Under the pieces are notes generated by a model. The model searched no databases. It was not told the origin of the DNA and worked only from the letters and a program-made list of their open reading frames with translations. The position numbers and the translations under genes were made by a program. Below are positions 1 to 55,168 of a stretch of 55,168 nucleotides of DNA, piece after piece. Source of the stretch: a virus; the IMG/VR virus record IMGVR_UViG_3300020171_000035, positions 1 to 55,168 of that record; one strand, written 5' to 3'. Every line of letters starts with the position of its first letter. The first letter of the stretch is position 1.

Positions 1-2
1 TA

Positions 3-500
3 TGTAGGGTTGGATTTAACGATCCAAAAATAAAATGGTTTTGGATATTGGGGGACGACCATGTGTTCGCTCCAGATTTATGGCGCAAGCTTTATGATCG
101 TAACGTTGATATAGTCGTCCCCCTTTGCCTTCGTCGTGGCGATTGGGAACCTACCCTTAACTATGGCGAGGAGGGCGGATTTACGGGGTTGCCAGATCGA
201 TGGGCTCCACTTGTTGGTAAATCTGGCCTGATGGAGTGGTCTGGTACTGTTGGAAACGCCGGTATGTTAATTAGGCGAAACGTATTGGAAGAGATAGAAT
301 TTCCTTGGTTCCGACAAGGCCAACTTGATCCTAAATTTTCAAGCTCTGATCTTTATTTTTGTCATGCTGCTCAGAAAGCTGGATTTAAAGTCTATGTGGA
401 TCTCGATAACCACATTGGACACATTGATCATATAGCGCTTTGGCCCCGTAAGGGCGAAGATGGTCACTGGTATCTTGATTTCAGACCGGCGGCCCTATGA
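3..500 (+). CDS. Glycosyltransferase, GT-A fold (5' end outside window)
   Basis: The frame is open to the left edge, so the true start lies outside; the TTG at 48 sits inside a hydrophobic strand and is not a likely start. The visible part reads WFWILGDDHVFAPDLW, with the acidic GDDH cluster where GT-A enzymes bind the metal and nucleotide sugar. Further on, SSSDLYFCHAAQKAGFKVYV resembles the segment of family-2-like enzymes that holds the catalytic acid and acceptor loop, and a late GHI motif follows. It probably transfers a sugar to a virion, host-surface or small acceptor. It overlaps the next gene by 4 bases (ATGA), so the two are translationally coupled and probably act on the same glycan. 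The family is fairly clear; substrate and linkage are unknown. Confidence 0.7.
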   Translation, partial: CRVGFNDPKIKWFWILGDDHVFAPDLWRKLYDRNVDIVVPLCLRRGDWEPTLNYGEEGGFTGLPDRWAPLVGKSGLMEWSGTVGNAGMLIRRNVLEEIEFPWFRQGQLDPKFSSSDLYFCHAAQKAGFKVYVDLDNHIGHIDHIALWPRKGEDGHWYLDFRPAAL

Positions 501-949
501 GTATATACGATATATTACAACACGTAATTTACATACCACATTCGGAAGTCCATCAAGGAGAATTAATTCTGGACGAGGGTGAAATTTCCATCTCTCCAGG
601 CTGCTTCATCGATCTCACTGGTTCCGTATCTATCGGGGAATATACCATGGTAGGTGAAGGAACTAGGATCCTAACGCACGATCACTTCCATTACGGAAGA
701 GAGCCGCTCTTACTTTTACAAAAACGAATTGGTGTTAAGTGGCAAGACAAGAAGATCGGGCGGGATGTCTGGTTGCATTCCTGTATAGTGTTATACCAGG
801 TTACAGAGATACCGGATGGGACGGTTATAGGTATTGGCTCCGTCCTTACCCGTAATCCTGAAGTTCCGTATGGAATTTATGGGGGCAATCCAGCAAAAAG
901 AATCGGAGAAAGGGTTGATAGTGATATGGGAGTAAGTAGTGGCATTTGA
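497..949 (+). CDS. Hexapeptide-repeat (left-handed beta-helix) acyltransferase
   Basis: This 150-residue protein has degenerate hexapeptide turns (isoleucine/valine followed by G and small residues, for example the ISISPGCFIDLTGSVSIGEY stretch). It ends in GIYGGNPAKRIGER, which matches the closing V-x-G-x-P-A-K-x-I motif of the maltose/galactoside O-acetyltransferase (LbH) family. H77 and H79 in the THDHFHYG stretch could supply the catalytic histidine. Such enzymes move an acetyl group from acetyl-CoA to a sugar hydroxyl. The coupling to the upstream glycosyltransferase suggests a two-step sugar modification. The acceptor cannot be read from sequence. Confidence 0.8.
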   Translation: MSIYDILQHVIYIPHSEVHQGELILDEGEISISPGCFIDLTGSVSIGEYTMVGEGTRILTHDHFHYGREPLLLLQKRIGVKWQDKKIGRDVWLHSCIVLYQVTEIPDGTVIGIGSVLTRNPEVPYGIYGGNPAKRIGERVDSDMGVSSGI

Positions 950-1379
950 CAGAATAGCATATCAAAAAAAATATAGGGATGACCACAAAGATCATTACAA
1001 GGAATATAATAAACGATATGCAAAGGATCACCCACGAAATAGACCATACGATAAAGAGTATCGTAATAAGTATTATCAGATCAATAAAGAACGTATATTA
1101 AATTTGAGTCGAGATGTTAATAAAAAAATCAAGCTAGATATATTAACATATTATGGGGGAGGAGTAGCTGCGTGTGTACTATGTGGATATGATAATATGG
1201 ATGCGTTAAGTATTGATCATATTAACGGAGATGGAGCGAGGCATCGTAGGGAACATCACATTACAAGTTCATATAAACTCTATAGGTTGTTACGAAGAAA
1301 TGGATTTCCGATTGGTTATAGAACTCTATGTATGAACTGTCAATGGCTTGAGCGGGTACGTCTTGGTATTCAACGATGA
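939..1379 (+). CDS. HNH endonuclease, probably a free-standing homing nuclease
   Basis: It starts at GTG 939, overlapping the previous stop by 11 bases. The first 65 residues are rich in K, R, Y and H and probably bind DNA. The second half has the zinc-bound HNH core: CVLCGY, then SIDHINGDGARHRREHH, then CMNCQ, giving two CxxC knuckles around the DH and N/H catalytic residues. The architecture matches the HNH protein at 30315-30815, which reads TIDHINNDGFKWRKDHG. No intron is visible around it, so it is best seen as a mobile gene between virion-linked genes. Confidence 0.8.
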   Translation: MAFDRIAYQKKYRDDHKDHYKEYNKRYAKDHPRNRPYDKEYRNKYYQINKERILNLSRDVNKKIKLDILTYYGGGVAACVLCGYDNMDALSIDHINGDGARHRREHHITSSYKLYRLLRRNGFPIGYRTLCMNCQWLERVRLGIQR

Positions 1380-1474
1380 AGTGTAGATCCTGTCGGACAC
1401 GCATGAAAAATTACGGTTGGTATTTAATTTGCCCCAAATGTCGTTGGGCTATTCAATATGGTGAAGTATTTTAA
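1376..1474 (+). CDS. 32-residue zinc-ribbon miniprotein
   Basis: The ATG at 1376 overlaps the HNH stop (ATGA). The peptide has CRSC near its N-terminus and CPKC 17 residues later, the spacing of a single zinc knuckle pair, with aromatic residues between. It ends just before the strong AAAGGAGG site of the next gene. Function is unknown; a zinc-binding DNA or protein adaptor is the simplest reading. The overlap and the paired cysteines are the only support. Confidence 0.55.
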   Translation: MKCRSCRTRMKNYGWYLICPKCRWAIQYGEVF

Positions 1475-1485
1475 AGGAGGAATAA

Positions 1486-1830
1486 ATGGGACGCGTATTA
1501 TCACGAAGAACTTGCGGGAAGCATCCAAGGAAGGCATATGCTATTGCGGCCACTGGCACAACTTTCGATGCCACATTCAATCTTGAGGGAGAAGTTCTGA
1601 CCCGATACATACTGGAATGTTACGATTCAACGGAAGACCGAACCAGAACGTTATCAATCATAGATGCAAACAGTATTACGATCTGGTCTGGAGCCGCACA
1701 TGCCGATGCTGCTAATTATTCTATCCCCGTTGATGTTGAGTTGGATGGAACATATACCTTCAGGCTTACGTTATCTGGCGCTGCTGGTGGCACTGGCGGG
1801 ACTGATAACCTGACCTTATTTACGAGGTAA
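1486..1830 (+). CDS. Small beta-rich virion-associated protein
   Basis: It has a strong ribosome site (AAAGGAGG, 1473-1480). The 114 residues begin basic with one cysteine. They continue as alternating beta strands rich in T, S and G, ending in a glycine-rich turn and a short hydrophobic strand. No catalytic motif is visible. It lies 3 bases before a lectin-like gene, so a decoration, fibre-accessory or chaperone-like role in the tail-fibre block is plausible. I do not recognise a named family. Confidence 0.65.
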   Translation: MGRVLSRRTCGKHPRKAYAIAATGTTFDATFNLEGEVLTRYILECYDSTEDRTRTLSIIDANSITIWSGAAHADAANYSIPVDVELDGTYTFRLTLSGAAGGTGGTDNLTLFTR

Positions 1831-1833
1831 GAA

Positions 1834-3219
1834 ATGCGAACAGAGAGACATTGGCGTCCATTTCCGGCAGATCCCTCCTGCGTACTTCACTTACCATTTT
1901 ATAAATATGGATCGGAGCAGTCTAAAATCCTGGACATCTCTGGACAGAATAATCACGGAGTGATCACTGGAGCCGTTCCTTATCCTGGTAATCCTCAGAT
2001 GACCTCTGTTGGCTCAACTCTCAACCGTGGTGACTTCACTGCCACCAACGCCTTCTTCTGGTCATCCCTTAACCTAAGTTCCTATGCTGGTAATGACTCA
2101 GGTTATACTCCTTATTACATCGAACTCTTAGACGGTACAGGCAAGAAAGCCACTGGCTACATTGGAGCAACTGGGGCAGGGGAGACGTTAGACGCCAATA
2201 TAGTTGCCGGATGGGATTTTACAAGTGGGTGGAGTAATTATTCGAATGCAACCATTATAGATTCCGACAGTTTTACCACAAGCGATACTGGGGGTATTAT
2301 GTCGGTTTATGGCATTCTTTCTATGTCTTCTTTGTACGCATATACTTATGTTGCAACAAATGGACACTTAGTAAATGGAGCGAATGGAGTGACAATTGCC
2401 TTGAATGATGGAGTTACAAAATATGATTGTACGGTTTATCCAGCTATCATTCCCTATAGACTCGGTGCAGGAAATGTTGATGTAACCACTTTAAATGTTC
2501 AACGTGTCACCGATCCTCCCGCAACCGCTGTCCACATTGTTTCCTCTCTTAATGGCACGACGAGGAATTGGGCAAGCATAGAGAGTGGATTTGATCCGAA
2601 TACGATAGCGAGTTGGAAGATCAATGGTGTGATTCCCAAGACGGCGATTGGATGGTATTTCGATGATGTTGATGACAGAATAGCCCATCCTTCTATCAAC
2701 TTTGGCAAGACTCACACCCTACTTTACTGGCTTCGATCTTTTGCAAATGCCAAGGACATTATTCATGGAAGGGCAGCCAACAACCATGTGGCGATAGATG
2801 GAACCAACCTATATTACAATGCCGGAGCGACCGAACTTTCGCAGGCTCATGGTGGAGGGATTGGTAATTCTACGATGATTGGAATTGCCAGATCAGGGAC
2901 AACCGTTCAATTCTTTAAGAATGGTATCCAGGTCGGGGCGGATCAGGTTCTCGATGCAAATAATGATCTAACACTGACAACTCTTGGTTCATACGACACA
3001 CCGGGAACATTCTTGGGTGGGGTGATACCAGAAAATTTAGGATTCAACCGTACTCTCTCAGCACAAGAAATCCGTAACTATTATGAATTGACAAAATATC
3101 GTTATGTTTTTTTTTCAACATCTGAGGGTGGTGCTCCACCATCAGACAATAAATTACTACTAAATATTGGTGACTATCTCCTTCTAAATTCTGGAGATAA
3201 GATTCTATTAAATAATTAG
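1834..3219 (+). CDS. LamG/concanavalin-like virion protein with a large internal insertion
   Basis: The protein has 461 residues. Residues 10-45 (CVLHLPFYKY, then LDISGQNNHGVITGA) match the first strands of a LamG jelly-roll. The fold resumes about 220 residues later at GWYFDDVDDRIAHPSINF, then LLYWLR, VQFFKNGIQVG and LGFNRTLSAQEIRNYYELTK, the classic C-terminal LamG strands. The stretch between looks like a separate beta domain inserted into the loop. The last 20 residues repeat an LLLN-x-GD unit three times. It probably binds glycan on the host surface or on the particle. Family assignment is by pattern only. Confidence 0.75.
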   Translation: MRTERHWRPFPADPSCVLHLPFYKYGSEQSKILDISGQNNHGVITGAVPYPGNPQMTSVGSTLNRGDFTATNAFFWSSLNLSSYAGNDSGYTPYYIELLDGTGKKATGYIGATGAGETLDANIVAGWDFTSGWSNYSNATIIDSDSFTTSDTGGIMSVYGILSMSSLYAYTYVATNGHLVNGANGVTIALNDGVTKYDCTVYPAIIPYRLGAGNVDVTTLNVQRVTDPPATAVHIVSSLNGTTRNWASIESGFDPNTIASWKINGVIPKTAIGWYFDDVDDRIAHPSINFGKTHTLLYWLRSFANAKDIIHGRAANNHVAIDGTNLYYNAGATELSQAHGGGIGNSTMIGIARSGTTVQFFKNGIQVGADQVLDANNDLTLTTLGSYDTPGTFLGGVIPENLGFNRTLSAQEIRNYYELTKYRYVFFSTSEGGAPPSDNKLLLNIGDYLLLNSGDKILLNN

Positions 3220-3230
3220 GGAGTATTGTT

Positions 3231-4436
3231 ATGGCAGACACAAAAGTTATCGACCTAACCGCTGATGCAACCCCAACGTCAGATGATCTTATTTATGTAA
3301 GCGGAGACCCGACTGGGAGTCCAGTCGATAGAAAGGTTACCCTGGCAAATGTTCCAGTAGCATGGGGGACAACTGCTACAAAGGTTGGATATACTAGCGA
3401 TGTTACCTCTGCCATTCAAGCCCAATTAAGTGGTAAGCAAGCATCCGATGCAGAATTGACCGCTATTGCTGGGCTTACCTTCGCAGATGTTTCGATTATA
3501 GAATTAACGGGTGCATCAACAGCAGCAGTTGTAACCTCTGGTGGGGGGGGGAGACTACTGGGAAGCAACTCTGGTAATACAGCACTTGAATTTAAATCTT
3601 CCATTACTGGAATAACCATAGGTGGTTTAACCGCCTCTAAAAATGTCCTCAGTGATGTTAGTGGTAATCTTATTGCTTCAACATCTTCCGTTGCAGATAC
3701 ATTTGCAATGGGGACAATTCTGCATGCATCGGCAGCAAATACGGTAACGGGTTTGGCGACAGGAGCTACAACCGATATCCTTGTTGGGGGTGGTGCAGCG
3801 GCCCCAGTTTGGACGGCTGCAACGGGAACTGGCGCTCCGGTTAGGGCAGACTCTCCTACATTAGTTGATGATGTTAGTATTGGAGCAGCAGGGGTAAAAC
3901 TTACAGGGGCAAATGGAGCGCTGACAATCCTTGGATTAGGTGATGGTGCAGATGAGGATGTTAAAATTGACCTCAACACTACCGCCAATACAATCATCTT
4001 TTCCTCACCCGCTTCAAGTGCAACCGATGTTTCTTTTTCAGCTTTACACCTTGCTACGACAGGAATCATCTCGGGGAAAATTGGGGTAATATCAAAAGGT
4101 GCGGCCTATACTCTTGGGACTGATAGTGCGAAAGAACTCTATGGATACATGGTAATCGCAACAGCAGCCATGACCCTTACCCTACCTAATATTGATGCCG
4201 CCAATGGAGTTGGACAATCAGTTTGCATATATTCAACGGGAGCAAATGTTATACGGGTTAATCCGGGCGATGCAGATAAGATTCGACTTAACGGGACCCT
4301 TGGTGCTGCCGGGGTAGATATCTACAGTGCCGGTGCTGCTGGAAATTTTATTTGTCTAGTGGTAACTGATTTCGCAACGGATGTGGCCCACTGGACTACG
4401 CTTGGTTCGAGTGGCACATGGACCGTGGGAACATAG
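3231..4436 (+). CDS. Tail-fibre-like protein
   Basis: There are 401 residues, low in charge and rich in A, G, T and S. Near residues 60-85 is the stretch TSAIQAQLSGKQASDAELTA, a phrase typical of phage fibre shafts. The first 45 residues (DLTADATPTSDDLIYV, then DRKVTLANV) closely match the start of the protein at 12416-13177, suggesting a common virion-attachment module. A run of nine G at 3543-3551 encodes part of SGGGGR and is a potential slippage site. The C-terminus ends in beta strands and a W-rich tail. It probably forms a trimeric receptor-binding or adaptor fibre. Confidence 0.75.
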   Translation: MADTKVIDLTADATPTSDDLIYVSGDPTGSPVDRKVTLANVPVAWGTTATKVGYTSDVTSAIQAQLSGKQASDAELTAIAGLTFADVSIIELTGASTAAVVTSGGGGRLLGSNSGNTALEFKSSITGITIGGLTASKNVLSDVSGNLIASTSSVADTFAMGTILHASAANTVTGLATGATTDILVGGGAAAPVWTAATGTGAPVRADSPTLVDDVSIGAAGVKLTGANGALTILGLGDGADEDVKIDLNTTANTIIFSSPASSATDVSFSALHLATTGIISGKIGVISKGAAYTLGTDSAKELYGYMVIATAAMTLTLPNIDAANGVGQSVCIYSTGANVIRVNPGDADKIRLNGTLGAAGVDIYSAGAAGNFICLVVTDFATDVAHWTTLGSSGTWTVGT

Positions 4437-4449
4437 GGGGGACCTTGGT

Positions 4450-5205
4450 ATGGAAAGAACATGTTCACATAATTGGATTAAGAAACAAGTTGGTTGTTGT
4501 AAGAAATTTGTCTGCATCAAATGTCAGAAAATGTGGATGAATAAGGAGAGCCCCTATTCAATGGTCGGTGCTGCAAGGGGAATACTCGGAAATCAGGACG
4601 GCTTTTTAAACATGGGAGTGATTGGGGGAGGAGTGCCTGTGGCTGCTGGATACAGTGACACCTTTACCGGCACTAACGGAACACATCTTTACGATCACGA
4701 TAATAATTGGACAGCGATAACTGGGCATGATGTTGATAATGTGGTTATCAACGATGGAAATGCTGAACAGGTGGCTGCTTGGAGTGAGGCTGCTGTTTTT
4801 TACAATGCGAGTTCTTCGGAGATATCCGAGGTTGTCTTTATTGGAAATGCAGTTAATACCTCTCACCGTGGACGGCCGTGTGTCAGAATGGGTGGGACTC
4901 ACGTTGGATATAGTGCTTATTTGGTAGATGTATTAGACGACCACTATACATCTTTATATATAAATAAAGATGGGGAATATTTTAGCAATGGTAGTACAAC
5001 AGGTGATTGGCCAGTTGCATCTAACCATACGGTAAGAATAGCTACTTCAGGAACCACCACCGTTACGATTGATACATGGGTGGATGGTGTTTTATTAACC
5101 CAAAGATCAGACCCATTATCTCCCCTTGGGGCAGGGAAACCTGGTATACATTTTTCTAGTGGAGTTGTTAGTCAGACAAGGGTGACAAGTTGGAAAGATT
5201 ATTAA
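4450..5205 (+). CDS. Lectin-like protein with an N-terminal cysteine cluster
   Basis: I chose ATG 4450; the more upstream ATG 4381 would overlap the preceding gene. Residues 5-25 hold CSHNW, GCC and CIKC, which look like a zinc ribbon. From about residue 60 the protein is a beta-sandwich: YSDTFTGTNGTHLYDHDNNW opens it and a GIHFSSG turn then TRVTSWKDY closes it, as in concanavalin-like glycan-binding domains of phage tail proteins. The zinc-like head may be a fusion of a small cytosolic protein. Alternatively the lectin may start at ATG 4561, which has GGAGAG upstream. Confidence 0.65.
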   Translation: MERTCSHNWIKKQVGCCKKFVCIKCQKMWMNKESPYSMVGAARGILGNQDGFLNMGVIGGGVPVAAGYSDTFTGTNGTHLYDHDNNWTAITGHDVDNVVINDGNAEQVAAWSEAAVFYNASSSEISEVVFIGNAVNTSHRGRPCVRMGGTHVGYSAYLVDVLDDHYTSLYINKDGEYFSNGSTTGDWPVASNHTVRIATSGTTTVTIDTWVDGVLLTQRSDPLSPLGAGKPGIHFSSGVVSQTRVTSWKDY

Positions 5206-5216
5206 AAGGAACACAA

Positions 5217-6554
5217 ATGAGAAAATTGTTCTTTACTATTTTAATTTTATTTTCTTTCGCTTCAATGGGACGGGCAGCGACCATAACTGTTGGTGATGGA
5301 AAAACCCACGCCACGATTCAGGCAGCCATAAATGCGGCTTCGAGTACCGATACGATAGAGGTCTATACTAAGGCTGCAACATCTAATGTCTATGCCGAAA
5401 GCATAGACGAAAATGGTCTTAACACTATCACCTTGATTGGTATGGTTGCAAATCAGGGGATCACCATAGATGGAACAGGTATTGCCCAACTTGCTGGGGG
5501 AGAGAATGTCAGAATATCTGGCGTTACTGGTTGGACGATACAGAACTTCACATTAAAAGACAATGATAATGCTACTCTGTCTGTAGTCCGTTTCGGGGGA
5601 GGTAGCGGTCATACTTTAACTAAATGTAAATTAAGCAGTACGATAACTGCTGCCACACAGATAGTACGTGAAGTGGCTCTTTGGACTTCTACTGGATGCA
5701 CAATTACACAAAATGTTTTCGAAAGCAGTATATCTGGAAATCAATATCATCAATTAACCCTGACCGAAGGTTCAAATAATGCTACCGTAAAATATAATGA
5801 TTTTGGTGGAACAAATGTTTATCTGAACCTCTACCTTGGAACTACAGACAACTCCTCGAATTCTGCTACCGTTCAATATAATTATTTCCATTCATCTATG
5901 AGTCTTGATTGGCTTGGAATTATCTATGTTAGGGACACTTCTGGACATAGTATAAAATATAATCTTGTCATTCCTTCATCTGTGGCTCATTCAGGAGATT
6001 ATGGAAAAGCGGCCTCTATTGTATTAAGAGAAGATAACTGTATAAACAATGACATTCAACACAATACAGTTGTTTTTCCATCAACAGGATTAAATGATCA
6101 ATATGAAAGCATTATATTATATTACGATGATGTTGAGGGTAATGCTGGACCTAATGTGGTCAAGAATAATATATTTCAAGGAGGATCATATACTCATAAT
6201 GGGATGGTGAACGGTTCTACCATAGATAGTATTACATATAATTACCATTACAATCCTCAAGATGATTATCAATATAATTGTTTCGGAGGTTTCACTTTTA
6301 CGAACTATGCCAACAACACCGAAACTCTCTTGGTTGCCCCAGGTTTCGCTGGCTCAGGCACAGTTTGGGAGACAGATGGGACAGATGTGGGGACGAGTTC
6401 AACTTATTATAGGTTGACCCAGAGTGCACCAGCAAGGACAACTGGAGAGGGTGGAACATATTGTGGTGCATTTAGTTCTGGTAACACATTAACCCTCGGC
6501 ACAGGCTCCCAATCCATCACAATAGGTGGAGGGAGTCTGTCAATAACGTGGTGA
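5217..6554 (+). CDS. Secreted parallel beta-helix protein (pectate-lyase-like fold) with Sec signal peptide
   Basis: ATG 5217 follows AAAGGA at 5205-5210. The first 20 residues form a textbook signal peptide: MRK, a hydrophobic core LFFTILILFSFA, and SMGRA with cleavage expected after A20. The mature part opens with THATIQAAINAASSTDTIEV, the start of many right-handed beta-helix proteins. Repeated N/T/S-rich rungs follow (for example GCTITQNVFESS, NATVKYNDF, SATVQYNYF). No lyase or hydrolase catalytic set is obvious. The gene overlaps the signal peptidase gene by 4 bases (GTGA). An exported glycan-binding, glycan-cleaving or surface protein is likely. A signal peptide is unusual for a tail spike, so export during infection or lysogeny should be considered. 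Confidence 0.8.
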   Translation: MRKLFFTILILFSFASMGRAATITVGDGKTHATIQAAINAASSTDTIEVYTKAATSNVYAESIDENGLNTITLIGMVANQGITIDGTGIAQLAGGENVRISGVTGWTIQNFTLKDNDNATLSVVRFGGGSGHTLTKCKLSSTITAATQIVREVALWTSTGCTITQNVFESSISGNQYHQLTLTEGSNNATVKYNDFGGTNVYLNLYLGTTDNSSNSATVQYNYFHSSMSLDWLGIIYVRDTSGHSIKYNLVIPSSVAHSGDYGKAASIVLREDNCINNDIQHNTVVFPSTGLNDQYESIILYYDDVEGNAGPNVVKNNIFQGGSYTHNGMVNGSTIDSITYNYHYNPQDDYQYNCFGGFTFTNYANNTETLLVAPGFAGSGTVWETDGTDVGTSSTYYRLTQSAPARTTGEGGTYCGAFSSGNTLTLGTGSQSITIGGGSLSITW

Positions 6555-6967
6555 GTTCAGTACTTATACCACTTTTTACCATTGGTGTAGTTATTCTTGT
6601 TGGAATTCTAGTAAGATACATTTGGATAGGTGTTGGATTTGTTGTATCCGAATCCATGTTTCCTGCATTGCTAGTTAATGATATTATATTAATCAATAAA
6701 TTAAATAAAACCCCCATTGTGGGAGATATATTCGCATTTAAGTATCATAATAAGACCTATATTAAAAGGGTAGCCATTGTAAATGGAAATGGGGTATATT
6801 TTTTAGGAGACAATAAAAAGAATAGTAAAGATAGTAGGTTCTTTGGTTATATAAGTCGAGACCAATTAGTCGGTAGGGTTTTTAAAATATTACTTTCATT
6901 TGATGAAAAGTGTAATATAAGATGGAATAGGATTTGGTCTCAAATAAACGGTGGGGTGTGGTCATGA
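6551..6967 (+). CDS. Type I signal peptidase (S26 family, LepB-like)
   Basis: It starts at GTG 6551 (or the adjacent GTG 6548), overlapping the beta-helix stop. Residues 5-30 are one hydrophobic membrane anchor. The S26 boxes are all present: SESMFPAL with nucleophile S35, the strand VGDIFAFK, TYIKRVAI with general base K72, and FLGDNKKNSKDSRFFGYI matching box E (GDN, then SxDSR, then G). At 138 residues it is a minimal form. It would cleave Sec signal peptides on the outer face of the cytoplasmic membrane. The gene just upstream encodes a protein with a clean signal peptide, so that protein is the obvious candidate substrate. The host has its own enzyme, so the phage copy may have different specificity or supply extra capacity. 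Confidence 0.88.
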   Translation: MSSVLIPLFTIGVVILVGILVRYIWIGVGFVVSESMFPALLVNDIILINKLNKTPIVGDIFAFKYHNKTYIKRVAIVNGNGVYFLGDNKKNSKDSRFFGYISRDQLVGRVFKILLSFDEKCNIRWNRIWSQINGGVWS

Positions 6968-7218
6968 TTTATCTGATCTCGGCTTTGTTTATTGCAGCCA
7001 ATATCCTTGACTGGTATCTGACAAAAAGAATCCTAGATAAGGGTGGCAATGAATTAAATCCCATCTTGAGGAAATTCGGTGTTGCCAAGGTTAAGTTAAT
7101 CGTCTGTCCCCTTTTTGTATTGGCCGGATTCATACTCCATTGGGCAATTCTTATTGTTCCGACGCTGATAATTGCAGGAGCGTGCGCTTGGAATTACCGT
7201 GTCTATAGAAAAATGTAA
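6964..7218 (+). CDS. Small polytopic membrane protein (DUF5658-like)
   Basis: ATG 6964 overlaps the signal peptidase stop (ATGA). The 84 residues hold about three hydrophobic stretches (MIYLISALFIAANILDWYL, the VKLIVCPLFVLAGFIL region and AILIVPTLIIAGACAW). The motif NILDWYLTKRILDKGGNELN followed by P resembles DUF5658 membrane proteins (D-x-x-x-T, G-x-E-x-N-P, then a K). Its role is unknown. Coupling to the signal peptidase suggests a shared membrane function, such as an immunity, anchoring or superinfection-exclusion partner. Confidence 0.65.
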   Translation: MIYLISALFIAANILDWYLTKRILDKGGNELNPILRKFGVAKVKLIVCPLFVLAGFILHWAILIVPTLIIAGACAWNYRVYRKM

Positions 7219-7261
7219 TCATCAAAAATTCTTGAAATCTTTTCGATACAGGGAGGGTAAC

Positions 7262-7357
7262 ATGGAAGAAGAAGAAAAAGAACAATCCAAGCAAGATATT
7301 GTTCTTGAGGTCCAAGATGTTTGTCAGGTCTTAACTTTTAAAACTATAGGAGATTAA
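7262..7357 (+). CDS. Very small acidic protein (31 residues)
   Basis: ATG 7262 has a GGGAGG site about 6 bases upstream. The peptide starts MEEEEKEQSKQ and ends in a short hydrophobic strand. It ends 1 base before the next gene. No family is recognised; it could be a small regulatory or scaffolding peptide of the virion operon. Confidence 0.45.
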   Translation: MEEEEKEQSKQDIVLEVQDVCQVLTFKTIGD

Positions 7358-7358
7358 C

Positions 7359-7718
7359 ATGGGAAAATCAGTAGCCGATGCAGTTTTAGATGCTGCCCTG
7401 GAGGTTATTAAAACCTCTACACGAATGGATGTTACGAGTGATGTCGGTACCCCTGCCGACTTATCTAATACTCTTGCAAACGTTGCCATGACTCCAGCGA
7501 CCGATTATGCAATTGCGAATGGGGATACTTCTGGGCGTAAAATTACTACAGCACAAAAAGCTGGTGTATCCGTGACGGGAAGCGGAACTGCAAGGCATGT
7601 TGTGTTGAGCCTAACTGGTGCAATCAAGCTTACCACCACCTGCACGGAGCAAGTCTTGACATCGGGTAATACAATCACGATACCCGCATTTAAAGACGAA
7701 ATCGCTGACCCGACGTAA
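7359..7718 (+). CDS. Conserved phage virion-region protein (ADAVLDAALEVI family)
   Basis: The 119-residue protein begins VADAVLDAALEVIKTSTRMD. It continues with GDTSGRKITTAQKAGVSVTG, a run of beta strands, and ends near LTSGNTITIPAFKDEIADP. This order is familiar from a family of unnamed proteins in phage structural operons (D-A-x-L-D-A-A-L, G-R-K-x-x-x-A, T-S-G-N-T). It is probably a small particle component or tail-fibre accessory. No enzymatic residues are visible. Family recognition is from memory of the pattern. Confidence 0.65.
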   Translation: MGKSVADAVLDAALEVIKTSTRMDVTSDVGTPADLSNTLANVAMTPATDYAIANGDTSGRKITTAQKAGVSVTGSGTARHVVLSLTGAIKLTTTCTEQVLTSGNTITIPAFKDEIADPT

Positions 7719-7779
7719 TGGTAGATACTTAAGGGAAGTATAAAATAAAATATGTTCAGTTACATTAACTGCCCTTCCA
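7719..7779. other. Short intergenic spacer
   Basis: There is a TA-rich gap of 61 bases before the HxH-repeat fibre gene. I see no good ribosome-binding site in it; AGGGAAG at 7731-7737 is too far away. The start of the next gene at ATG 7780 is therefore the least certain in this operon. Confidence 0.3.
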
Positions 7780-9795
7780 ATGACAATTAGGCAAGAAATT
7801 AATATCCTTAATTCTTTATATCAAAGTACCGCTAGTGCTACAGTTGATAGTGGTGAACGGATCCATTTAGGTGCATATATAGAATGGTGGGACGGAAAGA
7901 CCGTTTACTTTGAGGTTTTTGCTTATAATTCGGACAGTCAGGCCAGAACCGTAAGTTTGCTTGATCGAAATGGTAGCCTAGAAGTTTCCGTTTCTGTGCC
8001 CAACAACAGTACTTGGACAAGAGTAAGATCTGGTAACTTTACAGGATCATATGAATCAATAAGATTTATTAGATTAGATGGAACTACGGATGCTGGTCAG
8101 TTGCAGGTTAAATCGGCCAGGGTAATTGTAATTCAGAATAATTTCACCAAGACTTATACCCAGATTGAGATTGGCAATAAAGAGACAGGCAAGACAAATA
8201 TAACGAGTCTACCGCTTACTTATCCCAAATATTGGAAATATGAGGCTAACAGGTGGGGAAATAACTGTGTTTTTACATTTCATCTTGCTGCTGAAGTTGA
8301 GGTAAATCAACAGAATCATTATCTTACTGCCACGTTGCAAGAAGACGATGGTAATTTTGATAACTGGACAGATAAAGTTTCCGTAGTATTTTATCAACAG
8401 TCACCGGGCATGTTGACTTCAAATTCCTTTACTCCCACAGATGGCCGCAATTACAGGATCGTGACCAAGACCTCTAAGGCGACCATTTGGTATAATATTT
8501 ACAATTTGAAAATTGCCGTAGAACAGGTCAGTTCAGTCGTTAAACTCCAACCGCAATATTTGATTGTAAATACGAATGAAGGTAGTACCGGACTGAAACG
8601 CTATGATAACCTTTTTGATCCAGCAGATTGGTCTGGCGTCAGTAAAGATTTTTATCATGAAATTAATTCGTCTATAGATACTACTGATTCGGCCAAGCTT
8701 CAAAGAGATCCTGGCGGAACACCCGTCGATATTCCAAATTCGACCGCTACTGGTGCAAATAGGGCAAGGAGTTTGGCCATGACAATGCCCGATTCTGCAC
8801 ATAATATTGGTACGAATGTTCTGAATGTGCCTATTTATGCAAGTAGAATTGTCGCTAATATTGACTGTGGAGTTTATAGTTTAACAATACAAGCATTACA
8901 GCATGATCATATATTGGGTACGGTTACCTTATCGCAGGTACACAACCTTATTGTACAGAGCTCACAGCATGTTCACGGCATTGATAATGTAGCTATATCC
9001 ACCGCTATTTGGTTGGCTATCCAGGACATGCTTCATTCTAACGTAATAGATGGAATTGCATTACTTCAGATTCACAATATTACAATATCGGATTTGTTAC
9101 ACTCACATGTTATTGGTACACCAACCCTATCGCAGATTCATAATCTAATAATACAGGCACTCGTTCATGGACACGGTCTGGATACAGCTACATTAACACA
9201 GGTTCACAATCTTATTGTTCAGACACTTCTCCATTCACATAATCTTGGAGCGGTAATTCTTTTACAGGTTCATAATTTACTAGTTAATCATCCTACTCAT
9301 ACGCATGGCTTGGATGCAATCACTCTTAATCAAATACATAATCTTACAATACAGAATTTACAACATACTCATTCCGTTAGTAACGTTTTTTGGAATACCT
9401 TTTTAATCGTAGACGGACTCTTGCATGGTCATATACTAGAATCACTAACATTATTAAAATTAGCTGGTGAGTTTTATTACGAACACCTTGGCGGTAAGAT
9501 TCCAAGATTGGATATATCTGATTTAATTGCGGACTTTTCCTTTAATCGTCCAAAAAGTAAGAAATCAGAACTAGATATATCGGGTTCGTTTGAATATGAA
9601 GTTGTGGGTGGATCTTTGCTAGGATCATTAACACCTGCACAAACAGCAGATGAATTTTATTATGAATGTCTTGGCGGGAAAGTTCCAAAACTAGATGTAC
9701 CAGATTCAATCGGGGACTTCCTTTTCGATCGTCCTAGGAGGAAGGAGCCAAAATTAAGTGCAACTGGTTCATTTGAATACGAAGAGGTTATATGA
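7780..9795 (+). CDS. Fibre protein with tandem HxH metal-binding repeats and a duplicated C-terminal module
   Basis: There are 671 residues. Residues 1-350 are beta-rich, possibly two jelly-roll units. From about 370 to 560 are eight to nine repeats of about 22 residues with the pattern Q-V/I-H-N-L-x-I-Q-x-L-x-H-x-H-x-L-x-x-x-x-L. This HxH pattern recurs in phage fibres; in T4 gp37, HxH motifs in a trimer coordinate iron along the axis. The last 110 residues contain two copies of an EFYYE, LGGK, PKLD, F-RP, GSFEYE module. It is probably a trimeric, metal-stabilised fibre. It overlaps the adaptor gene by 4 bases. Confidence 0.75.
   Translation: MTIRQEINILNSLYQSTASATVDSGERIHLGAYIEWWDGKTVYFEVFAYNSDSQARTVSLLDRNGSLEVSVSVPNNSTWTRVRSGNFTGSYESIRFIRLDGTTDAGQLQVKSARVIVIQNNFTKTYTQIEIGNKETGKTNITSLPLTYPKYWKYEANRWGNNCVFTFHLAAEVEVNQQNHYLTATLQEDDGNFDNWTDKVSVVFYQQSPGMLTSNSFTPTDGRNYRIVTKTSKATIWYNIYNLKIAVEQVSSVVKLQPQYLIVNTNEGSTGLKRYDNLFDPADWSGVSKDFYHEINSSIDTTDSAKLQRDPGGTPVDIPNSTATGANRARSLAMTMPDSAHNIGTNVLNVPIYASRIVANIDCGVYSLTIQALQHDHILGTVTLSQVHNLIVQSSQHVHGIDNVAISTAIWLAIQDMLHSNVIDGIALLQIHNITISDLLHSHVIGTPTLSQIHNLIIQALVHGHGLDTATLTQVHNLIVQTLLHSHNLGAVILLQVHNLLVNHPTHTHGLDAITLNQIHNLTIQNLQHTHSVSNVFWNTFLIVDGLLHGHILESLTLLKLAGEFYYEHLGGKIPRLDISDLIADFSFNRPKSKKSELDISGSFEYEVVGGSLLGSLTPAQTADEFYYECLGGKVPKLDVPDSIGDFLFDRPRRKEPKLSATGSFEYEEVI
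8878..9456 (+). repeat. Tandem coding repeats, 22-residue HxH units
   Basis: About 66-base units encode the motif HNL-x-I-Q-x-L-x-H-x-H-x-L. Most units keep H at both HxH positions (HDH, HVH, HSH, HGH, HSH, HTH, HTH, HGH); one unit reads HSN. Nucleotide identity between units is modest, so the array is old or held by selection on protein. Such arrays can change length by recombination. Confidence 0.8.
9465..9795 (+). repeat. Duplicated C-terminal module of the HxH fibre
   Basis: Two copies of a module of about 47 residues are present. The first begins EFYYEHLGGKIPRLDISD and the second EFYYECLGGKVPKLDVPD; both end in GSFEYE. They are separated by about 15 residues (LLGSLTPAQTAD region). The copies have diverged, so the duplication is not recent. 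Confidence 0.75.
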
Positions 9796-10703
9796 ACATA
9801 GCTGAAATTGTAAGTTTAGTCCGTAATGAAGTGTTAGATGATGCTGTGATGCCATATCTATGGACGAATGCCGGACTGGTGAGTCATTTTAACCGTGTAT
9901 ACGATGAGCTTGTCCGCGAGACATACTGCATAGTGGATTCGTCTACGGTTAGCGTATGTCAAGTTCCATTGCTCGCGAATCAGTCCCTGCACGCTGCGAG
10001 CCCGAAGGTGTTAAAGATCTTAAGCACATGGCTAAACAGTAATGGATATCCGTTAGACCGCAAGACCGAAGCATTCATGAATGGGTACTTCAACTGGCGC
10101 GCTACGACTGGAACGTATCCATATTGGTTAGTGATGGATAGTCAGAATCGAAATATCGTTCCGTACCCAAAGTATGACACCACTGGGTATGTTGCCGGTG
10201 CATCCAATATCACATTTAATGCGGCAGCAAAAACTATCACAAAGGTTGGAGAAACATTTACCAGTCATTATACAACTGGCGATTCCATCGTGGTAACCGG
10301 GTCTCTTTCAAATAACGGTACGCTTACGCTCTCAAATGTAACAGACACAATTCTTACCGTGAATGAAACTCCTGTTAATGAAAATCTGTGTAGCGCAACG
10401 CTACGGAAAGTCCGCGATACCGTGCTTATGCGAGTTGCCCGGTTACCACTTGTAACGTATACGGCGAGTGATTTGGGGCTCGCAACACCTCCAACCCCAG
10501 AACTGGATGCCACATACCATTATGGGTTAATGGACGGGATTGCCAAATACGCTTACCTGAAGCAAGACACGGAAACCTATGATTTCGAAAGATCAAAACG
10601 ACACGGGGATATATTCGGGGAATTTAAAAGTAGCGTAGCGCTTGATATGGCGATTCTCATGGAGGGTGATACGGTATGCTCTCCACATCTAGGAACATTA
10701 TAA
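9792..10703 (+). CDS. Head-to-tail adaptor-like protein
   Basis: The 303-residue protein has an N-terminal helical part, IAEIVSLVRNEVLDD then WTNAGLVSHFNRVYDELVRE. This matches the pattern of phage adaptors (gp6/gp4-like, DUF6682-like): a conserved W followed by a helix with N-x-x-x-D/E-L. Residues about 138-200 (ITFNAAAKTIT, GDSIVVTGS, NNGTLTL) form an inserted beta domain often found in this family. The helices resume after VRDTVLMRVARLPLVTY. It should sit below the portal. Its position before a run of tail-completion-like genes agrees. Confidence is limited because the portal is outside the window. Confidence 0.7.
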   Translation: MNIAEIVSLVRNEVLDDAVMPYLWTNAGLVSHFNRVYDELVRETYCIVDSSTVSVCQVPLLANQSLHAASPKVLKILSTWLNSNGYPLDRKTEAFMNGYFNWRATTGTYPYWLVMDSQNRNIVPYPKYDTTGYVAGASNITFNAAAKTITKVGETFTSHYTTGDSIVVTGSLSNNGTLTLSNVTDTILTVNETPVNENLCSATLRKVRDTVLMRVARLPLVTYTASDLGLATPPTPELDATYHYGLMDGIAKYAYLKQDTETYDFERSKRHGDIFGEFKSSVALDMAILMEGDTVCSPHLGTL

Positions 10704-11599
10704 TGGCAGAAACCTTTATTGAAATGAAAGATATTAAGGGTGTAATGAATACGGTTGACCCAACACGGATTCCAGGGGACTACCTTGCAGTTGGGACCAA
10801 CATAGACATCGATGATGAGTTTATGGTTAAGATGGCCAGGGGGCATGTGAAAATTATCTCTGGAAATTGTCATAGCCTATGGTCGAATAAGGACAAAACG
10901 TTCGGCCTTTTTGTAAATGGTGGTGCATTAAAGATGCTTCACCAAGACCTGGTAACAGTAACAACCCTTTTGTCTGGCCTGTATGTAGGTTCCCCAATGT
11001 GCTACACCGAGGGCGGCGGGCTTATCTTTTTCTCAAACCGCGAAGTTATTGGATGTATCCGGGATGGTATTGCTTATCCATTCCCCACGATAGACCAGCC
11101 ATTCAAAAAACGCATGGTTGGCGGACACATTCTTGAATATTTTAATTCAAGGCTCTATGCGGCTGGTTCTGAAATTATTGCTTACAGCGATGCAGCTTCT
11201 CCGTTTATGATGGATGAGCGTGATAACGCTATCCAGCTAACCGGCCAGATTACAATGATGAAGGCGATTGCTGATGGAATGTATGTCAGCCACGGAAATA
11301 CCGTCGCATTCCTTTCGGGACTCTCTCCTTCTGAGTTTAAATATATCCCAGTTAATGACAGCCCTGCCATACCCGGGATGTCTATGACGGTAGAGGGAGA
11401 AGAAGTAGCGAAGGGTATTATGGGACGTGTTGCTATATGGTGGGCGGAAGATGGATGTTTTATTGGTTTACCGGAGGGACAGGTTAAAAACCTGACCAAA
11501 GGTTATTTTACCCTTGAAGACGTGGAGGGTGGTGCCTTAATCTATCGTGACGATCTTGGATTCGGGCAATTCCTTGGAGCGTATAAGGCAAAACTTTAA
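10676..11599 (+). CDS. Virion protein, probable beta-propeller-like tail component
   Basis: The start at ATG 10676 is supported by GGAGGG at 10661-10666, and it overlaps the adaptor gene by 28 bases; ATG 10703 is an alternative. The sequence follows a known but unnamed phage family placed just after adaptors: NTVDPTRI, YLAVGTNIDIDDEFMVKMAR, SLW, LFVNGGALKML, then blade-like strands repeating G-x-x-x-Y/F. WWAEDGCFIGLPEGQVKNLT near the end is also typical. It probably helps close the head or form the tail tube. Confidence 0.6.
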   Translation: MLSTSRNIIMAETFIEMKDIKGVMNTVDPTRIPGDYLAVGTNIDIDDEFMVKMARGHVKIISGNCHSLWSNKDKTFGLFVNGGALKMLHQDLVTVTTLLSGLYVGSPMCYTEGGGLIFFSNREVIGCIRDGIAYPFPTIDQPFKKRMVGGHILEYFNSRLYAAGSEIIAYSDAASPFMMDERDNAIQLTGQITMMKAIADGMYVSHGNTVAFLSGLSPSEFKYIPVNDSPAIPGMSMTVEGEEVAKGIMGRVAIWWAEDGCFIGLPEGQVKNLTKGYFTLEDVEGGALIYRDDLGFGQFLGAYKAKL

Positions 11600-11614
11600 T
11601 AGGAGGATATTACA

Positions 11615-12400
11615 ATGGCATTTCAATTTTCTACAGGTTTGAGGCAGTATTTATTGGGTGAAGGATCGGTTCGAAAGGCGTTTGAAGATTCGATGATTAA
11701 AATCTTCAGCGGGACCGCTCCCGTAGATGCAGATGCAGCGGAAACTGGGGTTTTACTTTGCCCTATTACAAAGGCGAGCGGGACAGTTACCCTTGGAGAT
11801 CGATCTACTCCAAGAGCGTATGAAATTGCAATATCGGGCACTATCACGACCGGTAATGTGGTTAGTATTAACGTTACGGTTGATGGTGTTGGTCCAACGG
11901 CGTATCCCTATACGATTCTTGCCGCAGATGATAGTCGTCTAAAAATCGCCGCCAAGGTTGCCAGAATGTTAAATGACATTCCGCAAATTCGGGCAATCCC
12001 GGATATCGATGATGCGACTGGCCTTATATACGTTCAGGGCAGTATCGATGGTTTAGATTTAACTTTGGCAGATGTTCCCGGAACATGTACGACAACCGTT
12101 ACTGCAAAACAGGCCGCAGTAAGAACCAATTGTATCCAGCTAGCCCTTCCGGTTGCTGGTACTATCGGAAAGGAATCCGCTGTTAATTCTGGAATCAACG
12201 TTGCCGCTGGAACCGCCAGTCATTTTAGACTTGTTATTTCAACGGATGTTGGATCTTCCACCGCCCTAACTAACCTAAGAATTCAAGGAACGGTTGGTAT
12301 TAGCGGAACCGACTTGGTTCTTAACTCGACAAACTTCGCTGTTGGTGCAACAACGACTATCAGTTCGATTGCGATTACAATCCCGGCAACGACAGTCTAA
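11615..12400 (+). CDS. Virion protein with phage structural signature
   Basis: A strong AGGAGG site precedes ATG 11615. The N-terminus reads FSTGLRQYLLGEGSVRKAFE, followed by IKIFSGTAPVDADAAETG, a phrase seen in many unnamed structural proteins of tailed phages. The middle and C-terminus are beta strands rich in T, V and G. It is probably a tail or decoration protein. No enzymatic motif is seen. Confidence 0.6.
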   Translation: MAFQFSTGLRQYLLGEGSVRKAFEDSMIKIFSGTAPVDADAAETGVLLCPITKASGTVTLGDRSTPRAYEIAISGTITTGNVVSINVTVDGVGPTAYPYTILAADDSRLKIAAKVARMLNDIPQIRAIPDIDDATGLIYVQGSIDGLDLTLADVPGTCTTTVTAKQAAVRTNCIQLALPVAGTIGKESAVNSGINVAAGTASHFRLVISTDVGSSTALTNLRIQGTVGISGTDLVLNSTNFAVGATTTISSIAITIPATTV

Positions 12401-12415
12401 ATAGGAGGGATTAAA

Positions 12416-13177
12416 ATGCCGAATTTAAAGATTACCCAATTAACTCCGGATACTACACCGACTGCCGATGACCTGATTATAATAGTAAACGATCCCGGAG
12501 GAGTCCCTACTAATAGAAAGGCGACGATTGCCAATCTTTTTGCTGCCAATAAGTTGTCTGCGCTTGCCGCCACCACCTCGGCTGAACTTGCCGGGGTGAT
12601 AAGTAATGAAACTGGTACGGGAGCCTTGGTGTTTGCTGAAAGCCCAACGCTTGTAAGTCCTGCACTTGGAACACCAGCGTCAGCAGTCTTGACTAACGCA
12701 ACGGGACTACCAACGGCGGGGCATGTCGATGCTAGCGTTACTGGAGTAAAGTTATCGGCTACGGCAGGTTCGAAATCTATTGTGAGGGAAGGAAAAACAA
12801 TTGCTACCGCTGCTGGTGCTACTAATGAATATATTATTGCCCCAGAAGCGGGTTCATTAACTTCAGTTGAAATTAATCCCCTAGATGCCTTGGCAGCAAA
12901 CGATACCAACTATATCACTTGGACCGTGGTTAACTTAGGACAAAACGGAGCAGGCTCAACTGCCATGCTGGCCGTTGATAATGCTAATACCACCAAGGCA
13001 ACCGGTGGAACAGCATTGGCTGTTAATACTAAGCGAACCTTGACCATTCATGGTACAGAGGCAAACCTAGTTGTGGCGCAAGGCGATAAGATTCAAATTG
13101 TCGCTACTGTTAGTGGAACCCTAGCTAATACAGTTACTGTTCCTATTTATATATTGAGATTTAAAGTAACAACCTAA
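12416..13177 (+). CDS. Tail-fibre-like protein, paralogue of the 3231-4436 protein
   Basis: It is preceded by AGGAGGG. The first 40 residues (KITQLTPDTTPTADDLIIIV, NDPGG, NRKATIANLF) align with the start of the fibre-like protein at 3231. The centre (ESPTLVSPALGTPASAVLTN) is a shaft sequence common in phage fibres. The last 120 residues are a compact beta domain. The shared head suggests that both proteins dock to the same virion site. It is probably a short fibre or an adaptor. Confidence 0.7.
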   Translation: MPNLKITQLTPDTTPTADDLIIIVNDPGGVPTNRKATIANLFAANKLSALAATTSAELAGVISNETGTGALVFAESPTLVSPALGTPASAVLTNATGLPTAGHVDASVTGVKLSATAGSKSIVREGKTIATAAGATNEYIIAPEAGSLTSVEINPLDALAANDTNYITWTVVNLGQNGAGSTAMLAVDNANTTKATGGTALAVNTKRTLTIHGTEANLVVAQGDKIQIVATVSGTLANTVTVPIYILRFKVTT

Positions 13178-13204
13178 CCTTAGTTTAAATAGGGGGAATT
13201 TAAA

Positions 13205-13756
13205 ATGGCAAAAGTAGTATCCTTCGATGGTTCGGTAGCGACCTTTCGTATCTTGGGAAATGCCGCTACCACACATAATTTATTTACTATTGAGAACGCA
13301 GTCGGTTCAACCACACTAATTGGCATTAGGGAGCTAATAGTTCAATTAGATGCAACCGCTGTTTTGGTAGCAGTAATGCCGTTAGTGAAGGTAAGTCGTC
13401 CGGCTGCGCTTCCAACGGGTGGCACTGTATTAATAAAAAGTAAATTCGATACAAACCAAAGTCCCAACGAAAGTGTCATACCAAGGGGGGCAAATGCAGC
13501 CGATGATGGTGGAGCTACGGCCATTACGGCTACCGCTGCCGACATCATGTGGCAACAGTATTGCATGAGACTACATACGGCTGCCGGACAGGTTCTAGCC
13601 CTTGATAATCACCTTATACCAAAATTAGCAGACACCCCCATTATTCTTCGGGCAAATCAGTCCTTACTTGTTCAAGTAGTAGCAGCGGTTGGAACAAGCA
13701 ACCCAGCTACAAATTACTGGTTTGTTCAGTGCGCATGGGAAGAGTTTACAATTTAA
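13205..13756 (+). CDS. Beta-rich virion protein, paralogue of the start of the next gene
   Basis: AGGGGGAAT precedes ATG 13205. The 183 residues align along their whole length with residues 1-215 of the next protein: ATFRILGNA vs ATFRTIGNA, LIVQLDATA vs LIVRLDATA, GTSNPATNYWFV vs GTSNPATNHWFV. This is a tandem gene duplication. The WQQYCMRLHTAAGQVLALDN stretch is the best conserved block. It probably forms a repeated subunit of the tail or capsid surface. Confidence 0.65.
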   Translation: MAKVVSFDGSVATFRILGNAATTHNLFTIENAVGSTTLIGIRELIVQLDATAVLVAVMPLVKVSRPAALPTGGTVLIKSKFDTNQSPNESVIPRGANAADDGGATAITATAADIMWQQYCMRLHTAAGQVLALDNHLIPKLADTPIILRANQSLLVQVVAAVGTSNPATNYWFVQCAWEEFTI

Positions 13757-13757
13757 T

Positions 13758-15485
13758 ATGGCTATAACCTATAAGGGACTCGCAGCAACCTTTCGTACGA
13801 TTGGAAATGCGTCAACGGTGCAGACTATCTTCACGTTGGCGAATGGCACAGATGCGGCTAATGTTGTTACTGTTCGTAAACTAATAGTACGACTTGATGC
13901 GACGGCAGCCCTAAATGAAGTAATGCCGCAGGTGAGGATAGGCCGTCACGTAACTTCTCCTGCGGGGGGTATTGTTCTTAATAAGGGTTCATTCGACACA
14001 GCCCTTACATCAGATAGTAATATCGTGCTTCGTGGTGCAGCAGTTTCCGATGGGAGCGCCCTGACCCCTATCGCTGTAACCAGTAGCGAAGAAGACTTTT
14101 ATCTACTCCTTGAAGATGGAACCTCATTACTTCTAGAAGATGAATCATTTTTAATATTGAATAGTCCCGCCAGGGTTACATGGCAACAATATACCATAAG
14201 ACTACACACGCTTGAGGGACAGGTTCTCTCTCGCGATAATGAAATTCTCCCATCCTCAGTAGAAGATACACCAATCGTTATACGTTCGGGCCAGGCGCTG
14301 GTCGTTCAAGTTATTTCTGGGATAGGGACAAGTAATCCGGCTACAAACCACTGGTTCGTGGAATGTGTATGGGATGAAGAATTACCACCGCCTGGTCCAC
14401 CCGGAGGTGTTTCGGCTGCAATCTCAGGATTCATTAACATAAGCGGAACCTTCGAGGGTATACAAACCCTTGACCTTATTTCGGGTGAGATTAGGTTTAG
14501 CGGTGAATTGGGGGGATTGACTGGTGGAGTCGGCTCTATCCTGGGATCCATTCCGATTCATGGATTAATCTACGGAGACCCAAGCCTTTATGGAACGATA
14601 ACTGGTTCATATGGATTGGCGGGAAATATATCTGGACTCGTAGGTTCATCCGGGCAAATCCTTGGGTATATCAATTTATCAGGAGAGAAATGGCATGGCT
14701 TCACTGATTTAATCGGAGCTCTATCGGGAAACATTCCGATTAGCGGTAGATTACAAGCCTTCCTTGAACTGCTTACATTTATACTTAAGGGCGCTGTAAC
14801 TAATGCCAGTCATTTTGGAGTGACTGAATATGAGGATTTCGGGTTTAATAGTTTTGCTTGCATCAATGGGGTTTATGTTGCAGCCAGTGAGGATGGTTTA
14901 TTTTCTTTGGGTGGAAAATTAAGGGACGGAGAACCAATACAATCTGAAATTGACGGTGGTATTATAGATTTTCATAAACCCTATAAAAGAAAACCAAGAC
15001 AGGTATGGATTACCAAACGTGTTGATGATGCAAATATTGTAACGGCAGCGGCTATCGTTAACGGAGGCTCCTCGTATGCAGTGAATAACATCCTGACCGT
15101 AGTGGGTGGAACCGGAACGGCTGCAACGTTGAAAGTGACAACGGTGTCCACTGGGGTCATTACGGGCATTACCATTAACGCAGTGGGCGCATATACCGTT
15201 AACCCAACGAATCCCGTTTTGGTAACGGGAGGGGCTGGTTCTGGTGCAACATTTAACCTAACACTTAAGGACCCACTTGTTTTAATCGTTAAGGGTGATG
15301 AGGATGATGTTCACGAATATCCAATTGTCATCATTGACAGTAAGATACACGAGGAACGTGTGAAGATTGCCCGTGGTTTAAGGAATCGGTTTTACCAGTT
15401 TGGTATCAAAAACGTCGATGGCGCTGACTTTGAAATAGATTCAATTCGTATTATGGTTGATGGAATTCCAGCGAAGAAACGTTAA
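13758..15485 (+). CDS. Multidomain virion protein (duplicated head, glycine-rich repeats, beta modules)
   Basis: I chose ATG 13758, just after the previous stop; earlier starts would lie inside that gene. Residues 1-215 are the paralogue of the preceding protein, with an insertion FYLLLEDGTSLLLEDESFLI that repeats an LLLED unit. A proline-glycine linker (PPPGPPGG) leads to about 130 residues of short I-S-G repeats, probably a beta-solenoid. Residues about 430-510 (IVNGGSSYAVNNILTVVGG, then GAYTVNPTNP, GSGATFNLT) match a domain common in phage fibres. The C-terminal 60 residues are charged. It is probably a tail-side or fibre-anchor protein. Confidence 0.65.
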   Translation: MAITYKGLAATFRTIGNASTVQTIFTLANGTDAANVVTVRKLIVRLDATAALNEVMPQVRIGRHVTSPAGGIVLNKGSFDTALTSDSNIVLRGAAVSDGSALTPIAVTSSEEDFYLLLEDGTSLLLEDESFLILNSPARVTWQQYTIRLHTLEGQVLSRDNEILPSSVEDTPIVIRSGQALVVQVISGIGTSNPATNHWFVECVWDEELPPPGPPGGVSAAISGFINISGTFEGIQTLDLISGEIRFSGELGGLTGGVGSILGSIPIHGLIYGDPSLYGTITGSYGLAGNISGLVGSSGQILGYINLSGEKWHGFTDLIGALSGNIPISGRLQAFLELLTFILKGAVTNASHFGVTEYEDFGFNSFACINGVYVAASEDGLFSLGGKLRDGEPIQSEIDGGIIDFHKPYKRKPRQVWITKRVDDANIVTAAAIVNGGSSYAVNNILTVVGGTGTAATLKVTTVSTGVITGITINAVGAYTVNPTNPVLVTGGAGSGATFNLTLKDPLVLIVKGDEDDVHEYPIVIIDSKIHEERVKIARGLRNRFYQFGIKNVDGADFEIDSIRIMVDGIPAKKR

Positions 15486-15486
15486 T

Positions 15487-17427
15487 ATGGCAGAAGATAA
15501 ATACTTTCATCAGAACCCTGTAAGGTGGAAAATAATTGGCAATCAGCTCGATGCACTTCCGTATCGTGGCGAGGCTACGAAATTGCTCTGGCAATTAAAG
15601 AACGGTATGAAGTTTAATGATATAAGGCAAGGTGGGATGACACGATATTTTGAGGATGGAACGGTTATTACTGCTAGGTCTGTTTTTGGACAGGATTTTT
15701 TAAGCATTAATGTTCCATCGATTCCAATGGTAGCGATGGAGGAAGAAGAGATTGATGGATTCTTAGTATTTTATATCAAGAATGGACTACTAAAGTTTAG
15801 TCTTATAGAATATCTGCAATTAAATTCTATCGCTAACGGAACTAGTAAGGCAAAGCCCAAGGAAAAGGATGCCCTGGAGAATGGATTTGATATACAAACG
15901 TTTCAAAACAACCTACATTGGCCGTTTATCCACTGTTGTGTTCCCTTTGAATATCTTTACGAGACTGGGAGCGAAACGGTAACTAAGAATATTTATATCA
16001 TAGGATTGGGGTTCAAGTTAAATCCTAGCGTGAAATCTGAGGGACCACTCCCAGAATATGAAAATTACAGTTATCTTTCTGACGGTGGGATTTCAGATCC
16101 AATGGTGACCGCACCATCGTATCATCCCGTTTATTTCTACGTTTTTGATCCAGATTCTGGAAAATATTACTATTTAGGAAAGGATGAAGCGGGATGGTGG
16201 GCTACTGGCTGGTCCGGTGGTTTTAACGTTAATGGAAATAAAATCTACTACCATGATGCAAACGAAAGTCTTCTAAAGGTATTTCAACTTAAAGACGAAG
16301 AAATAGTTTTAATTAAACAGGTTGACACGAATTGGGAGAATGGACTTTTTGTGTCGTCTGACGGTTATTTTTATGGTTGGTATCGTGAAATTGTTGGGAA
16401 AAAAAATACTTCCTGGTATCCAGGCATTCTCTACGAGTTAACGAATCACGATCTTACACATTGGGTGATGTATGCGGGAGAAGAGCCAAAATATTACATG
16501 AGGTTAAACATAGAAACCGAAGAGTGGGAGCCATATTGGTACGATGAATTAATCTCGAACAGCGAAACTGGCACCTGGAGAACCACCACATGCCCATTAA
16601 ATGAGTCGGCATCCTTTACCTATTCCCAGATTGGTAAAAGATGGTATATCAAATCTGATGGTAAAAAGCTGGTCATGGATTACATCCTTTATGATATTGA
16701 CACAAGCGGAACTCAGGAAGGGGTTTATACGTCAGAAAACTTGGGTGGCCCTCCAGAACATCCAACAACGAAATATCATTTTACCCTCGATGAAATCATG
16801 TCGGGAAGTGGTATCGCTCAAGCCAAAAACTTCGCTAAAGTCTATACATCTTTTTCAAGAAACACAAATAAGCACGTTTACTACACATACACACAGGAAT
16901 GGGATCCAGGGTTGCTGCCGGAGGCAGGATATAAAGTAATCGAAATAACGGTTGAAGATAACGAAAATGTTGGATGGACATCCCAATTGGACTTGGGCAT
17001 GATGAGATTTCCCTTCCTTAAAGACGATAAAATATTCTGTCAATTAGAGAAAAATGATTATGAGGTTTCTTCCAACATTGTGGGTCACTGGACACAAGCT
17101 GAAGGATACGTAGTCGATTCTGGCTCCAGGTCTTATGGAGGTAGCAATCCACCGTATTACCTTTACTCTCCCTATGAGGAATTTCCGCTTACCAGACCTC
17201 AGGAATGGATCGAATACGGACAGATCTATTCCGATTATAATAAACTCCTTGTTCAATCCGTTGTTTCCGGATCAGCAGTGGGATTCAATCCTATTATTTA
17301 TTTTAATGGGCAACGAATAGAGGATCAATTAGCTTCTTGTTTGGAAATTAGTCCAAGCGATATCATGTGTATCGTTATGGTTCCAGGATTAGATAAAGAT
17401 CCAAACAGAACAATATTTACAGGTTAG
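15487..17427 (+). CDS. Large virion-region protein of unknown family
   Basis: ATG 15487 follows the previous stop by 1 base. The 646 residues are aromatic-rich (many Y, W and F) with repeated strand-turn motifs such as KYYYLGKDEAGWWATGW and YFYGWYRE. That would suit a beta-propeller or a stack of beta hairpins. The first 60 residues (YRGEATKLLWQLKNGMKFND) are helical. No catalytic signature was found. By position it belongs with the tail or particle-surface genes. Confidence 0.6.
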   Translation: MAEDKYFHQNPVRWKIIGNQLDALPYRGEATKLLWQLKNGMKFNDIRQGGMTRYFEDGTVITARSVFGQDFLSINVPSIPMVAMEEEEIDGFLVFYIKNGLLKFSLIEYLQLNSIANGTSKAKPKEKDALENGFDIQTFQNNLHWPFIHCCVPFEYLYETGSETVTKNIYIIGLGFKLNPSVKSEGPLPEYENYSYLSDGGISDPMVTAPSYHPVYFYVFDPDSGKYYYLGKDEAGWWATGWSGGFNVNGNKIYYHDANESLLKVFQLKDEEIVLIKQVDTNWENGLFVSSDGYFYGWYREIVGKKNTSWYPGILYELTNHDLTHWVMYAGEEPKYYMRLNIETEEWEPYWYDELISNSETGTWRTTTCPLNESASFTYSQIGKRWYIKSDGKKLVMDYILYDIDTSGTQEGVYTSENLGGPPEHPTTKYHFTLDEIMSGSGIAQAKNFAKVYTSFSRNTNKHVYYTYTQEWDPGLLPEAGYKVIEITVEDNENVGWTSQLDLGMMRFPFLKDDKIFCQLEKNDYEVSSNIVGHWTQAEGYVVDSGSRSYGGSNPPYYLYSPYEEFPLTRPQEWIEYGQIYSDYNKLLVQSVVSGSAVGFNPIIYFNGQRIEDQLASCLEISPSDIMCIVMVPGLDKDPNRTIFTG

Positions 17428-17442
17428 AAGGGGTGATAAAAA

Positions 17443-18759
17443 ATGACCATTTCTGGAGATGCGGGACTTTTTCCCTTAACAAAAGAGCTTATAGTAGATA
17501 AATACAATCAATCCATGATTTTTGCCAGGGATTCCATTGTTGACACAAGAGATACCCTTGATAGGTTGAGCGATGCCGTAGAGGTGTTACGGGGAATTGA
17601 CGTGTTGGTTTCGATAGATAAGGTTTCCCCAGTTCAATTACCCGAAGTGTTTACGTTGATTCCCCCAAGTATTCCGACTGGTATAAGTATGACCCTACCG
17701 TCATCCCCAGCCAAACCTGGTTTGATAAGAATAGATATTTCCGACCTTAACCTACCAGACATGGAATATCTTCCGGTACCAAGCGTAGCAATTAATGCGG
17801 GTCCCCAGTCCTATTCGTCCCAGCTTCTATCTGCGGTTCAGGTTAAATTACTCCGTGATATTAACGAGGGTGGAACCGGTATACCCATTGAAGTAAGGGA
17901 AGATATTTATAATTACGAATATGAGAAAAATTTACAAGAACTCCTCGATACAAAAGATAAGATAGCAAATGAGTGGAGTAAACGTGGATTGCCGATTCCG
18001 GACAGCGCACTTATATCAGCCCTGGCACAGGCTGATGTTGCATACCTTAATAGGGGTCATACCGTTTCCAGGGACATTCGTATTGAGCATATGAAGTTGG
18101 CGCATCAAAATACTCAATTCGCAGTCCAGCAATCAGTTGCCCTTGAACAGGTTCTTGTGGGTTTTGCCAGTATGGCTTGTCAACGGATATTTGAAGCCTC
18201 GAAAGCGCAGGTTGAAATGCAAATTGCTGTAGTAAATTCCCTCTTGCAAAAATATAGAATCATGACAGACATTTATACTGCAATTGTAAGTTCAAGAATA
18301 GAACTCGCTCGTGCAACTGTACAGATTTATTCGGCTGAAGTTGAAGCATATAAATCCGAGATTATGGCTGAATCCATGAAGGTCGATGCTCAATTAAAAA
18401 CATTCTTGGCCGAGGTGGATATTTTTAAGGCTAAGGCTTCGGTGTTTGAGAGTTTATCTAATGTGAATATAAAGATATTTGAAGCTTACATTCAGGAAGC
18501 TATTTCAAAGGCTAGCCTTTATCTTAAAGAAGCCGAGATTCGCATTCAAAGCCATGCCGCCCTGAATGGTATGAAAATGGAGACACTTAGGTCTATTGCA
18601 GCAACCACGGCACAATTTGTTGCTGGGGCGTTAAGTAGTGTCAGCGCTGGAGCGACCATTGGTATTGACGGGAAGGTTTCCAGTAGCGTGAGTGAACAGT
18701 TTGGGGAATCTCATGAGTATAAGTATGAGGGAGATCGTGATCCTGTGTGGAATGGATAA
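17443..18759 (+). CDS. Helical virion protein, possible DNA-ejection or tail-core component
   Basis: The 438-residue protein has a proline-rich region (residues about 65-120: PPSIPTGISMTLPSSPAKPG) between helices. From about 150 to 400 the sequence is almost wholly helical with heptad-like spacing and many A, E, K and Q (SAEVEAYKSEIMAESMKVDA). The C-terminal 40 residues are glycine- and serine-rich. There is no membrane segment. Long coiled-coil proteins before a giant virion protein recall internal or ejection proteins of short-tailed phages. A tape-measure role is less likely at this length. Confidence 0.55.
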   Translation: MTISGDAGLFPLTKELIVDKYNQSMIFARDSIVDTRDTLDRLSDAVEVLRGIDVLVSIDKVSPVQLPEVFTLIPPSIPTGISMTLPSSPAKPGLIRIDISDLNLPDMEYLPVPSVAINAGPQSYSSQLLSAVQVKLLRDINEGGTGIPIEVREDIYNYEYEKNLQELLDTKDKIANEWSKRGLPIPDSALISALAQADVAYLNRGHTVSRDIRIEHMKLAHQNTQFAVQQSVALEQVLVGFASMACQRIFEASKAQVEMQIAVVNSLLQKYRIMTDIYTAIVSSRIELARATVQIYSAEVEAYKSEIMAESMKVDAQLKTFLAEVDIFKAKASVFESLSNVNIKIFEAYIQEAISKASLYLKEAEIRIQSHAALNGMKMETLRSIAATTAQFVAGALSSVSAGATIGIDGKVSSSVSEQFGESHEYKYEGDRDPVWNG

Positions 18760-18777
18760 TTAAAGGGGTAACTTAAA

Positions 18778-20097
18778 ATGGCAAGATATGATGATGAAGA
18801 AGAGGGAATTGTCCGAGAAGGAAGGCGAGAACCTGGTATTTATTCTTTAGCCGAAATGCCTAAGCCAGCCAGGGAGGGTGTTCTTGGAAGGGCATATGAA
18901 ACAATGGTTGAGCCATGGGTAGAGGGTTACCAAAAATATGTCGGAAGACCTACTCAGCGGATAGTTGGCGCTGCTGCTGGTGCTGCCTATAGGGGGATCG
19001 TAGAACCGCTCGCCAGGGACATTGGTTATATAGCTACGGGAAAAAGAAGTTTTCCCTCAACGGGTGATCTTTCCAGGGAAGTAGCAGGTAAGGTTATCGC
19101 TGGAGCCCAACCATTTGGTACTCAAGATGATTACGCTACCCGGGGAGAGGGTAGAATTCAACCTCAACGGGAACCTCAACCAGTCGTAGCTCCACAACCT
19201 GATCTGGAACGTATGTGGGGTATTACGCGGGAAGCCCTTCCAACTGGAGCTACCAAGTATACACTCCCGGGTGAAGAGGGAGTTATGACGGTAGGTCGTG
19301 AAACAAGAGGTCCAGCTACGGCTGCCTTTGATGAAGAATATGCCAGGGCGGGAGTGATGCAGGCTGCCCGTATGGGAGAGGCTGAACGTGAACGTGGTAT
19401 TATATATCGTGAGCAGGTAGAGCAGGCCAAACGTACACAAGCTGAAACTGATGTTCGCCTGGAGGAAGAAAAATTACAAGAAGCTGCTGGTATCATTCCA
19501 CGCAGAGGAATGGCAGAATATGAATATGGTGCCAAATTAATGAGAATGACACCACGAGAAAGAAGGGAAGAAGCGAAGGCAACAGGGAAAGCCAGGGAAA
19601 CATATATCGCTGGTCGTGCTGCAAGGGAAGCCGCTGGTGTTCAGGTCGAAGGCGTTGTCTCCGCGGCTGGCATGAAAGCACAAACTGAAGCTGCCAAACT
19701 AGGTATACAGGCTGCTGATGTTAAGTCTCGCATTCAGTTAAGACAAACGCAGATGGATAAAATGCTTACGGAAACGGGGTTACTTGAACCAATGAAGTTG
19801 AAACTTCAGGGCGCTAGGGATGCCGTTGCAAGAACCAAGATTCAACGTGATACATATGAATCGGCTAATAAACAGATATATAACAATACCATCAAGGGTC
19901 TCCAGGACAAATTTAACATAGGCCAAATAGATGCCGTAACATATGATACTGAACTTAACACTCTTACGAAAAGCTTTGCTGCACGTCAGGACATGATTGC
20001 TGATCAGTATGCTATGGAGGGTCAGGTACATTCTTCTGGTGTAGCGGTAATGAAAAATGGTATATGGGTAGATATTGAGAAGGGAAAGATAAAATAA
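18778..20097 (+). CDS. Charged helical internal-virion-like protein
   Basis: The 439 residues start acidic (MARYDDEEEG), followed by a small A/G-rich helix pair (RIVGAAAGAAYRGIVEPLAR). A P/Q-rich linker near residues 125-140 leads to about 250 residues of highly charged helix full of A, R, E, K and Q. No transmembrane span is seen. It ends immediately before the giant gene (TAAATG). Composition and position suit an internal virion or ejection protein packaged with the giant protein. Confidence 0.55.
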   Translation: MARYDDEEEGIVREGRREPGIYSLAEMPKPAREGVLGRAYETMVEPWVEGYQKYVGRPTQRIVGAAAGAAYRGIVEPLARDIGYIATGKRSFPSTGDLSREVAGKVIAGAQPFGTQDDYATRGEGRIQPQREPQPVVAPQPDLERMWGITREALPTGATKYTLPGEEGVMTVGRETRGPATAAFDEEYARAGVMQAARMGEAERERGIIYREQVEQAKRTQAETDVRLEEEKLQEAAGIIPRRGMAEYEYGAKLMRMTPRERREEAKATGKARETYIAGRAAREAAGVQVEGVVSAAGMKAQTEAAKLGIQAADVKSRIQLRQTQMDKMLTETGLLEPMKLKLQGARDAVARTKIQRDTYESANKQIYNNTIKGLQDKFNIGQIDAVTYDTELNTLTKSFAARQDMIADQYAMEGQVHSSGVAVMKNGIWVDIEKGKIK

Positions 20098-23000
20098 ATG
20101 CCTAGCGCATATGAATTAAACCTTGAATACGGTCTTACCGACCCAGATGAACTTGAGGACATTGGCACAGAAGAAGAACGTTCCGAAGCGTTAATTAGTG
20201 CCAATTTACCTACTATAAAGTCTCCCGACCTTAATCTAGATCTAGATAGCGCCCTATTTCCTCCTGAAGAGGCTGCACCAATTGTTCCCATGAGTCTTGC
20301 GAAGGCTCCCCTAGTGTCTCGTATGGGACTTACAACCCAGCCCCCCAAGACCCGGGGTCCAATCTTTAAAACCGCAGAAACAATTCTTAGTCCAGCAGAA
20401 CAACTTAATCGTGAGTATGGCCTCGCCCCCCAGGTGGAGGGCATTATCCCGAAAGAAATTTCTCGTCCAGAAAGTCCCGCTACACGTCTCAACCGTGAAA
20501 TGGGTCTAGGCCCACTTACCCGCCCTATCGGTGAAACCAGGGATACGCAAGAACCTGGCACTCCCGTTTCTACCATCTTTAGGGATCTTATGGTCCCAGT
20601 CGAACCAACACCTCCGCTTCCACCCGAGAAGCCTGGTCTTATCGGGGAAGCACTCAGGGGTATACCGCATGGCGTTTTGCAGGTAGGGGAAATAGCTGGT
20701 GGATTAGTTGGTCTTGCCGGAGAGGTCACGGGTATTGAAGCGATAGAAAAAGTTGGCGCCCATCTACATAAAACCTTCCAGGAGATGAATGAAAAGTTTA
20801 AACCAACCGTGGCCGGATTTCAAGATATAGAATCCGTTGGTGATGCAGCAAGGTATCTTGGGCACGGATTTATGTCTATGTTACCGTTTATGGTTGGAAC
20901 ATTCGGTGTTGGTGCTGCCATACGTGGTGTCGTTACAAAGACGCTTGGTAAAGCGATTACGGAACGTGCTGCCGCAAAAGCTATCATCGGATTTTCATCG
21001 TTAGCCGCTGCTTCAACGATTGCTGAAACAGGTATAATCGCTAGTGAGCGTGTCGATGAGGGTATGAAGGCGGCCAGTCTCAATCTTCTCTGGGCTATAC
21101 CAGCCGGACTTATGGATGCACTTCCGGCATGGCGCTTACTGGGTAAATTGGGATGGTTCGGAAGGTCTGTTACTAAAAGAGCGGAACGGGAGGGCCTTCG
21201 TGCCGCTAGACACTATTTCATAAAGGAAGTTGGTAAACAGGGATTCTTTGAGGGTGTTACAGAATCTGCCCAGGAAGTTTTTGAAGCTATGGGTGCCGGA
21301 AAGAAACCATTTTCTTACGAAACTCTCATGCAGGCGGCGAACACATTTATCATTGCAGGCTTTACCGGTGGTATAATGGGTGGTGCGGTTACCCTATTAG
21401 GGCCATCACCCAAGAAGCAAGTTGCGCCCACTCCAACGGTTAAACCTCCAATAATTCCACCCGATATTACACGAGACCCTACGGATATCTTAAAACCCGC
21501 AGTTGTTAGACCGGATGTTGCGGCCCTATGGCAGGAAACTGTCTTCCCTGGCGTAGTGGAAGAACCCGTCCCGATGAATGAGGTGAGTAGGATATGGAGG
21601 AAATTCCTTGAAGGTACGGGTGTGTGGACCAATCTTGACGTAAAGAATGGTCAGATGATAATTGAGGATATTAAGGGGGGAAAATTATCTTCTGTTCTTA
21701 ATCCTGTCAGTCAAGTATTTGAATTATACGGTTATACCAATGTAAATGGTCAGTTTACGAAACTTGACCCAGGTGTTCCGTTACCCCGATCATTAATGGA
21801 TATTATCACTGAAGGGTTGGCATTAGGGAAACCCGCGGAAGTAAGGGTTGAGGGGGTAAAAAAACCAAGAAAAATTGGGTTGACCAGTTATTCCGGAAGA
21901 TTCGTTACGGCTGGATACGGAACTACAAAATATTCAGGAACCGAACGAATAACCCGTAAGAACTACAATGCTGCCTATGAACAGGGAGATCTACCAGAAG
22001 TTTGGTATGGCTATGGGGACGAACATGAAGTAGAACCCATGTTTGGGGGAATGCGTCCACAGAAGGTAGAGGCTGAATTCAAAATATTTGACAGGAAGTT
22101 AGCCACCAAGGAAGAACTGGCTGAGTTCAATGCCAAACAAGATGAGGTAGCCGCAAGGCTCGAAAGAAAATGGGGCTTTAATAGAAACATGCCCGACCAG
22201 GCCCAGGTCTTAGGATACCAGGCCGCCAAGGAATTAGGGTATGACGGCCTCAATACCGGCAGAGCTATTGCAATGTTCCATGATCTTCCAGTTCAAATGA
22301 GACCCAAGGAGGGTGCAATACGTGGCGTAATAGAGCCTACATTACCGCGTGGATATAACAGCGTTGAGGAATTTACTGATCCGATTAATACACCCCTTCG
22401 AACATCACAATATGCAATACTAACTGCCGCCAATCCTGGCAATGCAAAATTACCTGCACAGGAAAATGCGGTACGGAATAAGAAGTTAGTGAAGGAACTA
22501 AAGGATGCAGGATTTACCGTCATCCCAGTTCAGGGTAAATATGCTGGCTTGCGGGCACCCTCCTTCTTGGTCCCCGAAATGTCTAACGACCAAGCCCTTG
22601 AGTTTGGCATAAGGCATGGACAGGAAAGTGTCTTAGTACCGCGTGGCTTGCTATACCAAGATGGTTCTGTCAATCCAGCAAATCTAGATGCTATCGTATT
22701 TGACAATACCTTAACAGATAATTATACCGAAATCAATATCGGTGGGAAAAGGGTTCGATTTTCTACGCCCATAGATTTTGAGACCAAAATAGCGCGTGGC
22801 GCAGGTGTTACCGCAGCCCCAACTCCTCCCGGGGCAGGTCTCGTTCCTGCTGCCACGCCTTTTATTGAGGGAGCGAAAATCGATCTTCTTCATAAAGAGG
22901 TTGTTGAGCCCGCACTAGAACCCGTTAGGGAAGTTCCTGTTGCACCCGCAGCACCCCCGGGTCTTCCTCGTGGTTTCTTTGAAGCCGTTATCATGTTCGA

Positions 23001-26000
23001 CGAACAGGGATCTATTTCTGTTCGACCCATCTCATATGAATCAATACGTGAAGGTGTTGAGAATCTTCCAGGTTTTTTAGGTAAGGTATACCTCGATGCC
23101 AAGAAGGATACCGTCTATACCCCAGAAATGATGATAGCTAAGAATACAGGGGAAGCTATTAATGGTATCATGAGATCTAAAATTGAGTCACTTCCCGCCG
23201 AAGGTTTTCGTCCCGCGTTTCAGGAGTTACTTCCAGGAGAGAGGTTTAGGGCGAGGATGGCTGGGGAAGCTCCCCGGGGACCTTTTTGGACCACTTCTAG
23301 GGCTACATCATGGTCTGAACTTATCGAAACTGAAGTCGAAGAACGTGGTAATTATAGTACAGAAGAAGTTGAAATATGGAGGAAAAAGTATGGTCTAAGA
23401 CCAACCGATAGGGTAATTTGGGTATCTCCATCTAAGGCGGTTGCAGCATCATACCAGGTGTCTTCCGAAGAAATGGAATCCGTTAGGAACTTACCGGAGG
23501 ATCAGGTAGATGCTACCGAAGTTAGGCAACCCGGATTCATTATCCCCGAATCAGACGATGGTGATGGGGGATATCTTTATGTGATTCGCCCAGTGGATAT
23601 TGCCCGCGAAGCCATGCAGGAGATGGAAGGGCAGCCGATGTCGGTCATGGCTGTGCAGAAAATCATTGATACCTTCCAGGTTCAACTTCCAGCAGGTGTC
23701 CTTTCTTATGATGTTCCAAGTTCTGTGGACGAACTACCAGCAGATATCCGAAAGCGCAACAAGGTAACCGGAAAAACACAAGCCCTTTACGATCGCGTGC
23801 TCAATAGGGTATATATCATCGCAGACCGCCACACCTCCGAGCAAGATGTATTGACCTCTATAAGCCATGAACTATTTGCCCACTTCGGATTCGAGCGCCT
23901 ATTTGGTCCCCACCGTATGGATCAAATTGTGCAGGAAGTGCTCAAGTTCTACGGAAAAGAAAATCTTGCCTATCTCTATCAGGCATACAGTAAAATCCCT
24001 GGATCACCCGACGGTGACTACACGGTAGCCATCGAGAAGATCGCAGAATTCGCAGGCACTGGTGAAAACCCAGGATTATGGAAACGATTCGTATACTGGT
24101 TTCGTTATCACGCAACCAAACTGTTCGGCCCCATTCGTTTCTCTGAGGATGACATAAGGGCGTACCTCTGGCGTAGTCGTATCCTTATCCAACAGCAATC
24201 ATTCCAAGACCAGGTTCGTAAGTATAACGCTTTCGTAAAACTTACTGGTGCAAAGATGTGGGACAACGGATTACCCATTGGTCCACTCGGTGCCAGATTT
24301 GCCATGCGCGAAGATACATCCCCATCTCACGAAAGCGCTGCGGAAAACTTTACCGGATGGCGGGGATGGTATGAAGCATACAGTAATAAAAATAAAAACT
24401 TTGGGAACGAAATTTTTAAAAGGTTAGGGCTTATTGAATCGGTTGCCTCACTTCCCCATTGGATAAGTATGAACCATCCATCTTTTAAGCCAACCACACA
24501 GGTCCAGTGGGACAGGATGGACGAGAAAAATAGGGACAGGTTATACTTACTTCAAGATCCGGGGACCAATCAGGGGAATAATCCATACATGTCCGTTGAC
24601 GCCCTAAGGGATACCTCTAGTGTAGATCCACTTATTATATGGTCTGATCGAAACAATATTTACCTTGAAAGTGATGAAAATCTTCAATCAAAGGCACGAG
24701 AATTAATTCATCGCGATCTTACCAATACGGAGATTAAGGCATACCGTGGCTGGAAGGATGGTTTTGATCGAGCCGTAGATTATGCCATCGCAAGGCTTCG
24801 CCAGTTAGCTGTAGATTTTTATTCCAGTACGAAATGGTATGACCAGCTCAAGGGTGTTCTTGATAAATCATTACCCATGGAACAAGTTCAACTAGAGAGT
24901 AGTGATGCAAAAGATTTTCAACGTGCCCTCAATAAGGTGGCCGAACGAATGAAGGAAATTGATAGGCAGGAAGCCCAACTAAAGGGGTTTAACTTTTATG
25001 CACCTCATGTTCGTGGTCGTGGTGACCATATTGTTCGTGTGTACGATGTTGATCCAGAAGGTAAGGATGTAGCAATCTGGGTTGAACGTTTCGATAGCGC
25101 TACACAGGCCGAACAAGCCAGAATGAGATTAACCAGCCAATATAGAGATCTCCGAGTAGTGAAGACTCTTGAAAAACAAACAAGCGAATTTGTCTATGGC
25201 GGACTAAACATTTACGCCATGGAAGCCTTTCTGAAGAAATCTGCTGAGCGTGCCGTTAAGGAAGAAAAGATAAATGAGGCTGAGGCCGATACCCTCCTGA
25301 ATGCTGTTTTCAAAAGCATCAACGATGAAATTATGGCTCGGGGTTTTAGGCAACACTACATCCGCAGACAACAGGGTAACATTGGTGGTTATCGTGAAGA
25401 GAACCTTCGCCAAGTTTTTCTTGATTACATGTCGGGGCTTGCCGGTAGTATGGCAAAGCTCGATGCAACCAGAAAGTTTCACGATGCCCTCCAAAGTATA
25501 AACAAGGTTAACGAACCAGAAGTATATGAGTATGCATCCCGATATACCACGGATATGTTACGAAATCGGGATAGCCTTGACAATAAACTGAACTCCCTAA
25601 AGACGATACCTTATCTATGGTATATCAGCATGAACCTTCGTCTTGCCGCAACGCAGATGTTCCAGAATGGGATTACGGCCTATCCAATACTTTCTCGGAT
25701 CATGCAAGACCTAGGCGTAGAGGGCCATGCATCCACTGAACTTGCAAAAGCCATGAAAGATCTCGCCGGGAATATGACCGTGCAAGAACAGACTATGTTA
25801 CAAAACGCGTATAACGATGGCGAGACAATGGCTAACTTTATCCAAGAAATTAAGGGTGATATCAGCCGTAGTTGGGCTGGGAAATATTTTACCAAATTTG
25901 TAGACCTTGTTTCGTATCCATTCGCAGGAATGGAACGGTTTAATAGAAAATCGTCCCTCTTGGCCGCCTTCCGCGTTGCTCTTCGTGCAGGGCAAACCGA

Positions 26001-26985
26001 AACTGAGGCATATGAGACGGCAAAGGAATTTGTGCGCAGCGCTCACTATGCCTATGGACTTAATAATTTTCCACAATTACTTAGGGATGGAACTCCGTTT
26101 TCTAAGATTGCGGGATTAGGGTACGTGTTTAAAAGTTTTCCCCACAATTATGTCCTATCCATGATTCACTACGCGAAGGGTAAGGATGGAAAGTTGGCGC
26201 TTGGCGTACTCATGAGATCTCTTGCGATGCTCACCATTCTTGGTGGATTGGGTGCTGCCCCGTTTATAGACGACATCCTGGATGAATTCGAAAGGCAGAC
26301 GGGTTATCCCGCAAGGTCCGTTATAAGAAAATCTCTAGATAAAGTGGGCGGACCCCTCTTGGCCTCTGCTGGTATGGAGGGAATTCTGGCGCTCGTAGGT
26401 CTGGATATGTCCGGATCTACTAAGATTCAGATACCAATTCCTGGGGTTGGAGAATATAACCCGGGTGCCATTATGATGGGCGTTTATGGTGGACTTATCG
26501 ATAAGGGTAAGAACGCCATTACTTTCGCCGCAAATAACCAGTGGATGCGTGCCGTAGAATCTGCAATGCCCGCCGGTGTTGAGTCTGCCATTAAATCACA
26601 TAGATTAGCCACTGAAGGTCTTCGTACCGCAACCGGAAAACCAATCCTTGACGAACGGGGGAGACCGATTAAGGCGGGTCCATATGAGGTGGCGGTAGGC
26701 CTAGCGGGGTTTAGGCCGCAACGTATTGCTGAGGTACAAAAGGAACGTCGTGTAGCTCAGAATATTAAGGACGCTTATGCAGCAAGGCGCAAGAAGATTA
26801 TACGGAGAATGAGACTTGCCACGACACCGGAAGAAAGACGGGCATTATCTAAAGACATTCAGTCTTACAACCTTTCGGTCATGAAATATGGTAAGATCAT
26901 TCCTAAAATTGGGGCACAGTCCATTAAGCAGGCAATGCAACCCGAACGTGGATACATGGAATATGAAAGATTATACGAGGATTAG
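20098..26985 (+). CDS. Giant polyvalent virion protein (2295 residues) with zincin-like, DUF3293-like and helical regions
   Basis: Three copies of L-N-x-E-x-G-L (residues 6-13, 102-109, 130-137) mark the N-terminus. Hydrophobic glycine-rich segments lie near 258-285, 297-318, 330-350 and 416-436. Around 770-840, YAILTAANPGN, then ENAVRNKKLVKEL and RHGQESVLVP, match the DUF3293 pattern. HELFAHFGF at 1256-1264 (H1257, E1258, H1262) resembles the HExxGH-type zincin domain of large phage polyvalent proteins, and a downstream AIEKIAEFAG could give the third ligand. The C-terminal half is long helices with one hydrophobic stretch near 2035-2062. Such proteins are thought to be injected or to form the ejection channel (T7 gp16-like role). 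Individual enzyme activities are unproven. Confidence 0.7.
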   Translation: MPSAYELNLEYGLTDPDELEDIGTEEERSEALISANLPTIKSPDLNLDLDSALFPPEEAAPIVPMSLAKAPLVSRMGLTTQPPKTRGPIFKTAETILSPAEQLNREYGLAPQVEGIIPKEISRPESPATRLNREMGLGPLTRPIGETRDTQEPGTPVSTIFRDLMVPVEPTPPLPPEKPGLIGEALRGIPHGVLQVGEIAGGLVGLAGEVTGIEAIEKVGAHLHKTFQEMNEKFKPTVAGFQDIESVGDAARYLGHGFMSMLPFMVGTFGVGAAIRGVVTKTLGKAITERAAAKAIIGFSSLAAASTIAETGIIASERVDEGMKAASLNLLWAIPAGLMDALPAWRLLGKLGWFGRSVTKRAEREGLRAARHYFIKEVGKQGFFEGVTESAQEVFEAMGAGKKPFSYETLMQAANTFIIAGFTGGIMGGAVTLLGPSPKKQVAPTPTVKPPIIPPDITRDPTDILKPAVVRPDVAALWQETVFPGVVEEPVPMNEVSRIWRKFLEGTGVWTNLDVKNGQMIIEDIKGGKLSSVLNPVSQVFELYGYTNVNGQFTKLDPGVPLPRSLMDIITEGLALGKPAEVRVEGVKKPRKIGLTSYSGRFVTAGYGTTKYSGTERITRKNYNAAYEQGDLPEVWYGYGDEHEVEPMFGGMRPQKVEAEFKIFDRKLATKEELAEFNAKQDEVAARLERKWGFNRNMPDQAQVLGYQAAKELGYDGLNTGRAIAMFHDLPVQMRPKEGAIRGVIEPTLPRGYNSVEEFTDPINTPLRTSQYAILTAANPGNAKLPAQENAVRNKKLVKELKDAGFTVIPVQGKYAGLRAPSFLVPEMSNDQALEFGIRHGQESVLVPRGLLYQDGSVNPANLDAIVFDNTLTDNYTEINIGGKRVRFSTPIDFETKIARGAGVTAAPTPPGAGLVPAATPFIEGAKIDLLHKEVVEPALEPVREVPVAPAAPPGLPRGFFEAVIMFDEQGSISVRPISYESIREGVENLPGFLGKVYLDAKKDTVYTPEMMIAKNTGEAINGIMRSKIESLPAEGFRPAFQELLPGERFRARMAGEAPRGPFWTTSRATSWSELIETEVEERGNYSTEEVEIWRKKYGLRPTDRVIWVSPSKAVAASYQVSSEEMESVRNLPEDQVDATEVRQPGFIIPESDDGDGGYLYVIRPVDIAREAMQEMEGQPMSVMAVQKIIDTFQVQLPAGVLSYDVPSSVDELPADIRKRNKVTGKTQALYDRVLNRVYIIADRHTSEQDVLTSISHELFAHFGFERLFGPHRMDQIVQEVLKFYGKENLAYLYQAYSKIPGSPDGDYTVAIEKIAEFAGTGENPGLWKRFVYWFRYHATKLFGPIRFSEDDIRAYLWRSRILIQQQSFQDQVRKYNAFVKLTGAKMWDNGLPIGPLGARFAMREDTSPSHESAAENFTGWRGWYEAYSNKNKNFGNEIFKRLGLIESVASLPHWISMNHPSFKPTTQVQWDRMDEKNRDRLYLLQDPGTNQGNNPYMSVDALRDTSSVDPLIIWSDRNNIYLESDENLQSKARELIHRDLTNTEIKAYRGWKDGFDRAVDYAIARLRQLAVDFYSSTKWYDQLKGVLDKSLPMEQVQLESSDAKDFQRALNKVAERMKEIDRQEAQLKGFNFYAPHVRGRGDHIVRVYDVDPEGKDVAIWVERFDSATQAEQARMRLTSQYRDLRVVKTLEKQTSEFVYGGLNIYAMEAFLKKSAERAVKEEKINEAEADTLLNAVFKSINDEIMARGFRQHYIRRQQGNIGGYREENLRQVFLDYMSGLAGSMAKLDATRKFHDALQSINKVNEPEVYEYASRYTTDMLRNRDSLDNKLNSLKTIPYLWYISMNLRLAATQMFQNGITAYPILSRIMQDLGVEGHASTELAKAMKDLAGNMTVQEQTMLQNAYNDGETMANFIQEIKGDISRSWAGKYFTKFVDLVSYPFAGMERFNRKSSLLAAFRVALRAGQTETEAYETAKEFVRSAHYAYGLNNFPQLLRDGTPFSKIAGLGYVFKSFPHNYVLSMIHYAKGKDGKLALGVLMRSLAMLTILGGLGAAPFIDDILDEFERQTGYPARSVIRKSLDKVGGPLLASAGMEGILALVGLDMSGSTKIQIPIPGVGEYNPGAIMMGVYGGLIDKGKNAITFAANNQWMRAVESAMPAGVESAIKSHRLATEGLRTATGKPILDERGRPIKAGPYEVAVGLAGFRPQRIAEVQKERRVAQNIKDAYAARRKKIIRRMRLATTPEERRALSKDIQSYNLSVMKYGKIIPKIGAQSIKQAMQPERGYMEYERLYED

Positions 26986-26990
26986 AAAAA

Positions 26991-27350
26991 ATGGACTTCA
27001 TTGCGATTCCGGGATGGATATGGATATTTCTCGTGACAGTAGTTGTTGCAGGCTTGGTAAGGTATGCATGGTTTGGGCAGGATAAACGCATTCAGGAGCT
27101 TGAGGACTGCAAACTAGACCTGAATAAAAGGGGTGGACCGCTCACCCTTTTGGGACACCAAGAAATATGCAGTAAGTTCGCAAAAGAGAGGGATGAAGAA
27201 ATGACAGAAGCTGTAAGTAATTTAAAAGAATGGTTAGGTTGGAGGTTGGACGGTATGCAGAAAGATATTAAAAATCTTTCGGAAAACGTGGAAGACAAGA
27301 TTGAAAATAAGATCTTGAAGGAACTTCGGAAACTTAATGGTTCTGGTTAA
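26991..27350 (+). CDS. Single-span membrane protein with coiled coil
   Basis: The protein has 119 residues. Residues 5-27 (AIPGWIWIFLVTVVVAGLV) form one membrane span. The rest is a charged helix (KRIQELEDCKLDLNKRG; ENVEDKIENKILKELRKLNG). It starts 5 bases after the giant gene and overlaps the convergent gene by 4 bases. An inner-membrane spanin-like or holin-associated role is possible but no partner gene is evident. It could also be an accessory of DNA ejection. Confidence 0.5.
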   Translation: MDFIAIPGWIWIFLVTVVVAGLVRYAWFGQDKRIQELEDCKLDLNKRGGPLTLLGHQEICSKFAKERDEEMTEAVSNLKEWLGWRLDGMQKDIKNLSENVEDKIENKILKELRKLNGSG

Positions 27351-27700
27351 AATGGAACATCGTTGTCGAGATTATTATTCCAGTCCCAGTCCTGAATTTC
27401 AGGTTGTGCAATTACGGTAGTATTTGGAATGGGAATCGGTAGGGATTCCTGAAATATCTCCTCATATACGGCAACCTGTATTTCTGACCCGGAAAACGAG
27501 GGCCACGCCCTAATGATCCTAGCGCAATCTTCAGCTTCTTCTTGGGATGTAAATTGTGTGGGCTTGGCTAGGCTGGTTGCATACCATGCCCCGTTATTTT
27601 CTTGATCGACATATAGACATCCCCTCCACGGAGACATGTTATCCCAAGATGTCTCATTTACCGGAATTTTACGTAATACCAACATCGGAAGATCCTCCAT
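27347..27700 (-). CDS. Hypothetical small protein
   Basis: The start is ATG 27700 or ATG 27685. The 117 residues are soluble, with W-rich beta strands (WRGCLYVDQENNGAWYATS), a helix EEAEDCARIIRAW and a P/N/D-rich tail ending DNDVPF. It is the last gene of the leftward unit driven from 29086. I do not recognise the family. Confidence 0.5.
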   Translation of the reverse strand: MEDLPMLVLRKIPVNETSWDNMSPWRGCLYVDQENNGAWYATSLAKPTQFTSQEEAEDCARIIRAWPSFSGSEIQVAVYEEIFQESLPIPIPNTTVIAQPEIQDWDWNNNLDNDVPF

Positions 27701-27929
27701 TAGCTTCTGCCGTTAGGCGCTGAACACAAACATCATATAGACGCTCTAAATGTTCCAATGAATCAGACTCGACCGACTTACCCACCCTTGTATTAACCAG
27801 GGAATACATTACCGTGTTGAGCTCGGTATCCTGAATAGACCATAGCGCCACTCGATGCCCACCCATATCGGACATCTTTATTCTTTGGGCGATAAGGTCG
27901 CCGTCACGAATGAGTCCGTCCCTTGTCAT
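27669..27929 (-). CDS. Hypothetical small protein
   Basis: The 86 residues begin MTRDGLIRDGDLIAQRIKM. The rest is a beta hairpin (HRVALWSIQDTELNTVMYS) and a helix DSLEHLERLYDVCVQRL. It is coupled to the metallophosphoesterase by a TAATG overlap at 27927-27931, so the two are probably co-expressed. The function is unknown. Confidence 0.5.
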   Translation of the reverse strand: MTRDGLIRDGDLIAQRIKMSDMGGHRVALWSIQDTELNTVMYSLVNTRVGKSVESDSLEHLERLYDVCVQRLTAEANGGSSDVGIT

Positions 27930-28774
27930 TATACGACCACCTTTCTAATGTTAGTAATTTGTCTATCATTAACTTCAACGATAACGTATCCCAATTCTAT
28001 CGGATCATATTCACCCATCTCCGAATAACTAGTTATATTCTCGCCAAAGGTCTTGAGAAACGAACCGGTGTTTGCATAATATCTATGGTCCGGATGGACG
28101 TAACCACCCTTTCCGAACGGTGGATTGTGGGTGTAATGTTCTCGGATGTCAGGCTCGGTTGCAAGGTAAAGCTGGGAGCGGGGATCACAAATAATTAGAC
28201 GGTGCGTATGACCCTTTGCCATCAATACACAGTCACCCATCTTATTTTTCAAGTGTTGCTTTAATTGCAACTGTTCGTTCGCTTCTCGTCTCACTGGGTC
28301 ATCTGCAATCGACCGTATCAACTTGCGCCCATGGGTGAAAAACCCCTTAAACTGCACGCCATGTTTGTCCTGAAAGTTAACCACGCAAGAGAATCCACCG
28401 TAGGCAATCCCTAATTTCTCTTCGCAGGTGTCTTTTGTAATATCACCAACCTTTGGGTAAAGGCGGTGCGAGTGATTGCCGTAGAGAATAGTAGTAAGAC
28501 GTTTTGCTTGGGCAAGTGGTTTCAGGTCGGCTACAACACTTTTTTGCTGAGCCAGCGGGTCTGCCGTGAGGATAGCGGGATCGTATCTGGGATCATCTAT
28601 CCAATAGGACTCCATCTCATCGCCCATGTGCAGGGCGTATCGATTTTTAGCAGAGAGAATATAATCGATACAAGCCTGGTAACCCCTCTTGTATTGCAAA
28701 ACATTTCCTTCCTGGTTATCCCCGAAAAGTACCAACTCATAGTTGCCCGGAACGGACTGTTCGAGTATTTTCAT
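27929..28774 (-). CDS. Calcineurin-like metallophosphoesterase
   Basis: The 281 residues carry the metallophosphoesterase motifs in order: LVLFGDNQEGN (GD, residues 18-19), LHMGDEMES (GD with a following E), ILYGNHSHR (GNH, 99-101), a FFTHG motif and AKGHTHRL (GHTH). These residues bind two metal ions and cleave phosphoesters. Members in phages act on nucleic-acid ends, cyclic nucleotides or nucleotides; the substrate here is open. It is a free-standing domain. It lies two genes from the end of the leftward unit with the consensus promoter at 29058-29086. Confidence 0.82.
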   Translation of the reverse strand: MKILEQSVPGNYELVLFGDNQEGNVLQYKRGYQACIDYILSAKNRYALHMGDEMESYWIDDPRYDPAILTADPLAQQKSVVADLKPLAQAKRLTTILYGNHSHRLYPKVGDITKDTCEEKLGIAYGGFSCVVNFQDKHGVQFKGFFTHGRKLIRSIADDPVRREANEQLQLKQHLKNKMGDCVLMAKGHTHRLIICDPRSQLYLATEPDIREHYTHNPPFGKGGYVHPDHRYYANTGSFLKTFGENITSYSEMGEYDPIELGYVIVEVNDRQITNIRKVVV

Positions 28775-29036
28775 TTGGTATTCTTAACCCCCATACATTC
28801 ATTCGACAGGTTACACATTTAACGTGACCCTCATCCATTTCTTCATGTAAGGGCCAACCACAGCCTAAGCACCTACTTTCCCTACATCTTTTCTCGCATT
28901 GGGTCTTGCCATATTCCCTATACTGTTGAAGGTGGTGTTCACATTTAATTCGTCCTCTCTTGGCTGGACGACTACATAAAACACATAAACCCCTAGCCCT
29001 ATGTTCCCTATAATATTTCATGGTGTGATTAGGCAT
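28737..29036 (-). CDS. Cysteine-rich zinc-finger protein, possibly an HNH-family remnant
   Basis: I start at ATG 29036 because the TTG further up (29066) overlaps the promoter -10; ATG 29021 is another option. Four cysteine pairs are visible: CVLC, KCEHH with a later CEKR, CLGC and CVTC. The stretch RARGLCVLCSRPAKRGRIKC resembles the zinc arm of the HNH nuclease at 30315 (ARSVGLCTRCFRKPSVSGG), but the DH-N-H catalytic block is missing. It may be a decayed or regulatory derivative of that family. It is the first gene after a perfect consensus promoter. Confidence 0.55.
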   Translation of the reverse strand: MPNHTMKYYREHRARGLCVLCSRPAKRGRIKCEHHLQQYREYGKTQCEKRCRESRCLGCGWPLHEEMDEGHVKCVTCRMNVWGLRIPNENTRTVRSGQL

Positions 29037-29057
29037 GGGATTGCACCATATGGAAAG

Positions 29058-29086
29058 ATTATACACTACGGAAGGTTGGATGTCAA
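29058..29086 (-). promoter_or_regulatory. Perfect consensus sigma-70 promoter (leftward)
   Basis: On the minus strand, TTGACA (29081-29086) and TATAAT (29058-29063) are separated by exactly 17 bases. The expected start is near 29051, about 15 bases before ATG 29036. It should drive the zinc-finger protein, the metallophosphoesterase and two small genes. This is the strongest promoter match in the window. Confidence 0.9.
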
Positions 29087-29134
29087 GTGATTATTTGGTG
29101 GGATAAAAATGTGGGCCTTGCTTTTAATGGGAAA

Positions 29135-29153
29135 CCCCACCAAAAAGGTGAGG
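29135..29153 (-). terminator. Possible weak terminator
   Basis: On the minus strand CCTCACC, TTTTT, GGTGGGG form a 7-bp stem (one G-T pair) followed by only TTT. It lies 26 bases past the stop of the 29179-29388 gene and just before the next promoter, where a transcription-unit boundary would be expected. Confidence 0.3.
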
Positions 29154-29178
29154 CCCCCCTGCTGGGTCCACAATGGTA

Positions 29179-29388
29179 TTATTTACTAATAGGTTCTATG
29201 AACACCCTGCCACATGCAGGGCAACCATATATTCTTGCCTTTTCTGTTTTGGACATATCCGCCCTTCTCTCTAGGTCGGCAAATGTGGAATGATAAAATT
29301 TTCCAAGACTTCCGGGTTCCGGAATCGGATAGATACCACCTTCCTCAATTAAAATATCATCCTGATATTCACATTGTGAACAGTGCAT
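29179..29388 (-). CDS. Small zinc-ribbon protein
   Basis: GGGAGG stands 5 bases upstream of ATG 29388. The 69 residues start MHCSQCEY and end near YGCPACGRVFIEP, so two CxxC knuckles frame the protein, a likely single zinc site. The middle is a helix (FADLERRADMSKTEKARIY). It follows the lysozyme gene by 10 bases and so is in the lysis operon. The function is unknown. Confidence 0.6.
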   Translation of the reverse strand: MHCSQCEYQDDILIEEGGIYPIPEPGSLGKFYHSTFADLERRADMSKTEKARIYGCPACGRVFIEPISK

Positions 29389-29398
29389 AACATCCTCC

Positions 29399-29839
29399 CT
29401 ATGATAAGAATAGTTCGCGTTCTCGTAAGCGCCTTAAATATAATCCCTTGATTTTACGACCACCGGCAAAACACCAGCGAGAAAATTGCTCGGCAGCACC
29501 TGTGTATTCTTCACGGTTCAGCATAGACCGTAAGGTCGAAGCCTGGAGTGCTCCAGAACCGATATTGAAGCAAAAAGACAGCAACGCTGAATATTGATTG
29601 TCCGTAAGTGGCACTGTAATGAGCCGCATAATAGCTGCACCAGCTACCAGGAGATCCTTTCGTAGTAATTCTCCGGCCAACCCCATCGTGATTTCTTCGG
29701 GGAACACTTCACCCCTACGAATAAGATGTCCTATCCCAATCGTGTCTAACCCTGCCACATCTTTATAGGCGCGAAGTCGAACCCCTTCGTCACGCCTGAT
29801 ATGCTCGATTGCGATTTGAGGAATTTCGCGGACCTTCAT
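29399..29839 (-). CDS. Endolysin, GH24 lysozyme (T4-like)
   Basis: This 146-residue muramidase cuts the MurNAc-GlcNAc bond of peptidoglycan. The catalytic triad is intact: E18 in RRDEGVRL, D27 in YKDVAG and T33 in LDTIGIGH. The spacings (9 and 15 residues) equal those of E11, D20 and T26 in T4 lysozyme. There is no signal peptide or anchor, so it depends on the holin encoded just upstream. TAATG coupling joins it to that gene. Length is normal for the family (about 145-165). Confidence 0.93.
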   Translation of the reverse strand: MKVREIPQIAIEHIRRDEGVRLRAYKDVAGLDTIGIGHLIRRGEVFPEEITMGLAGELLRKDLLVAGAAIMRLITVPLTDNQYSALLSFCFNIGSGALQASTLRSMLNREEYTGAAEQFSRWCFAGGRKIKGLYLRRLRERELFLS

Positions 29840-30300
29840 TATTTTTTATCAATTCTCTGTAAAGAGTACCGCATGAAACGACCGCCAAAGTAGAACGCTA
29901 TAATGGTACTGAATATAGCAAAGTCTTCACTTCCCCATACGTACGACCCAATCTCTTGCCATTTCTGCCCCATTTGCATCATTCCATAAATGGCTGAATA
30001 TTTTACATACATATAAAGCAACATAAAGGCGTATGTGATTGTCGGCCTTACGGAAGAATTGTAAAGCGATACCAGTCCATCTACGAACTTCCATCCTGTG
30101 ATTTTCTGCTCCGCACTCGCATAGAGCGCCTTGCTTTCCTCGATATCAGCCTGAGCATTAATTTCTTCAAGGCGTATCTGACCCTGAAGCCTGGCAGCAT
30201 CCATCTGCAATTTAGTCATCTCAATTTCGTGTTTATTATCAGCCTTCTGTTTCCAAAATTTCAGCAATTCCGGGATAAACGAGCCCAGAAGACCCAGCAC
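29839..30300 (-). CDS. Holin of the gene-transfer-agent/3TM type
   Basis: The 153-residue protein starts with a short hydrophobic segment and a long charged helix (residues 15-60, E/K/Q-rich). A hydrophobic segment PTITYAFMLLYMYVKYSAIY then a second FAIFSTIIAFYFGGRFMRY follow. The pattern RP-T-I-T-Y and FYFGGR near the end is that of the holin family found next to lysozymes in many phages and in gene transfer agents. It is directly coupled to the endolysin gene. It should permeabilise the cytoplasmic membrane at the time of lysis. Confidence 0.78.
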   Translation of the reverse strand: MLGLLGSFIPELLKFWKQKADNKHEIEMTKLQMDAARLQGQIRLEEINAQADIEESKALYASAEQKITGWKFVDGLVSLYNSSVRPTITYAFMLLYMYVKYSAIYGMMQMGQKWQEIGSYVWGSEDFAIFSTIIAFYFGGRFMRYSLQRIDKK

Positions 30301-30314
30301 CGTACCAATTAAAC

Positions 30315-30815
30315 TTAAGATATCTCTACCTCCCTATGTGGACATATGCCTGGATTTTCTTGATTGAATTGGCGACCACAATTACAATTAAAACATAATA
30401 TCTGATAGCCCTCCGGATACGCGTGTCGAGCTAGCCAATAACCTATATTATCATTTCCATGATCTTTTCTCCATTTAAATCCATCATTATTAATATGATC
30501 AATTGTAAGAAATTTAATATTGGTTTCCCCACAACATGCGCATTTTCCACCGTAATGTTCAAGCGCTAATAATCTAAATTTCCGCCTAATCTTAATGCCG
30601 TATGCCCTACACTCCCCACAATATCCTCCACTCACGGAGGGTTTCCTGAAGCAGCGGGTACATAGCCCAACAGATCTAGCCTTTAAGGTCTTTTCCTTCT
30701 CCCTCTTCCTAATCCTTGGCTTATTTTTATAATAATAATCTCGGTTTATTTTATCAATTTTCTCTTTATGTTTGATATAATGCTTAGCTGCATTTTCTTT
30801 CTTATGTACTGGCAT
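30315..30815 (-). CDS. HNH endonuclease (homing type)
   Basis: The 166 residues have a very basic N-terminus (about 45 residues of K, R, Y), a zinc finger CTRC with CGEC, and then CACCG, LTIDHINNDGFKWRKDHG and CFNC, a complete HNH core with zinc knuckles. It is inserted between the holin gene and a 37-residue gene of the lysis operon, a typical site for a free-standing homing gene. Its closest relative in the window is the protein at 939-1379. Confidence 0.82.
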   Translation of the reverse strand: MPVHKKENAAKHYIKHKEKIDKINRDYYYKNKPRIRKREKEKTLKARSVGLCTRCFRKPSVSGGYCGECRAYGIKIRRKFRLLALEHYGGKCACCGETNIKFLTIDHINNDGFKWRKDHGNDNIGYWLARHAYPEGYQILCFNCNCGRQFNQENPGICPHREVEIS

Positions 30816-30929
30816 TTATTTCCCCTTCCCTATGGAAGATAAGTACCACTGAAGTGCCAGCCTTCTGGCTAGATATTTAATTCTGAAATTTAACCCAACC
30901 CGCTTGACATCGAGCCACCTTAACCTCAT
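30816..30929 (-). CDS. Basic 37-residue peptide
   Basis: ATG 30929 overlaps the previous stop (ATGA) and is preceded by GGAGGGAAGGG. The stop abuts the HNH start (TAAATG). The peptide (MRLRWLDVKRVGLNFRIKYL, then ARRLALQWYLSSIGKGK) is strongly cationic and amphipathic. A small membrane-active or regulatory peptide of the lysis operon is possible, but this rests on composition only. Confidence 0.45.
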   Translation of the reverse strand: MRLRWLDVKRVGLNFRIKYLARRLALQWYLSSIGKGK

Positions 30930-31117
30930 GCCCTTCCCTCCGGTGCAATGAATTTCATAAGATCTCTTACATTCGTGAGTGCTTCCGTAAAATACCTAGC
31001 CGACATTTTGGGGTGACTAATCCAATGTTTAAGTCCACGCTGGATTAGCATACCGATAACTTCTAATTTGTTGAGTATTTTTTCGTCTCTCTCTAGCATT
31101 ATACTCACCCATATCAT
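30926..31117 (-). CDS. Hypothetical small helical protein
   Basis: ATG 31117 overlaps the protease stop (ATGA); ATG 31099, with GGGTGAG upstream, is an alternative. The 63 residues are mostly helix (EKILNKLEVIGMLIQRGLKH; YFTEALTNVRDLMKFIAP). There are no cysteines and no membrane span. The gene is in the lysis operon and its function is unknown. Confidence 0.5.
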   Translation of the reverse strand: MIWVSIMLERDEKILNKLEVIGMLIQRGLKHWISHPKMSARYFTEALTNVRDLMKFIAPEGRA

Positions 31118-32043
31118 TCATTAGCGCTACCATACCCACGCAAGAAATGCACTACGAAGTCGAGCCTTGTCGCGTATGAAAACTGCTCCCCAGTCATACC
31201 ACATTTGGCTATAGCTCTCGCCACCCCAATGATGAGCGGCTTACCCTTTAGCCACACCACAACCGGCGAGCCGGAATCACCGGGGTATATCGTGAGATCC
31301 ACGGTGAAGTCCATAGGTTGAAACCACGTTAGTGCTGAAACATCTATGACCCCGGGAAGTTTAACACCGGTAGATACAATTTTTCCTACCCTGATTTCAT
31401 ACCATGAAGTTTTATTACCATTCTCATCTCTTTTCCGCACAATAACACCAACGGCATCTCCGTCCGACAACACATCGGGTGATTCTATAACATAGGGTCC
31501 ATCTATTTCCTGCCACCAAGAAAACATAAGTGAGATATCTGTATCCCGAAAGGGTGAGTTTTTATCTATAAACAGAACGGCAATGTCACTTCCGGGATCG
31601 GTATATAGTATGTTTCCCTCGACCGCCGAGGTGCAACCTATTATAAAAATGCTCCTGCTCTTTATACGTATAATTTTTGTGTCCCAACTGGCATTCTTAG
31701 AGATCGGAATTGTAACCCTTGATGGTGATATCACGTGGTCGTTGGTGATAATGAACTTGTGAAACGGAAGATCCTTGACGAATCCGCTCCCCTCCATACC
31801 AAATACGCCCCCCCTTATCTCGTACCGAAAAGGAGAAACTTTCGTATTGAGTATTACTCCATAACCGGTCCCCAGAGTCCTAACCGTTACAACCCGATCG
31901 CTCAGGTCTATATATTCCTGCGTAAATTCATCCGGTAACGTGGCCTTCTTGTCGAATGCTGATACATGAAATGTAAGGCACCCAATAAATAATATTGAGA
32001 ATATAGCAATAAAAACAAATAGTTTGGGTTTATTTAATTTCAT
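31114..32043 (-). CDS. Secreted trypsin-like serine protease (S1, DegP-like core)
   Basis: The 309 residues start with a signal sequence: KLNKPK, a hydrophobic core LFVFIAIFSILFIG, then C22 (weak lipobox FIGC) or cleavage after VSA29. The catalytic triad is complete: H103 in FIITNDHVIS, D153 in GSDIAVLFID and S257 in YPGDSGSPVVV. No PDZ domain follows, so it is not a full DegP. It would act in the periplasm or at the cell surface. Placement before the holin and lysozyme in one leftward operon suggests a role in attacking envelope proteins at lysis, or in blocking other phages. Confidence 0.85.
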   Translation of the reverse strand: MKLNKPKLFVFIAIFSILFIGCLTFHVSAFDKKATLPDEFTQEYIDLSDRVVTVRTLGTGYGVILNTKVSPFRYEIRGGVFGMEGSGFVKDLPFHKFIITNDHVISPSRVTIPISKNASWDTKIIRIKSRSIFIIGCTSAVEGNILYTDPGSDIAVLFIDKNSPFRDTDISLMFSWWQEIDGPYVIESPDVLSDGDAVGVIVRKRDENGNKTSWYEIRVGKIVSTGVKLPGVIDVSALTWFQPMDFTVDLTIYPGDSGSPVVVWLKGKPLIIGVARAIAKCGMTGEQFSYATRLDFVVHFLRGYGSANE

Positions 32044-32044
32044 G

Positions 32045-32245
32045 TTACACTCCCTTCATACTCCTTTTAGATTTCTTTATCGGATTCAATTTCACGTCAG
32101 GCTTGATGATTTTCTCTAAATGTGTAGCCCTTGGACAGTTCCCTCTGCGCCAAAGTGCTGACGGAATGGGGTAACTTTTGCACGTACCCCCATCTTCGAC
32201 TTCCTTACATCCAAGGCATTTGTCTATAATGGGTAGTTTATTCAT
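32045..32245 (-). CDS. Small cysteine-rich protein
   Basis: The 66 residues carry KCLGC, GGTCKSYPIPSALWRRGNCP and then a basic tail. The pattern C-x-x-C, C-x-x-Y-x-x-P, W-R-x-G-x-C-P-x-A recurs in short bacterial and phage proteins without assigned function; four cysteines probably hold a metal. It is the first gene of the lysis operon, 9 bases from the -10 of the leftward promoter, so it may have a very short leader. Confidence 0.6.
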   Translation of the reverse strand: MNKLPIIDKCLGCKEVEDGGTCKSYPIPSALWRRGNCPRATHLEKIIKPDVKLNPIKKSKRSMKGV

Positions 32246-32253
32246 ATGATCTA

Positions 32254-32282
32254 ATGATACCTGACGAAACTGAATCTGTCAA
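32254..32282 (-). promoter_or_regulatory. Leftward promoter of the lysis operon
   Basis: On the minus strand, TTGACA (32277-32282), 17 bases, TATCAT (32254-32259). The -35 is perfect and the -10 matches at five of six positions. It faces away from the rightward promoter at 32297-32324; the two -35 boxes are 14 bases apart. Confidence 0.8.
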
Positions 32283-32296
32283 GTCGAAAATTTTAC

Positions 32297-32324
32297 TTGA
32301 CAATTCCCCGTGGTCTGTTAAAGT
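32297..32324 (+). promoter_or_regulatory. Rightward promoter of the recombination/replication operon
   Basis: TTGACA (32297-32302) is followed after 16 bases by TAAAGT (32319-32324), a weaker -10. The likely transcript starts near 32331 and runs into the ribosome site CCGGAGG before ATG 32355. The perfect -35 with a poor -10 suggests that an activator may be needed. Confidence 0.65.
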
Positions 32325-32354
32325 AAGTTGTGTCATGAAAAGCCGGAGGACATC

Positions 32355-32729
32355 ATGAAAAAATGTGACATTTGTGGAGAGGAAGGAGTTATATATACTT
32401 CTGGATATAACTACTGTCCCATATGTTGCCGTAAGAATATCGATAGGGTAGCAATTCATAATGAGATCTGCAACGCCTTTCCATCCCTAACCTTAACCCG
32501 AGTCAAAGATTTATGTAGAGAAATGTTTGAAGATGATGACCACGGCTATTCAAAATTCCCCAATCTTTACAAGATTCTTGATCGTGGAGGGTGGAACGGG
32601 AAGCGTGGAAGGTTTAATATCCCAACTCATATCTATTTAGTACGTGTTTTTGACCAATTTATCAAGGTACAACATCCTAAATTAGCCGAGAGGGTAAAAG
32701 ATGATAGGCGAATCCCCGAGTATTGGTAA
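32355..32729 (+). CDS. Zinc-ribbon protein at the head of the replication operon
   Basis: ATG 32355 is chosen for the GGAGG 6 bases upstream; the TTG at 32328 lies within the leader. The 124 residues start MKKCDICGEEG with CPICC 20 residues later, a zinc ribbon, followed by helices (AIHNEICNAFPSLTLTRVKD) and a basic C-terminal half with GGWNGKRGRFNIP. A DNA-binding regulatory role fits its first place in the operon. The family is not recognised. Confidence 0.6.
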   Translation: MKKCDICGEEGVIYTSGYNYCPICCRKNIDRVAIHNEICNAFPSLTLTRVKDLCREMFEDDDHGYSKFPNLYKILDRGGWNGKRGRFNIPTHIYLVRVFDQFIKVQHPKLAERVKDDRRIPEYW

Positions 32730-33771
32730 TCCGTTTTTTGAGATCTGCCAGGATATGTCTGCGCAACCTAACGGAATTTGTTCTCATTATATCAAAAATG
32801 GATTTTGCTCACTACCGAGTCATTTTCGGTGCGCAGAATATGTTGTGAGAAATGAGCCCAAGCTATCATATTCAGCCATTGACACATATTCGTCATGTCA
32901 CCGTAAGTTCTATTGGTCCCAAATGATAGGTCTTGAATTGATTGAGAAGTCATGGGCGATGAAACTTGGATCGTGCGCCTCTGTAATTCTTGGATGGCTC
33001 CACGATGAAAGAATTCCCATTGATCAGGCAGTACAGAAATATCGTGACTACATCGAGGACTTAATTAAACAGACCATGGACCCTGAAAATCCAGACCTTA
33101 CCTATGGTCATGTAGACGCATGGAAAATGAAGGCAATATTTGATGCCTATATCAAACTTGATCTGCATACAATTAGGGGAATCACCGAGTGTCAGTTCCG
33201 GTGGTCGGAACCGGACTTCCCCAAGGTGCACGGATATATTGATCTTGTTAAACTTTTGACATATGATAATCACATAGGATATGAATTTAAATACACAGCC
33301 GACGCAGACAATTATACGAAACTTACAGAAGGGGACCAACTCATAACCTATTTTATAGGAGATCCGGCCATTGAGCGTATGACGCTTCGATGTCTTGTCA
33401 AACCATCACTACGTCAAAAGCAGGCCACGAAGAAGGCGGTTGGAGAATCCATGATCGACCTATATGAACGAATGTATCAGGACATATTAGGCAGAAATAT
33501 TCACCATTATTTTATCGATCGAAGTTTTTGGAGATCTGAGTTTGATCTTGAAGCATACAAGGCTAAGGCCAAAACTATAGCCAAAGAAATTGTATCCTAT
33601 CTTGAGGGTGGCGGAATAGAACGTTTCTATCAGAATAAAAAAGCATGTTTCCACCCATTTACGTGTGATTTCGTACGTGTGTGTGAAAATGAAATTATGG
33701 AACCGTGGAATATGTGTGACCGCTACCAAAAACGGGAGATGGGTAGAAAAGAAAGTGCGAGCCTTAAATAA
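32701..33771 (+). CDS. PD-(D/E)XK nuclease, Cas4/AddB-like with probable Fe-S cluster
   Basis: The start overlaps the previous gene by 29 bases (ATG 32701 with GAGAGGG upstream; ATG 32755 is possible). LSYSAIDTYSSCHRKFYW is the familiar entry helix of the AddB/Cas4 nuclease domain. VHGYIDLVK gives the catalytic D, GYEFKYT gives E-x-K and DQLITYF the Q-x-x-x-Y helix. Cysteines in SSCHRKF and in the C-terminal CFHPFTCDFVRVC could ligate a 4Fe-4S cluster. With the Sak4-type ATPase and SSB-like protein it probably forms a recombination set that processes DNA ends. Confidence 0.8.
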   Translation: MIGESPSIGNPFFEICQDMSAQPNGICSHYIKNGFCSLPSHFRCAEYVVRNEPKLSYSAIDTYSSCHRKFYWSQMIGLELIEKSWAMKLGSCASVILGWLHDERIPIDQAVQKYRDYIEDLIKQTMDPENPDLTYGHVDAWKMKAIFDAYIKLDLHTIRGITECQFRWSEPDFPKVHGYIDLVKLLTYDNHIGYEFKYTADADNYTKLTEGDQLITYFIGDPAIERMTLRCLVKPSLRQKQATKKAVGESMIDLYERMYQDILGRNIHHYFIDRSFWRSEFDLEAYKAKAKTIAKEIVSYLEGGGIERFYQNKKACFHPFTCDFVRVCENEIMEPWNMCDRYQKREMGRKESASLK

Positions 33772-33783
33772 TAAGGAGGAAAA

Positions 33784-34626
33784 ATGCCAAAGTTTTTGGG
33801 TAAATTGTCAGAAACCGATAAGGCTGGGATTTGTTTATTGGCGTATGGCCCTACATCTGCTGGTAAAACGGCTAGCTTTATAACTGGAATACCAAAGATT
33901 TTATGTATAAATAAAGAAAGCAAAGATCCACGCCTGGTTCATTCAACACTTAAATCAGATTATAGCGATATAGTTGATTATGTGGAATTCGATGACTTTT
34001 GGGACGAGATGGAATATCTTAATAACCTTATCTTGAAGTACGAAAAGGGAGAACGACCGTACCAGACAATTGCTCACGATGGGCTTACCTTTTCTATGCA
34101 CAGTTATAAACGGACGGTTGAGGATGCCAGATTTATCGCAAACAGTCTATTGAAAAAGGAAACCGAAAAGATTGGGTTGCACAATATTTTAGATTTGGGC
34201 AAAAAGGAATGGGCCGACTGGAATACATTGGCCGGACTCATGGCAAGGGAAACAGTCCTCTTAAATAAATTATCTAAGTTCGGAATCTTAGTCGTAAGCA
34301 CGGCGATTTCAATGGAATATCCACGATACAATAAAGCGGTGAGTATAGCTCCGGCACTCTTGGGAAAAGAGTTTCCACAATTGATACATGGCCTATTTGA
34401 CTCGATCGGTTATGTTTGCCAGCCATTCCACATTAATGAGAAGCGTGAAATTATTGTACCCAAGATTTCGTTTGTAAATACAAGTAGTGAGAGCGATTTT
34501 GGTCAGGCAAATACCTATCTCTGTAGGGCCAATGGATTATTGATGGAGGCTGAGATAAAATATGGTCCCCCAAAGTTAGACCTAACGTTACTTGCAAAAA
34601 TTATTCGTGGAGAGTTTAAGGTTTAA
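33784..34626 (+). CDS. RecA-fold ATPase, Sak4-type (AAA_24) recombinase
   Basis: AAGGAGG precedes ATG 33784. The 280 residues have Walker A at YGPTSAGKTA (residues 22-29) and a Walker B strand PYQTIAHDGLTF. Sak4-like proteins are short RecA-core ATPases of phages that pair or anneal single strands with help from an SSB. The operon order nuclease, ATPase, SSB-like is typical. There is no DNA-polymerase or helicase domain. A role in recombination-dependent replication is likely. Confidence 0.78.
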   Translation: MPKFLGKLSETDKAGICLLAYGPTSAGKTASFITGIPKILCINKESKDPRLVHSTLKSDYSDIVDYVEFDDFWDEMEYLNNLILKYEKGERPYQTIAHDGLTFSMHSYKRTVEDARFIANSLLKKETEKIGLHNILDLGKKEWADWNTLAGLMARETVLLNKLSKFGILVVSTAISMEYPRYNKAVSIAPALLGKEFPQLIHGLFDSIGYVCQPFHINEKREIIVPKISFVNTSSESDFGQANTYLCRANGLLMEAEIKYGPPKLDLTLLAKIIRGEFKV

Positions 34627-34627
34627 C

Positions 34628-34656
34628 TTGACATTTTCCACTTCGGGGTGTAATAT
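34628..34656 (+). promoter_or_regulatory. Internal rightward promoter
   Basis: TTGACA (34628-34633), 17 bases, TAATAT (34651-34656). It lies just after the Sak4 stop and would start near 34663, giving a short leader with AAGGAGG before ATG 34692. It could boost the sigma-like gene, the SSB-like gene and beyond, independently of the 32297 promoter. Confidence 0.82.
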
Positions 34657-34691
34657 CTTTCTATCACAAATTAAACCAAGGAGGTAGTAAA

Positions 34692-34865
34692 ATGAAACCG
34701 AGAAAGTTAGTGGTGACGATTGAGATGTTAACGGGTATTCCATCAAGGGAATTTTCCAAAACTAACATGCAGGGTATGTTTGACGGATACTTCACGGACA
34801 CGGAAATGGGGGAGGACCTTGAAGTCCATCAAGTTCGTAGCCAGGTAGTTAAGGAAAATAAATAG
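34692..34865 (+). CDS. Small hypothetical protein (57 residues)
   Basis: ATG 34692 follows a consensus AAGGAGG. The peptide (MKPRKLVVTIEMLTGIPSRE and an acidic second half) has a beta strand and a helix, and no cysteines. It is the first gene behind a strong promoter, so it should be well expressed. The family is unknown. Confidence 0.6.
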   Translation: MKPRKLVVTIEMLTGIPSREFSKTNMQGMFDGYFTDTEMGEDLEVHQVRSQVVKENK

Positions 34866-34875
34866 CGGGGGTCCC

Positions 34876-35322
34876 ATGGGATACGAAAGTTGTGCCAATA
34901 AGTACGGTAGTTACTTTACTCCTAAATTAAAAGACATATTCCGGGAAGCGGGCTGGAGTATACCGTATATTCTTGACCTGGTAGATGAACCGTGCGAGGA
35001 TCGTGAATGCTCACATCATGTTTTTGGTACTGCAAAAGAAATTCGCAATCTTAAATTGCCAAAGGTTGAACCGGTAGATATGCCATGGACCCTTCAGTGT
35101 CGTCGATGCATGTGTTTGCTTAACCTTATTCCTCGCTATTTATCGTCTACGGAAATTGCCGAGGTGTTTGGGGTTACAAGGCAGGCCGTTAACCTGATTG
35201 AACGTAGTGCGATCAAGAAAATCCAAAAAAGACTAAAGCTTATGGATGAACCATTTGCGAAAGGAGGAATCACCGTAAGGGAAAACTTACCGCCCGATGT
35301 GACTATCCCCGCGATAGCCTAA
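34876..35322 (+). CDS. Sigma-region-4-like DNA-binding protein
   Basis: The 148-residue protein carries at residues about 89-121 a helix-turn-helix, LSSTEIAEVFGVTRQAVNLI then ERSAIKKIQKRLK. This is the pattern of sigma-70 region 4 (E-I-A/G-x-x-x-G-V-T-R-x-x-V-x-x-I-E-x-x-A-x-x-K-I). The first 80 residues have CEDREC and CRRCMC clusters that may bind zinc. There is no region 2, so it is not a full sigma factor. It may recruit RNA polymerase, act as a late-gene regulator or compete for -35 sites. The operon context with replication genes suits an early-to-late switch. Confidence 0.65.
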   Translation: MGYESCANKYGSYFTPKLKDIFREAGWSIPYILDLVDEPCEDRECSHHVFGTAKEIRNLKLPKVEPVDMPWTLQCRRCMCLLNLIPRYLSSTEIAEVFGVTRQAVNLIERSAIKKIQKRLKLMDEPFAKGGITVRENLPPDVTIPAIA

Positions 35323-35357
35323 ACATTAACAACTATCAATCAAAAGGAGGTTGTGTT

Positions 35358-35879
35358 ATGGGATTAGTTGATCCGATCTTTGAATTTGGGTTTGATGTTT
35401 TAGACAAGGGTGTTTATGGCTTTGAGGTGAAAGAGACCGGTATTGAGCCACCCAAGCAGGACAAAACATCCGGAAAACGGTATTGGGTTCGCCTGATAGC
35501 CATCGGTGGCAGTCAGGACGGTACCTCCCACATGGAGAGTTTTTTTGAAATTACGAAGGAGGACTTTTCATTCCGGAAAATGGCCGGGCTTCTTTACAAG
35601 CTCGGCGTCATTAAGAGTCTTGGAAAGATAGACACCGCGTTCTTTTTAACTCCCGACTTCGAGCAGAAATGGCTTAGGGGAATCAACGGCAAAAAGATGG
35701 GTGGAAAGATCAAACATCGTTTCGATAAGGACGACAAGGATCATCAGAACCCACGGAGCGACCTCGAAAAGTACATGACTTACGATGAGGCTATGACAAT
35801 TATCAATAAGGGTTCTCCTCCCGTAGTTGGTGCAACATCTGCACCACCTGCTCCGGCAGAAAAGGCTCCTTGGGATTAA
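35358..35879 (+). CDS. SSB-like protein (DUF669-like)
   Basis: AAAAGGAGG precedes ATG 35358. The 173 residues start with beta strands (YGFEVKETGIEPP, KRYWVRLIAIGG) that could form an OB-like fold. They end in an A/P-rich tail closing with EKAPWD, which recalls the acidic tip of SSB proteins. The neighbours (Sak4-type ATPase, exonuclease) support a single-strand-binding role. A hairpin terminator follows directly. The OB fold is inferred. Confidence 0.6.
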   Translation: MGLVDPIFEFGFDVLDKGVYGFEVKETGIEPPKQDKTSGKRYWVRLIAIGGSQDGTSHMESFFEITKEDFSFRKMAGLLYKLGVIKSLGKIDTAFFLTPDFEQKWLRGINGKKMGGKIKHRFDKDDKDHQNPRSDLEKYMTYDEAMTIINKGSPPVVGATSAPPAPAEKAPWD

Positions 35880-35900
35880 TCAGACACATTCATACCTAAG

Positions 35901-35930
35901 ATGGACGGGGAGAAAATCCTCGTCCATTTT
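35901..35930 (+). terminator. Rho-independent terminator-like hairpin
   Basis: The 11-bp stem (ATGGACGGGGA with TCCTCGTCCAT, one G-T pair) has a GAAAA loop and is followed by TTT. It sits 22 bases past the SSB-like stop. The short T run suggests partial termination, leaving expression of downstream genes reduced. Confidence 0.7.
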
Positions 35931-35934
35931 CACC

Positions 35935-36174
35935 ATGGTAAACGATATGGCATGTAATCATAACAAAAAACAACTTATTATTACAATACATCCTAAAAAT
36001 CCTAAGATTACCAGGATTGATACGCAAGAGGTTTCCGAAATATATTACTGCCCATCGTGTAAGAAGGCTCTCCATATTGGACATAACATATACACTTATA
36101 ATGTGTATCCGTGGTATCCTGCACACCTATCTCCAGACGTTCATCTATGTAGAGCTATTCGGCAGGATAATTAA
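35935..36174 (+). CDS. Small zinc-knuckle protein
   Basis: The start is ATG 35935 or ATG 35947; neither has a good ribosome site, and the first lies close to the terminator hairpin. The 79 residues contain HN near the start and YYCPSCKKALHIGH in the middle, a likely single zinc site with nearby histidines. The stop abuts the next ATG. The function is unknown. Confidence 0.5.
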   Translation: MVNDMACNHNKKQLIITIHPKNPKITRIDTQEVSEIYYCPSCKKALHIGHNIYTYNVYPWYPAHLSPDVHLCRAIRQDN

Positions 36175-36717
36175 ATGTCTAAAATCTTACCCGTTGGTCA
36201 ACGTTTCAATCGAAAAACAAAGAAGTACGAAGACATCAGCGTAATTGCGCCGAAGTTCGAATTCACGTTTCCGGAGGGGTTTTGTCTGGTAAGGGACACG
36301 AGGGAACAGGGTGGTACAGGTTTATTTATTAAACCGCCAAAGGGTTTAATGATGGTAAGGGATACCCTTAAGGTTGGTGATTATAGTTGTCGTGGTTTTG
36401 AGGATCTGGTTGCTATAGAAAGAAAAACATTATCAGATCTATGGACATCGTTAACGTCTGAATCTGCAAGATTTAAAAGAGAATTGGAGGTTCTGGCAAC
36501 TTATGAAAGGAAGTGGTTACTTATAGAAGCCCTTGAGTCTTCCTTTTTATCATTCCAACTCGATCGAAAAATACATCCCAATAGTATTAGGGGGGCGCTA
36601 GTATCCATTGAAATTAGATTAAATATTCCGGTTTGGCAATCAGAATCAACACAAGACGCGGAACGCTGGGTACTTGATAGATTATTAAAATTTTACAAAT
36701 GGAAAAGGGGTTTATGA
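36175..36717 (+). CDS. ERCC4/XPF-family nuclease
   Basis: The 180 residues show the ERCC4 nuclease signature: LVRDTREQGG (D41, E44), LKVGDYSC (GDY 68-70) and VAIERKTLSDL (E82-R-K-x-x-x-D88), the ERKxxxD motif. Such nucleases cut branched or flap DNA. There is no HhH domain at the C-terminus, so it is the minimal nuclease. It could resolve recombination or replication intermediates made with the Sak4 and exonuclease genes. It overlaps the LAGLIDADG gene by 4 bases. Confidence 0.82.
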   Translation: MSKILPVGQRFNRKTKKYEDISVIAPKFEFTFPEGFCLVRDTREQGGTGLFIKPPKGLMMVRDTLKVGDYSCRGFEDLVAIERKTLSDLWTSLTSESARFKRELEVLATYERKWLLIEALESSFLSFQLDRKIHPNSIRGALVSIEIRLNIPVWQSESTQDAERWVLDRLLKFYKWKRGL

Positions 36718-37265
36718 TTACACCCATAGAGATAGGATGGGCGGCAGGTTTTATCGAAGGGGAAGGGTGTGTTGGATTTGCTACGGGATTACGCCTTAGT
36801 GCTGCCCAAAAACAATTATTTCCCCTATATAAACTAAAAAATATCTTTGGCGGAAAGGTTCATCCTAACTGTAAAATTTCTACATGGGATATACATGGGG
36901 CTAATGCAGCCCAAGTTATAATGACGATTTTTGCATTAATGTCTCCACGAAGACAAGCATCTATGGGGGCTGCATTGGGAAGGTGGAAATTACAATCGGT
37001 TGCAAATAAGGATAAGCAATGCTGCCCACGTGGACACCGTTATGATAAATTAAAAATGGATGGGAAATCGAAACGTTATTGTAGTATTTGCGAAAGTGAT
37101 CAAAAAAAGATTAGATATAGATTAACACATGTCGGGTATAAGATAAATCATATATGTAAGCGTGGACACCCATTGATCATCGTAGGTAAAACGCATAAAC
37201 GTAATGGGTGTAGAATTTGTCAGGCCATATTAAGGAAGAATCAAAAGGCGAAGAGGGGGCTATAA
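36714..37265 (+). CDS. LAGLIDADG-type homing endonuclease with C-terminal zinc fingers
   Basis: ATG 36714 overlaps the ERCC4 stop (ATGA) and has AAAAGGGG upstream. Residues 7-17 read GWAAGFIEGEGC, the LAGLIDADG helix with the catalytic acid. One motif is present, so a homodimer is expected. The C-terminal half has cysteine pairs (CCPRGHRYD, CSIC; CKRGHPL, CRIC), two zinc fingers like those of phage homing nucleases. It is free-standing, without a visible intron. Confidence 0.82.
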   Translation: MITPIEIGWAAGFIEGEGCVGFATGLRLSAAQKQLFPLYKLKNIFGGKVHPNCKISTWDIHGANAAQVIMTIFALMSPRRQASMGAALGRWKLQSVANKDKQCCPRGHRYDKLKMDGKSKRYCSICESDQKKIRYRLTHVGYKINHICKRGHPLIIVGKTHKRNGCRICQAILRKNQKAKRGL

Positions 37266-37876
37266 TGGATACGCAATTCGTTGGCTTTCCCAAAATTCCA
37301 AGATTGTCTCGGGAAATCGTAATCACGGAAAAAATAGACGGAACTTGTGGGCAGATTTTTTGGGATGAAACTGGTACCTTTATGCTAGTCGGTAGTAAAG
37401 GCCGATGGATCACCACATCGGATGATAACTATGGATTCGCTCGATGGGCTTCCGATAATGTGGAAGAACTTAAAAAATTGGGACCGGGAAGGCACCTCGG
37501 GGAATGGTGGGGTCAGGGCATACAAAGAAATTATGGTCTGAAAGAAAAAAGATTTAGCCTGTTCAATACTACTAGATGGGATCAGAAAATGTTTAATAAG
37601 TTCAAGATTGAGCCATGGGAACGGGGAGACCGTAAAGATCTGAGACCAGAATTTGTAACTCCACCGGATTGCTGCCATGTAGTTCCAGTTCTAACATGGG
37701 GGGAATTTCATTCCGACCTCGTTACGGCAACCATGAAATGCCTCGAAGAACACGGAAGTTATGCCGCCCCAGGCTTTATGAACCCGGAGGGAATTGTTAT
37801 ATGGCACAGCGCAGGAAATTTACTATTTAAAAAAACCATAAAGGATGATCAGAAATATAAAGGTGACACAACATGA
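37265..37876 (+). CDS. RNA ligase-like nucleotidyltransferase
   Basis: I start at ATG 37265 (TAATG coupling). Residues 20-26 read ITEKIDGT, the motif I K-x-D-G with adenylation lysine K23. Motif III (LGEWWGQGIQRNYG), motif IV (EGIVIW) and motif V (LFKKTIKDD) follow in order, as in the Rnl2/PF09414-type ligases. The 203-residue length is that of the minimal catalytic domain. It could repair tRNA or other RNA cut by host defence nucleases. I see no polynucleotide kinase partner here. Confidence 0.85.
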   Translation: MDTQFVGFPKIPRLSREIVITEKIDGTCGQIFWDETGTFMLVGSKGRWITTSDDNYGFARWASDNVEELKKLGPGRHLGEWWGQGIQRNYGLKEKRFSLFNTTRWDQKMFNKFKIEPWERGDRKDLRPEFVTPPDCCHVVPVLTWGEFHSDLVTATMKCLEEHGSYAAPGFMNPEGIVIWHSAGNLLFKKTIKDDQKYKGDTT

Positions 37877-38079
37877 TCTTATACAAGGTCCAGAAACGTT
37901 TTGAGATTGCAGTCACTGGTAACCCAGAAAATACAGTTGATATGGCCTCCCTAGTCATGAAAAAAACATTACGTGACAGCGTTGATCTGCGAAAGGGAGA
38001 CCTGCTTAAAATAGATATCAGAATTTTAGTAGACGCGGAGCGTGATGACAACGATCGGTTTGTACAAAAGACTATATAG
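37873..38079 (+). CDS. Small hypothetical protein
   Basis: It is coupled to the RNA ligase (ATGA overlap). The 68 residues are strand-helix-strand (ILYKVQKRFEIAVTG; DLRKGDLLKIDIRILVDAE) with an acidic tail. The family is not recognised. It overlaps the M14 peptidase gene by 35 bases. Confidence 0.5.
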   Translation: MILYKVQKRFEIAVTGNPENTVDMASLVMKKTLRDSVDLRKGDLLKIDIRILVDAERDDNDRFVQKTI

Positions 38080-38815
38080 AATCGCCGCAGAAAAGAAACT
38101 CTGGCTAAGGGTGTTAGGCGAAGTTGGCTGTTACCCAATTTGGTACATTCGTAACCAAGATGGGAACACTAATCATCCTAGGCTCCTAATCGTATCCGGA
38201 TTTCACGGAGAGGAACGGGCTGGTCCGATTGCGCTTATTCAATGGCTTGAAGCCTTCGACCCTAATCTATACAAGAAGGTTCATCTATCTTTTATACCTA
38301 TCATTAATCCTGTGGGATTTAATAAGAACCAACGCTATAACGATGAGAAAGAAAGAACTAACTGCGGGTTCTGCCATCCGGAGTCCGGAGACAGGCCCTC
38401 ACAAGAAGGTCTTATTCTTCTAAAGAATTCCCAACTCTTAAAAAATTCATCGAAGCACGGATTCCTATCGTTGCATGAAGATATATCATCTGAAAAGTTT
38501 TATCTGTATACGTTTGAAAGGGAGACCGAGTATACTGCATTCACTCGCGAGCTTCGAGATACGCTTGGCTCTTTTTTTAAAGACCCATTACACGGAGAAA
38601 TGGTAACCACTGACGCCCACGGGGGGGATGGTGTCTTGGTTGAAAACGGTATCGTGTATAAATTATGCGACGGATCATTTGAGGACTGGTTATTCCACGA
38701 GGGTACCATAAAGGCGGCGACAACTGAGACTCCTGGTACGTACCCACTAAAAATTAGGGTCAACGCAAATGTGGCGCTGATCACAAAGTTTATTGAATTA
38801 CTTGGGGGTATATAA
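38045..38815 (+). CDS. M14-family zinc carboxypeptidase / AstE-like hydrolase
   Basis: I start at ATG 38045, with GTG 38042 as an alternative. LLIVSGFHGEERAG holds zinc ligands H54 and E57. INPVGFNKNQRYN carries the conserved N-P-x-G and R. LSLHEDISSEKF gives the third zinc ligand H. TETPG near the end supplies the catalytic E of the M14/succinylglutamate-desuccinylase group. It has no signal peptide. In phages such enzymes can trim peptidoglycan peptides, though aspartoacylase-type substrates are equally possible. It stands in the replication operon, so a small-molecule or host-interaction role is open. Confidence 0.78.
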   Translation: MTTIGLYKRLYRIAAEKKLWLRVLGEVGCYPIWYIRNQDGNTNHPRLLIVSGFHGEERAGPIALIQWLEAFDPNLYKKVHLSFIPIINPVGFNKNQRYNDEKERTNCGFCHPESGDRPSQEGLILLKNSQLLKNSSKHGFLSLHEDISSEKFYLYTFERETEYTAFTRELRDTLGSFFKDPLHGEMVTTDAHGGDGVLVENGIVYKLCDGSFEDWLFHEGTIKAATTETPGTYPLKIRVNANVALITKFIELLGGI

Positions 38816-39006
38816 TGGTTTGCCCTAAATGCAATTCCAAACTGTGGAAACTTTACAAAGGATTCGACGGTCTCGTATGGCACGAATGCACGGAATGCCG
38901 TTATGCGCAAGTTGCCAGAGGTAAGCAATGGATGGAGGCGGTACTGCTTCTTGTTATCCTGTTCGGAATTTCAGCCGCATGGATTTACATTAGAAGGGTA
39001 TTATGA
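38815..39006 (+). CDS. Zinc ribbon with C-terminal membrane span
   Basis: The 63 residues start MVCPKCNSKLW, with CTEC 20 residues later, and end in one hydrophobic span (MEAVLLLVILFGISAAWIYI). A zinc ribbon tethered to the membrane is unusual and could tie DNA or an enzyme to the inner membrane. It is coupled to both neighbours by overlaps. Confidence 0.55.
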   Translation: MVCPKCNSKLWKLYKGFDGLVWHECTECRYAQVARGKQWMEAVLLLVILFGISAAWIYIRRVL

Positions 39007-39194
39007 GGAGAGAGCCCGTACACCCACAATGCAATGGATGCCACCAGGTGATGTTAAGCTTGGATCATCCAATGCATGAAGTGTGTCGCCTGTTTCCGAA
39101 TCCCGACTGGATCTGGGAAAATCGTTATTGTACTGAAAAAACAAGAAGGGGTCATTTCCTTCCGGAGTGGTTCAGGGTGAAACATGAACCGTGA
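39003..39194 (+). CDS. Small cysteine/histidine-rich protein
   Basis: ATGA overlap with the previous gene. The 63 residues include QCNGCHQVM, HEVCRLF and RYCTEKT, four cysteines and several histidines, so it probably binds metal. The function is unknown. It overlaps the primase-like gene by 11 bases. Confidence 0.5.
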   Translation: MRREPVHPQCNGCHQVMLSLDHPMHEVCRLFPNPDWIWENRYCTEKTRRGHFLPEWFRVKHEP

Positions 39195-39681
39195 AAAAAT
39201 AGAAGGGGTGGCTAGCGTCTTCGGAATAGACCCCCAATGGGCTATAAATGTGAGGTTACGATTTCTTCGTGGAGAGATTAAATGCATGGGCAGCCGCCTC
39301 GGAGAATTGAGTCGAATGGTACTCGGGGAATTAGATTGGGTCCACCTTCAGTTACTGGGTAGCGTTATTAAAGATGTAGAAAAAAAACAATATGGAATGA
39401 AGTGTCAAATTAATTACCTCAAGCATGATACCCAACCGACATCTGGCATATCCGGACATCATATCGAGAGAGCTAGGGGTTATCCTATCGAAGAACTATT
39501 GGGAGTGGAACCTGGTAAACGTATTCTCTGTCCATTTCACGACGATCACAATCCCTCGGCTTCCATTAAAAAAAATAAGCTCAGGTGTTTCGTTTGCAAT
39601 AAAACATGGAATAGCATTGATTACCTCATGGAACATGATGGTCTATCATTTATAGATGCCGTTAAGAGGCTTTCCGCATAA
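39184..39681 (+). CDS. CHC2 zinc-finger (DNA primase-like) protein
   Basis: The 165 residues end in ILCPFHDDHNPSASIKKN, RCFVC and a SIDYLMEHDGLSFIDAVK helix. C116, H119, C135 and C138 are the CHC2 zinc ligands of DnaG-type primases. The TOPRIM catalytic domain is absent and no other gene here supplies it. The first 110 residues are helices of unknown role. It may recognise template initiation sites for a host or distant phage primase, or be an accessory to the AAA+ ATPase at 40116. Confidence 0.78.
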   Translation: MNREKIEGVASVFGIDPQWAINVRLRFLRGEIKCMGSRLGELSRMVLGELDWVHLQLLGSVIKDVEKKQYGMKCQINYLKHDTQPTSGISGHHIERARGYPIEELLGVEPGKRILCPFHDDHNPSASIKKNKLRCFVCNKTWNSIDYLMEHDGLSFIDAVKRLSA

Positions 39682-39890
39682 TGCTAAAAACGAAAGTATC
39701 AAGAAAGAAAATGGAAGAACAATTATTACGTCAGGCCCCCAGGAAACGCATCTGCGCCATAGCGTTATGTCACGAAATAGCTACCATCCAGATGGGCGAT
39801 CTGAACTTATGCGAAGAACATAAGGACTGCATACCGATGTTACCGTTTAATTTTTTTGAAGATGGGTACATTTACATGATGGAGAAATAA
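39681..39890 (+). CDS. Small cysteine-rich protein
   Basis: TAATG coupling with the CHC2 gene. The 69 residues are basic at the start (KTKVSRKKMEEQLLRQAPRK). They then have CAIALCHE, LCEEH and DCIP, four cysteines with nearby histidines. It is probably zinc-binding; the function is unknown. Confidence 0.5.
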   Translation: MLKTKVSRKKMEEQLLRQAPRKRICAIALCHEIATIQMGDLNLCEEHKDCIPMLPFNFFEDGYIYMMEK

Positions 39891-39891
39891 T

Positions 39892-40107
39892 ATGGCAAAA
39901 TGTATAGACTGTTTTCTTTGTCGTACGCAAGTAACGGTGCGGGAGGGCATGAACCACGTTGGCCTTCTTAAAAAGTTTTGGTGTAAGGTTGGGCGCTTCC
40001 CTCCACTTAGTTATCTCACAAGAACTGTCAGCACCCCATATTCTCTAAAGGTTGAACATCGATGTCCAGAATTCGACTATGATGAACCCATAACTACACT
40101 CCAATAA
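39892..40107 (+). CDS. Small cysteine-rich protein
   Basis: The 71 residues contain CIDCFLC near the start and later WCKVG and HRCPEF. Five cysteines and histidines suggest a metal site. It sits between the CHC2 gene and the AAA+ gene in the same operon. No family is recognised. Confidence 0.5.
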   Translation: MAKCIDCFLCRTQVTVREGMNHVGLLKKFWCKVGRFPPLSYLTRTVSTPYSLKVEHRCPEFDYDEPITTLQ

Positions 40108-40115
40108 GGATCCAA

Positions 40116-41267
40116 ATGATAACCATTGAAGATATCAAGATGCAGTTCTCGAAGTATCTCTGCCTATCCGATACAGACGTAATCGATGTGATGCTAGGTA
40201 CCGTGGTCGCCAATAGAATGCCTGGGGATTCGGTCAGTCTATATATCATTGGTCCATCATCGTCTGCGAAGACTGAGTTGGTTCGTTCGTTGATAGATTA
40301 TAGGCATACCTATCACCTCACTAAAATTACCCCTCACACGCTTGTTTCTGGATACCAGGATAGGGCAAAAAGGGGCGAGAACTTTTCCCTCTTAACCAAA
40401 CTCCAGAAGGAGGGGAGAAATATTCTCGTCTTTAAAGACTTCACGACCATTCTATCCATGAGGCGCGAAGACAGGAGTGAGTTTATCTCCCAGCTTCGTG
40501 AAATGGCTGACGGGTATATTTGTGGCGATTACGGGAATGCCCAGCACTTTGAACTCAAGGAACACATTGGAGTGATTGCAGCCTGTACGAATGCTATCGA
40601 CGAGTTTGATTCGGTCAACGGCATCCTGGGCGAAAGATTCCTAAAATATAGGATCTCGGCGGAAATGGCCGAGGCGATAGCCAAGATAGCAATGGAGAGC
40701 AATAACGATAAGGAGAACCTACGTAACGAGGCCGCCAGGCTGGTAGTAGAGTTCTTGGGTCGATTTGAGGTTATTTGTGACCTTCCCACGTGGTACGAAG
40801 AATGCCGAAGCCGTATCCAAAATCTATGTATTTTTGGAGCCCACCTGCGGAGTCCAATTATCAAAGATCCCCAGGGTATTCAACTAAGCCCGGTAGATCA
40901 TGAAGGCCCCGGGCGGCTAATTTCCAGCCTTGACAAGCTTGCCAAGGGGATTGCCATGGTGCAGGGGGAATCCGTCATTTCTCCGACTGTATACCCTATT
41001 ATTAAGAAGGTCGTAAAGGACACCGTACCCCCTTACCGACTCCTGGTGGTTAAGTCCGTATTTGAACATGAAGAAATCACCACCAAAGATCTCGCTACCG
41101 ATCTGCGCGTACATTGGAGGACAGCCCAGAAGTATTGTGAGGACCTTCGATCGATAGGGATACTTCGGGACACCAAGGACAGTGAGAATCGCAACCTATG
41201 GTCTATTAACGAGTCATACGTGAAATGGATCAAGGATTCCCAGATCTTCGTTATAGATAGGTTCTAA
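40116..41267 (+). CDS. AAA+ ATPase, MCM-like replicative helicase or initiator
   Basis: The 383 residues have Walker A at IIGPSSSAKTEL (residues 46-53) and Walker B at NILVFKDFTTIL. ADGYICGDYG and GVIAACTNAID (sensor 1) and LGERFLKYRI, with a probable arginine finger, follow. The C-terminal 80 residues form a winged helix (ITTKDLATDLRVHWRTAQKY, CEDLRSIGILR). The order resembles the phage MCM-like helicase group. It is the last gene of the replication operon. The following 500-base noncoding region may hold the origin it acts on. Confidence 0.75.
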   Translation: MITIEDIKMQFSKYLCLSDTDVIDVMLGTVVANRMPGDSVSLYIIGPSSSAKTELVRSLIDYRHTYHLTKITPHTLVSGYQDRAKRGENFSLLTKLQKEGRNILVFKDFTTILSMRREDRSEFISQLREMADGYICGDYGNAQHFELKEHIGVIAACTNAIDEFDSVNGILGERFLKYRISAEMAEAIAKIAMESNNDKENLRNEAARLVVEFLGRFEVICDLPTWYEECRSRIQNLCIFGAHLRSPIIKDPQGIQLSPVDHEGPGRLISSLDKLAKGIAMVQGESVISPTVYPIIKKVVKDTVPPYRLLVVKSVFEHEEITTKDLATDLRVHWRTAQKYCEDLRSIGILRDTKDSENRNLWSINESYVKWIKDSQIFVIDRF

Positions 41268-41773
41268 ATACACACCGAATTGCCCCCTCATCCAGCGGCT
41301 ACCCTGCAAATACCCCCAAATTGGCATCCCTATGGCCTAATTTCACGATCGTGGCTTATGGGGCATCCTGAGCACAATCAACTTTTAATAAAAAAATCAT
41401 AAAAGCCCCATTATAAGCCACTTCCGGAGCCCTGATACATGCCGTCCCCTCCAGGGGGGGACACTTTTTCTCTATTATAAAAGTAAGTCACCCGGACGCC
41501 TCTATCTTTTGAAGCAAGGCGTGTGAAATCATTGAAGAATGATTAACTTATTTATTGGAAATTTTCGACCCTTCTTGTGAAATTAAATCACACGGAAAAT
41601 GTCCCAAAAACTTTGTGAACCTTGTGAAACGCTATACCCTCGGATAGTAAGTGTCCGGGGTACCCATCACCATTTGTCTCCAATTGTCTCAAGCATGGTT
41701 AACCTACATTTAGGTAGAAGAAATACCGCGTTAACTATTATAAAATTATTAAGGAATTCTTATTTTTAAGGAT
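41268..41773. other. Noncoding region: possible replication origin
   Basis: No gene is visible for 506 bases. It holds a perfect 10-bp palindrome CACGATCGTG (41344-41353), a terminator (41444-41469), and four direct TGTGAA copies (41522, 41576, 41614, 41623), one in an odd inverted repeat TGTGA-7-TCACA. An AT-rich end runs from about 41735 to 41771. Repeats plus an AT-rich stretch after a helicase gene suggest an origin; this is inference. Confidence 0.4.
41444..41469 (+). terminator. Rho-independent terminator of the replication operon
   Basis: The stem GTCCCC (41444-41449) with GGGGAC (41457-41462) has a 7-base loop, followed by AC and TTTTT (41465-41469). It is 177 bases past the AAA+ gene and is the first strong stop signal after the rightward operon. 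Confidence 0.6.
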
Positions 41774-42079
41774 TTATGGTATCCAGCGGTTACCCTTACT
41801 GCAATTCTTGGCGCTGGATATAACCTGGAGGTTCCAGGGAACATGAAGTCCGCATACGTTTTGGCCTTGAAGCGGAACTATATGGTCTACCTGAAATTTA
41901 CATCCCTCTTCTTGGGTTCGCCTTGCAGCTTCTATGTAAAATTTTAATATTTCGGCTTGAATCTCTGGAGTCCTAGCCCACAGGGGGGTGGCTCGCTTTC
42001 GACTAGTATAGCGTTTGGTATTTCTAAAATTAGCCCGGCCAGCCCTTTCCCACGTTTCTTGAAATTTCATCTTTTCCAT
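41774..42079 (-). CDS. HNH endonuclease
   Basis: The 101 residues are basic at the start ([18 protein letters not shown]). They end with [20 protein letters not shown] and [16 protein letters not shown], the common compact phage HNH core (DH, N, and a final N/K). It has its own promoter and runs against both neighbouring operons, as expected of a mobile homing gene. It is unlike the zinc-knuckle HNH proteins at 939 and 30315. Confidence 0.85.
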
Positions 42080-42090
42080 ATTTAAATAAA

Positions 42091-42119
42091 ATTATAACAT
42101 ACGTTTAGGCTCCCGTCAA
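42091..42119 (-). promoter_or_regulatory. Leftward promoter of the HNH gene
   Basis: On the minus strand, TTGACG (42114-42119), 17 bases, TATAAT (42091-42096). The start would be about 5-10 bases before ATG 42079, so the leader is very short or absent. A run of ten C (42121-42130, plus strand) lies just upstream. Confidence 0.8.
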
Positions 42120-42147
42120 GCCCCCCCCCCGATCCTTTATTATTTTC

Positions 42148-42188
42148 GACGGTTTCTTAAAAAATAGCTTGACACATCAAAAACCGTC
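42148..42188. promoter_or_regulatory. 8-bp inverted repeat around the -35 of the rightward promoter
   Basis: GACGGTTT (42148-42155) and its exact complement AAACCGTC (42181-42188) flank the TTGACA at 42169-42174. Repressor half-sites straddling a -35 box, or an RNA-independent looping site, are possible readings. Confidence 0.45.
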
Positions 42189-42197
42189 TGTTAGTAT
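42169..42197 (+). promoter_or_regulatory. Rightward promoter of the 42.2-45.6 kb genes
   Basis: TTGACA (42169-42174), 17 bases, TAGTAT (42192-42197). It is divergent from the HNH promoter. The transcript would start near 42204 and reach GGAGG (42227-42231) before ATG 42238. Confidence 0.7.
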
Positions 42198-42237
42198 AGA
42201 TAACATGAAATGCAATTACTCTCGATGGAGGTTTGAA

Positions 42238-42702
42238 ATGATAGATGCGGAAGATTTGAGATGGTCACGTTTAAATTATTTTGCTATCCCGATTTACCGT
42301 AGAACAATCAAAACTGTCTACATCGCCGGCCCCCTCACGCCAGCGTCCACCACCCAAAACCATGCGATCGAATACCTGATGAATATTCGCAATATGGTCT
42401 CGGCGGGAAGAAGACTTCTCATGGCCGGGTTTTACCCATTCGTGCCGGCATTTGATTTCTTATTTTTCATGCTTCCTCCGGATGAGGGGAAATATTGCCT
42501 GGGAGAGGTCGAGATCTCTGGGTCTCAGATTAAGGAATACAGTATGGAATGGCTCCGAAGGTGCGATGCGGTGCTATTCCTTCCCGGGTGGTCGAAATCC
42601 CAGGGCGCAGTTGCTGAATACTTTGAGGCTAAAAGTATGGGGATTCCGACCTTTTTTGACATAGAGGATCTTCTTAGGGAGGCGCCGAATGCCGTATCTT
42701 GA
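42238..42702 (+). CDS. DUF4406 / nucleoside 2-deoxyribosyltransferase-like protein
   Basis: ATG 42238 is chosen for the GGAGG at 42227-42231; ATG 42205 has no such site. The 154 residues have VYIAGPLTP at the start of a Rossmann-like fold. NHAIEYLMNIRNMVSAGRR and FYPFVPAFD follow, then YSMEWLRRCDAVLFLPGW and GAVAEYFEAKSMGIP. These match the deoxyribosyltransferase-like family (G-P, a D after the helix, E in AEYE). It may salvage or alter nucleotides during infection. Confidence 0.72.
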   Translation: MIDAEDLRWSRLNYFAIPIYRRTIKTVYIAGPLTPASTTQNHAIEYLMNIRNMVSAGRRLLMAGFYPFVPAFDFLFFMLPPDEGKYCLGEVEISGSQIKEYSMEWLRRCDAVLFLPGWSKSQGAVAEYFEAKSMGIPTFFDIEDLLREAPNAVS

Positions 42703-42946
42703 GAATAAAATCATAAGGAACCGGATAGACCTTTTAGTGGGAGACCTCCAAGATGAAGGGGTACATAATCTTCCAGGTAGATTAAACTACGTGCTTTTCG
42801 CTCTTTGCAAAAGGTATGTACCAAAAAACTACACAGACCTTCGAAACTTCCTCGCAGAAATTCACGAGGCTGAGTGTGAGATAAGGCGGAGGATACTTGG
42901 ACCCTTGGAGGATGAAAAAATCCAAACAAATGGAGACGTGATATGA
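42689..42946 (+). CDS. Conserved phage protein (DUF6899-like)
   Basis: GGGAGG is upstream. The 85 residues read MPYLENKIIRNRIDLLVGDL, GRLNYVLFALCKRYV, LRNFLAEIHEAECEIRRRIL and EDEKIQTNGDV. This order (MPY, G-x-L-N-Y, E-x-x-R-R, E-D-x-K-I-x-x-N-G-D-V) is a common phage and bacterial small family of unknown function. It overlaps both neighbours, so it is coupled to the nucleotide-type genes around it. Confidence 0.72.
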   Translation: MPYLENKIIRNRIDLLVGDLQDEGVHNLPGRLNYVLFALCKRYVPKNYTDLRNFLAEIHEAECEIRRRILGPLEDEKIQTNGDVI

Positions 42947-43629
42947 GAATGAGAATTGAAGAGATTGGACCGAAGGATTGTTACCATTCACGTGGAGACC
43001 TTAACCTTATTGGTAGGGTGGGGGAATGGGAATGGGAATCAGGACCAATTGGTGACTGGGAAAGTGGTTGGATGCATTTCGATGAACCAATCCTTGACTG
43101 GAAATGCTGGTATTTTATTCAAGTGAAGGTGACCCTACCACCTACTACCGAAGCACACATTAGTAATCGAGATGAACCAGCAACGGTTTCGCTGAAGCTT
43201 GCCGAGAACAGGATGAAATGGGGAGAAACGATCTTATCCGATGTAGAGCCCATAAGTGAATATGCAAGGACGATCAAGATGGAACCCACCAATCGCCACG
43301 GTCACCCCGATTTCTACCGTCTCTGCGAAGAGGAAATGGATTTACATAGTCGCAAAAACCACGACTACGCGGCTGGCGGTAACCCGCTCGGGAATTTTAA
43401 CCGGGTATCGGCTATCCTGGCAATGTATCCCGGACTTAAACTATCCGACCCTGCGGTGGTAGCTATCACCTACATGATGAAGCAGCTTGATGCCAGTCTT
43501 TGGATGCTCTCTAATGGTCATGTAGCGCAGGTGGAGGGCCAGAAGGAACGGTGGCAGGATATATCTGTGTATTCAAAAATCATTTCAATTCTAATTTCAG
43601 AAGGAGGTAAAAATGTTAAAGATAATTAA
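42943..43629 (+). CDS. Conserved phage protein with DYA-x-G-G-x-P-L-x-N-F domain
   Basis: ATGA overlap with the previous gene. The first 105 residues are W-rich and of unknown type. The C-terminal 110 residues (LHSRKNHDYAAGGNPLGNFN, then a MMKQLDA helix and QKERWQDISVYSKI) form a helical domain that recurs in many phages. Its K-x-x-D-Y and D-I-x-V-Y motifs are like those of all-alpha MazG-type folds, but I cannot assign NTP hydrolysis. The two halves look like a fusion. Confidence 0.6.
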   Translation: MRMRIEEIGPKDCYHSRGDLNLIGRVGEWEWESGPIGDWESGWMHFDEPILDWKCWYFIQVKVTLPPTTEAHISNRDEPATVSLKLAENRMKWGETILSDVEPISEYARTIKMEPTNRHGHPDFYRLCEEEMDLHSRKNHDYAAGGNPLGNFNRVSAILAMYPGLKLSDPAVVAITYMMKQLDASLWMLSNGHVAQVEGQKERWQDISVYSKIISILISEGGKNVKDN

Positions 43630-43870
43630 AGGTTTAGAGGGTTCCCTACGTTTCTTAATTGGGTCCGAAGTAGCTAACCTACCAATTGGTACTACCTTTC
43701 TGGGAAGGATAGGATCAATAGGCAATCGTACCCTTGGTGCCAGGATATATTCTGGTATAGTTAATCTTGAAAATCTGTATCAAACGTGGACCTTTCCTCC
43801 CGGAGGCTCTCCGGATATTGCTGATTTTCAGGAAGTCGATATTGAAGCCATAATTAAGGAAAAAAAGTGA
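43613..43870 (+). CDS. Small hypothetical protein
   Basis: AGAAGGAGG precedes ATG 43613. The 85 residues are strand-rich (GSLRFLIGSEVANLPIGTTF) with an acidic helical tail (DFQEVDIEAIIKEKK). There are no cysteines. It overlaps the transglycosylase start (GTGA). The family is unknown. Confidence 0.5.
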   Translation: MLKIIKGLEGSLRFLIGSEVANLPIGTTFLGRIGSIGNRTLGARIYSGIVNLENLYQTWTFPPGGSPDIADFQEVDIEAIIKEKK

Positions 43871-44316
43871 AATTCTTAGCCGGAATCCTGTTCCTCCTTA
43901 TTCTGTTCACCCCGAGCGCTTCCTTAGTGGGCGGCAATCCCAGCCCTCAATCCATAACTGATACGTTCCAGAATATCGGCCAACTTACCGGGGTTGATCA
44001 CCGCCTACTCCGAGCCATCGCTACCGTAGAATCCAACCTTGACCCATGGGCTATCGGAGACAAGGGCAGATCTCTTGGTCTCATGCAGATTCATTCGTCC
44101 ACACGTAAGCAGTTCAGGGTTCCACATCATTCGTTACTATTCGATCCAGAAGTTAATATTCGAGTTGGGGCTCTCCATCTTAAACGGTTAATCAATCGGT
44201 ATGGAATTCATGGAGCGATTCATGCCTACAATGTGGGGGAATCCAAGTATAGAACTGGGGTAAGAGTAAAACTGTATCATCGAAAGGTTATGCGTGAGTG
44301 GAGGAAAATATTATGA
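43867..44316 (+). CDS. Secreted lytic transglycosylase (SLT domain)
   Basis: It starts at GTG 43867, coupled to the previous gene. Residues 1-20 form a signal peptide (MKF, AGILFLLILFTPS, ASL). The mature part has the SLT signature: IATVESNLDPWAIG with catalytic E55, SLGLMQIHSSTRKQF and HAYNVGESKY. It would cut peptidoglycan glycan strands in the periplasm, leaving anhydro-MurNAc ends. It is far from the holin and endolysin genes and in a different operon, so it is probably not the main lysis enzyme. A role in envelope remodelling, or in helping exported proteins, is possible. Confidence 0.88.
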   Translation: MKFLAGILFLLILFTPSASLVGGNPSPQSITDTFQNIGQLTGVDHRLLRAIATVESNLDPWAIGDKGRSLGLMQIHSSTRKQFRVPHHSLLFDPEVNIRVGALHLKRLINRYGIHGAIHAYNVGESKYRTGVRVKLYHRKVMREWRKIL

Positions 44317-44495
44317 AAGCAGACCCATCGGGCCGTAAGCAGGTTCTCCGTGACTGGATGACTGCCACTACGCAAATCATTAAGGTGGGTGACCCGAAAC
44401 AAACCAATGCCGACATTGTTGAAAAATGGCGAGCCATGGGTATTAAGATGAATGAGGCGTGGGTTAAAAAAGCATTATATGGAGGCAAACAATGA
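44313..44495 (+). CDS. Small helical protein
   Basis: ATG 44313 overlaps the transglycosylase stop and has GGAGG 8 bases upstream. The 60 residues (GRKQVLRDWMTATTQIIKVG; NADIVEKWRAMGIKMNEAWV) look like two helices around a turn, possibly a small DNA-binding fold. The function is unknown. Confidence 0.5.
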   Translation: MKADPSGRKQVLRDWMTATTQIIKVGDPKQTNADIVEKWRAMGIKMNEAWVKKALYGGKQ

Positions 44496-44695
44496 GGGGT
44501 ACTCGTGCAAAACAGATCCGCTCAAAAATTATGACTCACGATCAGTTTATTTCTTTTAAGAAAAACAAAGAGTATAAGGTTCCAGAAATTAACGGTAAGA
44601 TTATACCAACCCTGTATTTACAGGGTCCACTTAGGTTGTACCGGACCATGAAGAAAGCGTTTAGGAATCCAGATATGGCGTTGCCAGTTTATTAA
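44492..44695 (+). CDS. Small basic protein
   Basis: ATGA overlap with the previous gene. The 67 residues are rich in K and R (RGTRAKQIRSKIMTHDQFI; RLYRTMKKAFRNPDMALP). They might bind nucleic acid or ribosome. It ends in LPVY. No family is recognised. Confidence 0.5.
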   Translation: MRGTRAKQIRSKIMTHDQFISFKKNKEYKVPEINGKIIPTLYLQGPLRLYRTMKKAFRNPDMALPVY

Positions 44696-44706
44696 GGGGG
44701 GACAAA

Positions 44707-44907
44707 ATGTTTAGAAAATGTCATGTGAGATATTATAAGTTTGTGGGGGTAGGTATAGAGCCTTATCACGAAGCAGATGGTTTATTTCATCAATGGGGTC
44801 AACAAGCATTTGAAGAATCCTTTAGCTATACGGTTGGAATAGTAGAGCTTGCGGATGGAACTATTGTTACTGCTGAACCAGGAGATATAAAGTTTGAAAC
44901 AGTATAA
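44707..44907 (+). CDS. Small hypothetical protein
   Basis: AGGGGGG precedes ATG 44707. The 66 residues are beta-rich and aromatic (VRYYKFVGVGIEPYHEADGL; YTVGIVELADGTIVTAEPGD). The pattern VELADG-T-I resembles small phage proteins of unknown role. It ends just before a structured RNA. Confidence 0.5.
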   Translation: MFRKCHVRYYKFVGVGIEPYHEADGLFHQWGQQAFEESFSYTVGIVELADGTIVTAEPGDIKFETV

Positions 44908-44920
44908 TAAATAACTAACA

Positions 44921-45001
44921 GCCAGTGGAGGCTAACCATGAGGCGGTAAAGCCGTGATAATAAGCAGGGACATACTCGTGGGTACATCCTGCACCACTGG
45001 C
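44921..45001 (+). ncRNA. Candidate structured leader RNA A
   Basis: An 8-bp closing stem (GCCAGTGG 44921-44928 with CCACTGGC 44994-45001) encloses two inner hairpins: GGC/GCC with a GGTAAA loop (44942-44953) and GCAGG/CCTGC (44964-44968 with 44988-44992). The whole is about 81 bases and could form a three-way junction. It ends 9 bases before the AGGGGGG ribosome site of the 45020 gene. I do not recognise a known riboswitch or ribozyme class. Confidence 0.5.
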
Positions 45002-45019
45002 CTTAAATTAGGGGGGAAG

Positions 45020-45274
45020 ATGGATGAGAAGATAGGGGAAATTAAGGATTGTCTATCTAAAATTCTTTATGATGAAAAAGATTATGGTGGAAAACATTTA
45101 CTTAAAGACGAGACAGCATGGCTGGCATATTATAAATTAGTGAAAAACTCAGAATTATGGCTCAGGCATCTCCTCTCCTGTATCAAGAAGTTAGGGGAGG
45201 GGATCGAGAAGTATCTTGATGACCCAGAATTTGATACTGACATATTAACTAAACTGATTGAGAAGGAGAAATAA
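45020..45274 (+). CDS. Small helical protein behind structured leader A
   Basis: ATG 45020 follows AGGGGGG at 45010-45016. The 84 residues are mostly helices (EIKDCLSKILYDEKDYGG; ELWLRHLLSCIKKLGEGIEK) with an acidic end. The function is unknown. It lies between two structured RNAs, A upstream and B downstream, which suggests post-transcriptional control of this gene and the next. Confidence 0.5.
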   Translation: MDEKIGEIKDCLSKILYDEKDYGGKHLLKDETAWLAYYKLVKNSELWLRHLLSCIKKLGEGIEKYLDDPEFDTDILTKLIEKEK

Positions 45275-45275
45275 G

Positions 45276-45346
45276 TTAGAGCCACTTCGGGTGGTGCGTA
45301 AGAGCAGGCTCCGTGTAAAGGCGGGAAGCGGAGGGAGTGGCTCTGA
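45276..45346 (+). ncRNA. Candidate structured leader RNA B
   Basis: AGAGCCACT (45278-45286) pairs exactly with AGTGGCTCT (45336-45344); with a T-G and a T-A pair the stem reaches 11 bp. Inside, CTCCG (45309-45313) pairs with CGGAG (45329-45333) around a G/A-rich loop. It ends about 9 bases before the CGGAGGTG ribosome site of the 45364 gene. Both A and B share the same arrangement, a long closing stem and inner hairpins just before a small gene. Confidence 0.5.
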
Positions 45347-45363
45347 AATAACGGAGGTGTGAA

Positions 45364-45597
45364 ATGGCAGTGAAAGAAGATAAATTTATAGTGTTTCCCA
45401 AAAAAGATTTGGTTGGCATATCGGCTGCTCAGGTGGCGACATTGGATGAGATTGACCAATTAGTCCAAAGGAATCGCATAAAACGAGGGGCCAGTCAGTT
45501 CCCGAAATTTATCACCTGTAACCAGGATGAACCATATGCCGAGAAAGTGTGGCAAATTATCCTGGACGGAGAAACGGCTAAAAAACATTCTGTATAA
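45364..45597 (+). CDS. Small hypothetical protein behind structured leader B
   Basis: CGGAGGTG stands upstream of ATG 45364. The 77 residues (KEDKFIVFPKKDLVGISAAQ; LVQRNRIKRGASQFPKFITC; NQDEPYAEKVWQIILDGE) form a strand-helix arrangement of unknown family. No cysteine pair or membrane segment is present. Confidence 0.5.
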   Translation: MAVKEDKFIVFPKKDLVGISAAQVATLDEIDQLVQRNRIKRGASQFPKFITCNQDEPYAEKVWQIILDGETAKKHSV

Positions 45598-45636
45598 CAA
45601 TAGATATACCGCACGGAAGAATAAGTTAAGAATTTA

Positions 45637-45708
45637 ATGATATATTGGGATAAGAAAAGCAAGGGCCTCCCTAACAAAGGGGCCCCACACCATGAGGTCG
45701 TAATATGA
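45637..45708 (+). CDS. Possible 23-residue peptide
   Basis: ATG 45637 encodes MIYWDKKSKGLPNKGAPHHE and three more residues. Its stop overlaps the next ATG (ATGA). The ribosome site is weak. The motif WDK, GL, N, G-x-P-H also appears at 29087-29150 in another frame (WWDKNVGLAFNGKPHQKG), which hints that it may be real, but the DNA is also GC-rich and could simply fold. Confidence 0.3.
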   Translation: MIYWDKKSKGLPNKGAPHHEVVI

Positions 45709-45821
45709 TCAATTTATTTACAGATAATGGACCCGACTACAGATGTTCAAAGTGCGGGATTAATATCTTGGGTGAAATTGGTCATAATTGCGATGACGAT
45801 GAGGAAGAAGATGAAGCTTGA
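45705..45821 (+). CDS. 38-residue zinc-knuckle protein
   Basis: The peptide reads MINLFTDNGPDYRCSKCGIN, then GHNC and an acidic tail DDDEEEDEA. One CxxC plus a later C/H pair suggests a zinc site. It overlaps the integrase start by 11 bases, and its acidic tail codes the GAGGAAG ribosome site of the integrase, so integrase translation may depend on it. Confidence 0.55.
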   Translation: MINLFTDNGPDYRCSKCGINILGEIGHNCDDDEEEDEA

Positions 45822-46620
45822 TATTCTTGGCAAACGTTACGTAGAGGAATTACAGAACAAGAACCCGGCTACCATTTCCAATCTAAAGCGAATAGTCACA
45901 TTCTTTTGCGGTTGGGACCCTGCAAAGATTACCCCCAAATCTGTAATGGATTATATTATTGACCGAAGGTGTAGGGCGGCTAAGCCCGCTACAATCAATA
46001 GAGAGATCACTATTATGAAGCAATTTTTCGCATGGCTCGTTAAGAATTCCATGATCAGCCAGAACCCAGCGCAGGATCTCAAATATGAAAAACCTGGCCC
46101 CCTCCGAACGAGGTGGCTCACGGTGGAAGAGGAATTACGTTTAATAGAGGTCAGCCCTTCATGGCTTAAGCAAATTATAATTCTGGCTACCTCAACCGGG
46201 TTAAGAAGGGGGGAGCTTTTAGGTCTCACATGGGATTGCGTGGACTTGGATCAAAGAATTCTTACTGTCATAAGGTCCAAGAATGGAGAGCCGAGGGTGG
46301 TCCCCTTAACAAAGAGGGCAATATCGGTTTTATCGGAACTATATCCGAGCGAAGGATATGTGTTTCTTTGTAAAGACTTGCAACCCGTTTCACCGGATAC
46401 GCTTGAATATTATTTTAGATTAGCAGTTAAGAAAGCTGGCCTTAGGGGGGTTTGCTTTCATACGATGCGCCATACTTGCGCAAGCCGCTTAGTTCAAGGT
46501 GGAACGGACATCTATGTTGTGTCTAAACTTTTAGGGCACAAAAGTATTCAAATGTCGGCCCGCTATAGCCATCTTAATGTTGAGTCACTACGAAGAGCGA
46601 TGGAGAGGGAGAATGAATAG
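45811..46620 (+). CDS. int: Tyrosine recombinase (integrase)
   Basis: ATG 45811 has GAGGAAG upstream. The 269 residues hold an N-terminal SAM-like core-binding domain (residues 1-90) and the catalytic domain. All active-site residues are visible: R132 in TGLRRGELLGL, K157 in RSKNGEPRVVPL, H217 and R220 in FHTMRHTCAS, H243 in LLGHKSIQ and nucleophile Y252 in SARYSHL. It lacks the long arm-binding domain of lambda Int and looks more like XerC/D or short phage integrases. It would insert or excise the phage at an attachment site not seen here. No excisionase was recognised. Confidence 0.93.
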   Translation: MKLDILGKRYVEELQNKNPATISNLKRIVTFFCGWDPAKITPKSVMDYIIDRRCRAAKPATINREITIMKQFFAWLVKNSMISQNPAQDLKYEKPGPLRTRWLTVEEELRLIEVSPSWLKQIIILATSTGLRRGELLGLTWDCVDLDQRILTVIRSKNGEPRVVPLTKRAISVLSELYPSEGYVFLCKDLQPVSPDTLEYYFRLAVKKAGLRGVCFHTMRHTCASRLVQGGTDIYVVSKLLGHKSIQMSARYSHLNVESLRRAMERENE

Positions 46621-47098
46621 AAAACGCATAGCGTGGAATAAGGGATTAACCAAAGAAACGGATGAACGTGTTAAAAAATATGTAGATAATGGAAGTGGAT
46701 TACCCAAGGGTCACATTCCATGGAATAAGGGATTATTGGGATATAATAAAGATGTCGTTCATACACCAGAATGGAACGCAAGGGTGTCCATCGGGGTGAA
46801 ACGGTATTATTCGGATAAGCTAAAAACTACCAGATGTGGTCCGCTCGGACGTACGTGGACTCAAGGCATTATGGAGCGAGATTTTTGGATATGTAGGGTG
46901 TGTGGCAAGCCCGCCGTGATTGCACATCATATTTGTCCATGGAAAGAATTTCCAGAATATACGCTGGAAGCGTGGAATGGTGTATCAGTTTGTAAGGGGT
47001 GTCATAATAGGGTCCACAATCTTAAGGTCGGTATCGAAAAATTATGGATCATAACACGTCAAGACCTTGCCCTCATATTTCCTCTGGCTCCGCAATAA
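46613..47098 (+). CDS. NUMOD3-HNH homing endonuclease
   Basis: ATG 46613 overlaps the integrase stop by 8 bases and has GGAGAGGGAG upstream. Two AWNKGLTKETD/PWNKGLLG repeats (residues 6-16 and about 36-43) are NUMOD3-type DNA-binding motifs. An HNH core follows: ICRVCGKPAVIAHHICPW, then WNGVSVCKGCHNRVHNL. The gene overlaps the convergent gene by 26 bases. It is a free-standing homing nuclease that may target the phage integrase region of a relative. Confidence 0.85.
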   Translation: MNRKRIAWNKGLTKETDERVKKYVDNGSGLPKGHIPWNKGLLGYNKDVVHTPEWNARVSIGVKRYYSDKLKTTRCGPLGRTWTQGIMERDFWICRVCGKPAVIAHHICPWKEFPEYTLEAWNGVSVCKGCHNRVHNLKVGIEKLWIITRQDLALIFPLAPQ

Positions 47099-47471
47099 AC
47101 AACTTCCCAAGCTCTCCCAGCTTACCAAACCACTCCGCCTTTTCCAGCATTTCTTGCTGTGCAATGGACCTCATCGACTTCAATGTTCCACCCTCGGTCA
47201 TTACGTGACGTTCCAGACACATCTCCGTTCCGTTCCACATCTTCAGGCCAAGCGTGGTAGGATCGGGGGATTCCCCCTGGGACCTCATAGATCGTATCCA
47301 TTCTGACACCCCCAAACTCAGCATAACACTACACGCCCTGGAAAAGATATAGGTATCTGGTATATGCTTTAAGGCGTTACATGCCTGGCTCATACCGTAA
47401 CTATCAATCTGTAATGCGATGATGGAGGTTAGCTGAATATCATCTGGCAAATTAGAGATTGTGTTATACAT
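47073..47471 (-). CDS. Hypothetical helical protein
   Basis: The 132 residues are mostly helices (DDIQLTSIIALQIDSYGMSQ; ACSVMLSLGVSEWIRSMRSQ; SIAQQEMLEKAEWFGKLGEL). It has a GGGGGGTGAT ribosome site. It is the last gene of the leftward unit from the 48193 promoter and overlaps the end of the NUMOD3-HNH gene. The function is unknown. Confidence 0.55.
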   Translation of the reverse strand: MYNTISNLPDDIQLTSIIALQIDSYGMSQACNALKHIPDTYIFSRACSVMLSLGVSEWIRSMRSQGESPDPTTLGLKMWNGTEMCLERHVMTEGGTLKSMRSIAQQEMLEKAEWFGKLGELGKLFIAEPEEI

Positions 47472-47487
47472 TTAGTTATCACCCCCC

Positions 47488-47604
47488 CTAATATGATGTT
47501 CCACACCCCACACATTTCCAGTGGGGGTAAACGTTAAGTGTCATACAGTTAATGCATAACCACACAAACGGACCCTTACACTTCTTTCGTTTCACATTTT
47601 TCAC
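47488..47604 (-). CDS. 38-residue zinc-ribbon protein
   Basis: GTG 47604 has GGAGG (47614-47618) 9 bases upstream and overlaps the previous gene by 29 bases. The peptide has a basic start (KNVKRKKC), then WLCINC and KCVGCGTSY, two CxxC knuckles 11-12 residues apart. It fills the only gap between its neighbours. It is probably zinc-binding and has unknown function. Confidence 0.5.
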   Translation of the reverse strand: MKNVKRKKCKGPFVWLCINCMTLNVYPHWKCVGCGTSY

Positions 47605-47869
47605 AGCGATATGCCTCCATTACGTTAGGATAAGAGAATCGTATATCGAGCCATTCCCCGCACGTATCGCACTTGCCGGCATATTGAATTGGGATCATAT
47701 CTTCTGATTGACAGCAAGTCGTAACCTCTATTGGCCGAATATACTCCGGGTGCGTTAGGTGGTCGAGATCATCAAATCTACCATGTTTGTCCACCACAAT
47801 CGTGGTAGACAATCTCCAGCACTTCATGCACACTCCGTAGCTATCTCTTGCTATTTTATAATGATTCAT
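47576..47869 (-). CDS. Double zinc-ribbon protein
   Basis: The 97 residues have CMKC near the start, TCC, then CDTC and CEKC near the end: at least three cysteine pairs and possibly two zinc sites. GVCMKCWRLSTTIVVDKHG and KCDTCGEWLDIRF look like treble-clef knuckles. The function is unknown; nucleic-acid or protein binding is likely. Confidence 0.6.
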   Translation of the reverse strand: MNHYKIARDSYGVCMKCWRLSTTIVVDKHGRFDDLDHLTHPEYIRPIEVTTCCQSEDMIPIQYAGKCDTCGEWLDIRFSYPNVMEAYRCEKCETKEV

Positions 47870-47878
47870 TTTGTACCC

Positions 47879-48145
47879 CTATTTTGTAATTAAAGACCTT
47901 AAAAACTCCTGAGAATACTCCCCACTTTTGTACACTTTGACCGTAGCACATAACCTCTCATTGGCAGCCACCATGTATTTATCAAGCAATCTCTGAATTT
48001 CTGTGCATTCCCTGATGTATCCGTCCCCGGACATGAGGTCTTCCTCGCCCTCCACTTCGTCATTAGGGGGATCATCATAGAAACCGTCACTGTTAACCTT
48101 AGATAGGTCCCCCTTTGATATTTTAGAGTCCACCCTGTCAAGCAT
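47879..48145 (-). CDS. Small acidic protein
   Basis: The 88 residues are acidic in the first half (DDPPNDEVEGEEDLMSGDGY) and helical in the second (CTEIQRLLDKYMVAANERLC). It is the first gene behind the leftward promoter at 48171-48198. The function is unknown; the acidic block could mimic DNA, but this is only composition. Confidence 0.5.
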   Translation of the reverse strand: MLDRVDSKISKGDLSKVNSDGFYDDPPNDEVEGEEDLMSGDGYIRECTEIQRLLDKYMVAANERLCATVKVYKSGEYSQEFLRSLITK

Positions 48146-48170
48146 GTAGCACCCCCTTTCGGATAGTAAT

Positions 48171-48198
48171 ATTTTACACCATCTTTTTAGATTGTCAA
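48171..48198 (-). promoter_or_regulatory. Leftward promoter of the 47.1-48.1 kb genes
   Basis: On the minus strand, TTGACA (48193-48198), 16 bases, TAAAAT (48171-48176). Both boxes are close to consensus. It lies in the 41-base gap between the 48145 and 48187 gene ends and splits the small-gene block into two units. Confidence 0.72.
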
Positions 48199-48387
48199 GT
48201 AATCATCCTCCTGATGATTTATGGTAGATTCATCAGTTTGTAGTGCAGACCATTCAAGCAAACTCAGGATAGATGCCTTACTGGGTAACAACAAAGAATT
48301 ATGCATTATCGCATCGGCCAGTAATTCATCGAGAGCCTGGTGTAGTTTCCGATGTTTTCTTACGTGTCTGTATTTTTTCCATTCCAC
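48187..48387 (-). CDS. Small hypothetical protein
   Basis: It starts at GTG 48387 with GAGGTG upstream and overlaps the previous gene by 62 bases in another frame. The 66 residues are basic at the start (EWKKYRHVRKHRKLHQALDE), then helical and acidic. The long overlap is unusual, so one of the two frames could be spurious. The end overlaps the promoter at 48193. Confidence 0.4.
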   Translation of the reverse strand: MEWKKYRHVRKHRKLHQALDELLADAIMHNSLLLPSKASILSLLEWSALQTDESTINHQEDDYLTI

Positions 48388-48544
48388 CTTGGATCACCTC
48401 TATTTTTTGTAATTTCTCAATTTTCTTCATCTCCACCCTGAAACACTTCGGACAATATCCATGAGTGACAGACTTATCCTTAAATGGTTCCTTCTCTCCG
48501 AATATCACCCAACATATACAGCATTGACGCACCAACTCAATCAC
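48326..48544 (-). CDS. Conserved small zinc protein (GEKEP-x-K-D-K-S-V-THG family)
   Basis: The 72 residues contain CCICWVIFGEKEPFKDKSVT then HGYCPKCFRVEM. The order C-x-x-C, G-E-K-E-P, D-K-x-V-T-H-G-x-C-P-x-C is a recurrent small phage and bacterial motif with an expected zinc site. The C-terminal 40 residues are charged helix. The function is unknown. Confidence 0.6.
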   Translation of the reverse strand: MIELVRQCCICWVIFGEKEPFKDKSVTHGYCPKCFRVEMKKIEKLQKIEVIQGGMEKIQTRKKTSETTPGSR

Positions 48545-48581
48545 CTCCTATTGAAATTGAATAATTCAAGTTGAATAATGG

Positions 48582-48839
48582 CTAGCACTCCCTGCACTCC
48601 ACACAGTCGCAAAGTGGTCGGGTGCAGACTTCCCCCCTACAATATAGGGCCACAGCCTCGCCTCCAATTTCAATACTATTGGGTAATGGGTAGGCATTAA
48701 TCGCTACGGTCTCTAAGCATACTTTACATTGGGAATATGCCTTACTAATGTTTCCATAATTCTTGAAATGTTCCATCTTATGCCCTCTAAATCTACACGA
48801 TTCAAGGGCTTCCCGCTTTAATCTTTCAATTTTTCTCAT
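48582..48839 (-). CDS. Conserved small cysteine-rich protein
   Basis: GGAGGTGA precedes ATG 48839; the upstream GTG lies inside this site. The 85 residues include SCRFRGHKMEHF, CKVC and INAYPLPNSIEIGGEAVALY, then a cysteine-rich tail CTRPLCDCVECREC. The first part matches a recurrent phage small protein (F-R-G-H-x-M, P-L-P-N-x-I-x-I-x-G-x-A-V-A-L). The tail is an addition. It is probably metal-binding. Confidence 0.6.
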   Translation of the reverse strand: MRKIERLKREALESCRFRGHKMEHFKNYGNISKAYSQCKVCLETVAINAYPLPNSIEIGGEAVALYCRGEVCTRPLCDCVECREC

Positions 48840-48851
48840 CTTTATCACCTC

Positions 48852-49055
48852 CTATTTTATTGTGACCTTTTTATTAAGGATAAACTTTCTGGGACTAAAT
48901 TCGTTTCCATCCCTATTAAGCTTTTCGATGAGGGTAATCTCATCTTCAGAAACGCCCCCCTTATCCATCATTAACCCCTCAAGGGCATCTTCCCACGCCT
49001 CATCCGGGGTTTCTCCCATAGCATTTAGGGTGACCGTAAATTCATAACGCTTCAT
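48852..49055 (-). CDS. Conserved small phage protein
   Basis: GGAGGTGA precedes ATG 49055. The 67 residues (MKRYEFTVTLNAMGETPDEA, WEDALEGLMMDKG) are strand, helix and strand. The F-T-V-T-L, G-x-T-x-x-E-A-W-x-D-A pattern recurs in small proteins of phages. It overlaps the previous gene by 14 bases. The function is unknown. Confidence 0.58.
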   Translation of the reverse strand: MKRYEFTVTLNAMGETPDEAWEDALEGLMMDKGGVSEDEITLIEKLNRDGNEFSPRKFILNKKVTIK

Positions 49056-49242
49056 TTTTATCACCTCCCCCTTTCAAATTCTTCATCCTCTCTGATCTCT
49101 TTATCCTCTCTTCATCGGAGATATTTATAACCCTTACCACCTGGCATTTCTCACGTATCCGCTTACACGTTCCAGCGGATAAGTTCCGGTCACACACTAT
49201 TTCATCCATTCTTTGCTCCTTACTATCACACCATCTGAACAT
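49042..49242 (-). CDS. Small basic protein
   Basis: GAGGTGAT precedes ATG 49242. The 66 residues have CDRNLSAGTCKRIREKC and a very basic tail (RIKRSERMKNLKGGGDK). It could bind nucleic acid. The family is unknown. It overlaps the next gene by 14 bases. Confidence 0.48.
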   Translation of the reverse strand: MFRWCDSKEQRMDEIVCDRNLSAGTCKRIREKCQVVRVINISDEERIKRSERMKNLKGGGDKNEAL

Positions 49243-49251
49243 TTTATCACC

Positions 49252-49413
49252 TCAATTAAATTCTACGATTTGATATTCCCATGAGCAATTTTTCTTAGCG
49301 TATCTTTCCGCTTTTTTCTTGGTATCGAAAGAAATGGACCCCCCACTTTCGTCCGGGTCCAATATAACCTGAACATACGGTAAACAACCCAAGATTTCAA
49401 TAATGAAAAACAT
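49252..49413 (-). CDS. Small hypothetical protein (53 residues)
   Basis: A strong GGGAGGTGA site precedes ATG 49413. The peptide (MFFIIEILGCLPYVQVILDP, ESGGSISFDTKKKAERYAKK, WEYQIVEFN) is a compact strand-helix-strand unit with the F-D-T-K-K-K-A-E-x-Y motif. It fills a gap between genes of the same operon. The function is unknown. Confidence 0.6.
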   Translation of the reverse strand: MFFIIEILGCLPYVQVILDPDESGGSISFDTKKKAERYAKKNCSWEYQIVEFN

Positions 49414-49415
49414 AG

Positions 49416-49772
49416 TCAATCACCTCCCTTTAAAAGATTTTTCTCAATATACCGATACGCCTGCTCTCGATTACTGAACCTTTGGAATCCATCTCCATCA
49501 TTTATCTTGACATTACGAATGTCGCCTTCAAGATTAAATAACCGGATGGTCCATTTCCGGGGTTCCCTATAATCGGTAAAAACCGACACAAACCTTTCGC
49601 TGGTAACAAAGTAAACACCCTCCGGGGCCTCGAATATTCGGGGTTCCAGCTTAGACTTGAACCCCTTCATCGTTAAGCGGTCAAAGAAATGGCTTCCGGT
49701 GACTTTCGCAACGGCAACCAATTCTTCGGAGTTCCTGATTTGATAATGGTTTCCTTCGATTGTAAATTCCAT
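49416..49772 (-). CDS. Hypothetical beta-rich protein
   Basis: GGGGGGAA precedes ATG 49772. The 118 residues form strands (MEFTIEGNHYQIRNSEELVA; GVYFVTSERFVSVFTDYREP) and a final helix (RFSNREQAYRYIEKNLLKG). There is no cysteine or membrane segment. It follows the amber-interrupted gene and is in the same leftward unit. Confidence 0.55.
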   Translation of the reverse strand: MEFTIEGNHYQIRNSEELVAVAKVTGSHFFDRLTMKGFKSKLEPRIFEAPEGVYFVTSERFVSVFTDYREPRKWTIRLFNLEGDIRNVKINDGDGFQRFSNREQAYRYIEKNLLKGGD

Positions 49773-49774
49773 TT

Positions 49775-49981
49775 TTAGTTCCCCCCCTTTCTATTGATAA
49801 TTCCGGCCTCAATCAACGCCATTGCAGTCCTACCGAGGCATCCCTGAAGTGTCCAGGCCATTCCAGTATCGACGAGATACTGCTATGCCTCAACCTGCTC
49901 TTCCCTGCTTGCACCCTCACCCTCACAAAATCCCTCAGCGATAGCTGTTGCTAAATAAGGTGTCATTTTAATCTTTTTCAT
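49775..49981 (-). pseudogene. Conserved small phage protein interrupted by an in-frame TAG
   Basis: ATG 49981 has GGGAGG 9 bases upstream. The frame runs 32 codons to a TAG (49883-49885) and then continues open for 35 codons to TAA 49775-49777. Read through, the residues around the TAG are EEQVEA-(stop)-QYLVDTGMAW, followed by TLQGCLGRTAMALIEAGII. The recurrent phage family I know here has A-W-Q-Y-L-V-D-T-G, so TAG (TGG with one base change) replaces the conserved tryptophan. Other genes in the window end in TAG, so the codon is not globally reassigned. It is a nonsense mutation, a suppressed amber or a sequencing error. Confidence 0.72.
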
Positions 49982-49996
49982 TTTTCAATACCTCCC

Positions 49997-50024
49997 GGAG
50001 ATGAGGACCGGAATCCTCACCTCC
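49997..50024 (-). other. Hairpin just upstream of the amber gene's ribosome site
   Basis: On the minus strand GGAGGTGAGGA, TTCCGG, TCCTCATCTCC form an 11-bp stem with one G-T pair and a 6-base loop. The 5' arm contains a Shine-Dalgarno-like GGAGGTGA with no start near it. The 3' arm lies directly beside the true GGGAGG. It could influence ribosome access or be a processing site. Confidence 0.5.
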
Positions 50025-50040
50025 TATATTTTATTATGTA

Positions 50041-50175
50041 TTACTTCCCGGAGAAAGATGTTAAACCACCCCTTACCATAAATCGAACCCCGGTATATAA
50101 ATCTTTATATACCTCGAATGTGGTTCCGAACCTCCCCTCCATCTCTCCGACGTATAACAATCCTATCTTTTTCAT
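50041..50175 (-). CDS. Small hypothetical protein (44 residues)
   Basis: ATG 50175 overlaps the previous stop (ATGA). The peptide (MKKIGLLYVGEMEGRFGTTF, EVYKDLYTGVRFMVRGGLTS, FSGK) is a small beta structure with the pattern G-x-x-F-E-V-Y-x-D. Its stop is followed by a 17-base spacer and a hairpin. The function is unknown. Confidence 0.55.
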   Translation of the reverse strand: MKKIGLLYVGEMEGRFGTTFEVYKDLYTGVRFMVRGGLTSFSGK

Positions 50176-50414
50176 TCCCTATCACCCCCCTCTAATGGAA
50201 TATTTTTAAATGACTTCCGGGAATAGCCCCATTCCTTAATCATCATTTTTCTATGCTCCGGGTCATTACATTTACAGGACCCATCTTCCCGGTAATGCTC
50301 TGGAGCCATAATAAAAAACTGGCACTTTCCAATATCTGATTGTTTAATTAATCGAACATTTGTTACTGTTCCATCTGGAAATAATGTTCCGAATTGAATT
50401 TTATGCTCTTCCAT
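50172..50414 (-). CDS. Conserved small phage protein (HYR-x-D-G-x-C-x-C)
   Basis: AGGAGG precedes ATG 50414. The 80 residues contain PDGTVTNVRLIKQSDIGKC, FIMAPEHYREDGSCKCND and a W-x-Y near the end. The order (D-G-T, Q-S-D-I/L-x-K-C, I-M-x-P-x-H-Y-R-x-D-G-x-C-x-C) recurs in small proteins of phages and prophages. Cysteines and the histidine could bind zinc. The function is unknown. Confidence 0.65.
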   Translation of the reverse strand: MEEHKIQFGTLFPDGTVTNVRLIKQSDIGKCQFFIMAPEHYREDGSCKCNDPEHRKMMIKEWGYSRKSFKNIPLEGGDRE

Positions 50415-50439
50415 TTTACCATACCTCCTTATTATAGAT

Positions 50440-50805
50440 TTATTTAAGATATATCTCTTGACCATTCTCAATATCCCATATTGCAATTTGACCCTCAGTT
50501 AAACCTTTTTGAATTGCCTTATCCCGGTCCAGAACCCATACTGATATATCAATATAAACCTTTTCGTTTGCCTTGTCAAGCCATATACCAATGAATTGCT
50601 TATTATAAATTATCTCATATTGTATGAAAAGTTTATTGATAGTTAAGAATAAACTTTCAGGAGTGAAATTTTTAAGGTCAATAACTATACCCTGACCTCT
50701 TAATGAAACGAAAAAACCGGTTTGCTTCTTAACCTGAACCAACCGGGAAGTTAAGGTTATACCGCCATCTGTTAGGACATTGTGATATAATCTTTTGAAT
50801 TGCAT
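50440..50805 (-). CDS. Conserved phage protein (GIWLD...YID family)
   Basis: The 121 residues have GGITLTSRLVQVKKQTGFFV at the start, EIIYNKQFIGIWLDKANEKV and YIDISVWVLDRDKAIQKGLT in the centre, then GQIAIWDIENGQEI. This is a recurrent small-protein pattern in phages (G-x-W-x-D, Y-x-D-x-S, A-x-x-x-G-x-x-x-Q-x-A-I-W-D). It ends shortly before the 50414 gene. Its role is unknown. Confidence 0.62.
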   Translation of the reverse strand: MQFKRLYHNVLTDGGITLTSRLVQVKKQTGFFVSLRGQGIVIDLKNFTPESLFLTINKLFIQYEIIYNKQFIGIWLDKANEKVYIDISVWVLDRDKAIQKGLTEGQIAIWDIENGQEIYLK

Positions 50806-50817
50806 AAGACCTCCAAT

Positions 50818-51417
50818 TTAGAAGATTTTTAACTGTAGTTGACCAGTATATGAAGTCATTGACTTAACAATTCGATGGTATGTTAACCATACAATAGCTT
50901 GAAATTGACAAGGTAACAAGTCATACCGAATTGATAAATTCTTAATTTCGACCTTTAATGTTTCAATATGCTTAGGTGTCATAAACCTTTTAAGATTGTC
51001 AATATTTAGGTCATTATAAAAACAGGATAACATAAATCGATCAATAGTAATACAGCTATCGTCAAACGGATTAAGAAGATTAAAGTAAAATTGAACTACT
51101 TTCGGACCTCTTAAATGAGGAAAGACTTTTTTTGTCCTATAAATATTTAATGCCCTATAAATGTTTGCCTTATAGCAAGATGTTTTAATATGAGATAGTT
51201 TACCTTTGAACTTTAAAATATTATAGGTTAGGATAGTGTTTTGACTCCATGACAACCCCGGAGAGGTGACGGCTGTAATCCCGCAAACGATCTTCAGGGG
51301 CACGTTAAAATGTTCGGCCATGTCCTTTAGATAGTTATGACTGTCATTATACCAGTGAAAACCAGCGTTACGCTCGAATTGGTTTGCTTGTAGGAATGTT
51401 GATTCGAAGTTATTCAT
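50818..51417 (-). CDS. Conserved helical phage protein (DUF7178-like)
   Basis: The 199 residues open with AGFHWYNDSHNYLKDMAEHF, ITAVTSPGLSWSQNTILTYN and KANIYRALNI, then GPKVVQFYFNLLNPFDD and SCITIDRFML. The pattern G-x-x-W-Y, A-x-x-S-P-x-x-x-W-x-x-N, G-x-K-x-x-x-F-Y, V-T-I-D-R-x recurs in phage proteins of unknown function that look like helix-hairpin-helix glycosylase folds. No catalytic assignment is made. Confidence 0.6.
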   Translation of the reverse strand: MNNFESTFLQANQFERNAGFHWYNDSHNYLKDMAEHFNVPLKIVCGITAVTSPGLSWSQNTILTYNILKFKGKLSHIKTSCYKANIYRALNIYRTKKVFPHLRGPKVVQFYFNLLNPFDDSCITIDRFMLSCFYNDLNIDNLKRFMTPKHIETLKVEIKNLSIRYDLLPCQFQAIVWLTYHRIVKSMTSYTGQLQLKIF

Positions 51418-51418
51418 C

Positions 51419-51577
51419 TTACTTGACCTCTCGATATGATTTAACTTGATAACATAAATTACAAAGTTTAACCTTTAACTGCTCTTTGCATATATGGCAA
51501 TCACAATTAAAAACCGTAAACTTAGTTTCGCAACCCCTACAGGTTAATTCTTTTGAGGTCCAGAACTTTTTAACCAT
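51419..51577 (-). CDS. Zinc-ribbon protein at the head of the leftward small-gene operon
   Basis: ATG 51577 is chosen for GGAGGTT upstream; the longer frame to 51664 runs into the control region. The 52 residues hold CRGC, CHIC and CNLC, three CxxC pairs with KKF and KEL around them, so one or two zinc ions are likely. As the first gene next to the operator region it is a candidate for the local regulator, but it has no recognisable helix-turn-helix. Confidence 0.55.
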   Translation of the reverse strand: MVKKFWTSKELTCRGCETKFTVFNCDCHICKEQLKVKLCNLCYQVKSYREVK

Positions 51578-51702
51578 CTTTTTAACCTCCGTTTGAACCT
51601 TATTAATGCAAACGATATGCCAGAACACAATAAATCTTTCAAATATAAACCATAATAAATTCAATAGGTTAAAAATGGGTTAATTTCATGAGAAACGTCA
51701 GG

Positions 51703-51719
51703 TATGTAAAGTTTACATA
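51703..51719. promoter_or_regulatory. 17-bp perfect palindrome (operator candidate)
   Basis: TATGTAAAGTTTACATA reads the same on both strands around a central G. It is 126 bases upstream of the leftward gene start at 51577. It is a likely dimer-binding site. Confidence 0.55.
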
Positions 51720-51769
51720 GTACTTTAACTATAACCACTTAACTAATTGAATATATTAAATAAATACCC

Positions 51770-51852
51770 ATGACATTTATTGCATGGAGGGTCCAAAAAA
51801 CGTCACATGAAATGGAATGTTTCTGATAGACAGCTATGTGACCAAATGTCAT
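51770..51852. promoter_or_regulatory. Long-spaced inverted repeat
   Basis: ATGACATTT (51770-51778) and AAATGTCAT (51844-51852) are exact complements, 65 bases apart. The second copy abuts the tandem palindromes at 51857. Half-sites of one regulator, or looping, are possible. Confidence 0.4.
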
Positions 51853-51856
51853 AAAC

Positions 51857-51892
51857 TCGACAAAATTGTCGAAAGCTCGACAAAAATGTCGA
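51857..51892. promoter_or_regulatory. Two tandem palindromic operators
   Basis: TCGACAAAATTGTCGA (51857-51872) and TCGACAAAAATGTCGA (51877-51892) share TCGACA-4-TGTCGA and are centred 20 bases apart, about two helical turns. This spacing allows cooperative binding by two repressor dimers on one DNA face. It is the clearest operator pair in the window. Confidence 0.7.
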
Positions 51893-51950
51893 AGTATATA
51901 CAAAGGCAATACATTGCATAGCCATCCCTTTATATAGATAGCCTGTAATA

Positions 51951-51966
51951 ATTCTTAGATAAGAAT
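51951..51966. promoter_or_regulatory. 16-bp perfect palindrome
   Basis: ATTCTTA, GA, TAAGAAT is exactly symmetrical. A further CATTC/GAATG pair follows at 51967-51983. It could be another operator or a small hairpin in RNA. Confidence 0.45.
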
Positions 51967-52099
51967 CATTCTAAGCTGGAATGCCCTTCAAATGCTCACC
52001 ATCGTAACCTGCTGCCCGGAGCCATACCAATATGGACCGGGTTCGGGGTTAACCCATCATAACAAATCAATATAATAGTCAATACGTTAACCTGTTTAC

Positions 52100-52118
52100 A
52101 TTTCATAGTGTATGAAAT
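52100..52118. promoter_or_regulatory. 19-bp palindrome upstream of the rightward promoter
   Basis: ATTTCATAGTGTATGAAAT is symmetrical around GTG and ends 22 bases before the -35 at 52141. That position is typical for an activator or a repressor operator acting on this promoter. Confidence 0.55.
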
Positions 52119-52140
52119 TGAATTGATCTAAATGAATTAC

Positions 52141-52168
52141 TTGACACTCCCCGATGGTATGGTATGAT
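52141..52168 (+). promoter_or_regulatory. Rightward promoter of the 52.3-55 kb genes
   Basis: TTGACA (52141-52146), 16 bases, TATGAT (52163-52168). The -35 is perfect and the -10 has five of six matches. The transcript would start near 52175 and immediately enter the structured leader. Confidence 0.8.
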
Positions 52169-52174
52169 GATCGT

Positions 52175-52285
52175 AACCGGGGGAGCAGTCGAGAGGGCCC
52201 CGAATAGGTAGTAAACCCGTCCCCCTATGGTTCTCTCTATCACACGGTGCGTCTATAACCCCCGGGGCCCGGGGGCACTCTTTTT
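52175..52285 (+). ncRNA. Attenuator-like leader RNA
   Basis: Near the end, CCCCCGG (52259-52265) and CCGGGGG (52269-52275) form a terminator stem followed by CACTC and TTTTT (52281-52285). The same CCCCCGG can instead pair with CCGGGGG at 52177-52183 near the 5' end, which would break the terminator. Inner stems GAGAG/CTCTC (52191-52195 with 52233-52237) and ATAGG/CCTAT (52204-52208 with 52224-52228) give the fold a core. This is the layout of a conditional terminator; a stand-alone small RNA of about 110 bases is the alternative. Confidence 0.6.
52259..52285 (+). terminator. Intrinsic terminator of the leader
   Basis: A 7-bp all-GC stem with a 3-base loop, then a 5-base spacer and TTTTT. 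The spacer makes it weaker than a standard intrinsic terminator. It lies 58 bases before the first gene of the operon. Confidence 0.6.
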
Positions 52286-52343
52286 GGACTTTTACTGCGT
52301 AGAAAAGTGGGTGGTATGAAAAATTATTCCTCATGGAGGTGAC

Positions 52344-52511
52344 ATGAAAATATTACTTGAGTGTCCAGATGCTTACGGGAACTTTATTTTTCAAAAAGAT
52401 ACTGTATGGAATATAAAATTTGATTCGTATCCATCACAATATTGTCATTTTACAGTTTTGGATATTATCTCACCTGATCCGTCGCAACCTTTCGACGAAT
52501 GGAACTGGTGA
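52344..52511 (+). CDS. Small hypothetical protein (55 residues)
   Basis: GGAGGTGAC precedes ATG 52344. The peptide (MKILLECPDAYGNFIFQKDT, VWNIKFDSYPSQYCHFTVLD) is a strand-rich fold with a C-terminal FDEWNW. It is the first gene after the attenuator. The family is unknown. Confidence 0.55.
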   Translation: MKILLECPDAYGNFIFQKDTVWNIKFDSYPSQYCHFTVLDIISPDPSQPFDEWNW

Positions 52512-52600
52512 TACCCGGGGGCAGTCCCTAAATAAATCCGAATCCGTATAAAAAGGGTGGTACCAAATAATTTTTTTAAAATTTCAGGAGGGAAATGGAA

Positions 52601-52816
52601 ATGAAGGATCTTTGTTATAAGTGTATCGAGGAACGTAATGGTGCTATCTATTTTGGATGGGATAGTGAACACTGTCATCATGAACCGAGGGAGAAGCCGG
52701 AGTCAAAATGTACTATTTGCGAAAAGGGTTCCTTTACAACCTATGTGAGTAGTGAGGGTAGATACACGTTGATTATCGTAAAGTTCTGCCCCGAGTGTGG
52801 AAAATCTTTAATTTAA
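52601..52816 (+). CDS. Small zinc-ribbon protein
   Basis: ATG 52601 has GGAGGG 8 bases upstream; ATG 52595 is too close. The 71 residues have CYKC, HCHH, CTIC and CPEC: a CTICEKGSFTTYV ribbon closed by FCPECGKSL. Two zinc sites are likely. The function is unknown. Confidence 0.58.
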   Translation: MKDLCYKCIEERNGAIYFGWDSEHCHHEPREKPESKCTICEKGSFTTYVSSEGRYTLIIVKFCPECGKSLI

Positions 52817-52826
52817 GGAGGAAAAT

Positions 52827-53009
52827 ATGGAAGATCTAGATCTGGTGGGGGAAGTAAACGAAAAATTTCTATGGGCCATTCTGGAGGTATTAGACCCGAC
52901 AGGGTTGCATACCCTTACATCTGCATACCTTAATTTTGCCCATGCCGTGGAAGTTATGCAGGGGGTAGAACTGAGGGGTTGGGACGAACTGGATGGGGAG
53001 GACCCATGA
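52827..53009 (+). CDS. Small acidic protein
   Basis: AAGGAGGAAAAT precedes ATG 52827. The 60 residues form helices (EKFLWAILEVLDPTGLHTLT; SAYLNFAHAVEVMQGVEL) and end acidic. It overlaps the next gene (ATGA). The family is unknown. Confidence 0.52.
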   Translation: MEDLDLVGEVNEKFLWAILEVLDPTGLHTLTSAYLNFAHAVEVMQGVELRGWDELDGEDP

Positions 53010-53236
53010 AATGCCCAGATGATTGCCATTCTAAATTCAAGGTATGGGAATGCAAGATTGTGGTGGCGGATGATGTAAGGATACCCGATGGGTTCGACTT
53101 CCCTCCACGACGTGCAGCGCTTGAGGCGATAGAGGCTGGTGGTATTGAGGTGTTGTCTTGCTTTTCGGGTTGGGGTGGAACGTTAACTGCAACGCAAATG
53201 GAAATCGTTGAGGAAAATTGTAAGCAAGGAGGGTGA
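53006..53236 (+). CDS. Small hypothetical protein
   Basis: ATG 53006 overlaps the previous stop; GGGGAGG is upstream. The 76 residues have CPDDCHSKF and WECKIVVADDVRIPDGFDFP, then PRRAALEAIEAGGIEVLSCF with SGWGG. The form (strand, P-x-G-x-D-x-P-x-R-x-A-A, helix, strand) is a small alpha/beta fold. The function is unknown. Confidence 0.55.
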   Translation: MKCPDDCHSKFKVWECKIVVADDVRIPDGFDFPPRRAALEAIEAGGIEVLSCFSGWGGTLTATQMEIVEENCKQGG

Positions 53237-53238
53237 CC

Positions 53239-53481
53239 TTGATTAAGAACATAATATACTGGCTCATCGATCGCCTTCCTAAGCGCAAACTTGGAATACA
53301 TAATAGGGAATTGGAGTTTTGTGGGGTAAAGTGCAAGGTGCAGACATTCGATCGAAGGGATCTGTATCAGGTAGTGATGCACGCGAGTGATGGGGCGGTG
53401 ATCATTATTGATAATGATACGTCTATCTTGGTAAGAAAGGGGTTTAGGGATGAAGGCGGAACTAGAGATTGCCCTGTTTAA
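53239..53481 (+). CDS. Small hypothetical protein
   Basis: TTG 53239 has AAGGAGG 7 bases upstream; GTG 53233 overlaps the previous stop but is too close to that site. The roughly 80 residues start with a hydrophobic helix (LIKNIIYWLIDRL) and continue as strands (ELEFCGVKCKVQTF; GAVIIIDNDTSILV). The frame overlaps the next gene by 32 bases. The function is unknown. Confidence 0.45.
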   Translation: MIKNIIYWLIDRLPKRKLGIHNRELEFCGVKCKVQTFDRRDLYQVVMHASDGAVIIIDNDTSILVRKGFRDEGGTRDCPV

Positions 53482-53863
53482 AAAGTATCCGGAGATCTTT
53501 GCGGGAAAAGATAAATCAATTATGGAAAGCCTGATTCCATTCGGGCTTGAATGTGGTAGCGGTTGGTACAGGATTATTGATACTCTCTGTAGGCTAATTC
53601 AGCACTACGTTCAAGACCATCCGGATAATTCGGTCGAGGCCGTCCAGGTGAAAGAAAAATTTGGATCGCTCAGGTTTTATATCAACGGCGGGGATGACTA
53701 CGTTGATGGACTGATAACGTTCGCCGAGGCGATGAGTTACATGACCTGCGAACAGTGTGGGTCCACGGATGGCGTTACGCAGACCAAGGGATGGGTTTAT
53801 ACGCTTTGTAGGCAGTGCTTGTTTGATAGAGACATGGCGCAGTATGGCGGGGAGGACGATTAA
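53450..53863 (+). CDS. Conserved phage protein with C-terminal zinc ribbon
   Basis: The 137 residues include KKYPEIFAGKD, FGLECGSGWYRIIDTLCRLI, VKEKFGSLRFYINGGDD and, at the end, CEQCGSTDGVTQTKGWVYTL with CRQC. This order (E-C-G-x-G-W, V-K-E-K-F-G-x-L-R-F-Y, C-x-x-C-G, G-W, C-x-x-C) is a recurrent phage and bacterial family. One zinc ion is likely. The function is unknown. Confidence 0.68.
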   Translation: MKAELEIALFKKYPEIFAGKDKSIMESLIPFGLECGSGWYRIIDTLCRLIQHYVQDHPDNSVEAVQVKEKFGSLRFYINGGDDYVDGLITFAEAMSYMTCEQCGSTDGVTQTKGWVYTLCRQCLFDRDMAQYGGEDD

Positions 53864-53864
53864 T

Positions 53865-54554
53865 ATGGGTAAATTCCGTTTAAAATCTGAAATAATTACA
53901 GCTACCCGTTGGTTTAAGAACGGAGATCACCCACTCGATAAGCCCGAAGGTCACAGGGTTGGCGAGGAAGGCGCATTCGTGGGATACTCCAAGGGTAAGG
54001 ATAGCTTTCTCGCCAAGAAGTGCGACAAGTGTGGCGCTGTCATGCGAGTGCATGGGGAGATTAATAGGCTCGGGGAGGTTGGATACTCCGGGATATGGTA
54101 TGTGTGTCCTGGAAGTTGGGTCCTTACACCTCCGGATGGCACGATAGAAATCCTTTCCGATGCGGAATTTCGGGTATACGAAGAGGTGGACGATCGCGGG
54201 GCTCCGCTAATGACAGAACAGGAAATACGTAAGTTTACCTCCGAGGTGGAAGCGCCTAAGAATCCATACACGGATGGACCGAAGCCAGAACAGCAATGCC
54301 CAACGTGTAGGTTTGACATCGAAGAGCTCGACGTATGCATGAAGGATCGGCGCAGGATCCAACGTAACGAGGCTGGGAAACTATTTAAGGCTGTCAACTG
54401 TCCATTCTGGGAGTTTGGAAAGGAGTTACCCATAGTAGAGGTTTCACCCGAGCCCAAAGAACCTAGGCGCTCACATGGTGCAGCGAAAAGACAGCGTGGT
54501 CGCCCGAGAAAGTTTATCTCTCCAGATGAAATATATCCGAGGCCAACGACATGA
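53865..54554 (+). CDS. Two-zinc protein with C-terminal AT-hook
   Basis: ATG 53865 has GGGGAGG 9 bases upstream. The 229 residues have an N-terminal ITATRWFKNGDHPLDKPEGH region, a CDKC site, a second site CPTCRFDIEELDVCMKDRRR and C-P-F-W. Near the end, AAKRQRGRPRKFISPDE contains the AT-hook core R-G-R-P, which binds the minor groove of AT-rich DNA. It is therefore probably a DNA-associated phage protein. The two halves may come from separate families. Confidence 0.62.
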   Translation: MGKFRLKSEIITATRWFKNGDHPLDKPEGHRVGEEGAFVGYSKGKDSFLAKKCDKCGAVMRVHGEINRLGEVGYSGIWYVCPGSWVLTPPDGTIEILSDAEFRVYEEVDDRGAPLMTEQEIRKFTSEVEAPKNPYTDGPKPEQQCPTCRFDIEELDVCMKDRRRIQRNEAGKLFKAVNCPFWEFGKELPIVEVSPEPKEPRRSHGAAKRQRGRPRKFISPDEIYPRPTT

Positions 54555-54894
54555 AGGCTAAACGTAAGACAATCCGTATCTGTTCCCGCGAATGGACGCT
54601 TCGGGCTGACAAGAAAGACGGTGGTAGTGCTAGCCTTATTACATACGGAAGTCTGGCGCTGGAGAAATAGTTATTGAAACCAAGGGGCAATGTCGTAGAC
54701 GTGTTCTTGAGATGTTAACCCACGAGGTGGTGGAGGGTATATTAACTCATAATAACCATCGATGGAAAGAGAGTAAAGATAACGAAAAAGTACTTTTCTG
54801 TTTTGATCATAACTATCTTGATGGTTTTGCCGAAAAACTTGTAGATGCTTTTGTGTCATGTGGATTGATCGACCCTAAGAAGAAGGTGGTTTAG
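54551..54894 (+). pseudogene. HExxE metalloprotein-like gene split by a frameshift
   Basis: ATG 54551 (overlap ATGA) reads to TAG 54668-54670: MKAKRKTIRICSREWTLRAD, KKDGGSASL, then LALEK. From about 54634 a second frame, one base back, is open and reads SGAGEIVIETKG, RRRVLEMLTHEVVEGIL, then FCFDHNYLDGFAEKL to TAG at 54894. In the recurrent phage family I know, W-x-x-R, G-G, G-x-I-x-I and L-x-H-E-x-x-E, F-x-x-x-H form one protein. The likely junction is between 54634 and 54665. I see no classic slippery site, so a true indel or sequencing error is more likely than programmed frameshifting. The second part alone could start at ATG 54712. Confidence 0.6.
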
Positions 54895-54903
54895 GAAATA
54901 ATA

Positions 54904-55161
54904 ATGGATGAAAATAAGTTTTTAGAGATGACAAATTGTAATGACTGTCCCTGCCTAAATAATGATTACGAACAGGGTTCAAGTTGTAACTTAGCGTATG
55001 GGGCAGATTTGTATTGGACAAAATTCGACTTAATTAGCGCTTCCCCTGATTGTGGTCTTGAAATTGTGAAACATTCGAGGGGAGAATATAGACCCATAAA
55101 GGTTATGGCTCGAAAGAAACGTACCGATGGGAAGTGTTTGCGTTTTGGGTACCAAAAATGA
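54904..55161 (+). CDS. Small cysteine-rich protein
   Basis: AGGAAATAAT precedes ATG 54904. The 85 residues contain CNDCPCLNNDYEQGSSCNLA, then SPDCGL and a basic tail (KVMARKKRTDGKCLRF). The pattern C-x-x-C-P-C, G-x-x-C-N-L, S-x-x-C-x-L recurs in small phage proteins and suggests a metal site. It ends 4 bases before the window edge. Confidence 0.58.
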   Translation: MDENKFLEMTNCNDCPCLNNDYEQGSSCNLAYGADLYWTKFDLISASPDCGLEIVKHSRGEYRPIKVMARKKRTDGKCLRFGYQK

Positions 55162-55168
55162 AACAATC

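Follow-up and report, generated by a model that had tools for sequence, protein, structure and literature searches.

An F116-like podovirus with a predicted compact signal peptidase encoded directly behind a candidate exported protein in its virion operon

Type I signal peptidases use a Ser-Lys dyad carried by conserved SMxP, KR and GDN-SxDSR boxes, and the S26 enzymes are active at the outer side of the inner membrane. The virions of tailed phages, on the other hand, are assembled in the cytoplasm. Some phage-encoded proteins are exported and act at the cell surface, e.g., the surface-exclusion proteins Llp of T5 and Cor of phi80; proteins of this type are small lipoproteins or outer-membrane proteins, and none is known to be accompanied by a signal peptidase of its own. 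Full-text searches of one open-access library returned no paper whose title or abstract describes a phage-encoded S26 enzyme of the kind considered below.

The sequence analyzed here (the window) spans a whole IMG/VR virus record, 55,168 bases long, with a virion operon on the plus strand in its left half (structural half, positions 1–26985). The operon comprises genes of an adaptor-like protein (phrog_399, 9792–10703), a head-closure Hc3 protein (phrog_8040, 10676–11599), a phrog_10969 protein (17443–18759) and a giant internal protein of 2,295 aa (20098–26985), all on the plus strand and in the order common to the window, Pseudomonas phage F116 and its relatives. By this shared virion module, with the marker genes at 9792–18759, the phage is assigned at the sequence level to F116-like podoviruses (the Hollowayvirus group). 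Among annotated relatives, an uncultured podovirus from Manatee Spring comes closest, at approximately 26% identity; single-sequence scans, which detect close relatives only, yielded none for the Hc3 and phrog_10969 proteins, and the alignment of Hc3 homologues was too divergent to serve for a scan. As the terminase (TerL), portal and major capsid genes of the relatives were not found in the 55-kb window, it is probably a fragment starting just to the right of these genes, at the fibre region. The segment upstream of the adaptor (1486–9795) encodes fibre-like and LamG-like proteins, as judged by sequence, and F116, 8P and similar relatives have large variable genes at the matching position. 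Fibre-like and LamG-like genes (1834–5205 and 7780–9795) flank three genes at 5217–7218, which form one head-to-tail, transcript-like array within this receptor-binding part of the operon.

The middle gene of the three (6551–6967, plus strand) encodes a compact S26 type I signal peptidase of 138 aa, starting at GTG 6551 (GTG 6548 is also possible). The earlier note had read it as a complete S26 enzyme, and family profiles bear this out, as both TIGR02227 (E=2.1e-20, 73.2 bits with the cut-off of 47) and PF10502 (E=1.2e-17, 64.8 bits with the cut-off of 22.9) match it, and boxes B, D and E are intact. According to alignments, the predicted catalytic Ser35 (codon 6653–6655) lies in box B, SESMFP, and the predicted catalytic Lys72 (codon 6764–6766) in box D, IKR (YIKR), while box E, GDNKKNSKDSRFFG (6806–6847), follows only 14 residues after box D. 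Residues S35, K72, G86-D87-N88, S92 and D94-S95-R96 are invariant across 12 compact viral sequences, that is, the window enzyme and 11 relatives. With these 11 relatives as the alignment, the AlphaFold (AF2) model has pLDDT of 84.9 and a single N-terminal transmembrane helix (residues 2–24), and its top Foldseek matches are structures of type I signal peptidases, with E down to 7.8e-6 (SipA 4n31, SpsB 4wvi, and E. coli LepB 1t7d). Hence, by family, motifs, membrane anchor and the predicted signal peptidase beta-fold, this is predicted to be a complete type I signal peptidase.

With the bacterial type I signal peptidases LepB, SipS and SpsB (TIGR02227, PF10502, MEROPS S26A) the window enzyme shares the Ser-Lys dyad, boxes B–E, one N-terminal transmembrane helix and the predicted fold, but it is phage-encoded, has only 138 aa and lacks domain II. 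The latter follows from the gap between boxes D and E, 14 residues compared to 54–197 in many of the other S26 proteins examined, so that the domain II insert is missing and the enzyme represents a natural minimal signal peptidase. Its C-terminal part is 40–46% identical, over 45–54 residues, to LepB-type sequences of Phocaeicola, Legionella and Caballeronia. The nickel superoxide dismutase (Ni-SOD) maturation protease (TIGR02754) is a compact S26 protein as well, and its profile matches in part (E=8e-14), but the score is below the curated cut-off (51.8 vs. 63.25 bits), and no Ni-SOD gene was noticed in the ORF lists of the window.

The first gene (5217–6554, plus strand) encodes a protein of 445 aa; ATG 5217 is the first ATG and is preceded by AAAAGGAA. 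The N-terminus reads MRKLFFTILILFSFASMGRA followed by ATITVGDGKTHATIQAAINAA, with the cleavage shown before ATI, and the former segment (5217–5276) is a predicted type I Sec signal peptide with no lipobox. Signal peptides were identified with a rule-based detector that requires a net-positive n-region, an uncharged hydrophobic core, small residues at –3 and –1, and no later transmembrane segment. All three regions and the small –3/–1 residues are present here, and the score of 3.66 is well above the background of the rule: among 6,782 internal positions in the virion proteins of the window none reached it, and among 7,145 internal methionines in F116-like ORFs five did. The signal peptide claimed in the earlier note is thus retained, and the product is predicted from sequence to be a Sec type I secreted protein. 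The detector favours cleavage after A15, and the site after A20 (GRA/A) also satisfies the –3/–1 rule. No other signal-peptide protein is encoded in the virion half.

No family match was found for this protein in Pfam (even with E up to 10), PHROG or NCBIfam, and no homologue in INPHARED phages, 145 loci, viral contigs or GTDB genome contigs by single-sequence scans, which detect close relatives only. Its single-sequence AF2 model is rich in strands, with pLDDT of only 38.7, and for that reason the Foldseek matches (best E of about 0.07–1.0, polygalacturonases and phage fibres being among the insignificant ones) were set aside as evidence of fold. A right-handed beta-solenoid (beta-helix-like) fold is plausible, judging from the strand pattern of this poor model and the visual impression of the earlier reader.

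The third gene (6964–7218, plus strand) encodes a small membrane protein of 84 aa with two or three hydrophobic segments. It resembles DUF5658 at a score under the Pfam gathering threshold (E=9.7e-5, 23.5 bits vs. 25.2), and single-sequence scans of INPHARED phages and the 145 loci, which detect close relatives only, yielded no homologue. A search for DUF5658 in 29 records gave no match anywhere, the window itself included, and was too insensitive to count. As noted earlier, the three genes are coupled in turn: GTG 6551 of the peptidase gene overlaps the stop codon TGA 6552–6554 of the first gene, and ATG 6964 overlaps TGA 6965–6967 of the peptidase gene. Overlaps of the same 4-nt kind occur at other junctions of the window (497/500 and 9792/9795) and, being common in this genome, say little about partnership.

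We suggest, with somewhat less than even confidence, that in its receptor-binding section this F116-like podovirus carries an accessory export module made of three late genes, with the S26 enzyme maturing the 445-aa protein. The latter would be exported by the host Sec machinery and lose its signal peptide to the membrane-anchored phage peptidase, whose Ser35/Lys72 dyad would face the periplasm; the phage enzyme would add to the activity of host LepB late in infection. Once mature, the protein might function beyond the cytoplasm, either in the envelope or on the surface of the cell, e.g., on polysaccharide as a depolymerase, in surface conversion or by keeping other phages off, and the DUF5658-like membrane protein may be a partner in the module. 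The activity of the peptidase, its choice of substrate and the envelope role of the exported protein are all inferred, and it is adjacency, and only adjacency, that suggests dedication of the enzyme to this product. Of the export and maturation cassette proposed in the earlier note, what stands is a true peptidase gene directly behind a gene of an exported protein; the partnership of the two is unproven, given that overlaps are common. The new feature of the locus is a phage-borne compact signal peptidase adjoining an exported protein, whereas compact phage S26 enzymes as such recur elsewhere. If the peptidase does mature exported proteins of the phage, tailed phages can bring a signal peptidase of their own, beyond host LepB, and this would offer a direct handle on the little-studied late phage proteins acting outside the cytoplasm.

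Nearly as likely, and the main alternative, is that the peptidase gene, possibly with the small membrane protein gene, is independent cargo (a moron) that landed by chance behind the gene of an exported protein. The enzyme would then act on preproteins of the host or on other ones of the phage, or it would boost or alter secretion late in infection, leaving the 445-aa protein to be matured by LepB. The origin of the gene is consistent with this. The earlier note suggested looking for the same three-gene order in related phages, and it was not recovered there: an S26 protein scoring above the family cut-off is present in none of 50 F116-like records, and the phage and viral loci covered by the searches yielded no homologue of either the first or the third gene. 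Three weak TIGR02227 matches in F116-like records cover only profile positions 21–72, in frames of 252–319 aa, are below the cut-off, and are possibly S24 repressors. Given this absence from the 50 records, the peptidase gene is regarded, on sequence grounds, as an accessory insertion, as the export module also supposes. Its GC content is 31.4%, compared to 44% in the structural half, and is among the lowest 0.2% when segments of the same size are taken across 1–26985. In the tree of S26 cores, the window enzyme groups (support 95/91 and 99/94) with Gram-negative LepB-like sequences, away from the compact phage enzymes; this placement is tentative, as the branch is long and the columns few. 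Single-sequence scans, which detect close relatives only, found none for the enzyme. In the likeliest scenario, as we infer, a LepB-type gene of cellular origin was acquired and lost its domain II, independently of other phage S26 genes. Another virion operon gene, that of an HNH-like protein (939–1379), is also markedly AT-rich (35% GC), and both it and the peptidase gene are probably recent arrivals.

The distribution of S26 genes in other viruses bears on the same alternative. HMM searches of the hits from two DNA-pattern scans, which covered 2.9 million viral contigs, yielded 102 S26 frames (duplicates and fragments counted), many of them being host-like LepBs; as judged from these sequences, phage-encoded S26 enzymes exist, yet are uncommon. 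The earlier note considered a signal peptidase inside a virion operon to be unusual for a tailed phage, and here the survey disagrees. In a podovirus-like phage (L178, 2343–3170) the gene order is TerL, an 81-aa membrane protein, S26 and portal (TerL, portal, the head protein and a phrog_399 adaptor being confirmed via PHROGs), and L166 and L187 encode an S26 protein identical to that of L178. In L050 the S26 gene has the gene of a 98-aa membrane protein on one side and that of a phosphoesterase on the other, with TerS, TerL and portal downstream, and in L185 it is located beside a head gene, on the opposite strand. In the available DNA of L178, L166, L187 and L050 we found no signal-peptide protein that could count as a neighbour of the S26 gene, the only signal-peptide match being the L050 S26 itself. 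Hence, S26 genes recur in packaging or virion operons, usually with no obvious neighbouring substrate, so that this position is shared by other phages and does not by itself point to a dedicated one. That such genes occur beside small membrane proteins in unrelated late operons also favours the cargo explanation. Against the cargo explanation stands the location of the window gene: it directly follows the one signal-peptide gene in the virion half, its start codon overlaps the stop codon of that gene, and no promoter or terminator above the chance level lies in between. Against the export module, the searches of phage and viral loci recovered no second pair of an exported protein and S26.

Elsewhere, compact S26 genes belong to an early-gene array, unrelated to virion genes, with the full order PDDEXK nuclease, S26, SpoVS-like, QueD and QueE in L022, L065, L068 and L069, and parts of it in L032, L043 and L061 (the genes of the array were named by eye). 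The compact enzymes of L178/L166/L187, L050 and L022/L032/L043/L061/L068/L069 share with the window enzyme one transmembrane helix and the short spacing between boxes D and E, but are only about 25–35% identical to it and separate from it on the tree. In two large records, L044 and L017, which may not be phages, S26 genes first looked to support adjacency to signal-peptide genes as a rule; scanning of the whole 192-kb record and of 160 kb of the 437-kb record demonstrated that signal-peptide proteins are scattered, with no enrichment at S26, and the rule was abandoned. S26 matches in INPHARED were not accepted as phage genes, as the one checked, in an Acinetobacter record, proved to be the host lepA-lepB-rnc-era locus, and the others, in unannotated “UNVERIFIED” records, were not used. 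In L026 (7565–9716), a subtilase-like protein, S26 and a trypsin-like peptidase are clustered beside a 2,496-aa protein.

Exported proteins of the virion type are not restricted to the window. The F116-like record L131 (20 kb) encodes two adjacent virion-protein paralogues (4322–5888, 35% identity), the second of which starts with MKVFKKIGLALALLALLIPGNAGA followed by AV, a clear Sec signal peptide; the record has no S26 gene above the cut-off. The two phages thus share membership of the same group and a virion operon gene with a Sec signal peptide, but the exported protein of L131 is from a different family than the 445-aa protein, and there is no accompanying peptidase. Host LepB can therefore probably suffice, and by analogy L131 weakens the need for a dedicated phage peptidase put forward earlier, yet supports the reality of exported virion-type proteins.

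A more specific version of the export module, which we consider unlikely, is a dedicated peptidase–substrate pair placing a spike-like beta-solenoid on the host surface as a decoy or an enzyme that would block or redirect competing phages. If this is so, then, together with the L131 paralogue, export of virion-type proteins would be a recurrent strategy of F116-like phages.

It is slightly less probable still that the 445-aa protein is a tail spike or fibre of the virion, its hydrophobic N-terminal stretch being a segment for insertion or anchoring in a membrane at infection, trimmed by S26 during maturation. The gene does reside among fibre-like and LamG-like genes, in the region matching the variable fibre region of F116-like phages, but the product starts with a cleavable Sec signal peptide of textbook form, and it does not have the N-terminal sequence common to the products of the genes starting at 3231 and 12416. 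Moreover, virion assembly takes place in the cytoplasm and does not meet the side of the inner membrane where S26 acts. In tailed phages, this cytoplasmic assembly makes it very unlikely that an exported protein becomes an ordinary component of the virion; as the export module supposes, the 445-aa protein should hence act in the periplasm, at the outer membrane or outside.

Least probable of all is a part for the peptidase and the small membrane protein in the lysis programme, e.g., in processing an exported lysis regulator or lytic transglycosylase: the L050 S26 gene adjoins a small membrane protein gene upstream of terminase, the window phage has a transglycosylase with a signal peptide, and a phage lysis protein whose signal peptide is cleavable has a precedent in T4 RI (PMC8385771), but the lysozyme-type endolysin and the neighbouring membrane-like gene of the window (29399–30300) are 22 kb away from the three genes, on the opposite strand.

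Only two other proteins of the whole window have credible signal peptides. One is a trypsin-like peptidase (Trypsin_2; 31114–32043, minus strand) with a signal peptide or lipobox-like FIGC, and the other is the SLT lytic transglycosylase (43867–44316, plus strand). Both are possible further substrates of S26, whose role in the export module might thus extend to cleavage of their signal peptides. A fourth match of the detector, at 33784, was taken as false, since the N-terminus is of the nucleotide-binding type. In six F116-like phages (L083, L088, L089, L099, L103 and L128) we observe an antisense gene of a small secreted DUF4124-looking protein immediately behind the phrog_10969 gene, at approximately 11.5–12.2 kb on the minus strand. 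Finally, at the very start of the window, a glycosyltransferase-like frame (48–949) overlaps a hexapeptide acyltransferase frame, and these may be surface-glycan modification genes of the same operon.
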